Below, in pieces: positions 1-64,000 of a stretch of DNA of 64,000 nt. The DNA is from Lampris incognitus (taxonomy: Eukaryota > Chordata > Actinopteri > Lampriformes > Lampridae). The stretch spans positions 102,510,933-102,574,932 of the forward strand of contig NC_079212.1 in the NCBI RefSeq assembly GCF_029633865.1, written 5' to 3'. The stretch's first letter is position 1. Every line of letters begins with the position of its first letter. The notes beneath the pieces are model-generated. The model did no database searches. It saw only the letters and a program-made list of their open reading frames with translations, and was not told the origin of the DNA. The translations under genes were made by a program, and so were the position numbers.

Positions 1-429
1 AAACGACTAACTGCAAGGCATTTAACAAATACAGTCACAGCTATTTTTCTGTAGAATTATCAAGTTAACGAGAATTATTACCTGGAAACGGTTTAAAATG
101 GCAGTAGAAAGGGATGTGATTCAATGAGAAGATGATGTGATTTGTGTTTTGAAAAGATAAGTTGTCATCCCACACTGGAGGACAGATGAAAAAGATTTCT
201 TCCAAGATATAATGCAATGTATTTTTTTTTTTTGGGTTCTTTACCACCCCAACATTTAATTTATGTAAAAAAATAGAAATTAAAGAACATTTTTCCTGGG
301 ACTCAGGTCACCTGACTATACTTGTGCCTATGTAGCTTGGGCAAATAAACAAGGTGGGGTGTTGCCTTAATATTTTAGTCTATATTAAATTTAACTTCTA
401 AACTTGAATATAAATTCAAATCTTTTGAA
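1..429. other. AT-rich non-coding sequence
   Basis: No recognisable gene or repeat. Short open frames here carry no domain signal and are interrupted by homopolymers such as the T run near 222-233. Confidence 0.4.
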
Positions 430-1599
430 GCTTTTATTCGAATTCCATCTCCCTCAGCCTCGAACAGACTCTGCTCAGTCCATATTGTGATACTCTTAAT
501 AGCCTCCTGGCTCTTACTATTTCTTGAGAATTTGGAGAATTTTTTCTCAGGTCTTGTTACTCGTTCTGATGAGATTCTGATTCTTGGTGATTTCAATATT
601 GATCTGAATAAGGCTTCTGATCTCTTGAGTTAAGTCTTTCTCGCACTTGTTGATACTTTTGGGTTCACTCAGTTTGTTTAAGAGTCGACTCATTGCAGTG
701 GTAAACACCCTTTATTTGGTTTTATTTAAAGCGATATCTGTTTCTGATCTGACTGTATTGCCAACCACATCTGCTGTGTAAGATCCTTTTCTCATTAAAT
801 TTGAAGCATTATTGGCCTGTCCAGTTAATGTTGGCACAGATGTAATTGCCACTTGCCACATTGGTCTGTCCACTGTAGCTGCATTTGGCCAGCAGCTGCC
901 TGAAGTCTTGGCTCCTTTCACTGTAGAGACTTGACTGTTGAAAATGTCACTAGTGACTTAAATGTGCCCCTTTCTACTCTCCTCAATTCAGTTGCACCTC
1001 TCACTACCAGGGCTAGACGACTAAAAAGGCCTACACTCTGGTTTAACAATGAGACAGTTGTTTTAAGTGAGCCTGCAGGCAACTTGAACGTAAATTGTGA
1101 AAATCAAAATTGGAAGTTTTTTTACCTATCTTAGGAGTGGAGTGTTTATTGAAATACAAGTGTGCTTTAGCTTCTGCGAAAGCAGCATATCTCTCTCGCT
1201 TAATCAATACTAATAAACATAATCTCAGAATTCTCTGTTCCGCTGTAGCTAAATTTACTAAAAAGCAGCTGTCTATTAGCTGCTCACCATTCACGGTCCA
1301 TAAGTTTCTAGACTTTTTCTGCAATAAGGTTGATTAGATCATAAACAAATCAGTTCAACTCAAGCTAATCCTGCAGATCCTGTCTTACCAAATTCATATC
1401 TATATAATGAGTCACTGTTACTGCAGTCCCTGTTATTACAGTGTTTGAAACTCTTGATTCTTTGACTAAGCTCGTGTCCGCTTCTAAACCAAATACTTGC
1501 CTATTTGACCCTTTACCAGCAAAACGTTTTAAAGACCTTTGGCCTTTCCTGTGACCTAAAATGCTAGACATTGTTAATTTAGCACTACTGGGACTGTTC

Positions 1600-2690
1600 C
1601 CAGCAGTTTTAAGACAGCTGTGGTTAAACCTCTACTTAAAAAACCACATCCCAATCCATGGTCTCTTAATAACTATCGACCAGTCTCTAATCTTCCATTC
1701 TTTTGTAAAGTAATAGAGAGAGTTATATATCAACAACTTTCGACTCATATAGAAGAACACTATCTATATGAACCTTTTCAATTAGCTTTCAGGGCGTGTC
1801 ACTCCACTGAAACTGCTCTGACCTGAGTGGTGAATGACCTTCTACTAGCTATGGACTCTGATTCCACCTCTGTGCTTCTACTACTGGACCTCAGTGCAGA
1901 CTTTGACACCATTGATCACTGTATACTATTAGACCGAATAAATTGTAATTTTGGTGTCTCTGAATTAGCTCTCTCCTGGTTTAAATCCTACTTATCTGGA
2001 AAAATGTTGTGTCTTCTATAATAATATTACATTGAAATTATCTGACATTAAATATGGTGTACCTCAGGGCTCAGTTCTTGGCCCTTACTTTTCTCTGTTT
2101 ATGTTTCACCTCTTGGCCAATTTATAAGTAGCCATGTAATAAATTTCCATTGCTATGCAGATGATACTCAGCTATATGTGCCTATAAGGGATGATGATCA
2201 TATACAAATTATCAATTTAGAGGCCTGCTTGGCTGCTGTAAAAACTGGATGTTACTAAATTTCCTGCTTTTAAATTCGGATGGAACGGATATGCTGATCA
2301 TTGGCCCTGCTAGACACAGACACCAATTTGATCAAATAACAATAACAGTCGACAACTCTGTGATTTCACAAAGTGTGGCAGCCAAAAATCTTGGTGTTAC
2401 ATTTGAGCCCAGCCTTTCCTTTGATAAGCACATTAAAGAAATCCCCAAGACTGCCTTTTTTCACTCACGTAACATACCTAAAGTTTGGTCTTTCCTGTCC
2501 ATGGCTGATGCAGAGACTCTAATACATGCATTTGTTTCATCCAGACTTGATTACTGTAATGTTCTGTTTTCAGGTCTGCCACATGCTAGTACTAAAGGTC
2601 TTCAGATGGTTCAAAATGCTACTATTGCCTCCCTTCATTGGCATCCTATCCATGTTTGATCAGACTTCAATGTGCTTCTGCTGACTTATG
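1600..2690 (+). pseudogene. L2 LINE reverse transcriptase, broken
   Basis: Degenerate RT-domain ORF in at least three frame segments. Visible motifs in order: NNYRPVSNLPF near 1660, HSTETAL near 1800, LLLLDLSADFDTIDH near 1878-1920, GVPQGSVLG near 2057, and the catalytic CYADDTQLY near 2153. A stop at about 1824 (TGA) separates the first two segments and further frameshifts follow. The C-terminal part ends with LHWHPIHV near 2635-2656, the LHWLP-type motif of this LINE group. It cannot make a full enzyme. Confidence 0.8.
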
Positions 2691-3205
2691 AAATCTTAAA
2701 TGTGCTTGCCCCATCATACCTGTCTGATTTCCTTAAACCGTACATTCCATATTGAGCTCTTTGCTCTCAAAATACAGGGCTTCTGAATGAGTTAAAAAGA
2801 AGTCAGCTTGTGGCAGGGCCTTTTTCTATTGGGCCCCGTTCTTGTAGAATAACCCACCTGCTGCCATCAAACAATCAGAGTCTGTTGAGTCCTTTAAATC
2901 CAAACTTAAAACTCATCTTTTTGCCTTTACCTATGATTTGTTGCCTTTAAATTGAGTACTTCACAACCTGTACTGCATGGCAGGTCAGTTTCTGTCTCAT
3001 TGAATTATTGAATATTGCAAACTGTTCTCTTCTCAATTATGTCTTTTCTCTATCTCTGAATGACGCCGCCTCCTTTCTCTTCTCCTATGTATGTGAATGG
3101 TATGACGTGAATCTTCCCTGTGTGCACATGTAGTCTGTCCTCCCAGGTCTCTGTGATGATGGTGGTTGCCACCTGGACATTACTTGATATCCTCTTCAAC
3201 ACATT

Positions 3206-3317
3206 TATGTATGTATGTATGTATGTATGTATGTATGTATGTATGTATGTATGTATGTATGTATGTATGTATGTATATCTGTATGTATTTATTTGTTTGT
3301 TTGTTTGTTTGTTTGTT
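3206..3317 (+). repeat. (TATG)n and (TTTG)n microsatellites
   Basis: About 17 copies of TATG followed by a short TTTG array, immediately left of the Tc1 insertion and within the L2 3-prime UTR. The repeats are open in three frames and create spurious MYVCMYVC-type ORFs. Confidence 0.95.
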
Positions 3318-3325
3318 TATATATA

Positions 3326-4943
3326 CACTACCGTTCAAAAGTTTGGGGTCACATTGAAATGTCCATATTTTTGAAGGAAAAGCACTGTACTTTTCAATGA
3401 AGATAACTTTAAACTAGTCTTAACTTTAAAGAAATACACTCTATACATTGCTAATGTGGTAAATTAATATTCTAGCTGCAAATGTCTGGTTTTTGGTGCA
3501 ATATCTACATAGGTGTATAGAGGCCCATTTCAAGCAACTATCACTCCAGTGTTCTAATGGTACAATGTGTTTGCTCATTGGCTCAGAAGGCTAATTGATG
3601 ATTAGAAAACCCTTGTGCAATCATGTTCACACATCTGAAAACAGTTTAGCTCGTTACAGAAGCTACAAAACTGACCTTCCTTTGAGCAGATTGAGTTTCT
3701 GGAGCATCACATTTGTGGGGTCAATTAAACGCTCAAAATGGCCAGAAAAAGAGAACTTTCATCTGAAACTCGACAGTCTATTCTTGTTCTTAGAAATGAA
3801 GGCTATTCCATGCGAGAAATTGCTAAGAAATTGAAGATTTCCTACACCGGTGTGTACTACTCCCTTCAGAGGACAGCACAAACAGGCTCTAACCAGAGTA
3901 GAAAAAGAAGTGGGAGGCCGCGTTGCACAACTGAGCAAGAAGATAAGTACATTAGAGTCTCTAGTTTGAGAAACAGACGCCTCACAGGTCCCCAACTGGC
4001 ATCTTCATTAAATAGTACCCGCAAAACACCAGTGTCAACATCTACAGTGAAGAGGCGGCTGCGGGATTCTGGGCTTCAGGGCAGAGTGGCAAAGAAAAAG
4101 CCATATCTGAGACTGACCAATAAAAGAAAAAGATTAAGATGGGCAAAAGAACACAGACATTGGACAGAGGAAGACTGGAAAAAAGTGTTGTGGACGGATG
4201 AATCCAAGTTTGAGGTGTTTGGATCACAAAGAAGAACGTTTGTGAGACGCAGAACAAATGAAAAGATGCTGGAAGAATGCCTGACGCCATCTGTTAAACA
4301 TGGTGGAGGTAATGTGATGGTCTGGGGTTGCTTTGGTGCTGGTAAGGTGGGAGATTTGTACAGGGTAAAAGGGATTCTGAATAAGGAAGGCTATCACTCC
4401 ATTTTGCAACGCCATGCCATACCCAGTGGACAGCGCTTGATTGGAGCCAATTTCATCCTACAACAGGACAATGACCCTAAACACACCTCCAAATTGTGCA
4501 AGAACTATTTAGAGCAGAAGCAGGCAGCTGGTATTCTATCGGTAATGGAGTGGCCAGCGCAGTCACCAGATCTGAACCCCATTGAGCTGTTGTGGGAGCA
4601 GCTTGACCGTATGGTACGCAAGAAGTGCCCATCCAACCAATCCAACTTGTGGGAGCTGCTTCTGGAAGCGTGGGGTGCAATTTCTCCAGATTACCTCAAC
4701 AAATTAACAGCTAGAATGCCAAAGGTCTGCAATGCTGTAATTGCTGCAAATGGAGGATTCTTTGACGAAAGCAAAGTTTGATGTAAAAAAAATCTTATTT
4801 CAAATACAAATCATTATTTCTAACCTTGTCAATGTCTTGACTCTATTTTCTATTCATTTCACAACATATGGTGGTGAATAAGTGTGACTTTTCATGGAAA
4901 ACACAAAATTGTTTGGGTGACCCCAAACTTTTGAACGGTAGTG
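3326..4943 (+). mobile_element. Tc1/mariner transposon, apparently complete
   Basis: A 1618-bp element bounded by TA on both sides (3324-3325 and 4944-4945). The 27-bp terminal inverted repeats at 3326-3352 and 4917-4943 (CACTACCGTTCAAAAG...) are perfect inverted matches. It contains one uninterrupted transposase ORF. It sits in the L2 3-prime UTR: other copies of that UTR at about 48812-48835 and 49872-49895 show the uninterrupted sequence. Perfect terminal repeats plus an open transposase suggest a young copy. It resembles the fish Passport/SSTN-like group, but I cannot assign the exact family. Confidence 0.95.
3738..4781 (+). CDS. Tc1-like DD34E transposase
   Basis: A 347-residue cut-and-paste transposase, full length for the family and without internal stops. 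The N-terminus carries a paired-type helix-turn-helix region (about residues 1-60, with MREIAKKLKIS) and a second DNA-binding half ending near 120. A GRPRCTT motif, typical of the linker, is near residue 59. The catalytic triad is visible as D in WTDESKFEVFG (about 154), D in LQQDNDPKHTS (about 246) and E in SPDLNPIELLWEQ (about 281), with 34 residues between the second and third acids. The ATG at 3738 (MARKRELSSE) matches the usual family start. The product would act in the nucleus on its own terminal repeats. No intron is needed. Whether it is active cannot be told from sequence. Confidence 0.93.
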   Translation: MARKRELSSETRQSILVLRNEGYSMREIAKKLKISYTGVYYSLQRTAQTGSNQSRKRSGRPRCTTEQEDKYIRVSSLRNRRLTGPQLASSLNSTRKTPVSTSTVKRRLRDSGLQGRVAKKKPYLRLTNKRKRLRWAKEHRHWTEEDWKKVLWTDESKFEVFGSQRRTFVRRRTNEKMLEECLTPSVKHGGGNVMVWGCFGAGKVGDLYRVKGILNKEGYHSILQRHAIPSGQRLIGANFILQQDNDPKHTSKLCKNYLEQKQAAGILSVMEWPAQSPDLNPIELLWEQLDRMVRKKCPSNQSNLWELLLEAWGAISPDYLNKLTARMPKVCNAVIAANGGFFDESKV

Positions 4944-5390
4944 TATCTCTTATAAATCCATATCCTGTTTCAATAATATATCCTTCTCTCACTTCGATGT
5001 GTGACTTAAGTTTTTTCTTGTCTCGTCTCCCGCATTATTGAATGGTTTGATGTGAGACTCCCCTGTGTAGCCTGTCCTCCTGCCAGGTCTACATGGTGAT
5101 GGTTGTGTGGCTCAGGTCCTAGGCTATTCCAGCGGCATCTCGACACTGCTTGGCATCTTCATCATCATATTCTTCATATATCCTCTAATTCCATTCTGTA
5201 AATTGTGTACATACAACATTCATTGCATATCTGACCATTTTGGAAGAGAGATCCCTCCTCTGTTGCTCTCCCTGAGGTTTCTTCTTATTTTTCCTCCCTG
5301 TTAAAGGGTTATTTTTAGGGAGTTTTTCCTTATCCGATGCAAGGGTCTTTTGTTTTCAAAATAGTATATAGTGCCTGGTAATAGATCCTA

Positions 5391-6150
5391 ATTTTTCTAT
5401 ACTAAAGTTGAAACAATTGTAGAAGTTTGATGCCTTAACACGAACTCACTGAACAACTGCTGGGATTTGGCTATAGATTCATGTTTTACCACATGCTTGC
5501 CACTACCTGTCCTTTGACTATCTCCCTATGAAATACTATCATTTGGAAAATATCTAGTTTCCCTCTCATTTCAGCCATCACAATATCAAATTACTTGTCT
5601 GATGACTTACTAGCTCAGAGACATTACAGATTCTTGTGCTAATTACTTACTTGGTCCCAATGTGTAACTTCTAGATAAAGCATGAAGAGTTGCATGGTAA
5701 TATCTTTATCTATCCGTTTCTCACAGTGTGCTATTCTGAAGACATCTTCCGTCATTTTCAGTTCAGCTACATTTCTTTGAATAATTTAAGCATCCGATGT
5801 CATGCAGATGAGGCACCAAGTTAAATGGGTCTGTAAAACGCCAATCACTGTGACTGGAAAAACTCCCCACAGATAACACACACACAGTACATGTGCACAC
5901 ACACATTCACACACATTCATAGGTGCATGCATTCATGCATAAAAGCCTGCACAAAATCTTTGTTCCTGTCATTTATTATAAACACATTTAATTATCAAAT
6001 CACAAAGTGCACATGTCAGTTTGTCTATTATGTATGATTTTTCAATCTGCCCTACCATGCACAAATGCACACACGTATTACCAGTCAATCAGATTAACAG
6101 ACAGACCAAAGAGGAAGACAAGCCAATAATAAGGACAAAGAACAGACAAA
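5391..6150. other. Non-coding, includes (CA)n-like tract
   Basis: No gene seen. An impure CA-rich microsatellite occupies about 5875-5930. Confidence 0.5.
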
Positions 6151-6159
6151 AGAATCAGG

Positions 6160-6720
6160 AATCAGGAACACTTTGTCATGTACTTGCGTACATGAAATGA
6201 AACAAAATATTGTTTCCCCCAGCAGTGCAACACAAAGACAAAAACACATCTAAAAACTACAAGAACACATAGTATATCAGACTACAAAAAAAAAATCACT
6301 GTCCAAGAGAACAAATGCCAGGATGACTGTCGGAACTGTCCGTCTGCATGGGCTAGCAGTTAGCTTAGCCTGCCCTGCTTCCGCGTCCTGTCAGACCGCC
6401 CTCGGTGTTTCCTCCTCGGGCGCAGCTCCAGACAGGGCCGTGGCCTCTGGGCCCACCAGAAGCAGCAGACCAGGCTCCCCCCGGCCAATCCAATGCCAGC
6501 TCTCCCAGCCTGACACCTTCGACACACCTCCCCGTACTCCACACGACAACACCAAAAACACAGTCAATGCTGAGCGAGGCCACCGCCAGACCGCCCTTGG
6601 TGTTATCGGAACTGCCGGTCGGCATAGGCTAGCAGTTAGCTTAGCCCTCGGTGTTTCCTCATGGAAGGGCAAAAAAGAATAGACAGGACAGCAATGAACT
6701 GACAGAAATATAGATAGACC
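6160..6720. repeat. GC-rich repeat of unknown class
   Basis: A GC-rich block (about 6320-6660) within AT-rich surroundings. It is internally repetitive: the segment around GGCTAGCAGTTAGCTTAGCC occurs at about 6350-6369 and again at about 6627-6646, and CCCTCGGTGTTTCCTC-like strings recur near 6400 and 6645. The 119-residue ORF across it is low-complexity Pro/Ser/Ala with no domain. I read it as a repeat fragment, not a gene. Confidence 0.5.
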
Positions 6721-6729
6721 CATATAGAA

Positions 6730-7860
6730 ACATATAAATTATATGTTAGTGAATACTTGTATTAAAAACAACATTTTCAAGTAAACAAAAACTAATCTAT
6801 AGTGGTGATACTTATTACAACTACTGTATGTCTAAGATAATTGTTCCAGTACATGTGTACTTGTGTCTGCATGTGCTTTATTTGTCTGTGGCTTTAATTC
6901 AATGGCAACATGAGGTGGTTGAAGATATAAACCCGCATTCTAGAAAAATTATGTAGTTGGTTTTTCAGAAGGTCTAGGTTTTTCCAGTGAAATTTGATCT
7001 GGCAGTAGATTTGTCCAACAAGAAATGCTCAGTTTATGTCTGGTTTTCCAATTCAAGAGTCATGTTTTCTTCCAAGATGAGTTGTGTTGACAAGTTATAT
7101 TGAGCACATATTTCTCAAGAGTAGCCGGGGAGTGTGAAGGATATGAATTGTGTGATGTCCTTCCAAAACTTCTGAACTGGTTGGCAGAGAATGGCAGGTG
7201 GTGATGGGAAAACTTGAGTGCAGTAACTGGAAACGTTAGAGTCAGTGAAACCAAATTTGAACGATCTGTATTGGGTTATGTGTGCTCTGAAAGGGATTCT
7301 GTGTTGGTTGATACTGTCATGGTGAAAGTGGTGAGAGAAGGTCATTATTAACTTTGGAGTTGTTTAGTTGCAAATATAACGGGGATTTGTCTCTGCTGAT
7401 ACTGCTGCTACAGTTCTTGGAAAGCAAGAAGAGATTCATCTCTAAAGATGTGATTTAGTTAGGTGATTTTTTTTTCCAAATCTTAAAGATGAGAAGCGAT
7501 TTGTTGACAAGGAAGAGTGGGTTGGACCAGATTTATTATTAATTCCTTGATTATTAATGCAAATATGACTTTTCAGTGAAGGACATGTTTTGTCCCTTAT
7601 CTCAAGAATCAGTGTTTTTTTCTTTTTCTTTTTGTAATGTATAGTAGCTGAATTAGCTTAAGAGAAGGTGATAAGGGGTAGGGAAAAATAGGTGTGTACG
7701 TCCTCTTACTCCTTTTCGAACATGTAACAAATAATCTGATATATATGGAGATTTGTTCACTGGGTTTGATGTGTGGATTTGTTTGTCACTTCAGATTATT
7801 GGCAGTTGATTATCTGTATGTTATATCCTGCTTATTTACATGTTTGAAATAAATCATCAT
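6730..7860. other. AT-rich non-coding sequence
   Basis: No gene or confident repeat seen. Short minus-strand frames at 7060-7345 lack recognisable domains. Confidence 0.4.
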
Positions 7861-7874
7861 CATCAAGTCTTTCT

Positions 7875-7947
7875 ACCCCCCTTCACTGTGAAGCGCTTTG
7901 GGTGGCAAGATAAAGCGCTATATAAATGTGATCCATTATTATTGCAG
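7875..7947 (+). repeat. LINE/SINE 3-prime tail remnant
   Basis: Contains AAGCGCTTTGGGTGGC and AAAGCGCTATATAAATGTG followed by ATTATTATT, a tail I recognise from many fish retroposons. Only the tail is present. Confidence 0.55.
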
Positions 7948-8650
7948 TGTGTTCTCAGAGTTTATTTGTCTTCCAACAATTTGCCCACCAAGTAATTCTT
8001 TGTTTGTTTGGGTGGTTTTTTTATACATATTTTTTTTCATGAATAGAAGATTAACAACACGTGCATCCGGATGATGTTTATAGATTATAGCTTTGCCTTC
8101 AACACTATCATCCCCGCCAAACTAACCACCAAACTCCTCTCCCTTGGCCTCAACCCCTCCCTCTGAAACTGGACCCTGGACTTCCCGAACAACAGACCTC
8201 AGTCTGTTAGGTTAGGTGACCAACACCTCCTCCACCCTGACCCTCAGCACAGGTGCCCCTCAAGGCTGTGTTCTGAGACGCCCTCCTTTTCTCCCTCTTT
8301 ACCCACGACTGCCTGCCAACTCACCCTTCAAATGTAATAGTTAAGTTTACGGATGACACCACAGTCATTGGCTGTATCACCAACAATGACAAGATGGCCC
8401 ACAGGGACGAGATTCAGCACCTTACATCATGGTGTACTATCAACAATATTTTCTGTGAATGTTCTCATTCATCCAGGTCATGGTTATCCAAAGGAGTTGA
8501 ATCAAGTGCAACTGGACTTGGTATATATCCGTGAAGACGTTACGCTTCTCATCCAAGAGGCTTCCTCAGTTCGTGCCTTTCTGACTAGACGAAGCTAGTC
8601 TGACTGGCTGGTGATGAGACTCAGAATTTATCCTCTTTGGAGTCGTCATC

Positions 8651-8866
8651 AGAGCTATAGATGTCCATGGCTCATTGTGTTCCGATGTTTACCAACGCCC
8701 GTCGCTAACAGAGCCATAGATATGAGTGGCTCTTTTGTGTACCGATGTTTGGCCGCGCCCGTCGTTATCGGAGCTATTGATATGCGTGGCTCTCCTGTGC
8801 TTCGATGTCAAGCCGCGCCCGTCGCCATCGGAGCTACTGATTTGCATTTGTTTAGCAGCGACGGTC
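8651..8866 (-). repeat. 60-bp tandem array inside PLE 3-prime region
   Basis: Three near-60-bp units plus a partial one, each containing a GAGCTA(T/C)..GAT..G..TGGCTC core and a CGCCCGTCG core. The same array, in the opposite orientation, is in PLE copy 2 at about 29177-29371, so it belongs to the element. Confidence 0.8.
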
Positions 8867-8895
8867 GTTGGGGGTGTTAGTTTCGACTTCATTAT

Positions 8896-9426
8896 TCAGT
8901 GGTCATGAGAGTGGTTGGAGCCGTTAGTGACCGACTGTTGTTCTTGGAGGCTAGGCTTCTTGAGTCTCCTGGGTAGAGATGAAAGGACGGCATTGTAAGT
9001 GGGAGATATGTGGTGTCGCAGACCTCCTCCTCTGTTGAGGGATGGTTTTTCCAGTTTCGCATAGATGGCTTCCTTCACCCCTCTTTCAAACCATCTATCT
9101 TCTCTGTCCAAAATGTGTACGTTGCTGTCCTCGAAGGAGTGTGTCTTCTCCTTTAGGTGTGGATAGACTGCTGAGTCTTGTCCTGAGGAGTTTGGCCTTC
9201 TGTGTTGGGCCATCCGTTTGTGTAGTGGTTGTTTGGTTTCTCCTATGTGTAGGTCAGTGCAATCCTCATTGCATTGTACAGCATACACCAGCTTGCTTTT
9301 TTGGGTGTGTGGTACACGGTCTTTGAGATGAACCAGTCTTTGTCGGAGTGTGTTGCTGGGTTTGAAGTATACCGGGATGCAGTGTTTGTTGAAAATTCTC
9401 CTGAGTTTCTCGGATCTCGTCTTCAC
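8896..9426 (-). pseudogene. PLE GIY-YIG endonuclease fragment
   Basis: A 176-residue ORF holding the C-terminal GIY-YIG endonuclease of a Penelope-like element. Visible motifs: KLVYAVQCNEDC, then LHIGETKQPLHKRMAQHR, which is the Y-x-IG..T....R core with the first Tyr of the usual LYIGET changed to His, then HSFEDSNVHILDRE and FERGVKEAIY (the conserved Glu of the fold). The separate reverse transcriptase part is absent. Family knowledge: Penelope-like elements join an RT to this nuclease and use it to nick the target. Compare the better copy at 28760-29099. Confidence 0.8.
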
Positions 9427-10574
9427 GGATATATACCAAGTCCAGTTGCACTTGATTCAACTCCTTTGGATACCAACAATCTTGTTCTCAATGTGCAGAA
9501 GACAAAAGAGCTGATTATGGACTTCAGGAGGTCTAGAAGCTTCAGCCATTCCTCCATACACATCAATGGGGTGGAAGTGGAGCGTATCTCCAGCTTTAAA
9601 TTCCTTGGAGTCCACATCAGCGAGGCACTTTCATGGACATCAAACACCCAGGCCCTTGTGAAAAAGACCCAACAATGCCTGCATTTCCTGAGGAGGCTGA
9701 GGAGCGCCTGTCTATCCCCCAAAATTCTCACCAACTTCTACCACGGCACCACAGAGAGCATCCTGACCAGCTGCATCTTGGTGTGGCACGGCAACTGCAC
9801 CTCAGAAGACCATAAAGCTCTGCAGCGGGTCGTCAAGGCAGCCCAGCATATCACCGGTACCGAGCTCCTAGCCATAAAACACATTTATCACAAACGCTGC
9901 CTTCGAAGGGAGTCTCACCATCAGCAGAGATCCCTCCGACCCAAACCATGGACTGTTCTCCCCCTTGCACTCTGGGAGGCGCTACAGGAGCCTCAGAGCC
10001 TGCACTACCAGACTCAAAAACAGCTTCCTTCCCCAAGCTGTTGCCCACCTGAATCTGGCTACCCACTGAATGTCTGTGGATATTTTTAAATATTTTGTAC
10101 TCGTGCTCTTTTTTTAACTTATTTTTAGCTTTGGGTCTTCATCTGTATATATCTTTTACTGTGTTTGCTGTGTTTGTCTGTGTCTGTCTTGCACTGTTTG
10201 GCAAAGCCGCAGCCCTCATTTCATTTTAAATGTGTGCCTGCACATTGTTTTTAATGACAATACATTGAATTGAATTGAATAAATTTAATTGAACTGATTG
10301 GATAATCTAAGGTCTACAGAGTTGGGTTATTCTAATTCTAGCCATGAATTGTGTTGAGGAATATTGCTGATCCAATTGGTGATATAATGTAGTTGATTTT
10401 CAAACTGAAGAAGATTGGGGCCATCTAATACTGCCAGCGGTCTTTTTTTTCTTTTTCGTTTTTTTTAGGACATTTCTATGCAAGATAGTTTATTTATCCA
10501 ATAAAAGTTATTGACCAGTGTGACTATTGTTGAAAACCAGTTTGTTTGATCGAGTTCACTGAAAATAACTGACT

Positions 10575-10800
10575 TATAAGAGAGAGATCCCTCCTCTGTT
10601 GCTCGCCCTGAGGTTTCCTCCTATGTATTCTCCCTGTTAAAGGGTTTTGTTTTTTTCGTTGTTTTTTTTTTTAGGGAGTTGTTCCTTATCCGATGAGCAG
10701 GTCTAAGGACAGGATGTGATGTTGCTATAAAGCCCACTGAGGCAAATTTGTAATTTGTAATATTGGCTTATACAAATACAACTGACTTGACTTGACTTAT
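10575..10800 (+). mobile_element. L2 LINE 3-prime end, truncated copy
   Basis: Matches the L2 3-prime UTR: GAGATCCCTCCTCTGTTGCT through TAAGGACAGGATG and GGCTTATACAAATAC, ending in (GACTT)n. No coding part. Confidence 0.8.
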
Positions 10801-10855
10801 AGCCTTTTAAGGCTACACTGATCACTCATTCAATGAGTAATGTGTGCGCGCACAA

Positions 10856-10880
10856 ACACACACGCACACACACACACACA
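10856..10880 (+). repeat. (CA)n microsatellite
   Basis: Short imperfect CA/CACG run. Confidence 0.8.
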
Positions 10881-12390
10881 TTTATTAAAATGGTCAGTCA
10901 TTTCATCTGAGTGTGACTCAACTGTTCCCTTCTCTTGTGACTCAAAATGAATACTAACTGGAATGCCCAATTTATATCTAGTTGGGAATTTCAATAAACA
11001 TTTGATTGATTTTCTATTAACACGATACCAACCTGAGTACAGCATAAGCATTTTTTTTCCTTCGGTTTCAGAAATAATGGAAAATAAATGTTGGTCTCCA
11101 ATCTCCTGTGTTAAAAAACCGACACTCATCTCTCATTACTTGTACACAATAAATCCAATAAGACTAAAATTCATCACAAATATGAATATAGAATAAATGT
11201 CTGAATCATGCTCAAACACAAGGTTTTGACTGTTAATCAAAAAGCCCAAGTTTTGTGTGTCAAGAAAACAATTCCTTCTACTTGTAAAAGGGGTATTTCA
11301 AACCTTTCAAATAGCACACTTTGCTTTTTTTGTTATTTTGTCTGCTCTTGTAGTAACTGGGAGCTATCAGGGAGCAGTGACCTCTATTTTCTCGTTTTAT
11401 GTTTTTTGTTTTTTTTTATTTGCTTCATTCCTATGCATGCCCTATAATTTGAAGAAAGCCTATCAGACAATACACATTCATCGGTAACACAACACTCTTG
11501 AGGACATTCTTTACTGTTGACATCATTGAGAATCTGTCTGCAACCTCCACCTGCTGCATCATTGTCCTATATATATAATTCCAAGTACAGCCTCTCTGGC
11601 ATAACTGCTGTGCTGAAACATACATCTTCAGCACTCGGGGCACTTGGAACACAAAAAGCATTACACTGACATACATGAAGAATTATAAGGATGGCCTATA
11701 GGTCAGTCATTCTCTGTAACCCCATAAGAACGTTATACAACCCAATCTACGGTCGCTAACCTCGCTTTGAGAAGCAGCGCACTACTGGCTGCTGTTGTGA
11801 TGGATTCCTGTAATCTGACGGTGCAGTTCAGCACTAGTGTATCATTCTTATCAGCTCCCATGATGCAATGGGGCCTTAATGTGGGAAATTGCTGCCATTT
11901 GCAGTTTTACACTAGAAACTGAAATGATCACACACTGTTTCTCTCGCTCTCTCACTTTCTTTCTCTCTTGCCATTGCTCACTCTTTATTGGGTGTTCTTT
12001 GTTGTTAAATTATGGAGAAGTGTCTCCAATCTAAAATTATTGTCCTTTCTGATTGTAGTAAAGACAAAACTGCATTCATTATGTTGCAAAAAGCACCCCA
12101 GTAAATAATATGCCAAACAGTTTCATGACGCTATTCTGTTGCATCCCCATTTATTACTCCGCCTTGCATCCTCTGTACTGTCCCTGCTACGCCTGCCAGT
12201 TTCCTGCCTTTGACTCAGCCTCACTTAAGCTGTTATCAGACTACACGAATTCAGCCCGATGCTGATACGATTTTGTCGTTGCCAACAAATTTCCAGCATC
12301 GGGCTCGATTATGAACGTCAGGAACGATGAATGTGCGTCTTTACCCAGTATATTCAATTCAGTTCAATTCAATTCAAATCAATTCAGTAC
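10881..12390. other. Non-coding sequence, no gene seen
   Basis: Open frames near 10963-11487 are low-complexity and hydrophobic from T-rich DNA and show no domain. The AATTC-rich run at 12352-12390 is a simple repeat. Confidence 0.4.
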
Positions 12391-12542
12391 TGTAGCGAAT
12401 TCGGGGGGCAGCCCGGGAACCACCGCAGCCAGGACGCGAACCCGGATCTCCCGCACCGCGGGCAACAGCGTTAACCAGTCGACTAAAAGGATCCGACCCG
12501 TTAGCCAGGGGCTAGCGAATCTATTTATCCGTGCACGTTATA
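12391..12542 (-). mobile_element. 152-bp LTR with tRNA-like core (family of 58968-59119)
   Basis: Reads TGTAGCGAATTCGG...CGTTATA on the plus strand. Its reverse complement aligns along its whole length with the LTR at 58968-59119, and both are exactly 152 bp. Shared blocks include TAACGTGCA.GGATAA at the start, CCCGCGGTGCGGG in the middle, a B-box-like GGTTCGCGTCC (complement of 12432-12442) and CGAATTCGCTACA at the end. It may be a solo LTR or the 3-prime LTR of a minus-strand element. Confidence 0.7.
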
Positions 12543-12959
12543 CTACCTGTAATGTGTTTAAAATGGGACACACGTCTCAGTTGGGAGCCATGTTGTTTAT
12601 TCCGCAATGTGAACCAAGGTACGGGTGCTGTGTAGGGACAGAACAGACTGCATCTCCGGAATCCAAATGCAATGTGTTCACTTTCCCTCTTAAACAAAAA
12701 TAAACATTCATTGAACTTTATTTGTGTCAATAAACACAGCACCTGTTTACGTCTAAATGTGATTCTACACACAATAACTTGGAGGAGTGTTTACCAGCGC
12801 TTCACTTTCTTAAGGTGAGAAAAACAACTCAAAACATCAAACTCAACTCAAACTCAAACCACTTACAGATTCAGTCTATCAGGAGGCTTCACAACTCGGC
12901 CCCGCCTAGTAGTAAGCTGTTCAGCTGGCGGAGCTTAAGTGGGGCTCAAAGGTATTTTA

Positions 12960-14647
12960 GGTGGTGAGTGTGGCAGTTCAGGAAGAGCTAGAGGTTGTGG
13001 CTCCTTCTCAGTTAGTGGATCTGATAGTTCAGTTCAAGGTTCATCCCGAACCCAGTGGCGTGGATGGTTGGTGGCTGCAGTGCTTCTGCAGAGGTGTTGG
13101 CTGTTGCGGCGGTACTCCTTGTTCCCACAGTCCACAACATAGGACCGCTGAGCACTGATGTGGTTTAACTACAACTCCTGCGGACCGTTTGTGGTTGCCA
13201 GGATAGGGTTGCATCCTAACCTCATCCCCAGGCTTAAGGGCAACACGAGATTTGCCTGCTCTCTTGCGGTCATAGTAGAACTTTTGGATGTCCTTACTTT
13301 TGTCCAGCAGACGCTTTACTTTGAGAGGGTCATAGGCTGGTGGTGCGAGTAGCACACGAGCAGTAGGCAGCTTATTACGTGGCCTCTTGCCCATGAGCAG
13401 CTGAGCTGGCGACAGTCCTACTGACTCAAGTGGAGTAGTTCTATAGATCAACAGTGCAAGGTGTTTGTCTGGCGCTTTACTCCAAAGCCTCTTCACAGTT
13501 TGAACTGCGTGCTCTGCTTCACCATTTGAATGTGGCGTGTGTGGTGAAGATGTGTTGTGTGAGATACCATAACTCTTGCAGAAGTCTTTAAATTCCTCTG
13601 AGGAATACTGGGGGTCGCTTTATGTCCGTAGAGTGGCAGGGATGCCATGCCTGCTGAACTGAGCTTTCAGAGTCTCTATGGTGGTGCGACTGTGCATGTC
13701 TTTCGGTTCATTAATTTCAATAAATTTTGAGTAGTAATCCACTAGGAGGATATACCGTTTGCCTTCAAACTCAAACAGATCTGATGCCATCTCCTCAAAT
13801 GGCAGCTCTAGTGTTTCTGTTGGCTTGAGTGGTTGTTTTGGGTAGTTTATTTTGGAAATCAGCACATTTGCTGCAATTTTTGATTATTTCTTCGATTTCA
13901 GCACTCATGCCTGGCCAGTATAGCACTTCATGGGCTCGCTGTTTACTCTTCACTATTCCTAAGTGAGATTTGTGTATAAGCCTTAGCATGTGCTCTTGCA
14001 TGGTGGGGGGCACTACTATACGTAGTCCTTTGTATACAACTCCATCAGATAACACAAACTGGCTTCTTGAGTCCCAATATGGCTGAACAGGAATTGGCAC
14101 TTCCCGTCTGTGTCCTGGCCAGCCATGCTGAACTGTCTGTTGGAGACAGCTTAGCTCTTCTTTTGTGCACTGCTGCAGTTCTGTGTACTTCTGGTCGCTA
14201 ACTGCAACAAAGTTGAGCATGGAGACAAACTGTAGGCCATCCATCTCCGGCATGCTCCCTGGAAGCTGTGCTCTGGACAGCGTGTCAGGCAGCTCCATGT
14301 CCTTTCCTCTCCTGTACTTGACTGTTAAATCATACCATTGTAGTCAAAGACACATTCTCTGGATGTGCATGGGGGTAGACAGCAGTGATTTTTTTTTAAA
14401 GATATCTTCAAGAGGCTTGTGGTCACTGTATATTGTGACATGCGTTCCAAATATGTAGTTGTGAAACTTGATGCAGGCATGAACAATGGAGAGCGTATCC
14501 TTTTCAATTTGCGCAAAGTGTGTTTCTGCGTCAGTCAGTGACCTGGATGAGAAGGCAATGGGGTGACTGTCCTGCAGCAAAACCGCTCCTAGTCCAGTGC
14601 TGCTGGCATCACAGTGTATTTCGATAGGCTTTGTGGGGTCTAGCGAG
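12960..14647 (-). pseudogene. Gypsy-type pol fragment: RNase H and integrase
   Basis: Decayed LTR-retrotransposon pol on the minus strand, upstream to downstream from 14640 to 12960. RNase H comes first (GAVLLQDSHPIAFSSRS near 14590-14540 and YSDHKPLEDIF near 14420). Next is the integrase zinc-binding part (HKSHLGIVKSKQRAHE near 13960 and CSKCADFQ near 13870), then the core (LVDYYSKFIEI near 13730), and the C-terminal segment with SPAQLLMGKRPRNKLP near 13400-13370. Stops and frameshifts break it into at least four pieces. Protease and RT are absent. The integrase sequence is related to, but distinct from, the pol at 52187-54648. Confidence 0.85.
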
Positions 14648-14679
14648 GCTAGCGAGTCTATTTATCCGTGCACGTTACA
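14648..14679 (-). mobile_element. 32-bp fragment of the 152-bp LTR family
   Basis: GCTAGCGAGTCTATTTATCC and the following GTGCACGTTACA match the 5-prime end (minus sense) of the 152-bp LTR at 12391-12542. It directly abuts the gypsy pol fragment. Confidence 0.6.
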
Positions 14680-16108
14680 ATACTTTATTGCAGACTTGAG
14701 GTCCATTAAGCCATCTGGTACTCGGTAAACGTGAAGAGATCAGAAGAAAGCATCTGCACAGGTCGCCATCTTTCGTGACCCCCTCCCCCTATCCTCTCTG
14801 GTGGACCAACTGCTGCTGGGTGACATAAAACATGTCACTACCCTTGCGATTCAAAATGTTTGGCAGAAAGGTCACCATAGACACAAGTTTGTATCAGTCC
14901 ATGTTATTGTAAATGCAAGGGCTTTCATCAATGGCCAATACACTGAATTGTCATTGTGTCACCCTGTTTGCCGAAAAACAGTAACTTAACAGATATTTAA
15001 ATGAGAATCTTTGAGACTGCCACTCTAAATTAGATTGAAGTTTTCAAATAAACATTGGATTAAAAAAAAGTTTAATCTTAAATGGATTGCCTTTAGAGCA
15101 GCAGGTGCAGGTTATCACATCACTGATAAAATGCAAAGCTTTACTGGTACAAATAGTCAGGGACATTTATGTATTTCAACCAATATTGATGTAAGAGTCT
15201 GATATAGTGATAGTAGCCTGTAATAATAACATAGCATTTCTCAGATTAAGTGGTAGTCCTATATGCCTTCGCAGTGATGGAGCTGAATGTTGGATGGAAG
15301 TGTTGAAATAAAATGACACTGGAGGCAACTTGTTTTTTTTTTTCATTTCTTTTTCACAAGGCAACATTTTTTTTTCATTTACGCGTGTTGAATTGTTGCC
15401 ATCCTCAGTGGGATTTCCAACATTATTTGCCTAAATTCAAGTCATATCTTTGCTGTGTCAGTGCAGTCGGGTGGTATTTATTTAATTTTTATCTTGTCCC
15501 TCATATCAGCACTTGCGAAAAAATGCTAAAAATACTAAGGACGTGATCTCATTTTCATTAATTATTTTTAGGCTCATGTTTACCGGAATAACTTCGTAGC
15601 GGTTTGGCTGGTATTAATATTGCTTTAATTCAGTTTGACAAGCCCGAAGGGGGTCAAGGGAATGGATCAACACCTATGAATGAAGAAGCGCCCGGTAAGG
15701 GGAAAAGAGTGGTATGGACTTTCAGAAAAATGGGAGCTTTTCACGGAACACAAATGGAATGGATTTGAGAAGTGGAAAGGACTCTGAAGAGAGGTAAATG
15801 TGAGCCAGCAAAATCACATAGTTTTAGAAGGTTAAATTGAGAATCCGTCAAAACAGTTATAATGGGGAGAACAAATATGGCTCTTCTGAGCTTTGAAAGG
15901 GGAAGGGGGTTGCCTACAATTCACACCCATAATATGTGCTGCATGCATATACAAATGTGGGCTTGCAGGAATGCAGTAGGAAGATGTGTTGATTGAGACA
16001 TGACAGCTGAGTGACTCCTAGGATAGGAGACAGGCTCCCTATCTGGAATAAAAAATTGACATCTCTCAAATAAAATCGCAAATAAACACACACGCACACA
16101 GAAATGTC
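14680..16108. other. Non-coding sequence, no gene seen
   Basis: No recognised domain or repeat apart from T-rich tracts near 15333 and 15366. Confidence 0.4.
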
Positions 16109-16116
16109 CTCTAACA

Positions 16117-16681
16117 CAGTGTTTCTCAACCGGGGGTCCGCGGACCCCTAGTGGTTCGTGGTGTAATTGCAAGGGGTCCGTGAAAATAAAATAGCTTTAA
16201 AAAAAAGATCCTATGACATTTATAGAAATAGGATTATTTTACTCAAATGTGACTGAGACTTTTATCTACCTAAACTATAAAGGGTAACAGGACTTTTTTC
16301 TCTAATTACATCTGTTTCACAAGTGTAATTTATTGTATTTAATAAGAGATCTCGCTCCCGTTTGCATTGTTAAAAGTTACTGCCTTAAAAATTCTGTTGT
16401 TACATACATCTGAAAGTTACTGAATACATATTCTGTTTTGTTACATATATCTGAAAGTTGCTGCATAAGAATTCTGTTTTGTTAACTATATCTAAGTTAC
16501 AACTGAAAGCTCTTATTTTTGCCCCAAAGAGTGAATAAATGCTATAATGCGATTTAAAATGCAATTTCTCCTGTTTCTATCAAATTGCAACCCTCCTACC
16601 CCAAGACCAGGTGGAGGGGTCCTCAGGGTAGATCAAAAATACGCAGGGGGTCCAGGACCCCAAAAAGGTTGAGAACCACTG
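16117..16681. mobile_element. hAT-type MITE (565 bp)
   Basis: Non-autonomous DNA transposon. The ends CAGTGTTTCTCAACC (16117) and the complement of GGTTGAGAACCACTG (ending 16681) match at 14 of 15 positions. An exact 8-bp duplication CTCTAACA flanks it at 16109-16116 and 16682-16689. Both the 8-bp duplication and the CAGTG-type ends are hAT hallmarks. There is no transposase inside. Confidence 0.92.
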
Positions 16682-16689
16682 CTCTAACA

Positions 16690-17551
16690 TATCCACATGG
16701 ATAAATTTACTCCCACTAGTACAAATTCACACAAATATTCAAGCACATAGTCACACACCTACACATTCAACCAAATACGCATGGAAGCCCAAACCACACA
16801 AAACAAGCAGAGTGGTTCTTTGTTCTGCCCCGACCGGGTGGTTCAGACAGATCACCTCATACCATGTGGGCCCAAGTCTAACCACAATGCTGAGTGTGAG
16901 TCTGGTTAAGATTCTCTATTGCACATCTCCCACCTCTCTCCCTACCTTCTGTCTCTCTCCAATATCCTATCCAAATAAATGGAATATATAGTATATAAAG
17001 AATATTCCTTTGGAATACCCTCGGTGTAGTCAATATCCATGCAACACTCTCTGTAACTGCCCCTGGTTCTCGAAAGCAGACGCGGAGAGTCTCGACTGGT
17101 GCTCGATAGGGTGTTTATTTTTCCCCTCTCTCCCGCTCTCCTTCACCGTCTCGTAACACCGTGAAAACTAGACAGATACACAAAATGGCATCAATATACC
17201 GTCCTACCTAGCTTCACATAACAAGAAATATAGAGGGGACATAAATTTCACTGTACAAAACAATTACACTGAAATAAATTGTACATGAACACGTTTCCAT
17301 ATTACAGCAGACAACGTAACGTAGCTAGCATTGCTAGACAGATCCTGAATGTGAAACGAGGCGAAATAGCCATTTACCTTATTCCGCAGACCAAGGGTGT
17401 TAAAAGAAAAGGAAATCCGCTGCTTTCTTCGTGAAAGAAGGTAAGTAAAAACATTTACACTTGCAATAAACGTAGGTAAGTCTCTTTTTCAAAAACATAA
17501 AGGAAAAGTTTGTCTTTTCTTTTTAGGTTCGTTACTTGACATGTAGCGTCT
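16690..17551. other. Non-coding, possible old LTR and exon-like piece
   Basis: 17052-17160 begins TGTAACTGCCCC and contains GTGTTTATTTTT, the complement of an AATAAA-type signal, as in minus-strand LTRs elsewhere in the window; this is weak. At 17510-17526 a pyrimidine tract ends TTTTAG, a possible splice acceptor. No protein is recognised. Confidence 0.3.
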
Positions 17552-20500
17552 AACCCAGCCACTGAGGATGCACAAGCCAGTGCATCCTTAGTGCCGGTCC
17601 CAAGCCCGGACAAATGGGGAGGGTTGCGTCAGGAAGGGCATCCGGCGTAAAATCTTTGCCAAATCAAATATGCGGATCATAAATAAGACTTACATACCGG
17701 ATCGGTCGAGGCCCGGGTTACCAACGACCGCCACCGGTACTGTTAACCAGCAGGGTGTCGGTGGACACTATGCTACTGTTGGGCGAAGGAGAAGGAGAGG
17801 AGGAAAGCATGTCCAGAGGCAGCTAGAGAGGAGGAAGGGTAGGCATGTGGAGGTGAGAGTTGGAACTTTGAATGTTGGCACTATGACTGGTAAAGGGAGA
17901 GAGCTGGCTGACATGATGGAAAGAAGAAAGGTAGGCATACTGTGTGTGCAAGAGACCAGGTGGAAGGGGAGTAAGGCCAGGAGTATCGGAGGTGGGTTCA
18001 AACTCTTCTACCATGGTGTGAATTGGAGGAGAAATGGGGTAGGGGTAATTCTGAAGGAAGAGTATGTCAAGAGCGTGCTGGAGGTGAAGAGAGTGTCAGA
18101 CAGAGTGATGAGTATGAAGCTGGAAATTGAAGGTTTATTGCTGAATGTTATCAGCCCATATGCCCCGCAAGTTGGGTGTGAGATGGATGAAAAAGAAGAA
18201 TTCTGGAATGAGTTGGACGACATGGTGGAGAGGGTACCCAAGGAGGAGAGAGTGGTGATTGGAGCCGACTTCAATGGACATGTTGGTGAAGGGAACAGAG
18301 GTGATGAGGAGGTGATGGGAAAGTATAGAGTCAAGAAGAGAAATGTGGAAGGACAGATGGTGGTCGATTTTGCGAAAAGGATGGAAATGGCTGTGGTGAA
18401 TACATATTTCAAGAAGAGGGAGGAACACAGGGTGACGTACAAGAGTGGAGGAAAGTGCACACAGGTGGTCTATATCTTATGTAGAAGGCACCATCTAAAA
18501 GGGATTGGAGACTGCAAGGTGGTGACAGGGGAGAGCGTAGCCAGGCAGCATCGGATGGTGGTCTGTAGGATGACTTTGGAGACCAAGAAGAGGAAGCGAG
18601 TGAAGACACAGCCGAAGATCAAATGGTGGAAGTTGAAGAAGGAAGACTGTTGTGTGGAGTTCAGGCAGGAGTTAAGACAGGCACTGGGTGGTAGTGAAGA
18701 GTTGCCAGATGGCTGGAAAACCACTGCAGAAATAGTGAGGGAGACAGCTAGGAAGGTACTTGGTGTGTCATCAGGACAGAGGAAGGAAGACAAGGAGACT
18801 TGGTGGTGGAATGAGGAAGTACAGCAAATTATACAGAGGAAAAGGTTGGCAAAGAAGAAGTGGGATAGTCAGAGAGATGAAGAAAGTAGACAGGAGTACA
18901 AGGAGATGCAGCATAAAGCAAAGAGAGAGGTGGCAAAGGCAAAGGAAAAGGCGTATGGTGAGTTGTATGACAGATTAGACACTAAGGAAGGAGAAAAGGA
19001 CTTGTACCGATTGGCTAGACAGAGGGACCAAGTTGCAAAGGATGTGCAGCAAGTTAGGGCGATCAAGGATAGAGATGGAAATGTGCTGACAAGCGAGGAG
19101 AGTGTGCTAAGAAGGTGGAAGGAATACTTTGAGGGGCTGATGAATGAAGAAAATGAGAGAGAGAGAAGGTTGGATGATGTAGGGATAGTGAATCAGGAAG
19201 TTCAGCGGATTAGCAAGGAGGAAGTGAGGGCAGCTATGAAGAGGATGAAGAATGGAAAGGCAGTTGGTCCTGATGACATACCTGTGGAGGCATGGAGATG
19301 TTTAGGAGAGATGGCAGTGGAGTTTCTAACTAGATTGTTTAACACAATCCTGGAAAGTGAGAGGATGCCTGAGGAGTGGAGAAGAAGCATACTGGTACCG
19401 ATTTTCAAGAACAAGGGCGATGTGCAGAACTGTAACAACTACAGAGGTATAAAGTTGATCAGCCACAGCATGAAGATTTGGGAAAGAGTAATAGAAGCTA
19501 GGTTAAGAGGAGAGGTGACGATCAGCGAGCAGCAGTATGGTTTCATGCCACGAAAGAGCACCACAGATGCGATGTTTGCTTTGAGAATGTTGATTGAGAA
19601 GTATAGAGAAGGCCAGAAAGAGTTGCATTGTGTCTTTGTAGATTTAGAGAAAGCTTATGACAGAGTACCGAGAGAGGAGGTGTGGTATTGTATGAGGAAG
19701 TCAGGAGTTGCAGAGAAGTATGTAGGAGTGGTGCAGGATACGTATGAGGGAAGTGTGACAATGGTGAGGTGTGCGGTTGGAATGACGGATGGGTTCAAGG
19801 TGGAGGTGGGATTACATCAAGGATCGGCTCTTAGCCCTTTCTTGTTTGCAATGGTGATGGACAGGTTGATGGACAAGATCAGGCAGGAGTCTCCATGGAC
19901 GATGATGTTCGCGGATGACATTGTGATCTGTAGTGAGAGTAGGGTGCAGGTTGAGGAGAGCCTGGAGAGGTGGAGGTATGCACTAGAGAGAAGAGGAATG
20001 AAAGTCAGTAGGAGCAAGACGGAATACCTATGCGTGAATGAGAGAGAGGACAGTGGAATGGTCAGGATGCAAGGAGTGGAGGTGACAAAGACATCTGAGT
20101 TTAAATACTTGGGGTCAACTGTCCAAAGTAACGGGGAGTGCAGTAGAGAGGTGAAAAAGAGAGTGCAGGCAGGTTGGAGTGGGTGGAGAAGTGTGTCAGG
20201 AGTGATTTGCGACAGAAGGGTACCAGCAAGAGTTAAAGGGAAAGTTTACAAGATGGTTGTGAGACCAGCTATGTTATATGGTTTGGAGACAGTGGCACTG
20301 ACGAAAAGACAGGAGGCAGAGCTGGAGGTGGCAGAGTTGAAGATGCTAAGATTTTCACTGGGAGTAACGAAGAAGGACAGGATTAGGAACGATTATATTA
20401 GAGGGACAGCTCAGGTTGGACGGTTTGGAGACAAAGCAAGAGAGGCAAGATTGAGATGGCTTGGACATGTGTGGAGGAGAGATGCTGAGTATATTGGGAG

Positions 20501-20688
20501 AAGGATGCTGAATATGGAGCTGCCAGGGAAGAGGAGAAGAGGAAGGCCAAAGAGGAGGTTTATGGATGTGGTGAGGGAAGACATGCAGGTGGCTGGTGTG
20601 ACAGAGGAAGACGCAGAAGACAGGAAGAAATGGAAACGGATGATCCGCTGTGGCGACCCCTAACGGGAGCAGCCGAAAGTAGTAGTAG
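17552..20688 (+). mobile_element. Full-length RTE-clade LINE
   Basis: A 3137-bp non-LTR element. It is bounded by a perfect 18-bp target-site duplication ACTTGACATGTAGCGTCT at 17534-17551 and 20689-20706. It has a short 5-prime UTR (about 118 bp), one long ORF and a very short 3-prime UTR ending in AGTAGTAGT, all typical of RTE. The exact duplication and uninterrupted ORF suggest recent insertion. A decayed relative lies at 26805-32580 on the minus strand and a miniature derivative at 33571-33690. Confidence 0.95.
17670..20663 (+). CDS. RTE endonuclease-reverse transcriptase polyprotein
   Basis: A 997-residue single ORF. The AP-like endonuclease is about residues 60-290, with GTLNVGTM near 63, CVQETRW near 92 and GADFNGHVG near 199. 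A linker rich in Lys/Glu follows. The reverse transcriptase is about 500-800: GPDDIPVEAW, NYRGIKLISHSMKIWERV, VFVDLEKAYDRVPRE, GLHQGSALSPFLFA and the catalytic FADD at residues 747-750. The C-terminal region ends MIRCGDP, just before the conserved CGACCCCTAACGGGAGC 3-prime end. One oddity: in the endonuclease, CTQVVYILCRR has Val where the copy at 31340 has Asp (QVDYIL), an otherwise conserved acidic position, so the nuclease may be impaired. The ATG chosen gives the longest frame; a later start near residue 60 is possible. Confidence 0.93.
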   Translation: MRIINKTYIPDRSRPGLPTTATGTVNQQGVGGHYATVGRRRRRGGKHVQRQLERRKGRHVEVRVGTLNVGTMTGKGRELADMMERRKVGILCVQETRWKGSKARSIGGGFKLFYHGVNWRRNGVGVILKEEYVKSVLEVKRVSDRVMSMKLEIEGLLLNVISPYAPQVGCEMDEKEEFWNELDDMVERVPKEERVVIGADFNGHVGEGNRGDEEVMGKYRVKKRNVEGQMVVDFAKRMEMAVVNTYFKKREEHRVTYKSGGKCTQVVYILCRRHHLKGIGDCKVVTGESVARQHRMVVCRMTLETKKRKRVKTQPKIKWWKLKKEDCCVEFRQELRQALGGSEELPDGWKTTAEIVRETARKVLGVSSGQRKEDKETWWWNEEVQQIIQRKRLAKKKWDSQRDEESRQEYKEMQHKAKREVAKAKEKAYGELYDRLDTKEGEKDLYRLARQRDQVAKDVQQVRAIKDRDGNVLTSEESVLRRWKEYFEGLMNEENERERRLDDVGIVNQEVQRISKEEVRAAMKRMKNGKAVGPDDIPVEAWRCLGEMAVEFLTRLFNTILESERMPEEWRRSILVPIFKNKGDVQNCNNYRGIKLISHSMKIWERVIEARLRGEVTISEQQYGFMPRKSTTDAMFALRMLIEKYREGQKELHCVFVDLEKAYDRVPREEVWYCMRKSGVAEKYVGVVQDTYEGSVTMVRCAVGMTDGFKVEVGLHQGSALSPFLFAMVMDRLMDKIRQESPWTMMFADDIVICSESRVQVEESLERWRYALERRGMKVSRSKTEYLCVNEREDSGMVRMQGVEVTKTSEFKYLGSTVQSNGECSREVKKRVQAGWSGWRSVSGVICDRRVPARVKGKVYKMVVRPAMLYGLETVALTKRQEAELEVAELKMLRFSLGVTKKDRIRNDYIRGTAQVGRFGDKAREARLRWLGHVWRRDAEYIGRRMLNMELPGKRRRGRPKRRFMDVVREDMQVAGVTEEDAEDRKKWKRMIRCGDP

Positions 20689-20706
20689 ACTTGACATGTA
20701 GCGTCT

Positions 20707-21800
20707 CCTAGCCTTCACGTGCCGCCAAGCTCTGACTCAATGACACACTTCCGCTCTACAGCATCAACAACAAGGAAAAGATCGCCCTCACGTGGACATC
20801 ACAGGTAAGTACATGAAATAAGTCAACGTATATATAGTGCCAACAGCTTGCGAACGGGTAAACCAATAACAGGTAAGAGAAAATGTCAAATCACCGTAAA
20901 TGCAAATCTGTATACTAAACATAAATATGGAACCAAAAAATGGCAGATCAATAGTTGCCATTTACACTCTCAAATGTGTGCAGGGCCGCGCACATACACA
21001 AACACACACGTGCATGTGTTGTTGTTTACTGCAGCATTAAGGCTCAAAGCATCCACTTGTATAATATGCTCAAATTCCAGTGGGGCTACTTGCATGCAGT
21101 TACATTGATAAACAAGCCCAGGAAGAAATGCATGCTACCCAAAGAAATATATTTTTAAAAAAATAGATAACTATTACCAGAATTCAAATACAGAGAGCAT
21201 CCCATTCTACCGTTGCTTTTATCCCAAGAACCCACAAGTTTCAGGAAAGGCATGCGTTTAGCCTGCACGGTCCCAATGGGGATGAAACCCTTAACCCTTT
21301 CAGCATTAACATTGTGCTCTGCTGATTGAGCAAAGGTGAATCACGCGACATGGCCCATACCAACATGAGAAGATTAAGAGACCTCTTATCAGCCAGACAT
21401 GCCAGGCAGTGACAGGCATCGTGGGGAATGATAAATAGTTTAACATATACCTGCGGTCAAGCAGTAAAAATCCATCTGCAGTTTCACTCATAACTGAATT
21501 CATTTTTATTCCATAAGAAGGAATCATGTATGCACTTATTATGTTAGGAGAGAGCTTTTCAACTAAATGTTTTAATTACAGTGTATTTCAAATGTCAATT
21601 TAAATATTTTAAATGGATTTCCCCCCCTATTTTAATCTCTGAATACAAGAGAAGCTTCAGTAAATTGGGGAACTGAGTAAATCGGTAGATTGATTTTCTG
21701 GTCTCAATGAAAAATAACCAGCATTTGACTGGTGATTACTGCTCTATCCCCATCAAGAGTCTACGGTGTATAAGTATGCATGTATAGTCTCTAGAACAAG
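20707..21800. other. Non-coding sequence, no gene seen
   Basis: Begins with a possible exon end: CATCACAG followed by GTAAGTAC at 20797-20812. No recognised protein or repeat otherwise. Confidence 0.35.
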
Positions 21801-22333
21801 GGTGCTGGCCTGGCACAGGATCAGTATGGTTGCAGTACTCGAGAATGGACTTAGTCTTGAGTCTGGTCTCAAGTCTGGATTTTGAAGGTCTCGATCTCGT
21901 CTGGGACTTGGCTGCATAATGACTTGGACTTGGCTCGGTCTCAGACAGTACAGACTCGCAATCATTTTTCAAGACCAGTCAAGTACAAGATTTTTTTTAA
22001 ATTAATGTAAAAGTTCTACTGTGTAGATCACCAATGTGCAAGCTAATCTATTTTTCTTCTTTATTGTTATTATTAAGTCCTTGAAACACTGGAAAATTAA
22101 AATTTTACATATTTCCTCCTTGTCGGAGGTAAAAAAATAGATATTGGTGTAGTGAAATTTACTTTCACTATGGAGAGACTATTCGAGTTACAAACCAGGG
22201 CTATTCCAGCCCTGGTCTGTAACTAATGTCTTGTCCTGCTCTGAAACACCAATCCCAGTCCTGACTCCTGTCCAGTTTTCCTCTGTTACCAATTTGTCCC
22301 AAAGTGTATTTAGGTTTGGCTGTTTAGTTTGTT

Positions 22334-22943
22334 CAAGTATCTCGGGGTCTTGTTCACCAGTGAGGGTAGGATGGAGCGGGAGATTGACAGGTGGATTGGT
22401 GCAGCATCAGCAGTAATGCAGACGTTATACGGGACCGTTGTGGTGAAGAGGGAGCTGAGCCGGAAGGCAAAGCCCTCAATTTACCAGTCAATCTTCGTTC
22501 CAATTCTCACCTATGGTCAAGAGCTTTGGGTAGTGACCAAAAGGGTGAGATCGCGGATACAAGTGGCTGAAATGAGTTTCCTCCGTAGGGTGTCTTGGCT
22601 CAGCCTTAGAGATAGGGTGAGGAGCTTGGACATCCAGAGGGAGCTCAGAGTAGAGCCGCTGCTCCTTCGCATCGAAAGGAGCCAGTTGAGATGGTTCAGG
22701 CATCTGATTAGGATGCCTCCTGGGCGCCTTCCTTTAGAGGTTTACCGGGAGGAGACCCCGGGGTAGACCCAGAACTCGCTGGAGGGACTACATGTCCAAT
22801 CTGGCCTGGGAACGCATTGGGATCCCCCAGGAGGAGCTGGAGGGCGTTGCTGGGGAGAGGGACGTCTGGAGTGCCCTACTTAGCTTGCTGCCACCGTGAC
22901 CCAACCCCGGAAAAGCGGCTGAAGATGAGAGATGAGAGTGAGA
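22334..22943 (+). mobile_element. Rex3-type (RTE) LINE 3-prime fragment
   Basis: A 5-prime truncated insertion carrying the C-terminal part of a LINE ORF: FKYLGVLFTSEGRMERE, SIYQSIFVPILTYGQELWV, AEMSFLRRVSWLSLRDRVRS and RSQLRWFRHLIRMPPGRLP. It then runs in a shifted frame into a WRDYMSNLAWERIGIP segment and a GATGAGA-type tail. A perfect 13-bp duplication TGTTTAGTTTGTT (22321-22333 and 22944-22956) frames it. Naming it Rex3 rests on the motif style and GATG tail. Confidence 0.8.
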
Positions 22944-22967
22944 TGTTTAGTTTGTTTGTTGTCACAG

Positions 22968-23550
22968 CGTTCTACATCTCTACCATGTCACCATCGTGTT
23001 ACCATGTCTGTACCATGTCACCACGATGTTATCATGTCTGTACCATGTCACCATCATGTGACCATGTCTGTTCCATGTCACCACGTCTGTACCATGTCAC
23101 CACATCTGTACCATGTCACCACCATGTCGCCGAATTTGTACCATGTCACCACCATGTCATCACATCTGTACCATGTCGCCACATTTTTACCATGTCACCG
23201 CCATGTCACCATGTCTGCACAATGTCACCACATCTGTACCATGTCACCACATTTGTACCACGTCACCACCATGTTACCATGTCTGCACCATGTCATCCCC
23301 ACGTCTCTATGTCTGTACCATGTCACCACATCTGTATTATGTCATCATCATGTCACCATATCTGCACCATGTCACCACCATGTCATCACATCTGTACCAT
23401 GTCACCACCATATCTCCACATCTGTACCATGTCACCACCATTTCACCACATCTGTACCATGTCACCACCATGTCATCACATCTGTACCATGTCACTTCCA
23501 TGTCTGTACCATGTCACTACCATGTTCTCATCATGTGTGTGTTCCTGATA
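22968..23550 (+). repeat. Minisatellite of 15/30-bp CATGTCACCA units
   Basis: Diverged tandem array built of about 15-bp units (ACCATGTCACCACAT, CTGTACCATGTCACC), often pairing into 30-bp units. Unit lengths are multiples of three and lack stops, so all three forward frames stay open and mimic 170-240-residue His/Cys/Ser/Met proteins. I do not regard these as genes. Confidence 0.93.
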
Positions 23551-23760
23551 CCCTCATATTTCCTACCAGTAAGCCTTTTGTTCCACCTGTTATCGTGTTT
23601 GCATTTGGGTCCTCAATTACTGCTCCCACCGTGACAGAGTTGGACTTGTCATTTTGAAGTCTTGGACTCAATAAACTTCATTCTTGGACTTGACTCAGAC
23701 TCGTCTCCCTAACACTTTGTCTGGACTTGAGTGGTCTTGAATACACGGCTCGTTAAGCAA

Positions 23761-24799
23761 ATGAGAAATGTTCTTCCATCAGAGACTAGTGCTCTTTAAC
23801 AGGGCTGTTAATCCCAGTGGCCCAAACTGTGGTTATCATATGTGTGGAGTCCTAATGAATGTAGGCGAAGCAAGCATTATCTTGAAAAATAAAGGCAACA
23901 ATATAAGACCTGATTATTTTCAACACAATACTGTGACTAATTGACATTCTACTCTCCTCCTCATTTACCCTGGAGTAAAAGACTTCTGCTTGACCCTCCA
24001 ATAACCACGGCGCCTATCGAACCTTGCCTGGCTCTTGATCAATGACACTTTCAATGCTTACACTGCCATCTAGTGGACAATATGAGTACTTCCATTATGA
24101 ATCCCAGAAAGTTGAATCAGTTCATTCTAGACACAAACTGTGTGTAAATGTAAAAGATTTATCTTGTCCTCTTCGTGTATGTGGCATTTCTCAGATTAAG
24201 GGTAGAATTGGGTTCCGGGAATTTTTAATATTAAGGTTTCAAATGTGACGTTTATATATATCAAATTGCTTATCCTTTTGGGAGGTGTACCATCATGAAC
24301 TCGGGTGAGACCATACGAGGAGGGAATTTGGGATTTTTATCTTAGTTTTCTGAATGTCAAGCAAATATGTCATTGCTACTACGTCATCTAATACATGTAG
24401 AAAGTACAAATGAAATTATAAATTTGTGCTTTTAAAACCTGTTATAACATGAAATGTAGTCTATTTTATCAAGGACTTGAGAAAATGTTTAATGAATTGT
24501 ATTTCCAATATAAATTACAAGTTTTTTGGCCTTTTTTATTATTCATTACTTAACTGTGACATGGAATATGAATTTATGTGAATCAAACATCACATACTGA
24601 ATAGTCTAGCAATAGCAGACATTTTTAAATTGCTAGACTGTCCACCTTTTTCAGAACTATAGAGCTGTTCCATCTTACTGTAATTTATAATGATATAAGT
24701 TTGAAAATATGCATGGTGGTGGTGATGACTGTACAGTTCTGGTAGAGACAGTTTGTTAGGGTGATGACAAACTCGTATGATCATAACCTTCAATCACAA
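23761..24799. other. Non-coding sequence, no gene seen
   Basis: AT-rich. GAAAGTTGAATCAGTTCAT at about 24109 also occurs at about 39556 in a PLE-flanking segment, so a short PLE end fragment is possible here. Confidence 0.35.
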
Positions 24800-25107
24800 T
24801 CACAATTTTATAATTCCATTATAATTCTGTCATCCTCTTTCAGTGTTGTACTATGTAAAAACACAACATCCATTGCATGTTGTCCATCTTGGGAGAGAGA
24901 TCCCTCCTCTGTTGCTCTCCCTGAGGTTTCTTTCTATTTTTTTCTCCCTGTTAAAGGCTTTTTTTTAGGGAGTTGTTCCTTATCTGATGCGAGAGTCTAA
25001 GGACAGGATGTTGTGTTGCTGTAAAGCCCCTTGAGGCAAATTTGTAATTTGTGATACTGGGCGATACAAAAAACAATTGACTTGACTTGACTTGACTTGA
25101 CTTGACG
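24800..25107 (+). mobile_element. L2 LINE 3-prime end, truncated copy
   Basis: L2 3-prime UTR from TTTTATAATTCCATTATAAT through GAGATCCCTCCTCTGTTGCT to a (GACTT)n tail at 25080-25105. Confidence 0.85.
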
Positions 25108-26207
25108 ATAAATGATGACATTTCAGTTTAATACCAAACTGGTTTCCAAAAAGTTATGTAAGTGCTTAAGTTTACATGACTTCCAGCCAAGACACCAAAT
25201 AGTAATTTGTTCACATCAAGACCTTTAATTCAACGAGTATGCAAAACTGTCAAGTGAACAATTATACGTTTTGTGAACAAGGGGACTTTTTTACCCAGCC
25301 TAGAAAATAGTCTGGTGGAAATGGTCTAACGTAAGCTTAAACTGACGAGACCATTTCAAAACCATGTGGAATGAACGATATAAACAAAATTGTATAAAAA
25401 CAGTCAAGAATCTGTTAAAGAACAAAACAAGCATGGCTCATTCCAAATGATGGCTGAATATAATCTGGAAGCTTTAACATTTCACATTGTATGAATATCA
25501 AATCCTTTAAAGGTAAACATAAAACAGTCAAGGTTCATTGTGAACCCAACAAAAACTGAATCTAACCTGTAACATACCTGTCAATAGGACATTGTCAGTA
25601 TAAAATGAAAAAGTAAATTAATACAAGTAAATAAATAAAAGTTGCATTGTGTTCAGTTCTGCAGTTGTGCCATCATGGATGATAACAACTCTATGGTCAT
25701 TTGACCTAGTCTACACAAGCATCTTCCTGAGATTTCCATGTCTTGCTTGTATTCCTTTTCTTGATTTTCTTCTTGGGGACTTGTCTAGCTTTGTCAGGGC
25801 ATTCTCTGGCTTGTTTTAAGTCACATTAAGATCATGGTAGACCTTCCTTCTATTGCTGTTGACTTTTTTATGTCCTCTCTGCCTTGGAGTTTGGAAGGAA
25901 TCAGGCACACCCACACCTTCATCTCTCTCATTTGGCCCATGCTGGAGCTCTTCTGGTTGCACCTCTGGGGGTTGTGGAGGGAGGGGTCCTCAATGAAAGT
26001 AGCCTTTTCATATCCTGATTCTTCCCGTCCCTTGCTCTCTTCCTCTGTTGATTAATTTTCCATCTCTTTCCCTGTCTGTGTTCTCCTGGACTCATCAAGG
26101 TAATAGACTTCAATTTCCCTGTATCTCTTTTCTTACGGTATATCTCCCTCTCTCTGCAGGTGTAGCGCATGCCTGGATCATTTATTTATTGTCTCTGTGA
26201 GCTTTTG
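25108..26207. other. Non-coding sequence, no gene recognised
   Basis: A minus-strand frame at 25928-26170 encodes a basic Lys/Arg-rich 80-residue peptide with no identifiable domain. Confidence 0.3.
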
Positions 26208-26579
26208 GCCTCTGAGTAGAGGCTTGTCCTCTGAGAAAAGGGAGGACCACCCTCCGTAAAATTTCAGAGAAAAATAAACTTCAACGAGAAAAGTAAACAC
26301 ATGTATATTTAACAAACTATTCTGTTAAAATACTGATAATATTACTATCTTAACACTTCGAAGTCACAAATATCGTCTCTCCATGTTAAAATACTGAAAG
26401 CATCCCCTACCGCAATTGAAAATTGATGTACGGAGGTCCGACCTCCCCAAGCCTCCCATTGATGTCCATTATAAGCGGTTGTTACCCCAGCAGCTCGTGA
26501 GTCCTGACTTTTAAAATGGAGGTGACGAAGTAGGGGAGGACGAACCTCCCTTTGAGCAGGTCTAGCCAGAGGCTCTGGA
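26208..26579. mobile_element. Possible non-autonomous DNA element with imperfect inverted ends
   Basis: The left end GGCCTCTGAG...CTCTGAGAAAAGGGAGGACC and the complement of the right end (GCCTCTGGCTAGACC...AAAGGGAGG) are similar in order. No clear duplication was found, so this is tentative. Confidence 0.35.
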
Positions 26580-27344
26580 TTTAGCGTATAACGTCAGTAA
26601 ACCAATCAGCGGAGCTGACTGAACTGGTGAATACCCAGTCAGAGATTTGAGGGAGGGGGGTTATCAATGACATCATGCAAGAATTTTGTCTTGTGTCATC
26701 TGTTATTGGCCAAAACACGTAAAATGAAGCTCCAACAGATGACATCCTACCTAACCACTCAACAACTAGAATACAATATTGACATCAATTTAGTCCAATG
26801 ATCATCTTCTTTTTGTGCTTGCTTCTATTAGGGGTCGCCACAGTGGATCATCCAATTCTAGCTCTTCCTGTCCTCTGCATCTTCCTCTGTCATGCCAACC
26901 ACCTGCATGTCCTCCCTCACCACATCCATAAACCTCCTCTTTGGCTTTCCTCTTTTCCTCTTCCCTGGCAGCTCCATATTCAGCGTCCTTCTCCCAATAT
27001 ACCCATCATCTCTCCTCCACACAGGTCCAAGCCATCTCAATCTCACCTCTCTTGCTTTGTCTCCAAACCGTCCAACCTGAGCTGTCCCTCGAATATACTC
27101 ATTCCTAATCCTGTCCTTCTTTGTCCTGCCCAATGAAACTCTTAGCATCTTCAACTCTGCCACCTCCAGCTCTCCCTCCTGTCTTTTTGTCAGTGCCACC
27201 ATCTCCATGCCATAAAACATAGCTGGTCTCACAACAATCTTGTAAATCATCCCTTTGAGTCTTGCTGGTACCCTTCTGTCACAAATCACTCCTGACACTT
27301 CTCCACCAACTCCACCCTGCTTGCACTCTCTTCTTCACCTCAAA

Positions 27345-27470
27345 AAGGCTCGAACTGAGGAAGCCTCTTGGATGAGAGGTGAAACGTCTTCACAGATATA
27401 TATCAAGTCCAGTTGCACTTGATTCAGCTCCTTTGGATAACCATGACCTGGATGAATGAGAACATTCACA
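27345..27470 (+). mobile_element. Solo Penelope LTR-like fragment
   Basis: Carries GAAGCCTCTTGGATGAGAGG through TCCAGTTGCACTTGATTC and GGATAACCATGACCTGG, matching the ends of the PLE copies at 8455-8560, 27755-27870 and 29450-29540. It interrupts the RTE C-terminal coding region. Confidence 0.7.
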
Positions 27471-27744
27471 GACTTCCACACTCTGTTACTTTGAACAGTT
27501 GACCCCAAGTATTTAAACTCATCCATCTTTGCCACCTCTACTCCTTGCATCCTCACCAATCCGCTGTTCTCCTTCTCATTCATGCATATGTATTCTGTCC
27601 TTTTTCTTCTTCTTAGTGATTTGTGAAAACAAGCAGCACAGTGGCGCAGTGGTTAGCATGGTCGCCTCACAACGTGAAGGTCCTGGGTTCGAACCCTGGG
27701 GTTGTCCAACCTTGGGGGTCACCCTGGGGTGTCCTCTGTGTGGA

Positions 27745-29540
27745 TATGTCTGTGAATGTTCTCATTCATCCAGGTCATGGTTATCCAAAGGAGTTGAATC
27801 AAGTGCAACTGGACTTGGTATATATCCATGAAGATGTTTCGCCTCTCATCCAAGAGGCTTCCTCAGTTCGTGCCTTTCTGACTAGACCAAGCTAGTCTGA
27901 CTGGCTGGTGATGAGACTCAGATATTTAGCCTCTAGGAGTCGACCAACCTCAGCCCAGACCAGATTTGCCAACTACTGGACCTTTGCCTGAACACTACAT
28001 ATTTCCAATTCAGGGGCCAGTTTTACAGACGCAAACACGGCTGTGCAACGGGCTCACCAGTATCGCCCATTGTGGCCAATTTATATAAGAAAGAGGTGGA
28101 ACACAGGGCCCTGAACTCCTTCAGAGGAACACCTCCGAGCCACTGGTTCAGACATGTGGAGGACACATGGGTTGAAATCCAAACACAAGAGGTGCAAGCG
28201 TTTACCAAACACATCAACTCAGTGGACAAGAACATTAAGTTCACAAGGGAAGACGTAAAGAACAGTTTGCCCTTCTTGGACTGTGACATCCATATTGGGG
28301 AAGACAGGAGCCTCCACATTGGGGTTTACAGGAAACCTACACACACAGACCAATATCTACTTTTCGACTCACACCACCCGCTGGAACACAAACTGAGCGT
28401 CATCAGAACTTTGCAACACAGAGCTGACAATGTGCCCAGCAGCACTCAGGCCCAACAAGAAGAACACAAACACCTGAGGGGAGCTTTAAAAACCTGCGGC
28501 TACCCCAGTTGGACCTTTGTGAAAACTGCAACACATTCCAAAAAGACCAACCAGGTGAGCGACGAGGAGAAAAGGAACAGAAGGAAGAGCACAGTCATCC
28601 CATATGTTTCTGGGGTCTCCGAGAAACTCAGGAGAATTTTCAACAAACACCTTATCCCGGTATACTTCAACCCAGCAACACACTCCGACAAAGACTGGTT
28701 CATCCCAAAGACCGTGTACCACACACCCGGAAAAGCAATCTGGTGTATGCCGTACAATGCAATGAGGATTACACGGACCTATACATAGGAGAAACCAAAC
28801 AACCACTACACAAACGGATGGCCCAACACAGAAGGCCAAACTCCTCAGGACAAGACTCAGCAGTCTATCCACACCTAAAGGAGAAGACACACTCCTTCGA
28901 GGACAGCAACGTACATATTTTGGACAGAGAAGATAGATGGTTTGAAAGAGGGGTGAAGGAAGCCATCTATTCGAAACTGGAAAAACCATCCCTCAACAGA
29001 GGAGGAGGTCTGCATCACCACCTATATCCCACTTACAATGCCGTCCTTTCATCTCTATCCAGGAGACTCGAGCCTCCGAGAATAACAGTCGGTCACTAAC
29101 GGCTCCAACCACTCTCATGACCACTGAATAATGAAGTCAAAATTAACTCCCCCAACGACCGTCGCTGCTAAATAAATGCAAATCAATAGCTCCGATGGCG
29201 ACGGGCCCGGCTGGACATCGAAGCACAGGAGAGCCACGCATATCAATAGCTCCGATAACGACGGGCGCAGCCAAACATCGGTACACAAAAGAGCCACTCA
29301 TATCTATGGCTCTGTTAGCAACGGGTGTTGGTAAACATCGGGACACAAAGAGCCACGCATATCAATAGCTCTGACACGACTCCTAGAAGCTAAATATCTG
29401 AGTCTCATCAACAGCCAGTCAGACTAGCTTGGTCTAGTCAGAAAGGCACGACCTGGGGAAGCCTCTTGGATGAGAGGGGAAACATCTTCACGGATATATA
29501 CCAAGTCCAGTTGCACTTGGTTCAACTCCTTTGGATATCT
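27745..29540 (+). mobile_element. Penelope-like element copy 2 with inverted ends
   Basis: A 1796-bp element flanked by a 10-bp duplication TCTGTGTGGA (27735-27744 and 29541-29550). Order: inverted LTR-like segment (27745-27960), RT C-terminal part, GIY-YIG nuclease, 60-bp tandem array (29177-29371), forward LTR-like segment (29372-29540). The two terminal segments are inverted relative to each other, as also seen in copy 1. The 5-prime half of the RT is missing. Confidence 0.85.
28003..29099 (+). pseudogene. PLE reverse transcriptase (C-terminal part) and GIY-YIG endonuclease
   Basis: The RT segment shows GSPVSPIVANLY (about 28050-28085), then FRHVEDTWVEI in place of the catalytic YVDDTWV box, so one catalytic Asp is Glu. 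It continues with NIKFTREDV, LPFLDCDIHIG and VYRKPTHTDQYL, the usual Penelope order. A frameshift near 28690 separates it from the nuclease, which is read in another frame: YAVQCNEDYTDLYIGETKQP (about 28747-28800), HKRMAQHRR, then FERGVKEAIYSKLEKPSLNR. The nuclease motifs Y-IG, R and E are present. Together they would form the usual RT plus GIY-YIG protein, but this copy is broken. Confidence 0.85.
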
Positions 29541-31407
29541 TCTGTGTGGAGTTTGCATGCTCTACCCATGTCTGTGTGGGTTTCCTCCAGGTGCTCCGGT
29601 TTCCTCCCACAGTCGAAAGACATGTAAATCAGGCGCATTGGCCATACTAAATTGTCCCTAGGTGCGAATGTGTTGCCCCTGTGTTGGACTGGCGGCCTGT
29701 CTAGGGGTTCTCCCTGCCTGCCACCCAATGACTGCTAGGTTGGCTCCAGCATCCCTGTGACCCCGATTGGGATAAGCGGCTTGGATAATGGATAGATGGC
29801 TGGTATTCCAACTTGCTCCTGCTAACTCAATCCTCCTCTCTTCAATGCATACTTCCACCTCTCCAGGCTCTCCTCAGCATACCCTCTACTCTCACTACAG
29901 ATCACAGTATCATCTGAAAACATCATATTCCACTGAGACTCCTGTCTGAGCTCGCCCATCAACCTGTCTATAACCACTGAAAACAGGAAAGGGCTCAGAG
30001 CCGATCGTCAGTGTTATCCCACCTCCACCTTGAACCCATCTGTCATTCCTACTGCACACCTCAAATCTGTCACACTGCCCTCATACATATCCTGCACCAC
30101 TCTTACATACTTCACTGCACTCCTGACTTCCTCATACAATACCACACCTCCTCTCTCAGCACCCTGTCATATGCTTTCTCTAAATCCACAAAAATACAAT
30201 ATAACTCCCTCTGACCATCTCTATACTTCTCCATGAACACTCTCAAAGCAAACATCGCATTTGTAGTGCTCTTTCGTGACATGAAACCATACTTCTGCTC
30301 ACTAATCATCACCTCTTAACCTTGCTTCTATTACTCTTTCTCATATCTCCATACTGTGGCTTATCAACTTTATACCTCTGTAGCTGCTACAGTTCTGCAT
30401 ATCACCATTACTCTTGAAAATCGGTACCAGTGTATTTCTTCTCAACTCCTCAGGTATCATCTCACTAGTATTAAACAATCTAGTTAAGAAATTCACTGGG
30501 ATCCCTCCTAAACATCTCCATGCCTCCACAGGTATGTCATCTGGACCAACCGCCTTTCTACTCTTCATCGTCTTCATAGCCACCCTCACTTCATCCTTGA
30601 TAATCCACCACACTTCCTAATTCACGATCCCCACATCATCCAGCCTTCTCTCTCTCTCATTTTCTTCATTCTGCAGCCCTTTCAAGTACTCCTTCTACCT
30701 TTTCAACACACTGTCCTCACTTGTCAGCACATTTCCATCTCTATCCGTCCTCACCCAACCTGCTGCACATCCTTCCCAGCTTCCTCCCTCTGTTACAAGT
30801 CGTTACAAGTCCTTTTCTCCTTCATTTGTGTCCAATCCTCTCATACAACTCACCATACGCCTTTCCTTAACCTTCGCCAGCTCTCTCTTCGCTTTATGCC
30901 AGATCTCCTTGTACTCCTGTCTACTTTCTTCATCTCTCTGACTATCCCACTTTTTCACCAACCTTTTCCTCTGTATACTTTCCTGTAATTCCTCATTCCA
31001 ACCACCAGGTCTCCTTGTCTTCCTTCCTCTGTCCAGGTGACACACCAAGTACCTTCCTAGGTGTCTCTCTCACTGTTTCTACAGTGGTTGCCCAGCCATC
31101 CGGCAACTCTTCACTACAACCCAGTGCCTGTCTTAACCCCTCCCTGAACTCCACACAGCAGTCTTCCTTCTTCAACTTCCACCATTTGATCCTTGGCTCT
31201 GCTTTCACTCTCTTCCTCTTCTTGATCTCTAAAGTCATCCAACAGACCACAAGCCGATGCTGCCTAGCTACGTTCTCTCCTGTCACCACCTTGCAGCCTC
31301 CAATCCCTTTCAGATTTCACCTCCTACATAAGATATAGTCCACCTGTGTGCACCCTCTTCCACTGTTACACGTCACCCTGTGTTCCTCCCTTTTCTTGAA
31401 ATGCATA

Positions 31408-32059
31408 TTCAGATTCAGACAACTTTATTTTATCTCACAAGGCCAATACGGTTCTTACAGTCCACCCAGACATACACAAACTCACAGACAAGTGGCAATC
31501 ATCACCATGTCAGAGACAATAGACAGATCAGTACATGGGCAAGAGATGCACACCGCCACCCCCATGTGGCCCTGCATGAAGACTCACACGAGGACCAGGC
31601 GAAGGGCAAGTCAAAAGAATAGAATAATAAATAAATAAATGAAGCATTCTAAGATGCATTGCACGTTACACTCCCCCACTACAGTCAGTGAACGCACAGG
31701 CCCACAAGGCATGCGAAAAACAGACAAGGTATAAACCAACTATTGTGATTTAAAACAATATAAAGCATTTATTTAAAATGTCTAATCTCAACATTTAATG
31801 GCCTGATAGCAGAAGGAATGAAGGACCTAGAACAGCGATTTGTTTTCCTAGGGGGCGCTTTATAGGCCGGCCTGAGGGCATTACAGTGAATTCACTGGAC
31901 AGGACGTGGTCAGATTGGCTAACAATTCCTTTTGCTTTCTGGGCCACACGTTTCTCCCAGAGGGAGCACAAGTCTCTCTGCTGGACTCCCATTATTTTGG
32001 AGCAGACCTTAACGATACTGTTTAGTCTATTTCTGTCCTAAACAGTATCGTTAAGGTCT
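31408..32059 (-). mobile_element. LINE 3-prime fragment with fold-back 5-prime end
   Basis: Inserted in RTE copy 2. The left edge, read on the minus strand, ends GATAAAATAAAGTTGTCTGA, a LINE tail. The minus frame near 31992-31795 encodes a LINE C-terminal segment (HVLSSEFTVMPSGRP ... VLGPSFLLLSGH). The right edge is a perfect 22-bp palindrome (32004-32025 / 32038-32059, 12-nt loop). TATTCA occurs at both junctions and may be a short duplication. Probably Rex1-like, but not certain. Confidence 0.6.
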
Positions 32060-32589
32060 CCTCCAAAAGGAATTTTATTCACTACAGCTATCTCCATCTT
32101 TTTCGCAAAATCCACCACCATCTGTCCATTCACATTCCTCTCCTTAGTACCATACCTACCTATCACCTCTGTTCCCTTCACCAATATGTCCACTGAAGTC
32201 CACTCCAATCACCACTCTCTCCTCCTTGGGTACACTCTCCACCACTTTATCCAACTCACTTCAGAGTTATTTCTCTTTCATCTCACACCCAACTTGCGGC
32301 GCATATGTGCTGATAACAGTCATCATCAAACCTTCGATTTCCAGCTTCATACTCATCACTCTGTCCATCACTCCAACACGCTCTTGACATACTCTTCCTT
32401 CGGGATTACCCCTGCCCCATTTCTCTTTCCATCCACACCACGGTAGAAGAGTTTGAACCCACCTCTGATGCTCCTGGCCTTACACCTGGTCTCTTGCACA
32501 CTATGTACCCTCCTTCTTTCCATCATATCAGCCAGCTGTCTCTCTTTTCTAGTCATAGTGCCAACATTCAACATCCCAACAGGCCTCAC

Positions 32590-33570
32590 AGGATATATGA
32601 AGATAATGTCCCAAAATGTAAAGTGAGTGGCACTCTCCCACAGGCAGAACTCATAACACACATAACATTTTTGCTTTGTTTTTAATAATAACACATTTTC
32701 ATTGTTTTTGTAAAAATAAAATAAATATATGAATGAAATATAAGTAAAAATAAAATTTTGTTTTTTTTAAGAAATCTTGTAAGCCATGGTTTTACTGCTC
32801 AATTTTTCTTTGAATACAAGAAAGTAGAGCTAAGTAGCCAACTCGTGTAAAATAACATGATGCCATGCGTTGGTTTTCTTCCTGTCCTCCCCAATTTTTT
32901 GAGTCACCAGCTGCCACTGCTTTTGGAGCCATATTACACCTAAACACAGGACATGTAATAAATTAGTTTAGTATATTATACATTATGCATTAGTTTATTA
33001 CAAATACTTTTACTATTAATTCGCACATTTGTACATTTCTTCATTTAAGATAAGTTATTTAAAATTGGAAGAAATGTATGTACTAAATGGATATAGTATC
33101 ATCACCACCACGACTCATAATCACCAGTACAATCTATAATGTAAAAGTGATGACTGTGCTGGTGATGACATTTTTGCCATTTTTGCCAAAGAACTAGCCT
33201 AATTGATGACTAGCAACGTTTAGTTAGCTAGCTACATCTAATGAACATCAAAATGAATATAAAAGTGGTAAAAATTCATTAAACTCAATTAAATATACAA
33301 AAATATGACTCATGGTAATGACACACAAGTGCACACACCGAACACAAAGAATGAAGAGTAAATTTCCTTACTTTTGTTGACATCAAATTATAATTTCTTT
33401 TTTGACAGCCATGTGGATACCAAGTAAACTTAATGTGGGGAAAAAAGTGGAATATTATAATATTAAGGGACAGGTGTGAATTATACATAATAAATTATGT
33501 ATATGTTTGCTTAATGTGTGCACAGTACTTCCATTAATCTATAATAGATTATGTTTGTGATAACATGTTT
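32590..33570. other. AT-rich non-coding sequence
   Basis: No gene or confident repeat seen. Confidence 0.4.
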
Positions 33571-33690
33571 GGGTTAACAACGACTGCCATCAATGCCGTG
33601 CCCTCACAGGGTACCGATGGAAACTATCAAATCCTCTGTGGCGACCCCTGGGGAACAGGGAACAAGCCGAACGGGCAAGAAGAAGAAGAT
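33571..33690 (+). mobile_element. Miniature RTE derivative (5-prime end joined to 3-prime end)
   Basis: 33571-33630 (GGGTTAACAACGACTGCCAT... then CAGGGTACCGATGG) aligns with the RTE 5-prime region at about 17715-17775. It then passes directly into CTGTGGCGACCCC and AGCCGAACGGG, the RTE 3-prime end seen at 20648-20680, followed by AAGAAGAAGAAG. The about 3 kb between is absent. Confidence 0.65.
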
Positions 33691-33699
33691 AATGTTTGT

Positions 33700-35200
33700 G
33701 ACATGGTATTACATTTGGAAACTCTGGGTTGGGGACAACGCCAAAACATTGATTATCCACCACAAAACACACAAAATGTGCTAAAACTACAGGCTACAGA
33801 AACCTTTTAAAGAGTCTAGGTGTTTCCTTGTCTACACTAAATAGTGATATTTAAAATTGTTGTGTATTTTTAATGGAAATACACCCATGGGACTGAAATA
33901 TGACTGAAATCTGGGAAATACCAGGAAAACTATATTGAGTGCCTTAAACTGACAATAAAACTAATAAAATAAATGTTTAGAAGTGCCCCAGCTTTCCAGC
34001 AATATGTATTTACATCAGGGTTTGATTGCTCCAACGTATCCTTCTGAATTCTTCATAGATTAGAATAAGGCATCAGATCAGTATGGAAGCTAGAGCTGAA
34101 ACCACATTCAAATAAATTGTTATTACATTATGATTATATGTTATCCAAACATATATGCCGATTTCTTGTAATATATAAGTGGTGTAATTTGCATACCGCA
34201 ATAACATTTCCCATGTGGGGGATTATAAAGTGTGTGAAAGTGAAAGTGATTAATCAGCCAGGTAAAACAAGTTACTTGTACCACTATATTATTGCTTATC
34301 TTGTAATAATATCATGAGAGTTGTTTTCAGACAATAGAAATTCTACATTGATCACCAACATGAAGCTGCTTAATGGTAATGTGGGTATTTTTTGTTCATT
34401 GTTTGTATGATGTATCATGCACCACATTTGATGTATTGTGGTCTCAGACTGACCCACTTTCCCTTAAGGTGTGACAATAATTTCATTTAGTCTCTTCCCA
34501 TCTGTATCCAGAAGAGTTATCCAGAATTAATCCGATTCTGATTTTAAAGGGGAACTGAAACGTCGTTTTGCTGCAGCTGTAGGACAACTACTTCACCACT
34601 GAGGACTATGATGATTAAGGATGGCATAATATCAAAGTGGGAAAGTGGTTCATTGAACTAAAGTAGCCTACTATTATAACTCATCATGAACAAAGGTGCA
34701 ACCCTTAAGACCTTCTTTTTGCTAAGGACAAATACAGTGGCCCACTGTGAAATGCTGTTTGAATTCCCCTGTAGATGATTCATGTCGTTACAGTGGTTTC
34801 ATGTTTACATGTATTTCATGCAAAATCCATCAGGACCCGCTTAGTTCACATAAGGTCACAATGTCGCCTACCCTTGCCTTGCCGTCTATTCACAATGCTG
34901 TAGGCAAGAAGACTTCCAGAAGGACGATTAAGACGGACACATAATCTATGTTCATGTAACATAGTGTCAGCATATAAAGACGCCGGATACAAATGTAGGT
35001 TAAATGTCAGGTTTAACCATTAAGCTGCCACTTGATGGCGACGTTCTCCTACCGTCCACGAAATCTTCGGTTTTGGGTTTCTTGTCAAAACTTGGTGTTT
35101 AACCCTCTGCATAATGAGATAACCAATGGCCAAGCGATTTCTTGTCGTAATTGTGCATCCAGAAAAAAAAATTACAAAATGATGTAACGTAATGCAGAAA
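33700..35200. other. Non-coding upstream region of CYC1
   Basis: AT-rich; no gene or confident repeat seen. It becomes GC-rich from about 35210. Confidence 0.4.
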
Positions 35201-35209
35201 AGGGGTTGC

Positions 35210-35315
35210 GTAAACACAGGTTGTGTAAATTGCCGAACGGGGAGGGGGCAGTGCGGAGGGGACGTGATGCAGCCTGCCTCCTCCAGTCCTCTCAGAGGCA
35301 CAAGAACGAGCGAAG
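35210..35315 (+). promoter_or_regulatory. CYC1: Probable CYC1 promoter/5-prime UTR
   Basis: A short GC-rich stretch (GAACGGGGAGGGGGCAGTGC and following) directly before the CYC1 ATG, in otherwise AT-rich DNA. There is no obvious TATA box. The assignment is by position and composition only. Confidence 0.4.
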
Positions 35316-38300
35316 ATGGCGGCGCTACGAGCTGTCGCGCTGTCCGGCAGTGGGAGAACTCTCTTGAGCACGCCAAAAACAATCAAGGCCTCCAAGGTAT
35401 GATGGCAGATGTCATTAAGGAGCGGTAGTCGATTTTCATATGTTTTCGATAAAAGTAAAGACCAACTTGTCCTTACAGCTAGCTAGCCTAGCCTTAGCCG
35501 GTCAACTAGGTTGCTCTACATAGGGTTAGGCAAGGTCACTCGAGCTATGCAACGTTTTTTAGAGCTTCTTGATGGTCTTACATTATTTTCAAATGCTGCT
35601 TTGTTCCTCGGACGCAGAGGGCTTTGAATTACAACAGGTTGAATTTTAACACTATAAATAGACCATTTAGACGTGTTGCCGTAGATTTTGTCAAGCCAGC
35701 TAACGGTTATCTAGCTAGCTCACTAGTGCTTCCCTTGTTGGAGAGGGAAACTAGGCTAACCGGCAAACGAGCAGCGTTCGCCTGTATTTAAACCAAACGT
35801 TTATGTTGTACAATGTAGAGATGCAAGTCAATGGATAATACCTTGATAATATAGAGACCCAAAGTATTACAAGGGCGATAGGTAGAAATCTGTCATCTGT
35901 GTCTTAGATTCCAAAATGTGTCCTGATACTATTGAGCTAACGAGCTAGCCAGGTAGCTCTAGTTGTCGTCTCAAGGACTGAAAGGACTTCCGGCGGAACG
36001 TGGCCAACGTGTATTAGCCACCAGTGCTGCTCTCAAAATGCGACTCGTGTTTGCAATGCGTAAGCTTCACCCCACACAAAGCTAGACTTAAACGTGTAAT
36101 AGCATTTTTTTTAATGTCATACAGACTTATAGGCCTCACTACAGCAATGAATGAGCGGTCTTACATTTAAGCATTATGTGCAGGTCAGTTGTGTAGATTG
36201 CTGCTTTATAAACCTAGGTCAACAAATAAAAGTCATCCCTTGATTCATTTTGTTGAAGCGAAAGTATTTGGGTTTGCATGGTGCTTGTTGAATGGGATTA
36301 ATAAATATGTTTCTCTAAACCTTCCTTTTACATTGAGGTAAGATTGAATAATCAATTGAATAGTGTGCTGTTTAACTAGTAGTTTGATATTAGAACCTCT
36401 GGTACTGGAACCTTTTGATTTATGAAGTTTTACAAATGATTCTTTGTATTGGCACATTAAATAATTTCCGATGTGATGTAGTGTTTTATTTAATGTTTTG
36501 ATGTTGTAGTTATTTAGCTGACACAGTCAAAATCAACCCTGTGCCACAGAGGTACAAGCCTGTGGGTATTACATTTTCAACTGCTCACTATCCCTGATTT
36601 CACCAATCACTATACATTTGACTTGGGGGGGGGGGGTATTGGTGTGGTATTTGGTTGAAATACACGTTTGGCTTTTTCATATTCTTGACCCTCAATGGCA
36701 CTTGGCTGGGAATTACTGATCCAGAACATGATCCAGTGGCAGAAGAGGTGGTAATTGAGGGTCTTAAACCAGCATACATTTATTTGATCAATACACATGG
36801 TTTTTGGGGCACAATTGTCAACCTTTGTGTGAATCCAAGTTTATACCTTTTGAGAAAGAAGCAGTCTCTCTAACCACCAAGCCATCAGTGATAACCTGAG
36901 TGATGCTGCAGTTAGTAAGCCGAACGCGATGATCTTATGACTATTGTCTGGTTACAAAAGCACCATCAGAAGGACAGTTTCATAGGAGTTATAATAAATT
37001 GTCAGTCTCCTATAGCTCTGTGATTTGGCAGCCTATTGTAGCTGTATGCTAACAGACATATTCTGAAATATTTATAAGTGCAATATAAGAGGGTAAAACT
37101 TGACTGAGATCATTTTGTTTCTCAAATCATATACCAATTGTATGTACAGTACCTAGTAAAGATATAGCCTAGTTGCTATCACTTTAGCTGCTCTACCTCC
37201 TTTAAAAAAAGTGCTTGCTTAATTGTGTCCTGTGGTGTTGTTTTGATGAGGGGTGAAGACTGCAGGGCTGAGGTCAACACTCCAGTCAACAACTGGATGA
37301 TAATTTGTCCACATCCCACACAGTATGCCCTGCTCTGTGTATAGGGTTTCACAGCTATGGTTAAAGTGATATTCGTATTGTTCAAGATGTTGTCATTTTG
37401 ATATATTAAAGTGGAAACGGACAACTTTTCAACTTCCCCCCTGGTGTTTCCAAGTGGTATTATTGTTTGCGCCACTGTTGCAAAGACAACTGGATCGCTT
37501 TCCATTTTCCTCAGAACCTCACTCTGTGAAGAAATGATAATTGACCATAAGAATCCCCATTTGAATTAGAAACCTCGATCTCAGTGCTATGATAAAGACA
37601 GAGTAAAACATCATGTAGTATTCACAAGTAGGCAGGTTGTGTTACTGATCCAGTAGAAAGAATGCCAATTGAATGTCGGTTTGGAACCCTCAAGTCCCGG
37701 AGCTCTCTCTATCGAATGAATGCCTGTCTGAGGTTCACTCTTGTTTTACCTCTGTTTCTATCACTCTCCCTCTTTGCCTTCTTTGCCTCCTCTGTCAATG
37801 GGGTTCTTTTTCTCTTGCTGGATAGTTTCCAACTGTTACTTCAGTTGTTCCACCATCCGCCATTTCTGCTACTGGGGATAGCTGCCGATAGCCACCACAG
37901 AAAAACAAAAGCGCTATCTTCTTCTTTTGGTTACATAATGGTTGATGCACTTCCTTTGCACCATAAATCGAGCCTTCATTTTCCTGGGAGATCATACCTG
38001 GTGGCAGACAGATGGGATAGTGAAAGCGAGGCTTAAAAGGAATCAGTCTAAACGCCAGTAGTGTCATTATTCTGAAGCCATTACACTCTGCAATCAACAT
38101 TTACTATGTAATGATTTTTTAAAGGAAAAAATTGTCTATTTCCACTTTAATCACAATTTTTACTGAACAACCGCTGTTTCAGATTTGTTGAAAAACCATG
38201 CACACAGAATTTCAATCACAGAAATTACAGTAGGGATAAATTATGTCATGTCATTAGTTGTGTAGTCCATACTTGGTATGACTACATCCCTACATTTTAC

Positions 38301-41300
38301 TGTTGTTTAACTTTTTGATGTTTGAACTATTGCTATGAAAGTTTGACTATTCACAAAGTCTTGTGTATGACATGTATTGAAGTAATGGTGGTTTCTAAAC
38401 TCGTGATTAATTTTGGAGAAACAGTTAGACAGGCTGCAGGGTTCATTGTAATGCTGATAAGATTCTGTCATTCTGTAGGCTAACATGTCATTTGCCAGCC
38501 TGCCACGGAACAAGAAAGTGGCCCTGACAACACTGGGTGTAGTCACGGCTGGAGGTGCTGGGCTTGCCCTAATGCTGCATCAGTCTGTTAAAGCCTCAGA
38601 GCTGGAGCTCCATCCCCCTAACTACCCCTGGAGCCATGGTGGACCTCTGTCTTCGTTGGACCATGCAAGGTACAAAAGGCATATATGCAGTGATAGCACT
38701 ATTTGTTCCTCACTTGCTATGCCTGCCCCCCATTTAAGAATATCCATGAAGCTTAATCAGTCACTTAAAACAATTTCTCCCACTACTGTTAGCATAATAT
38801 GCCTTCTCAGCTGCTGGTCTAATGGTGAGCAGAACAGACTCAAGACTTATACCATGATTTGTAGATTTGATGGCACGGTGGCTCAGCAGTCCTGGGTTCA
38901 AATACGACTGGTCTTCTCTGTGTGGAGTTTGCATGTTCTCTCCATGTTAACATGGGTTTCCTCCAAGTGCTCCACTTTCCACAAGACAAAGACTTGCATG
39001 TTAGGTCAGTATTCCTGCCCTTGACCAAGGCACTGGCCTAAGAACTGGAGTCAGTCCCTGGACACTGCGCTGTGGCTGCCCGCTGCTCCTAAGTAATTAG
39101 GATGGGTCAAATGCAGAGGTCTTCCCACGGGAATCAGTAAAGTAACTTTGATGTGCTAGTATTTAGAAACAGATATACTTGCATTTAATTTTTGTTTCTT
39201 GACTTCAGAGTTTTTATGCAGTTTTTTTTATTCGGACCTACATGTTTGTGTTCAAGCCAACATTAGCCAACTCACACAGTTGTTCCAATATTCCAATGTA
39301 AGTAAAACAAGGAGATGCTTAATCAACAATGGTCCAGAAAATAAATCTGTTGACTGATTGTCAGAACAATTCACATAATGCTGCATCATGTAATTATTGA
39401 TACCCACAAACATTTGTCAGAAGGACCATAGACTGGTGAGCTTGCACACATACTTTGATAAAAACCCACTGAAACATTTATAGCTCCTCGCTCTGTGTTC
39501 ACTGTGAATGTCCAGGCAGCAAGGCTCCATTTTCCTACCACAGCGCTCAGTCAAAGAAAGTTGAATCAGTTCATCTGGATACAACGTTTATTGACAGATA
39601 CATTTCATCACTCATCCAAGTAACCTATTGAGTCTAAACTAACTGCAGGTATCCCCACCCTTAGACTACTGAGTCCTGGCCTGACGCGTTAGCTCTCCTG
39701 TGTTGTGCCATCCTCTTGGCCAGTGTCTGTTTAGTGTCCTCAATGTACAAGTCACAGCAATCCTCCTGGCACTAAACAGTGTACACTATATTGCTCTGTT
39801 TGTGCCGGGGGACTCGATCCTTGGGGTGGACCAATTTCTGACACAGCGTGTTTTGAGGTTTGAAAGCAACCGAGATGCGGTGTTTGGGAAATACGCATCT
39901 CAACTTTTCCGACACTCCCGCCACATACAGAATCACCACTGGTTTACGCTTAGGCAGCTGTTGTCCTTTTCCTCTCTTCGATCGGCTGGTGCAGTTTGGG
40001 CATCTTCCTGGCTGCGACAAACACCCAGTTAGGATAACCACACTTAACCAGGGCCTGTTTAATGTGGGATTTCTCCCTTTACCTGGCCACTGTGTCGGTG
40101 GGGACGTTGTCAGCTTGGTGGTATAGTGCCTTGATGACTCCTAGTTTTTGCTCCAGTGGATGATGAGATTCAAACTTTTTGCTCCAGTAGATGAGAGTCA
40201 AACATTAAGTACTGGTCAGTATGTGTTAGTTTATGGTAAACATCAACAATCAAATTGCTATTGCAATTTCACAGTCTAAGAAAGCTAACCTGTTGTTTTT
40301 CCACATCATCCCTGGTGAACTTGATGTGGTTAAGAGTTAATGTGGTCGTTGAAATGAAATGCCCTAGTGGCAACCCAAGGATCACTTGTGGCACCAGAAC
40401 ACACACACATATGAAAATATGAGTAGATTTGTGAAAGCAGCAGCTGTTGTTTATTTTATTTTTCTTATGTATGTCTACTTGAGTGGTTGTTTTTATTAGC
40501 AGGTGTACAGGTTCCTTCATATTTTCAATAGACCAAATTAATTTACACACAGCCTTGCCCTTATAGTTTTCTCCCTTTTACTATCTCTCGCTCGCATTTC
40601 TAGGTAATGATGAGTATATAGGCAAGTGTATCCTGCCTGCCATAGTTTGGTCTACATCAGAGTTCGCGCTAGACTTTCTCGTTGTCCATCATGATGACGG
40701 ACAGGGTCATAAAAATTCGGTCACCATCAATTGTTACCCGTCATAGATATATAGCCTATTTAATAGCATTTAATTTTCTATAACAATCGACCACAATACA
40801 TTTAATATGCAGAATAACACTAATATAGACAGAAGAACAAACTTAGATTATGCATTTATAAGAGAGAAAAAAGGAGCAAACGAGACACTGACACTCTTTT
40901 CATGAATGATTTATTTTATTTTATTTTTTTACAGTAAAATCTAATTTCTCTGAACCTCAGATTTAACAAGAAGAATGGGCAGAAAATGAATTTGAAACAG
41001 CTTTAGTTAGTGTTCAATGTGGCTACGGCTGCTTTTGTGATCATTCAGTGACGATTTCTGCGTCGTAGTGCACCCTCTGACAAATCCATTATGCACATCA
41101 GCTTTCCTGCAGACATCACAGGACATTTTTCCACCTTCCCTCCTCAACCAGGTGTAATTTTGCTCCCACTGAACCCAGTATTCTCTCTTGGTCGTGGAGT
41201 TGCTACCACTTGCTTTCTCCGCGGACTCCGCCTGCTCGTTGTCGTCAACTGCCGCTGGCTGTTCGTCATCATCAGAATTAATTTGAGGTTCTTCTTGTCT

Positions 41301-44238
41301 TTCATCCTCCACCTCATCAATCCCTCTTTTTTCACCAGCTCGTTTATCAACCACATTCGTCTTTTGAAAGAAATACCGAACACTCAGCTGCCGTGACATT
41401 TTGTGATAGCCTACTTAGTTTGTTTAAAACAAGTTGGCAATGAAGAAGACAAGATGCAGAGCTAATTAATGATGCACAATCGCCACCAAGTGGACAGTGG
41501 GGTTTACAACAGGTGGTCTGCGTGTGTTTATTAATAGTGTTGCATGTGAATTTAATCGGTCAAATGATGGACAGCCTTTAGATTTTTCCGTCATTGTTAA
41601 AAAAAAATCGGTCAAAGATGGAAAATATTCGGTTAACACGACCCCTGGTCCACACTGATGTTTACAACTTTATCTCTCCCTTCCTCCCCTAGTGTTCGCC
41701 GTGGATATCAGGTGTACAAGCAGGTATGTTCGGCCTGCCACAGTATGGAGTACCTGGCCTTCAGAAACCTAATTGGAGTCTCGCACACAGAGGCTGAGGT
41801 TAAGACCATTGCTGAGGAGGTAAGTTGTTCTCTGTGTGTGTTTGTGTGCGTGTTTGATTTGGGTATCATTACATACTCTTTATAGTATGAAGTAAATGCT
41901 ATAATATCTATCCAGAAGATAATAAATATCCAGTGGCTCAGTCATATCATGTCTGGCTCATGGTCGTAATGTCTAATAGATGCATCACATAGATACAGAG
42001 TGAGCAGCAAGGTTTTGGGTTATTTACAGATGTTTTTGTGTTGTAGAAAAAATAGTGCTTCATAAATGTCTTACATATTTGGAAGAACAGTGCTAACAAA
42101 ACAGAAAACAAACTAGACAACAGAGAAATCTATCCAGAAGGGGGAAAAGTTAATGTGTAGCAGTCATTTCTTCCAGGTACCTAAACTTTTTACTCAGAAG
42201 AGATAAGATAACATTAAACATTTTTCATAAAAATGTTTAATGTTAGCCTAAATTGATGATGTTGAATATATTTTTTTCAGTCCCTCCCAAAATAAATTCC
42301 TGGCTATGCCAGTGACTTCAGCCATGCTCAATGGAAACAGTGACATTTGACAGAATGGCTGCATGTCAGCTGCGGTACATGCTCCACGTCTTCGCTTGCA
42401 GTGCACACTGAGCTTAAGCAGTACACATAAATAAAAAAGGTCAATGAATTAAAAATGAAAACATGCATTACAGTAATATCACTACTAACTTTAAAAAAAA
42501 AACTACAGTAATAATAACTTGAGCTTGAGTTTTTTACACTGAAGATTTTTTTACATCTGATGATGAATTGCACATGAGAAAATGATAATGGCAGTATTCA
42601 TGATATATATTTGAAACACAGTCTCCGTTGTGTGTTTCTGCAGCATGAGCTGAAGCTAGTGCAAAGAAAACGTTGTCCTTTCTCCTGTTCAGATTGAGGT
42701 TGTGGACGGCCCCGATGAGAACGGGGAGATGTTTACCAGACCAGGGAAGCCCTCCGACTACTTCCCTAAGCCCTACCCCAACCCTGAAGCTGCCCGCGCA
42801 GCCAACAATGGCGCCCTGCCGCCTGACCTCAGTTACATCGTTAATGCCAGGTAACATATTATCAACTAAAGGGGAAAAAATCTTGAAAAAGACACACGTA
42901 CTCTTTCCCCACCTGTTGCTCTCCTCTTCACCTATGATGGAATGCTGCTCTGCTCTCTTTTGTCTATCCTCTGAAGCACGCAAACAGCTGTGTGATGTTT
43001 TAGTCTCAATTTTTTCTTATCTGTTTGACCTTTCTGCTCTTTCCTCTTATCTTTTTGTCTTTCCTTCTTTACCCCACCCCTTCTCTCTGTCTTGCTCTCT
43101 CTCTCCCTCTCCAGACATGGTGGAGAGGACTATGTGTTCAGCTTGCTGACAGGTTATTGTGAGCCTCCAGCAGGAGTATCAGTAAGAGAGGGTCTCTACT
43201 ACAACCCATACTTCCCTGGCCAAGCTATCGGCATGGCCCCACCCATCTACAATGAGGTGCTAGAGTATGAGGATGGTAAGGAGCAGAGAGGGGAGTGAGA
43301 ATAATTGTATGTGTGTGGACATTGAGCTCCTGTCTACAACAGGGTGCAATATCAGCGTAGCATGTTTGTTGCACAGCAGGTCAAAACTGTGAGAAAGATT
43401 GAAAGGTACCTTTAAATATGTTTCCTTTGTATTGTGTGGATAAGTGTCACTTGCACCATTTTCTGCCTTGATTTTAATTAACTGATTATTTATGAAGAAT
43501 GCTAAATGGCCACAGCATAATTAGACCCTGTCAGATGGAAAACTGACTATGAATGCTGTAAAATGTGGCTTTTGTCTTTCAATGGGATGGTGTCCATCAG
43601 TGCTGATGATGTTTGTTGATTTGTTGTCTGTGTTGCCATAGGAACACCTGCCACCATGAGCCAGGTTGCTAAGGACGTGTGTACCTTCCTGAGGTGGGCT
43701 GCGGAGCCGGAGCATGACCAACGCAAACGCATGGGACTGAAGGTACACCTATTGGACATGGTGGCACAGAATAGCTATACATACAATCAAGCACACAGAG
43801 ATAAAATATCTGCAAATATAAGATGTCCACACAAATGTCGAACACACAGACTCAACACATTGACACAGGTGAAAAACGGCCCTGCATAGGACAGAACGTA
43901 GAGTAGAACATTCGACACTGCCCATTTCTGATGGACTATGCAAAAAGCCTCCAAACTAGTATGGCTCAGAGTCCCTGTACACAAGTTTTACTATTAATTT
44001 GTAGTTTTTGTTTCAATTATGAGTTAATATAGCAATATTTCAGTCTGTTGATGTCTTATGTCTTGGTGCACATGGAAACTATTCATATTGCTCATTACAT
44101 TCTCCATCTCTCTCTCCCTCATTGTCCCCTCAGTTGTTGATGGGTGTTGCCATCGTCAGCCCTTTGGTCTACTACATGAAGAGACACAGGTGGTCAGTGC
44201 TGAAGAGTAGGAAGATCGCTTATAGGCCCCCTAAGTAA
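35316..44238 (+). CDS. CYC1: Cytochrome c1, heme protein of mitochondrial complex III
   Basis: Seven coding exons: 35316-35396, 38479-38669, 41693-41819, 42693-42850, 43115-43275, 43642-43742 and 44134-44238. All have GT-AG borders and compatible phases, giving 307 residues and a TAA stop. Cytochrome c1 passes electrons from the Rieske protein to cytochrome c in the bc1 complex of the inner mitochondrial membrane. Visible features: a basic presequence and a hydrophobic sorting segment (about 41-62, [17 protein letters not shown]), a mature start at about SELELHPP (67), the heme-binding CSACH at 103-107, and the axial Met in AIGMAPPIY at 226. The C-terminal membrane anchor starts at 274 ([15 protein letters not shown]), followed by a basic tail. 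It is slightly shorter than human (325 residues), the difference being in the presequence. It is colinear and intact, so probably functional. Confidence 0.97.
37410..38146. mobile_element. TTAA-flanked DNA element in CYC1 intron 1
   Basis: A 737-bp segment flanked by TTAA on both sides (37406-37409 and 38147-38150). Its inverted ends AGTGGAAACGGACA and the complement of TGTCTATTTCCACT differ at two of 14 positions. TTAA targets are used by piggyBac and Kolobok elements. Internal frames (minus 37795-38100) show no clear transposase domain, so it is probably non-autonomous. Confidence 0.7.
38870..39150 (+). mobile_element. SINE relic in CYC1 intron 2
   Basis: GGCACGGTGGCTCAGCAGTC, a B-box-like GGGTTCAAATAC, then TGTGTGGAGTTTGCATG and GGGTTTCCTCCAAGTGCTCC: the same tRNA-headed SINE body as at 29551. 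An internal part of the head is deleted. Confidence 0.65.
39550..40360 (-). mobile_element. Penelope-like element copy 3 (relic) in CYC1 intron 2
   Basis: On the minus strand, 40360-40270 encodes an RT piece ([13 protein letters not shown]), 40041-39772 a linker ([29 protein letters not shown]), and 39770-39700 a decayed GIY-YIG start ([17 protein letters not shown]). It is a different subfamily from copies 1 and 2 and is broken by stops and frameshifts. Confidence 0.7.
40658..41647 (-). mobile_element. hAT relic with zinc-finger ORF, CYC1 intron 2
   Basis: About 990 bp. The ends CAGAGTTCGCGCTA and the complement CAGGGGTCGTGTTA are similar. Flanking 8-mers GTCTACAT and GTCCACAC match at 6 of 8 positions, as expected for an old hAT duplication. 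Its right end is 45 bp before CYC1 exon 3. It contains the ORF at 41007-41399. Confidence 0.6.
41007..41399 (-). pseudogene. hAT-type N-terminal zinc-finger fragment
   Basis: A 130-residue ORF. Residues 1-75 are acidic and low in complexity, starting [14 protein letters not shown]. Residues 76-130 form a zinc finger of the type found at the N-terminus of some hAT-derived proteins: [22 protein letters not shown] in CDVCRKA, and H...H in [13 protein letters not shown]. No catalytic part follows. It lies antisense in CYC1 intron 2 within a hAT-ended segment. I think it is a transposase remnant, not a host gene, although the frame is fully open. Confidence 0.6.
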
Positions 44239-44761
44239 AGCAAAACACACCTAAACTTTGGCCTACCTGTACCAGAGAGGGCTGCGTTCAACAACCCCAC
44301 AACACTCCCCCTACAATGTTCTCTTTGACACAACACAAACATGCCTTTCTAATAGGGGTAGAGAAATCAAGCAAATAAGGTTTTTGTTTTTTTTCCTTTT
44401 TTATAATTGGAATGGTCAGCCAAAATGTGGTTGAGCTTTTCTGTATCTGCAACGTTGTGGTTTGTTTTGGAGTGTTGTTGGCGTTCTTGAATGCACCCTC
44501 CCCTCATTATTTTGTTTGATTTGGTCATAGCTGCTCCTTATTCACATCTTAACATGATGTTCAAGTCATGCCATTTATGATTCAATTAATTATCCATCTT
44601 TATAAGATATTGAATAACAGAGCGTGCACAGACAAGTGGTTGCCCTAAAACCATGAAACATTCTGAGTGTGCAGATAAACATCCTTTCCTCCCCTCCCAA
44701 GAAAACAAGAGTACGATGATGGAACAAAAGCAACTGCTAAACCTCTTGTTTTACTGTACAA

Positions 44762-44767
44762 AATAAA
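44762..44767 (+). promoter_or_regulatory. CYC1: CYC1 polyadenylation signal AATAAA
   Basis: AATAAA about 525 bp after the stop codon. A second AATAAA lies near 44929. Confidence 0.6.
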
Positions 44768-45244
44768 TTATCTTAAAGGAAACTTTGTCTGGGGGTGTTG
44801 CTTGTGCAATTCTCATGAGGGACATGCATTACATACATTTGTTGTTGCAACCTTTCCAGTGCTTGTCGCTCTTCTCATCTGTCTGACTCAAAGTAAAATT
44901 TGAATCTACACTATGTTGTGTAAATATTTAATAAATCGCTGTACTGAGTAAAATTGTGGTTATGTACTCGGTTTGTTGAGCTGGAGTGGAAGTTAAGGAT
45001 CGTGGTTTCAACAATACGGGCACTTGCATTTATAGGCTTCACTCTTTAGGTCTTGTAACACTGGACTTGCACAGTCTTTAATATAATGTTCAGTTCTAAC
45101 ACAAACTGCGTAAGTGCTTCAGTGTATTTGAACACCCGTTTTAAATCCAAAGTAGGAGTGTATGATGTGGGGACTAGAGCTTTATGACAAGTGCAAGTGT
45201 AGATTTGCTGGTTTACATCTTTTCTAATTAACTGAGGTAATTTA

Positions 45245-45330
45245 AGCACTTGATTGCTGGAATAGGATCCAGCATCCCCACAACCCTGAGAGCAGGATAA
45301 GCAGCTCAGATCATGGATGGATGGATGGAT
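45245..45330 (+). mobile_element. SINE 3-prime tail
   Basis: GATCCAGCATCCCCACAACC...AGCAGGATAAGCAGCTC then (GGAT)n: the tail of the SINE family seen at 29700-29805. Confidence 0.65.
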
Positions 45331-45859
45331 CGTTGTTTGGCAGTTCAGTAAATCTGATGCGTTCGACCTGTTTTAGTGAGGTGATTTCCATTTTTGATAA
45401 TGTTCAAACATGGCGTGATGTTCATTTGGTCTCCTTAATGAAGGGAAGCACACAAGGCAAGTAAAACTACATATTGACAAAATGGGATAACTTAATTGAG
45501 CGTGCATTTTATAGTTCGTACCCATGAATTGGTCAAATTATTAAACATCAAATTATTCCCACGTCATTAATTTGGGTTATTGTTTTGGTAGGTAAATACT
45601 AATCACTTTGTTAATTTGTGCTCTCGATTAACACCAAATGAGGCATGAGCTGCAGTTTCTAAAGGTAATCGGAGATAACCGGGGCCGTGTTACCAGATGG
45701 GACATGTTAAAGTATTGCACCTGAGACAGTTATATTTTGAGCAAAATTATCATATAGGAGTCATAATCAAGAGAACAAATAGGCATAAATGTATAATTTC
45801 AGAAAATATGTAGGCGGTTAACTGAGACGAACGACTTTTTGACACCGCCTGCAAATCTA

Positions 45860-46030
45860 GCCATCCATCCATCCATTATCTGAACCGCTTATCCTGCTCG
45901 CAGGGTCGCGGGGATGCACACACACCCATTCATACGTAGGGACAATTTAGTACGGCCAATTCACCTGACCTACATGTCTTTGGACTGTGGGGGGAAACTG
46001 GAGCCCCCGGAGGAAACCCACGCAGACACG
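45860..46030 (-). mobile_element. SINE relic, reverse orientation
   Basis: Starts with (CCAT)n, then AACCGCTTATCCTGCTCGCA and GGAAACCCACGCAGACACG, the reverse complement of the SINE body. Confidence 0.7.
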
Positions 46031-46034
46031 TGCT

Positions 46035-46227
46035 TGTGCTGAGGTTGATGGCGGGAAGTGACAAACGACCTGCTGGTGAAGACCGCAGGGAGTGGGATGG
46101 GGTGTAAGTCTGAAGGAGAAGGAGAAGCAGAGGATAGATTATGAAGAGTTTTGAATGTTAATACAATTTTAAAATTAATCCGCTGTGACACAGGAAGCCA
46201 GTGTAATTGAATCAGCAGGGGAGACAT
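46035..46227 (-). mobile_element. L2/Rex-type LINE C-terminal fragment
   Basis: The minus frame begins SPLLIQLHWLPVSQRINFKI, the LHWLP motif after the RT of L2/CR1-like LINEs, followed by TFKTLHNL. A short relic abutting the SINE. Confidence 0.65.
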
Positions 46228-46475
46228 GGTCAGTGGACTCGGAACGTGTGATAAAACATGCTGCAGAAATCTGGATCAGATTGCAGAAGTCAATGCATGA
46301 TGTGACCAAAGCATTGACTAAGACTTCCTTGGAGTGTTGTGTTAAACCAGGGCGTGGTCTGGGGTACTCTAGTAGAATTACAAGTAAAAAAAACAAATGT
46401 TCTGAATCATAAAACATACAATTGTTTTTATCAATTTTAAATCTTTCTCTCAGAAACTCATTACAAGGATATAAA

Positions 46476-46846
46476 CTTAGCACAAAAAGTAAGGAAATGT
46501 GTGTTTGGTAGATTATTTCTTTGTTGTAACAATGCTTCTTGGCAATAAATCTTACATCAGGCACCTGATTGTCAGCACTTGGGGTACCAGCAGCTCAAAA
46601 CGAGTCGATAGCAACAGCAAAATAAGCTGTTTGGCATTGGCAGAGAAGATTTGGCAAATTTCTCATGGGCGCAACCCACATACTCAGCTCTGCTGCTCAC
46701 CCCACAAATGCATGTTCCTTACAAATGTGGCACCATTTAAAAGGGAAATAAACAGGCTTTCCAACGATACAAGATTTATTGCCAAGAAGCATGGTTACAA
46801 CAAAGAAATAATTACCAAACACAAATTTCCTTACTATTGTGCTAAG
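46476..46846. mobile_element. Fold-back MITE with about 80-bp inverted repeats
   Basis: The left arm (46476-46555) and right arm (46768-46846) are near-identical inverted copies. They begin CTTAGCACAA and include GTTTGGTA, TTATTTCTTTGTTGTAAC and GCTTCTTGGCAATAAATC. The flanks are TATA-rich, consistent with a TA target (Tc1-like). There is no transposase. Confidence 0.75.
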
Positions 46847-46929
46847 TATATATCATTTATCATTTTAAAATGGGTTTCTTTCACTTTTGGTTAAATAGGG
46901 AGAGTGAGGTGTGTGGTTCTAATTCTGAC

Positions 46930-47600
46930 TATAGTCTCTTTAGGATAATCTTTTAATAGATTTTTTTCTTTTTAATGGTAGAGGAAAGAGTAGGAGGTAA
47001 GGGCACCCCTTACAATTTTGTCTGTGCATTTTTTCCTCAGTAAAGTCGAGATTGTCTATATAAAGTGAAAGCATCTGCGGTCCTAACACGTCATAAGGCA
47101 ACATTCCTTTTATCATATTCACCATTACTTGTGGGATTGCCTTGATAACCACTGGGTATTGTTTTTTTGTACACGTCACACTGAATTTATCAATGAATTC
47201 ATTGTACTCTAGAAGATTTCCTCTTGAATCCATCAAACGTAAAATAGACCAAATACCTCTCTCCACCCAATCATAATAACATAAAGATTTTCTTTTAAAC
47301 AAGATACACCTGTTATTCCAGATTGGAGAGCTGTGAGGAGGGAAATTGTGCTTATAAAACCAGTTTCCAATTTAAGAGAGCCTGCTCATGAAATCTAGAC
47401 AGCTTAACAGGTAGTTTAGCAATACAGAAATCACATCTTAACAGAAAATCTACCCCCACCACACTTATTAAATACTTTAGAAAGAATATTAAACCAGAAG
47501 CCATTATTATTTTGTATGAATTGTTGTAACCATTTCAGTTTCATCATTCCATTCATAAGAAACAGTGGAACGTCTGAATCGGAACTGACGCAATGGTCTA
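46930..47600 (-). pseudogene. L1-like LINE ORF2 C-terminal fragment
   Basis: The minus frame 47302-46940 encodes FKRKSLCYYDWVERGIWSIL, then LMDSRGNLLEYNEFIDKFSV, the post-RT region of L1/Tx1-type ORF2. Related sequence (FWFNILSKVFNKCG) continues to about 47530, interrupted by stops. 5-prime truncated relic. Confidence 0.65.
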
Positions 47601-48100
47601 TACACAAACAGCCTGTACCAGATTACATTGTGGTAAAGCTGTTTTCATACTGGACATTCAGACTTTATGATTAAATGTTGTTTTTTTTTCTGGCAATTCA
47701 CTGGGTTAAAATAATGATCATAATTAATAATAAAATGTGATAATCATCACAATCAGCTGACGATTGCAAGCATGTTTGATGTGTCACTTGTGCTGATATG
47801 TTGAGTTTGCAAAAAAGTTGGTTTTCATTGTTGTTAATGGGGAGCTGACTGGCTGCTAAGGGACCATCTGTAAACTACATACGTATAAGGAGGGAAAATA
47901 TGAAAAAAGAGGGAAGGTAAAATGGCAAAATTGAAATGCCATCACCTGCACACATGAAACCACTTCACCGCCCTTCATTAAAAGAAAACCAATGCCTGAC
48001 AGTGTTCTTTCCAGTTTTGGCTTGCTTTGTCAGTAAATGTATAGTAAGGTGCCCAATTCATTATGTAGCCTATTATGAGAAAAAGCACAATGGTATGCCA
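47601..48100. other. AT-rich non-coding sequence
   Basis: No gene or confident repeat seen. Confidence 0.4.
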
Positions 48101-48319
48101 GATACAGCCATGAAACAACTTTTGTACTGCTCAGAATAATCCCTCCTTTTATGACATAGTCACTAGTTTTCTCAGTTTTCACTTGCATCATTATTACATG
48201 TATATAAGGCATCTAATTTATTGTATTGCCCATCTGTTTGTGAAACTGAAAAAACTAGGGACTGTGTCCCAGAGAAGGGAGTATTCTGACTAATACAAAA
48301 GTTGTTTCATGGCTGTATC
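48101..48319. mobile_element. Fold-back MITE (about 219 bp)
   Basis: Inverted arms of about 50 bp: GATACAGCCATGAAACAACT... at 48101 and its complement ...AGTTGTTTCATGGCTGTATC ending 48319. A relative lies at about 62440-62535, split by an L2 tail. Confidence 0.65.
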
Positions 48320-49253
48320 CAGTTAAAAAGAAGTCAGCTGGTGGCAGGGCCTTTTCCTAGCGGGCCCCGTTCTCGTGGAATAACCTGCCTGCTGCCATCA
48401 AACCATCAGAGTCTGTTGAGTCATTTAAATCCAAACTTAAAACTCACCGGTTGCCTTAGCTTACAATTAGTTGCCTTTAAGTTGAGTATTTCACAAGCTG
48501 TACTGCATGGCAAGTCAGTTTCTGTCTCAATGAATTTACCAAGAACTGTTCTGATGATGAGATTATAGCATATAGATTATGACTAATTGATGACTTAATT
48601 ATGACTGATGACTATTGAAAACTGTTCTCTTCTCTCACACATCTTTTCTCTCTCTCTGAATGATGTCTTCTCCTTTCTCTTTTTCTGTGTGTGAATGGTG
48701 TCATGTGAGTCTCCCTTGTGTGCACGTGCCGTTTGTCCTCCTCCCAGGTCTCCATGGTGACGTGGTCGCCACCTGGACGTTGTTTGGCATTCCCCTCATC
48801 ACATTTTTATATATATATCTTATAAATCTATATAATTTTAGTTATCCTGTTTTTTTTTTGTTTTTTTTTACATGGTGATGCTGGTGGCATGGCTCGGGTC
48901 CTGGACTGTTCCAGTGGCGTCTGGACACTGCTTGGCATCCTGTGCATCATATTCTTCATAAATTTTATAATTCCATTATAATTATGTTATCCTCTTTCAA
49001 TGTTGTATTCTGTAAATTGTGTAAACACAACATCCATTGCACATCTGTCCGTCTCAGGAGAGAGATCCCTCCTCTGTTGCTCTCCCTGAGGTTCGTTTCT
49101 TCCTATTCTTTCTCCCTGTTAAAGGGTTTTTTCAGGGAGTTGTTTCTTATCCGATGCGAGGGTCTAAGGACAGGATGTTGTGTTGCTGTAAAGCCCACTG
49201 AGGCAAATTTGTGATTTGTGATATTGGGCTATACATATAAACTTGACTTGACG
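48320..49253 (+). mobile_element. L2 LINE 3-prime copy, 5-prime truncated
   Basis: Begins in the last part of ORF2 (AAAAAGAAGTCAGCTGGTGG, as at 2791) and runs through the full 3-prime UTR to ACTTGACTTGAC. Around 48812-48835 it shows the uninterrupted site where Tc1 sits in the first L2 copy. Confidence 0.85.
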
Positions 49254-49726
49254 TGGGAAGTCAGTCAGTAGGGGGCGCTGAGAGAACGTCTATAAAACGA
49301 CGTCATATTAAATGCTGTGAACATTCATGATTTGTGTATTAATTTGAATGACTAACAAACTTTTTTAATCACATTGCCGTATATAGTGTGCAACGAGGTT
49401 CAAATCTAATAGTCGTGTGACAACGCACAACACACAGCACTGTCCGTGGTTCTGAAACACAGTACTGCTATTTCAGAGACACGTTAGACACTTGTATCTC
49501 GGCCAATGTTCTTGTTTTTGCTATTTTCTATAGGGTACAACAAAATTAAGCTGACGGGGGGGGGCAGAAAGTACTTAAAATAATTTAGACTAAAACAGAC
49601 AGTGAACTCGAACCCCAGCACGCTGGGTGTCAGAGCAGCACAGTACCATACGTGTTGTTGACGGAGCTGCAGCCGCGCTAATACGGCTAGCGATAGATAA
49701 CGCACGCGCACACTCTATATCCGTAT

Positions 49727-50360
49727 GATGTCTTCTGTCTCTTCTGTGTGTGTGAATGGTGTCATTCGTGTGAATCTCCCTTGTGTGCTCGTGCAGTCTG
49801 TCCTCCTCCCAGGTCTCCGTGGTGACGGTGGTCGCCACCTGGACGCTGCTTGGCATCCCTCTCATCACATTTTCTTTTAATATATCTTATAAATCCATAT
49901 AATTTTGTTATCCTGTTTCAATGTTATATCCTTCTCTCACTAAGATGTGTGACTATTTTTTCTTTTTCTTTTTTTTTTACGTGGTGATGCTGGTCGCGTG
50001 GCTCGGGTCCTGGACTGTTCCGGTGGCATCTGGACACTGCTTGGCATCCTCATCATGTTCTTCATACATTTTATAATTCCATTATAATTCTTTTATCCTC
50101 TTTCAATTTTGTATCCTGTACATTGTGTAAACACAACAGCCATTGCACGTCTATCCGTCTTGGGCGAGAGATCCATCCTCTGTTGCTCTCCCTGAGGTGT
50201 CTTCCTATTTCTTTTTTCCCTGTTAAAGGTTTTGCTTTAGGGAGTTGGTTCCATATCCAGTGCGAGGGTCTAAGGACAGGATGTTGTGTTGCTGTAAAGC
50301 CCCCTGAGACAAATTTGTATTTTGTGATATTGGGCTATACAAATAAAATTGACTTGACTT
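49727..50360 (+). mobile_element. L2 LINE 3-prime UTR copy
   Basis: The same UTR as above (GTGTGCTCGTGCAGTCTGTC through CTATACAAATAAAATTGACT), with no ORF part. Confidence 0.85.
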
Positions 50361-50493
50361 TAACTTTTTGCCTTGCAGTTACAGCCCTCCACCAGCAGGA
50401 AGTGCTGCATCCCCTTATGCACCCCATACTTCAAGCATCCCTGGCTGTATCTGTCATCGTGTACCTTTGGTCTTTTTCTGATAATAGGCTACG

Positions 50494-51267
50494 TGTTATG
50501 CTCGCGCACCAGAACCTGACCCGTGTGGCGAAACCCAAGACAGACAGACACGAGATGACTTCAAAATCTACAAAGGGGGGTTTTATTGTGGGAGGGGAAT
50601 GTATGGTGAAAAAAGGCGTTCTGTTAGTGGGATGTGTAAATAAACTATGTGTGGTGTCCCGTGGTTTGCGTGTATAACTATGTGTGAGTGTTTTTAGCCT
50701 ATGTGTGGTGCTGTATGTAAATGACCAGGGGGTGTTGAAAAAATGTGCATGCACCTGGCGAGAAAGTCCAGTCCGAGATCCAAGAGGGGTTGTCCGAGAA
50801 AGTCCAGGTCCGAGATCCGGGAAGTCGAGTCCGAAAGGAGGGGTCCAGATAGAGGTACAAGGGGGGAGATCGCAGGAGAGGTCCGGGGAGAAAACGTGAA
50901 GGTCGCTGGGGACGAGGGAGACGCGGGGAGCCGTGGAAATCGCGGAGGGAGAGTCTTGGGAGGAAACAGAGACACGAAGATAAGACACTGGGGAATAAAC
51001 AGAATGCAAGGAACGCTGGAGGGCTTGTCAGAACTTCACCGCAGGGTTCAGTACGTCGAAGCACTGAGAGACGTTCTGGGAGGCTTCTTGTAGAAGGCTG
51101 CCTGATTGCCACAGGTGTGCCTGATGGATAATGGCAAACACCTGGTGCAGTGCAGCGCTCGTCTCCTCAGAGCGCGAGCCGAGCGCTCGGATGTTTCCGG
51201 CACGTCCGAGCTGGGGGAGTGGCTTGAACGTGCCGGGGAGGCAGCTCGGGGCGGTGTAACCACAACA
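50494..51267 (-). repeat. Gypsy-1 3-prime LTR
   Basis: TG...CA ends. A purine tract (complement of 51268-51282, GGAGGGGGGTCC) lies on its inner side, which fixes it as the 3-prime LTR of a minus-strand element. Confidence 0.9.
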
Positions 51268-51677
51268 GGACCCCCCCTCCTACGGGAGACACCGGGCGAC
51301 CGTCCGATGGCCCGATAGAACTCCTCCAGGAGTGCAGGGTCGGCCAGGTAGGACCGGGGAACCCAGCTGCGGTCCTCGGGCCCATAGCCAACCCAGTCCA
51401 CCAGGTATTGGTACCCACGCCCCCGGCGGCATACGGCGAGCAGCTGATCGACATCCCAGACCATGTCACCACCGTCGAGGACCCTGGGGGGTGGAGGAGC
51501 TTGGACAGGGGGAGACAGGGGGCTGGTAGCTACCGGTTTGAGGCGCGAGACATGGAAGACGGGATGGATCTTGAGTGAGGTAGGGAGATGGAGACGCACC
51601 GCCGAAGGGTTGACGATGCGGTCGATGGTGTAGGGACCGACGTAGCGGGGAGCCAGCTTCCGGTTGAGGGTAGGGAG
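51268..51677 (-). pseudogene. Gypsy-1 integrase C-terminus with chromodomain
   Basis: The minus frame reads LAPRYVGPYTIDRIVN then KIHPVFHVSRLKPV, the C-terminal integrase motif. A chromodomain follows (YLVDWVGYGPEDRSWVPRSY), marking a chromovirus. The rest of pol is missing because gypsy-2 is inserted at 51678 and a deletion removed the remainder. Confidence 0.88.
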
Positions 51678-51870
51678 TGTAATGATCTGTGCCCTCTGGC
51701 TATGTTAACTTATAACGTTAATAAAGCAAGGACGACTTCTCTCGTGCTGGGTGTTTATTCACCGACCGGATTCCGACTGACGTTGTTACGTACATCACGT
51801 GACTTTGTTGTGGCGCTACGGAAAGCCGTAAGGGACATTAGCAAATCAAATATTACTAGCAAATATTACA
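51678..51870 (-). repeat. Gypsy-2 3-prime LTR (193 bp)
   Basis: TGTAATGATCTG...AATATTACA. The inner flank 51871-51886 is the complement of a purine tract (CAGAAAAAGGGAGA). A complement AATAAA signal (GTGTTTATTC) is near 51747. The matching 5-prime LTR is not found. Confidence 0.75.
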
Positions 51871-52186
51871 TCTCCCTTTTTCTGAAAAGTGCTGCTTTCT
51901 CTGCAGAGATACAGACCACGTTGAGCACGTTTATAAGCGAATACAATCTTAAGAAAGAATATGAAAATGGAACTCATATAACTGGACTGCAACAAAGTAG
52001 TGTAAAACATTTCCTTCACTGTCTAAATGTGACACCGTAATAACATTTCATCTTTTTTTTCATTTCATTACTGGTAACTGCAAACAGCAGATAGGTACAC
52101 AAGGTAAGTGAACGCTGTAAATATTTCTTTTCAAAACATAGCAGGTATAGTACAGGTTGGTGTAAAATTTTCTCTTTTTTTACCAT

Positions 52187-54644
52187 TCATAAGTCAAGGA
52201 TTTGTCTTGGTTTGATCGTGCGACCTGACCTCGTGGTGTAACCAGGCTGTGTGTCTGGTTGTCGCTGATTGTTCGTGTCTGGAGGTTCAGTATGCTCTTG
52301 CTGATGGGCTTGTGTGTTGTTGTTAGCGCTGGTAACAGTCTGCTGTGAAGTGTGTGTGTGTGTAGTGTGAGTGTTCACTCTGCTTTGTCGCAGGTGTTGA
52401 CGGTTGCGTTGGTAGATCTGACCTTCTTTGGTTTGGATGTGGTAGCTCCTGTCTGTGTTCGCTGGTCTTTCCACAGTTGCAGGTCTCCAGGATCCATCCT
52501 CCTGCCGGAAGCGGATTGGTGTGCCTGCGGGCAGGTGGGGCAGAGGTTTGGCTGTTCGGTTGTAGTATGCCTGCTAGCGCTGTTGACATACCTCTCTCCT
52601 TTTGTGAACATCCTCCTGACTGGCGATCTGTGGCTGCAGGTGTTTTGCTGTTGATGGGAGAATGGACCGCAGCCTCCGACTCATCAGTAGCTGTGCCGGT
52701 GATTTCAGGTTGTCCACCGGTGTGTTGCGATACTCCAGTAAGCTCATGTAGGGGTCTTTGTTCTCAGCTTTGGCTTTGTCCAGGATGCGTTTGGCCGTCT
52801 GGACAGTCTTCTCGGAGAGGCCGTTGCTCTGTGGGTAGTGGGGGCTTGTGGTGGTGTGTGAGAAACCCCATGTCTGTGAGAAGTTGCGGAACTCACCAGA
52901 GCTGTAGCACGGACCGTTGTCGCTGATGATAGTCTCGGGGATTCCGTGTCGAGCCATTGCTGCTTTCAGCTTCATGATGACGGCAGATGAGGTGCAGCTG
53001 TAAAGTCTCTCTAGCTCGAAGAATCTGGAGTAGTAGTCCACAGTGACTATGAAGTCCTGTGAGTTCCATGTGAATAGGTCTGTGCCTATCACTTGCCACG
53101 GCCGCTCGGGTATGGCGTGTGACCTCATTGGTTCCTTTGCATTTGCGCTGCGCCGTTCTTGGCATATGCTGCAGTCTGCTACCGCATCCTCGATCTGTTT
53201 CCCCATGCCAGGCCAGAACAGTAAGTCTCTTGCTCGGCATTTGCTTTTTTCCACGCCGAGGTGGCCGGCTTGGATGCGCTGTATCATGTCCTTGCGAAGC
53301 TTTTGGGGGACAATGATTCTCTCACCTTTGAACAGGATACCGTCCATTTCTGAGATTTCTGCTCTGTGGTTCCAGTATTCCTGGATGCTGGGCGGGCACT
53401 TTTTCTTTGTGTCTGGCCAGCCAGTGAGTGTGGCTCGTCTGAGTGCGGTGAGCTGTGGATCTTGCGCCGTTTCCTGCTTGATTTCTGTGAGTCTTGTGTC
53501 GCTCACAGGGATGTTGCTGAGGACTGTGTGCACTTGGGCCTCCATCCCTTCCTGTAGGTCACTGTCGTGGTGTTCTATTGACTTGCGTGACAGTGTGTCG
53601 GCCACCGGTATGTCCTTACCGGGGCGGTGGATGATTTGGATGTCGTATTTTTGGAGCGCCAGGATCATCCGTTGCAGCCGGGGTGGTGCTGCTGCCAGTG
53701 GCTTTTTTTAGTATTGCCTCCAGAGGCTTGTGGTCTGACTCCACAATCACTTTTCGTCCGTACATGTACTCGTGGAACCTCTTGCAGCCGAAGACCACAG
53801 CGTAGAGCTCCTTCTCTATCTGTGCGTAGTTTTCTTCAGTGCTGTTGAGTGACTTGGACGCATAGGCAATTGGTTTGCCATCTTGGAGCATGACAGCCCC
53901 AAGGCCACTTTTGGATGCATCCACTTGGAGTCGCAGCTCTTTCTGCGGGTCGAAATATGAGAGTACTGGACCTGGGTGCTGTGTAATGAGATTCTTCATC
54001 TCCTGGAACGCCTTGTCATGGACTGCATCCCACACAAACTCACTGTCCTGTTTCAGAAGCTGTCTGAGGGGTGAGTTTATCTGTGAGAGGTGTGGAGCGA
54101 ATCTGGCGAGGTAGTTGATCATCCCGAGGACTGTCTCCAGCTCTGCTTTGTTCTGTGGGGGTTGCATGTCCTTGACCGCCTTCACCTTGTGTGGGTCTGG
54201 TTTGATGCCTTCGTGTGAGACCGTGTGGCCTTAGTAGCTTACCTCGGACACGCATATGTGACACTTGTCGGGGTTGAGCCTCACCCCTCGCTCCCTTGTG
54301 TGCTTCAGCATCGCTCTGAGACACTGGTCATGTTCCTCTTTAGTCTTGCCGAACACTAGTATGTCGTCCACTATGGCCGTCACACCGTCCAATCCTTCAT
54401 ATGTTTCATCCACGCGTCTCTGGAACTCGTCTTGAGCGGACACGATTCCGAATGGCAGTCTGAGGAAACGATACCTGCCAAACACTGTGTTAAATGTCAA
54501 CATTGAGGATTCAGTGCTCAGTTTGATGGCCCAATAGCCTGACCGCGCGTCTAACACGCTAAAGTACTCAGCTCCAGCGAGCTTTGTGGTGGTGTCCTCC
54601 AGCGTGGGGAGGGGGTAGTGAGGTCGTTGTATCACTTTGTTAAG
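52187..54644 (-). pseudogene. Gypsy-2 pol: RT, RNase H and integrase
   Basis: Minus strand. The RT begins at 54644 (HYPLPTLEDTT, FSVLDARSGYWAIKL, then the catalytic IVDDILVFG near 54370). A premature TAG follows at about 54231. RNase H is at 54000-53700 (LQVDASKSGLGAVMLQDG, VESDHKPLEAIL) with a frameshift near 53705. The integrase (53668-52574) has a zinc finger HLGVEKSKCRARDLLFW and CSICQERR, and catalytic D (IGTDLFTWN), D (IISDNGPCYS) and E (NGLSEKTVQ). It ends with a low-complexity tail. The upstream part of RT continues at 58710-58324, across the inserted unit. Related to the pol at 12960-14647. Confidence 0.9.
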
Positions 54645-55405
54645 AGCTCAACAGCTTGTATCCACGTCCACTATCAAAACCCAAAATTTACGATTTTCAC
54701 ATTTCTCGATACACCTCGACGAGACGAATCGGATGAGCCCAATTTTGTTCTATGGAAACATTTTTTGGTTATGATTTGCATTATGCACCACATGCGGTGC
54801 ATAACTCTGAAGACGGAGGTGCCGTACGGCCCCCAGGGGAGGTAGCAGCTCGATTTTTTTTACTGATTCGTCAATACCTAAGACTCCTTAGTAAATCTAC
54901 CGAGTTTCGGAATCGTCGCATAAACGGGCACGAGTTGGCAGAATTGGCAGAATTTTGGCAGAATTTTGGCTGAATGGCTGAATGGGGGGATGAGGGGGAA
55001 AACAGTTGGCTAGCGGTTCGAACCTGGTACGGCTGCGTTCAGCACACTCTCCGGAACCACACGCAGTTGTCCGTTCGAAAAAATTCCAAACGGTTCCGGA
55101 TTTATTAATGTTGGAAGAATTCATAACTTATCCGTATGAGATAGGCCTTCGAAAGCAACACATATGGTGCAGGCTTACCTCCATTGTAACAACAACAAAA
55201 TAAAGTGCTCAAAAATGCATTTTCTTCACATATTCTTCAACACCTGAGACCCCTGACTAATAATCTAGAGTTTCGGAGCCATTGCTCAAGTTGGCACCGT
55301 TTGGCTGAATGGGCATATCCTGCCAGCTGGTTGGCACAGCTTGGCAGAAGGGAGGAAACAGTGATATTGTTTGACAAATTAGGTACCGCTGCGTTCAGCT
55401 CACTT

Positions 55406-55605
55406 NNNNNNNNNNNNNNNNNNNNNNNNNNNNNNNNNNNNNNNNNNNNNNNNNNNNNNNNNNNNNNNNNNNNNNNNNNNNNNNNNNNNNNNNNNNNNNN
55501 NNNNNNNNNNNNNNNNNNNNNNNNNNNNNNNNNNNNNNNNNNNNNNNNNNNNNNNNNNNNNNNNNNNNNNNNNNNNNNNNNNNNNNNNNNNNNNNNNNNN
55601 NNNNN
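55406..55605. other. Assembly gap (200 N)
   Basis: Exactly 200 N, so probably an arbitrary gap length. It lies beside a duplicated segment and probably hides 5-prime exons of the recombinase-SET gene. Confidence 0.98.
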
Positions 55606-55675
55606 AATGTAATATTGTAAAATAAACTATATTTTCAGACACAACTAATGCAATCTCTCCTGGATCCATCCACAG

Positions 55676-57466
55676 GTCGGCGAATGGCATAAGCGGGTTA
55701 AGAAAGGCTCCGGTGGTACCGTGGTTCTCGTCAAGAAGCACAAGACGGCAGCCCAACAGCCAGCAGCCTTTGTCTTGGATCAAGAGCAAGAAGCCTGGTT
55801 TGAAGCCTACTACGAGTGTGTCAGAGAACACATGAAGCAAGGTTGCAGAGGAGATGGCCAGAAGGCACCTAAACGGCGAAAGATGGAACAGAGGGCAACT
55901 GATGGTGAGAAAGTGGTCGAAAATGCTGAGGAACCGTTCTTCCTGAATCTGGCTGGCTCGCGAATCAAGAATCCCTCCCTGCATCTCAGTCGGCTGCATA
56001 CCAAGTAAGTCCTGTGTTAACTATTAAAAGCTAGATCCAAACAGACTTGGTTTTTTAAAAACATTTCTGAGGTGAGCCTTTTCCTCCCTTAATGTTTATA
56101 AAATGATCATAACATTGTTCCTTTTTTCTTGTCATTATTAGATACAAACTCCCAGATGTGAACAGCGATGAGGTTCGGAAAGTCTTCGAGACAGCAACAG
56201 TCTCTGAGTGTTTTGAAGCAGGGGACAAAAAACTCTTCAGCAACTACCTGAGTCATACTGTGGCAACTGCAGAGGGTCATTATCAGATGAAACAGATATC
56301 TGATTTGATCAAGGCCACAGAACTCATCAAGCGTCTTGGATCAAGGTAAGCACATCAGCATTGAATGACAACATGTTTCTTAGACAATGGACCCTGTCTG
56401 CATATCCGGATTGAAAATTGATGTAATATTCTCTTTTTTTCAGTGAAAGACCTTCTGACAGACCCTCCACGTCCAGCGAGGTACCCTCACCCTCTGAGGA
56501 ACAGAGTGAAGACAGCAGTGGCTCAACAGCGACACTCAAACCATCGGCAAATAAAAAGATGACAGACCAGATTCTGTTTGATCGTTTCCAGACAGAATTC
56601 CCCGTGACAGTCGATGATCTTGCACCAACTCGAGAGAAACGCCTCAACTTCCTTTCTACTCTGAGTGTTGAAGAAGACAGAGAGAGCATGCTCTACAACC
56701 GTTGGGTGAAAAAGCAACGGAAACTCCGCCAAGACTACACCTTGGGTAAGGATATTATAAATTATCATAACCACATCATGATTACCAGACAATCTTTGAC
56801 TGCATGTGATTGGGATGTAGGTATTAACTTGTGAACTTATTTTGTTATTTTTCATTTACAGAACACATGAGCCAACGCCATTGCCCCTCCAAGAAACGGA
56901 TTGAGAGGTTTTTCCTGCAGCAGGGTTGGAAACATGCGCTGCCAAACATCGACCAGATCACCCAGTCGTGGAAACCAGCCGAAGATCCGCTGTCTTCTCC
57001 CAGAATCAGGCGTCTTGTCAGTAGCCAACGATGGAAGGGTTTGGAGATCAAGAGCATTCCTGATAAGGGAAGAGGGGTATTCACAAGGCGTGCATTCAAG
57101 ATGGGCGAGGTAGTGTGCGACTACCATGGTGACCTTCTCACCGCAGCTCAAGGTCAGGCTGTTCATGAGAGCACCATTGGAGAGGAGACGGGCTACATGT
57201 ACTTTTTTCTAAACGAAGACGGAGAGAAAATGTGCATTGATGCACATCAGAAGTGTCAATGTCACCCAGATATGGACGTAAAAGGCAGGCTTATTAACCA
57301 CTCAAGAAAGCCAAACCTCAAGCCTCTTGACTTGGATGGGGATAAGAGAGATTATATCCTCTTTGTCGCAAAGCAGGACATCAGCGAAGGGGAAGAACTT
57401 ACCTTTGATTATGGTGTAAATAAGTTCCAGTTTGGTGGTGAGGCCAGAGACCTTGACTGGCTCTGA
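55676..57466 (+). CDS. Tyrosine recombinase-KMT5A-like SET fusion protein, 5-prime incomplete
   Basis: Four exons, 55676-56004, 56142-56345, 56444-56745 and 56862-57466, with GT-AG borders and phases 2, 2, 1. They join into 479 open codons ending in TGA. The first part (about 1-175) is the C-terminal catalytic half of a tyrosine recombinase: HKT (about 23-25), Arg122 in DEVRKVFET, and His148 with the nucleophile Tyr157 in LSHTVATAEGHY. The upstream box-I Arg would be in the gap. Residues 180-335 are a Ser-rich linker and a region ending SSQRWKGL. A SET domain occupies about 338-465: KGRGV (347-351), DYHGDL (365-370), GYMYFF (389-394), GRLINHS (420-426) and FDYG (460-463), ending DLDWL. The NHS and DYG motifs for S-adenosylmethionine binding and catalysis are intact, and the arrangement is closest to KMT5A/SETD8 (histone H4 Lys20 methylase). 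Substrate and activity are unknown. Intact splicing and no stops suggest recent function. Confidence 0.85.
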
Positions 57467-57622
57467 TCAAGCATGGCTTTTTTGCCAGAGTAAAGCCACT
57501 ACATGAACAGGCAGGCAGGATCTAAATTGGAATGAATGATAAAGTTATGTTGCCTTTCACAGGGAACCGCTAACTTTATATTTCTCTCTGGGATAATGTA
57601 AGTGCTGTAGATCAGTGATGTA

Positions 57623-57628
57623 AATAAA
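57623..57628 (+). promoter_or_regulatory. Polyadenylation signal of recombinase-SET gene
   Basis: AATAAA 157 bp after the TGA stop. Confidence 0.6.
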
Positions 57629-57729
57629 GATGTGTAAAAAACAAGTTATGTGTGACTATGTTACTCTCTAGATACTTCTTTTGAATTCTGATATTACATT
57701 TGATATTGCCACTAAATTTTTCTCAAACT

Positions 57730-57768
<39 letters not shown>
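57730..57768 (+). repeat. (CA)n microsatellite
   Basis: About 19 uninterrupted CA units. Confidence 0.95.
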
Positions 57769-57769
<1 letters not shown>

Positions 57770-57800
57770 TTGCAGTTGACTGGATGAAAAACACATGACC

Positions 57801-58316
57801 ACATGTGTTGCACCCATTTTTTGTCGTTGCAGAATCCTGAGAGGAAGTAGGTATTTTTTGGCTTGACAGTCGAAGAATCAATATAACATTGGCTTGAATT
57901 GTAAGCTGTTAAAAAACAATTTTTTTTCAATATGAACTGTCACCCTATGTGTTGCATGAGCAATATTAATGAATTTTCAAAATTGCCTCAAAAGAGAATC
58001 TTTTGGTGTATTTGGTGGCTTAAAAGAAAGAGGATTCAAATGATATAGGCCTCACCGCAAAGGGAAACCCACAGAAAAAATCTTTCCGATGACAACCGTC
58101 ACCACATTTGGTGAAAATCTCAGAATTTATAAAAAAATGAAAAAACACACGTATATGGAAGCTTGAAGTCAAATACCGTGATGATTTATGTTTTAAAGTG
58201 TTTCAAATGGCGTTACGGAGGCTTGGGGACCGTACACCACATGTGTTAGAGGCCTTGCAACACATGTGGTGAAAATGCAACACCTGTGGTGAAAATGCAA
58301 CACATGTGTTGATGGC
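57801..58316 (+). repeat. Cluster of CACATGTG-type motifs
   Basis: CCACATGTGTTGCA at 57799, CCACATGTGTTAGA at 58238, then three spaced units CAACACATGTGGTGAAAATG, CAACACCTGTGGTGAAAATG and CAACACATGTGTTGATGG at 58258-58315. The last unit ends at the right boundary of the inserted unit. Confidence 0.7.
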
Positions 58317-58323
58317 TCAAGCT

Positions 58324-58710
58324 CTGGGGTCTAAACACACTAAGTTTGCCTGTCTTTGGCTTCTCAACAATGACGAGTGCGTTCACCCATTCTGTGGGTT
58401 CTGTTATCTTACAGATTATGCCGCCTTTCTCCATGCTGTCAAGCTCGTCCCTCAGTTTGCTGCGTAGGGCGATGGGGATTCTGCGTGGCGGGCAGACGAC
58501 CGGCGTTGCATCTGGTGTGACGCGGAAGGTGCACTCGCCTGGGAACTCTCCTATTCCCTGGAAAACATCTGCATACTCATCCATTATGCTCTGTAATGTG
58601 ACATTGTTTTCCTCGCTCACAGCCATCACTATTTTTACCAAGTTTAGGTCACGGCATGTTCTCATTGCCATGACTGGTGGGGCGTTTGTGTCAATGACTG
58701 TTAAATGTCG
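58324..58710 (-). pseudogene. Gypsy-2 pol, upstream RT part
   Basis: The minus frame contains MDEYADVFQGIGEFPGECTF, then PRRIPIALRSKLRDELD and EWVNALVIVEKPKTGKL, the start of a gypsy RT. It stops at the inserted unit and its continuation is at 54644. A small deletion shifts the frame just before the junction. Everything upstream (protease, gag, 5-prime LTR) is missing at 58710. Confidence 0.88.
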
Positions 58711-59119
58711 AGAAGACACGCTGGCCGCTGGCTGGCGGGTCTGACCCTTTAGTCTAGCGGTTAGCGATGTCTCCTGCGGTGCGGGCGATAGGGGTTCGCT
58801 TCCCGGCCGCGGCAGTTCCTGTGGTTGCGTTGTCCCCCGAATTCGCTACATTGGTGTCAGAAGTGGGATGGAGCGACCGTAAGGCCATCGGAAGCGTAGG
58901 CGCCCTGAGGCGTGAAAGAGCTGATATGCTTAAGCGCGGGGACGCGCTTCCCGAAGGAGGGGGGTAGTGTAACGTGCATGGATAAGAAGACACGCTGGCC
59001 GCTGGCTGGCGGGCCTGACCCTTTAGTGTAGCGGTTAGCGATGCCTCCCGCGGTGCGGGCGATACGGGTTCGTGTCCCGGCCGCGGTAGTTCCTGTGGTT
59101 GCCTCCCGAATTCGCTACA
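58711..59119 (+). mobile_element. TRIM-like LTR element with tRNA-like LTRs
   Basis: LTR 1 is 58711-58850 (its first about 17 bp are lost). The primer-binding site is TGGTGTCAGAAGTGGGAT at 58852-58869, complementary to the 3-prime end of tRNA-Leu(CAA) with CCA. The interior is 117 bp and non-coding. The purine tract GAAGGAGGGGGG is at 58953-58964. LTR 2 is 58968-59119 (152 bp, TGTAAC...GCTACA). Each LTR contains an A-box-like TAGCGGTTAGCG (59029-59040 in LTR 2) and a B-box-like GGTTCGTGTCC (59067-59077), as in tRNA genes. It interrupts the hAT transposase on its right side. A full-length LTR of the same family is at 12391-12542. Confidence 0.82.
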
Positions 59120-59914
59120 CTTGGCAATAAATCCATTGGAGCGGCCCACCATAGCAGGCGCACCGTCCGTGGTGATTGACATCAGTTTACACACTGGGAG
59201 CTGGATTTTATCCACAAAGTTTTTGAAGATCTGAAAAATGTCCTCTTCCCGCGTGTGTTCCTTCATGGGTAGTATTGTTAACAGCTCCTCTTTTGCGGTC
59301 ATATCTTGAAACACCATGCGAATGAAAATGCACAATTGGGCCGTATCACTTATGTCCGTAGACTCGTCCAATTGTAGTGAGAAACACTCGCAGTCCACGA
59401 TGTCCCTCCAAAGCTGCTGTGTCAAATCATCGCCCATCACTTCACAGCGCCTTGTGACAGAATTTCTTGATAACTAGAGAGCTTTGATTGAAGATATTTC
59501 TGATTTGTTTTTAAAATCCCGAAACAACGAATCTGCTGCCTCAAGGAAGGCCTCTTTCATCATCTCTCCATCTTGGAAGGCTTTCTTATGCTTAATGATG
59601 GAGTGACTCACCCGTAAAGATGCTTCGGTGGCTGCCTTTGCCTTCGGGAAAAGTGACTGCTGGGCGATTAACTGCGATTTTAGTTCGCCCACCTCTCTCT
59701 TTCTCAGCTCGCTTTTCGGAGGGAAGTCATTGTCATAGTTTTTATGAACAGTTCGAAAGTGCCTCTCCACATTTCCTTTCTTTGGGATAGCAATGCTAGA
59801 CTGACAGATGAGACAAACGTATTTGGAATAAGACATGGTGAAAAAAAAAGTCCTCCTCCCATTCCACAAGGAAATGGTACGTTTTTTGTTTCTTACTAGG
59901 TCCGGCTCCCCCAC
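59120..59914 (-). pseudogene. hAT (Charlie/GTF2IRD2-like) transposase fragment
   Basis: The N-terminal ORF (about 59836-59474) starts MSYSKYVCLICQSSIAIPKK and contains a BED-type zinc finger (C..C in CLIC, then H.....H in ERHFRTVHKNY). After one TAG stop the frame continues at 59440 with FSLQLDESTDISDTAQLCIF, the first catalytic-Asp region of hAT transposases, then TTDGAPAMVGRSNGFIAK, where the TRIM interrupts it. The C-terminal dimerisation region is absent. The sequence style matches the hAT transposase related to human GTF2IRD2. Non-functional. Confidence 0.82.
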
Positions 59915-60274
59915 TCATTTTTGTTTTGTTTCACTTTAGTAGAATTTTTTTTTTTTTAAAGAGTTGAACTAGCTAGCTCGATGCAGTTCTGCGTTAGCTC
60001 ACGTTGTGGGCATGTGAACTTCAAGGTACGTTCAAGACGGGCTCTGGTTGTTATGCTAACCTAATGTAACAAAGTTTTAGGTTCCGCTCTAGAATCTTTG
60101 GTTTTAGTCAACAGCAGACTGGCCGTCCTTTACGTCAATCAAAAGGCAAATGGAGGACAGGTGATAGGCTAATGTCTTGGGAAAAAAAAAAGTTTTTTGG
60201 AATGTCATGGAGATCTACCAGCACTGCCTTCGCGATCTACTGGTCGATCGCGATCGACGTAGTGGGCACCCCTG
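59120..60274 (-). mobile_element. hAT transposon, 5-prime part
   Basis: Minus strand. The 5-prime end at 60274 reads CAGGGGTGCCCACTACGTCG, a hAT-type terminus with an internal GATCGCGATC palindrome. It is inserted in the gypsy-1 protease region. It is cut on the left by the TRIM at 59119, and its 3-prime half is not found. Confidence 0.8.
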
Positions 60275-61587
60275 ATCTAGGGCTTGGGCTGTGTCTAGGG
60301 GGACGAGTGGAATGCCGGCCTGCCGGGCCAGCGAGATGTCCATCAAAACACTCGTCCGCCCCCGAATCCAGGAGTGCACCAACAGACAGTGAGTGGTTAC
60401 CCCAGGTGAGAGTGACCGGAAAAGGGTGGTTGTGCTCCTTGGGCTGGGGCGTCAGGCTCACTAGGACACCCCTCACTAGTGAGCCGGGTCTTTTTGGGCG
60501 AGTCGGGCAGGCCTTGATATAGTGGCCCGACCTCCCGCAGTAGAGGCAGAGGTGGCCATGCATCCTCTGCTCCCCAACCTCCAGCGGGAGCCGTGACCGA
60601 CCCAACTGCATGGGCTCCTCCTCCTCCGGCCTGGATCCAGAAGCCACCCAGGGTTGCGAGGGGGAGTGTGAGGGTGGAGAGAGCCCACGGGACGCTGACC
60701 CAAGGAAGGCACCGGTAGGACGGACGGGGGTTGGTCTATGGGAGGGGCCAGCGCGCGGGGCGCGTTCCTGGCGCCGCTCGTCCATCTGGAGGGCGAGGGT
60801 GACGAGCTCGTTGAAGGAGGCAGGGTGGTCCCGAACGATGAGATCTTTGATGGGCTCGCTCAGCCCCCTGCTGTACGCGCTCTTGAGCGCAGTGTCATCC
60901 CACCCACTGTCTGCCGCGAGTATCCTTACCTCCAAGGAATAATCTGCCACCGACCTGGCTCCCTGTTGGATGGAATGGAGGCGGCCGGCAGCGTCCTGCC
61001 CGTCAGCTGGGTGGTCGAACACCAGCTTGAACTCGCGGCGGAAGGCACCATAGTCCGAGGCGAGCTGCTCGGTATGGCCTACCGCCGCTATGGCCCAGCT
61101 GAGGGCTTAGCAGGTGGGGAGGGACATGACAAGGGCTACCTTGGTCTCTCCTGTCCTATACCTGGCTGGTGTTTGAACAGGAACTCACACTGACCAAGGA
61201 AACCCCTGCACAGCTCGAACTCCCCACCGAAGGCCTTGGGGCAGGGGAGGTTAGGCTCGCACCGGGGGTTGACTCGGAGAAGGGGGAACGTCGGGACCAG
61301 AAACGGGGAAACCGGAGGCCGAGCTGGGGGCAGAGACCGAGGCCAGGGCAGGGTGGTCGCTCATCCTGGAGACCGCTGTGGAGAGTGCAGCGATCTGCGC
61401 GGTGAGGGCATCTAACGCGCTCGTCGCGGCCTGGGAGCCGTACTGAAGATCGCCGATCTCTCCGGTGAAGGCAGTAGTAAGCTCTGAGCGGAGAGAGGCA
61501 AGTTGGCAACTGTGACTTCTTACTACTGCCTCTAGGGGGACGGGGCGTCAAAGGGACCGTCCGCTCCTTGGGTTTGCCTGGGTCCAT
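60275..61587 (-). pseudogene. Gypsy-1 gag and protease start
   Basis: Minus strand from ATG at about 61587 (MDPGKPKERTVPL). An early frame break occurs around 61160-61500. The main part (61022-60275) is capsid-like (FDHPADGQDAAGRLHSIQQG, SVADYSLEVRILA), followed by a CCHC zinc knuckle CLYCGRSGHYIKACP and the aspartic protease start ALLDSGADECF. The hAT then interrupts it at 60274. Gag of this type packages the element RNA; this copy is broken by frameshifts and the insertion. Confidence 0.88.
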
Positions 61588-61603
61588 AATGGCTCCGACA
61601 TTC

Positions 61604-62355
61604 TGTTATGCTCGCGCACCAGAACCTGACCCGTGTGGCGAAACCCAAGACAGACAGACACGAGATGACTTCAAAATCTACAAAGGGGGGTTTTATTGTG
61701 GGAGGGGAATGTATGGTGAAAAAGGCGTTCTGTTAGTGGGATGTGTAAATAAACTGTGGTGTCCCGTGGTTTGCGTGTATAACTATGTGTGAGTGTTTTT
61801 AGCCTATGTGTGGTGCTGTATGTAAATGACCAGGGGGTGTTGAAAAAATGTGCGTGCACCTGGCGAGAAAGTCCAGTCCGAGATCCAAGAGGGGTTGTCC
61901 GAGAAAGTCCAGGTCCGAGATGTCGAGTCCGAAAGGAGGGGTCCAGATAGAGGTACAAGGGGGGAAATCGCAGGAGAGGTCCGGGGAGAAAACGTGAAGG
62001 TCGCTGGGGACGAGGGAGCCGTGGAAATCGCGGAGGGAGAGTCTTGGGAGGAAACAGAGACACGAAGATAAGACACTGGGGAATAAACGGAATGCAAGGA
62101 ACGCTGGAGGGCTTGTCAGAACTTCACCGCAGGGTTCAGTACGTCGAAGCACTGAGAGACGTTCTGGGAGGCTTCTTGTAGAAGGCTGCCTGATTGCCAC
62201 AGGTGTGCCTGATGGATAATGGCAAACACCTGGTGCAGTGCAGCGCTCGTCTCCTCAGAGCGCGAGCCGAGCGCTCGGATGTTTCCGACACGTCCGAGCT
62301 GGGGGAGTGGCTTGAACGTGCCGGGGAGGCAGCTCGGGGCGGTGTAACCACAACA
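61604..62355 (-). repeat. Gypsy-1 5-prime LTR
   Basis: Near-identical to 50494-51267 apart from small deletions (for example at about 61921 and 62016). The gag ATG is just inside. Confidence 0.9.
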
Positions 62356-63394
62356 CTACGTTATTCATTAGGCACCTAGTAAACATTTACTATCAATTCA
62401 ACCAAAAAAGAAGAAAAGAAGGGAAAAGGGGATCTGGTCCAAGAGAAGGGAGTGTTCTGACAAGTACAACAGCTGTGATATTGGGCTATACAAACAAAAA
62501 TTGACCTGACTTGTGTCATGGCTGTAGCTATTACAGTTGCATACATGTGGACTTTTCCATCATATATGGCTATGCTATTCATGATGCATGGTTGCATTAA
62601 AGTGCAACTTCTCCCCCAGGTCTGAGCCCGACTCCACCCACTGCATAATCCTGAAAAATGCTAAAAAGTAATCAAGGGGCTCGGAAGGGGGGGCGTGGAT
62701 GTGTGATTTAGGAGAATGGGCAGGAGTAGCTGGGGAGATCCGCAACAAGTGCCCGGCGGCTCGCCGCCGCCGCATACCGCCGTACCCAGCCAGGGCAGTC
62801 CCCTCCACCGGCTCGCCTTCCGGCACGGCGTCGAACACCGCCCTGCGGAGACGTCCCGACCGCCACGACGTGGATGCGCCGCAGACGGAAAGGAGCCCCG
62901 CGAGACGGGCCGCGTGGAGAGTGTTGTCCGGTGGTGCTTCCGCAGCCGTCAAAAGCTCAAGTCCGAACCGCTGCGCAAACACTGAAAATGGTGAAATAAT
63001 ATATAACTAGGGGCTGGGGGAGACGAGTCGCCCACCTCTGATTGGACGGCGCGTTAAGCCAATTTCAACCCATGAAATGCCGATTTTTATGAATTTGGTA
63101 AGAAATGTCCATATTACCCCCAGCATTGACGAGTTTCATCACCGTACAGTCATATCATTCAGTTTACAGCTAAAAAAAACATGGAGCTCTTTAAGGAGAA
63201 ATCCAGTCCGAATGTCCAGTATAAAATCACCTTTACCGCAGTGCGGAGCACAGGTGACGAAACAGGCGACAACAACTCATCAACTAACAATTAACCTAAT
63301 TATCAATGCTGACGAGCGGAGGCGATGGCCGATGTAAACTAAAGCCATCGAACACGATTCTCACGCGCTCGAGTTTAGGTAAGATATATAGAGC
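62356..63394. other. Flanking sequence with MITE/L2 fragments and a GC-rich block
   Basis: 62440-62535 is a fold-back fragment related to 48101-48319, split by an L2 tail (GATATTGGGCTATACAAAC, 62477-62510). 62690-62985 is GC- and CpG-rich and open on both strands. A minus frame (MFAQRFGLELL..., 135 residues) shows no known domain and is preceded on that strand by CACCATTTTCAG, a possible splice acceptor. I cannot assign a gene. Confidence 0.3.
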
Positions 63395-63398
63395 ACAA

Positions 63399-63399
63399 C

Positions 63400-63480
<81 letters not shown>
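63399..63480 (+). repeat. (GA)n microsatellite
   Basis: About 41 uninterrupted GA units. Confidence 0.97.
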
Positions 63481-63482
<2 letters not shown>

Positions 63483-63639
63483 GAGCGAAGTCAGTCAGCT
63501 GACTCCACCCAAGTAAATCATCGCTGTTGGTTAAAAAAGGTGAAGAATTTAGTTTGTAGCACCAGTTGTGAAGAAACTGGATGAATTTCTTCCGCCGGCT
63601 ATGTCGAATTGAGGCTCTTGAAAGGAAAACTGTTGCAGT

Positions 63640-63700
63640 GAGCCGTATTTAAATCTACCACAACATGCAGGTCAGGTGAATCGGCCGTACTAAATTGTCC

Positions 63701-63736
<36 letters not shown>

Positions 63737-63895
63737 GGGGGGGCATTGGGGGGGCACTGGGGGGGGGGGCTGTGATGGCCTAGTGGCCTGTCCAGGGTGC
63801 CTCCCTGCCTGCCGCCCAGTGACTGCTGGGATAGGCTCCAGCATCCCAGCGACCCTGAGAGCAGAATAAGCGGTTTGGATAATGGATGCATGGAT
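63640..63895 (+). mobile_element. SINE relic with internal (TG)n and poly-G
   Basis: CATGCAGGTCAGGTGAATCG, then (TG)n at 63703-63733 and G runs, then CCTGCCGCCCAGTGACTGCT and GATAAGCGGT-type end with GGATAATGGATGCATGG. Same SINE body as at 29620-29805. Confidence 0.7.
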
Positions 63896-64000
63896 GTTAC
63901 TTTTTAACAGCGTTATGTGCCATTGGAGGTCTCTGTGTATGCAGGTTTTCTTTCCAATCCAACACTACACCAGTTTATTTCACCGATTAGTCCTCCTGTC

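Follow-up and report, generated by a model that had tools for sequence, protein, structure and literature searches.

Within the 64,000-nucleotide stretch of Lampris incognitus (opah) DNA that we analyzed, here called the window, an interrupted gypsy pol gene encloses an element whose gene encodes a tyrosine recombinase (YR) joined to a KMT5A-like SET domain (Table 1). With its three GT-AG introns removed, the four-exon sequence visible in the window, whose last exon includes the stop codon, reads through 479 codons with no internal stop, so that exon joining reproduced the open reading given in a preliminary description of this DNA. That description had also placed both activities in one protein, and this is borne out by a single annotated Lampris protein and by fused relatives in many fishes. 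Its catalytic positions hold for Arg122, His148, and Tyr157, while the HKT motif lies at residues 22 to 24, not 23 to 25. The joined window protein is 99% identical to the product of LOC130131646 isoform X5 (P0001). Since P0001 matches, exon by exon, a second copy of the element on contig C27, this annotation describes that sister copy, the window itself lying on C2. Everything upstream of the window's exons is cut off by an assembly gap, and the first catalytic Arg (in a QRPG motif) accordingly sits on an upstream exon that is absent from the window and present in the sister copies. In addition, the window copy is 12 bases (4 residues) shorter in a SET loop at 57326 than the copies on C27 and C41.

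Table 1. Features of the element and of the interrupted gypsy gene in the window
Positions	Strand	Feature	Evidence or remark
52574..54644	-	3' side of interrupted gypsy pol (RT, RNase H, integrase; three open frames)	Pfam RVT_1, RT_RNaseH, Integrase_H2C2, rve
54645..54649	+	Core AGCTC at left junction, read as target-derived	C27 AGTTC, C1 ATCTC at the same place
54650..55405	+	Left end of element, 756 bases	Also C27:26772642-26773402; C1 at 97%
55406..55605	.	Assembly gap, 200 N	C27 copy: about 27 kb between pieces matching the gap's two sides
55676..56004	+	Exon: YR catalytic part with VKKHKTA lysines	5' splice site 56005
56142..56345	+	Exon: YR Arg II 56176-56178, His 56254-56256, nucleophile Tyr 56281-56283	Conservation in family alignment
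56444..56745	+	Exon: linker and conserved helical module preceding SET domain	
56862..57466	+	Exon: remaining linker and KMT5A-like SET domain (about 57068-57415), stop 57464-57466	Pfam, nearest solved structures, fold of family member
57798..58313	+	Subterminal region with repeated palindromic CAACACATGTGTTG-like motifs	Repeat families D1-D3, inverted pairs
58320..58324	+	Right terminus AGCTC	Identical last bases in C2, C27, C41, then differing flanks
58325..58710	-	5' side of interrupted gypsy pol (N-terminal RT part)	Joined to other flank reads VCLDPRALNKVIQRPHYPLPT

The surroundings of the element form a gypsy nest, bracketed by a direct, near-identical LTR-like pair (50481-51267 and 61586-62355; gaps aside, 5 of 764 aligned bases differ) and accompanied by a gag ORF on the minus strand (60240-61106). 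As the nest is mixed, the LTR pair is unsuited to dating. DUF4371 and Spin-doc zinc-finger-like fragments, which we take to be hAT-like, are nested in the gypsy region on the minus strand (58754-59914). A short segment occurs twice nearby (58711-58854 and 58985-59124, about 90% alike) and once more at 12391-12547, and the sequence near 58850 that follows the repeated segment is presumably a retrotransposon primer-binding site, judging by its appearance. Elsewhere in the window, a long inverted duplication in pieces pairs 17859-20671 with 26820-32580 at about 82 to 90% identity.

The protein family across fishes

A first protein search with the joined window protein returned 22 matches, comprising P0001 itself, P0002 to P0008 from other fishes, one further YR-plus-SET protein (P0009), and 13 KMT5A-type proteins. 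A search with the YR part, for which a five-row alignment (A2) was used and 7,994 candidates were scored, returned at least 78 proteins, a number to be read as a lower bound. These matches span catfish, characins, loaches, killifish, wrasse, toadfish, seabream, cod, and salmonids, among others, and also mormyrids, gar, bichir, and sturgeon; many of them are partial or lack the SET domain. Full-length relatives of about 770 to 890 residues are found in many ray-finned fishes and show a common order, with a zinc-finger-like start (CPxC..HLRRxC), a core-binding domain, the motifs QRPGVV, VKEHKTA, TSQxARR, and YLTHSxATAEKHY, a helical linker, and SET. Using P0009 as the query brought in P0096, a 616-residue metagenome protein encoded on a 3,064-base contig, at 26% identity over 97%. 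When 51 of the 96 proteins were placed in a tree, P0009 and P0096 branched outside the 49 fish rows, both on long branches. The scans of viral_contigs contained no relatives.

Several distinct family proteins per genome are present in Serrasalmus and in Paramormyrops, and the 36 members of the P0006 cluster are not a copy number, since they may include isoforms or repeated records. The opah genome itself holds more divergent YR-family exons (G000 C2:75236290-75268941 and C16:54072359-54073841), apparently a second lineage. A separate observation concerns P0021 of Scophthalmus maximus (433 amino acids), one of the 13 KMT5A-type matches and a predicted protein, possibly a prediction artifact, with a KMT5A-type SET domain and the domains PF13384, PF01498, and PF13565; we take the latter three to be Tc1/mariner-type, which would make this a SETMAR-like combination.

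Recombinase and SET halves of the protein

The two halves differ in how readily profile models recognize them. On the joined window protein, Pfam reported SET and, below threshold, the related PR domain, with no recombinase family; on P0001, it matched SET alone. Other family members gave sub-threshold matches to Phage_int_SAM and XerC/XerD. Among the 34 members of alignment A3, searched at E values of up to 0.1, SET was found in 28, Phage_int_SAM_4 in 22, and Phage_int_SAM_1 in 14. The integrase matches lay below the cut-off in the six proteins for which cut-offs were shown, and no Pfam or NCBIfam model exceeded its own cut-off on the YR half. NCBIfam Xer-type models matched the YR stretch weakly in four of the five fish proteins scanned, the exception being P0001. 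DUF3504, whose name in the model library is unconfirmed, was absent from the Pfam scans at E values of up to 5 (6 proteins) or 0.1 (34 proteins), no Crypton hit turned up in the family scans, PHROGs gave no recombinase match, and a PDB sequence search by YR profile gave chance-level matches only.

Structure comparison adds to this picture. In predicted structures, one half of the protein groups with Xer/Cre recombinases and the other with SETD8, and a predicted model of the YR part alone aligns to Xer, Cre, lambda Int, and Flp, with an rmsd of 10 to 12 Å for the top Xer rows; Foldseek by itself returned no YR match below an E value of 0.001 (best, Cre at 0.24). An HMM search, put forward in the preliminary description as able to overturn the recombinase, thus found no full recombinase model above its cut-off, but fold comparison and sub-threshold matches favor the recombinase fold claimed there. 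Judging by the predicted models, the recombinase half is real and has the YR/topoisomerase IB fold.

Active-site residues were counted in alignment A4, which holds 43 of the 96 proteins, picked mainly by length; the rows that keep them number 36/43 for Arg I, 40/42 for Lys, 41/43 for Arg II, 40/41 for His, and 36/41 for Tyr. Within the set R...K...HxxR...H...Y, the residues R, K, R, H, and Y are thus present in 36 to 41 of 41 to 43 rows, and the His of HxxR is replaced: three positions before Arg II, most members have Gln and Lampris has Asp, not the usual His. The exceptional rows, among them those without Arg I (7 of 43) or without Tyr (5 of 41), are decayed, misannotated, or truly altered, and some copies are thus altered or decayed.

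For the SET half, Pfam places the domain at residues 348 to 463 of the joined protein (E value, 1.7e-18), and the solved structures nearest to that protein are those of SETD8/KMT5A, the histone H4K20 monomethyltransferase. The earlier label "KMT5A-like" is apt in that this is the nearest family by sequence and fold, but the family stands apart by its identity to SETD8 of only about 30 to 35%, by a CxCH insert of its own, and by a mostly Phe F/Y switch. The insert, which precedes GRLINHS, occurs in all 27 family rows as well as in P0009 and P0096, against 0 of 13 KMT5A rows. The switch residue is Phe in 24 of the 27 family rows (Tyr in two, Leu in one) and Tyr in all 13 KMT5A rows, so that the family lacks the KMT5A trait of a Tyr limiting the enzyme to monomethylation; of the two distant relatives, P0009 has Phe and P0096 has Tyr. 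The Asn of NHS and the catalytic Tyr are each kept in 22 of the 27 rows, and in a SET tree one fully supported branch splits 22 family rows from the 13 KMT5A rows. Among the best 80 of 161 loci in a scan of genome_contigs, bacterial SET proteins match the query from about residue 450 on. According to PMC6214909, the Y334F change turns SET8 from a mono- into a dimethyltransferase, and because of this switch we predict dimethylation for the element's SET. The methyltransferase activity, substrate, and purpose that we assign to this half are likewise predictions, as is the earlier proposal that it would mark chromatin where the element leaves or enters or would silence the element.

Copies, ends, and insertion sites in the opah genome

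The search for copies covered one genome, the 1.48-Gb assembly of Lampris incognitus, in which window positions 55606-58324 have 14 matching stretches. Whole right ends are found on C2 (the window), C27, and C41, right-part pieces, partly N, on C162, C525, and C16 (a cluster of seven pieces within about 0.21 Mb), and a decayed piece on C1, so that several copies are readable only in part. The pieces on C162 and C525 hardly differ from C41 and may represent the same locus, assembled twice. The left end (54645-55405) occurs on C2, C27, and C1, and contains two diverged repeats in tandem, each about 190 bases long (54852-55046 and 55217-55403; score of 57, against a shuffle maximum of 27). Between C2 and C27, the left ends differ at 1 of 761 positions, a base of the target-derived core, and the right parts have 3 substitutions over 2,719 bases together with gaps of 12 bases (in the SET exon) and 14 bases (in a CA run). 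The flanks of C2, C27, and C41 show no similarity to one another by BLAST and have low local alignment scores. The preliminary description had advised looking for copies at different loci, and these three indeed lie at unrelated places with common ends; the copying is very recent.

In the C27 copy, the two ends of the element are about 30.7 kb apart. Its upstream exons, among them the zinc-finger exon, precede those seen in the window, and its interior includes at least 10 kb of a G-rich minisatellite (pieces L116 and L115) with units such as GGAGGGAATGGAGGGG, which is open in several frames on both strands. By comparison with this copy, the gap in the window should hide the upstream exons and a long G-rich minisatellite, the latter being the likely cause of the gap. 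At the other end, the palindromic CAACACATGTGTTG-like motifs are possible binding sites for the recombinase or a host factor. The last 270 bases of C16 copies L105 and L106 differ from those of L103 by about 10% (25/239 and 22/203), compared with about 0.5% in the exons, so that this subterminal region may be a mosaic or else a recognition region that changes more quickly. The element has no long terminal inverted repeats; a candidate for such repeats proved to be just a weak 62-column inverted subterminal similarity, which 1 of 200 shuffles reaches.

We also considered purifying selection within Lampris, on the grounds of a contrast between exons (7 changes in 1,449) and nonexon sequence (46 in 1,233), which came mostly from the right subterminal region. 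Compared with the C16 copies, the introns (3 changes in 351) are about as well kept as the exons (7 in 1,449), and the claim was dropped for that reason. A better argument for selection is that both active sites are conserved across fishes.

The bases at the ends differ in kind between the two sides. The left junctions read TTAAG/AGCTC/AACAGC on C2, CTCCA/AGTTC/AACAGC on C27, and GCACA/ATCTC/AACAGC on C1, while CTCA/AGCTC/ is followed on the right by TGGGG (C2), CCTGAC (C27), or CCATGG (C41), with AGCTC in three of three cases. The direct repeats at the ends are thus short, as in Cryptons (4 to 6 bases without long terminal inverted repeats), with AGCTC at both ends on C2 and a 4-of-5 match on C27 (AGTTC and AGCTC). 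The short direct repeats anticipated earlier do not amount to a simple target-site duplication at these junctions. The unequal cores fit YR integration beside a short match better, and the single-base difference on C27 could also stem from later mutation. Of the seven bases preceding the left junction, 5 (C2), 6 (C27), and 6 (C1) agree with CAAGCTC at the end of the element; in the window background, 1.1% of positions reach at least 5 and 0.10% at least 6, figures to be read with the heptamer having been chosen after seeing the data. Joining the two ends gives CAAGCT-CAAC-AGCTTG, and inverted arms of 6 arose in 176 of 20,000 shuffles.

With the element removed and one core retained, the C2 site reads VCLDPRALNKVIQRPHYPLPT, in frame with the downstream RT, a frame break lying just upstream in that gypsy. 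On C27, the empty site gives LLSKFPDFTQPTFSSSTTKHGVEHH if the left (target) core is retained and KLPDF if the element core is, and a frame break follows further on. Removal of the element hence restores the gypsy pol frame at both loci with two readable flanks. A 6-base repeat, TTGAGC (54646 and 58315), was discarded as a duplication, since it did not restore the RT frame when read by eye. The right flank on C41 reads LPWVMLGLRTAPKEDL and is 74% identical to the C27 gypsy over 61 residues. Pfam gave no family for 58325-58710 taken alone, which is short, and no match for the short C41 flank piece. The left flank on C1 (110 bases) is not recognizably coding or gypsy, and the right end there is lost. 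Gypsy pol is therefore the target at three of four readable sites, in both orientations, a count that does not take into account gypsy's share of the genome.

A proposed mode of movement and its relation to known systems

Taken together, these data make it likely that the window contains one copy of a recently mobile YR DNA transposon, whose gene encodes a zinc-finger-like N terminus, YR core-binding and catalytic domains, a helical linker, and a KMT5A-like SET domain. We infer that the element is moved by its own YR through a circular intermediate. The YR would excise the element and join its ends into a circle with the junction CAAGCTC/AACAGCTTG, at which a 6-base inverted repeat would surround the exchange point. 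This junction would then recombine with a short stretch of similar sequence at a new target, so that the core of the target would end up at the left junction and AGCTC, from the element, at the right one. Held on the DNA by the YR and the zinc finger, the SET half would methylate a histone lysine beside the element or the target; the site may be H4K20, and the Phe at the F/Y switch would favor dimethylation.

The ends are also what bears on whether another enzyme moved the element. YR strand exchange takes place within a short, imperfectly matched overlap and can leave unequal cores, one from the target and one from the element, which is unexpected of a DDE target duplication. A DDE transposase making 5-base target duplications, for instance, with the YR-SET gene as a passenger, would account for the window copy, which has AGCTC on both sides as a duplication leaves it, and for the C27 cores, which are one base apart. 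A duplication would, however, vary both cores together, whereas the right core is AGCTC in all three copies whatever the target and the left one varies. Long terminal inverted repeats are lacking and the 62-column similarity is weak, and no other transposase was recognized when the reading frames of most of the C27 element were read by eye (a 2.6-kb piece, L126, was left out), so that we regard a foreign mover as unlikely. That a host gene, a domesticated recombinase-methylase, was spread by segmental duplication is very improbable: the seven C16 pieces within about 0.21 Mb do look like local amplification, and introns and an annotated product suit a host gene, but the copies on C2, C27, and C41 share end bases and no flanks, and they lie inside different gypsy genes.

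The window's exon joins are predictions, and two neighboring genes, a recombinase and a KMT5A-like SET gene, could in principle have been joined by them. Against this stand single annotated proteins with both halves in several fish species and two short contigs, of 2,664 and 3,064 bases, that encode the fused proteins P0025 (811 residues) and P0096 (616 residues), which leaves this reading hardly any probability. Carriage of the insert inside a retrotransposon copy, as opposed to entry into gypsy DNA by itself, is suggested by the near-identical LTRs (5 mismatches in 764) on either side of the window copy; since the copies on C27 and C41 interrupt different gypsy genes at different positions, a single carrier is insufficient, and we give this account almost no credence.

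A YR transposon carrying its own SET domain has partial parallels. SETMAR, a single host gene, combines SET with the Hsmar1 mariner transposase, a DDE-type part. The opah protein resembles it in uniting SET and a DNA-moving enzyme in one vertebrate polypeptide, but the opah element is multicopy, uses a YR, and has the opposite domain order, with SET last. HarbingerS and MuDR are DDE superfamilies. In Phytophthora, transposons of these two kinds have taken up SET histone methyltransferase genes, as stated in PMC12730594. They share with the opah element a transposon-encoded SET histone methyltransferase, while their hosts are oomycetes and here a YR is fused to SET in a vertebrate.

In its mode of movement, the element is most like Cryptons, described by Kojima and Jurka (2011, PMC3212892) as having neither terminal inverted repeats nor long direct repeats, 4- or 6-base terminal repeats, and a proposed circular intermediate. 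The likeness lies in the YR as mover, the lack of long terminal inverted repeats, the short direct end repeats, and the presumed circle, and the element would work like a Crypton, with its class left unassigned and Crypton sequences not compared. It differs in the fused SET, in the very long minisatellite interior of one copy, and perhaps in the unequal cores. The same source reports DUF3504 matches for three animal Cryptons, in contrast to the family's Pfam scans, and names C48 peptidase and GCR1_C among the Crypton partner domains, the word "methyltransferase" being absent from its main text. The DUF3504 genes KCTD1, ZMYM2-4, and QRICH1, which are domesticated Crypton YRs, have lost most catalytic residues (PMC3212892); both groups are vertebrate and YR derived, but most aligned rows of the present family keep their catalytic residues. 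The papers searched describe no YR-SET transposon, an earlier account in Repbase Reports or subscription papers being possible, and none of them links KMT5A with a tyrosine recombinase or treats a KMT5A-like gene family in fish. SET-bearing transposons of other kinds are known, and what is apparently new, as judged from the papers searched, is a YR transposon with a fused histone methylase.

The finding adds a widespread YR transposon lineage of fishes, the members of which are filed by annotation as uncharacterized proteins or as KMT5A. Mobile elements are usually regarded as targets of histone methylation, and here a mover and a histone methyltransferase domain make up one vertebrate polypeptide, which opens the question of whether chromatin at a transposon's donor or target site is marked by the transposon itself. 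We suggest, tentatively and with considerable doubt, that a YR transposon lineage of bichir, sturgeon, gar, and teleosts, with distant relatives, may carry its own histone lysine dimethylase within the recombinase protein and may use it to choose or mark chromatin, for example, in entering gypsy DNA and staying tolerated there.
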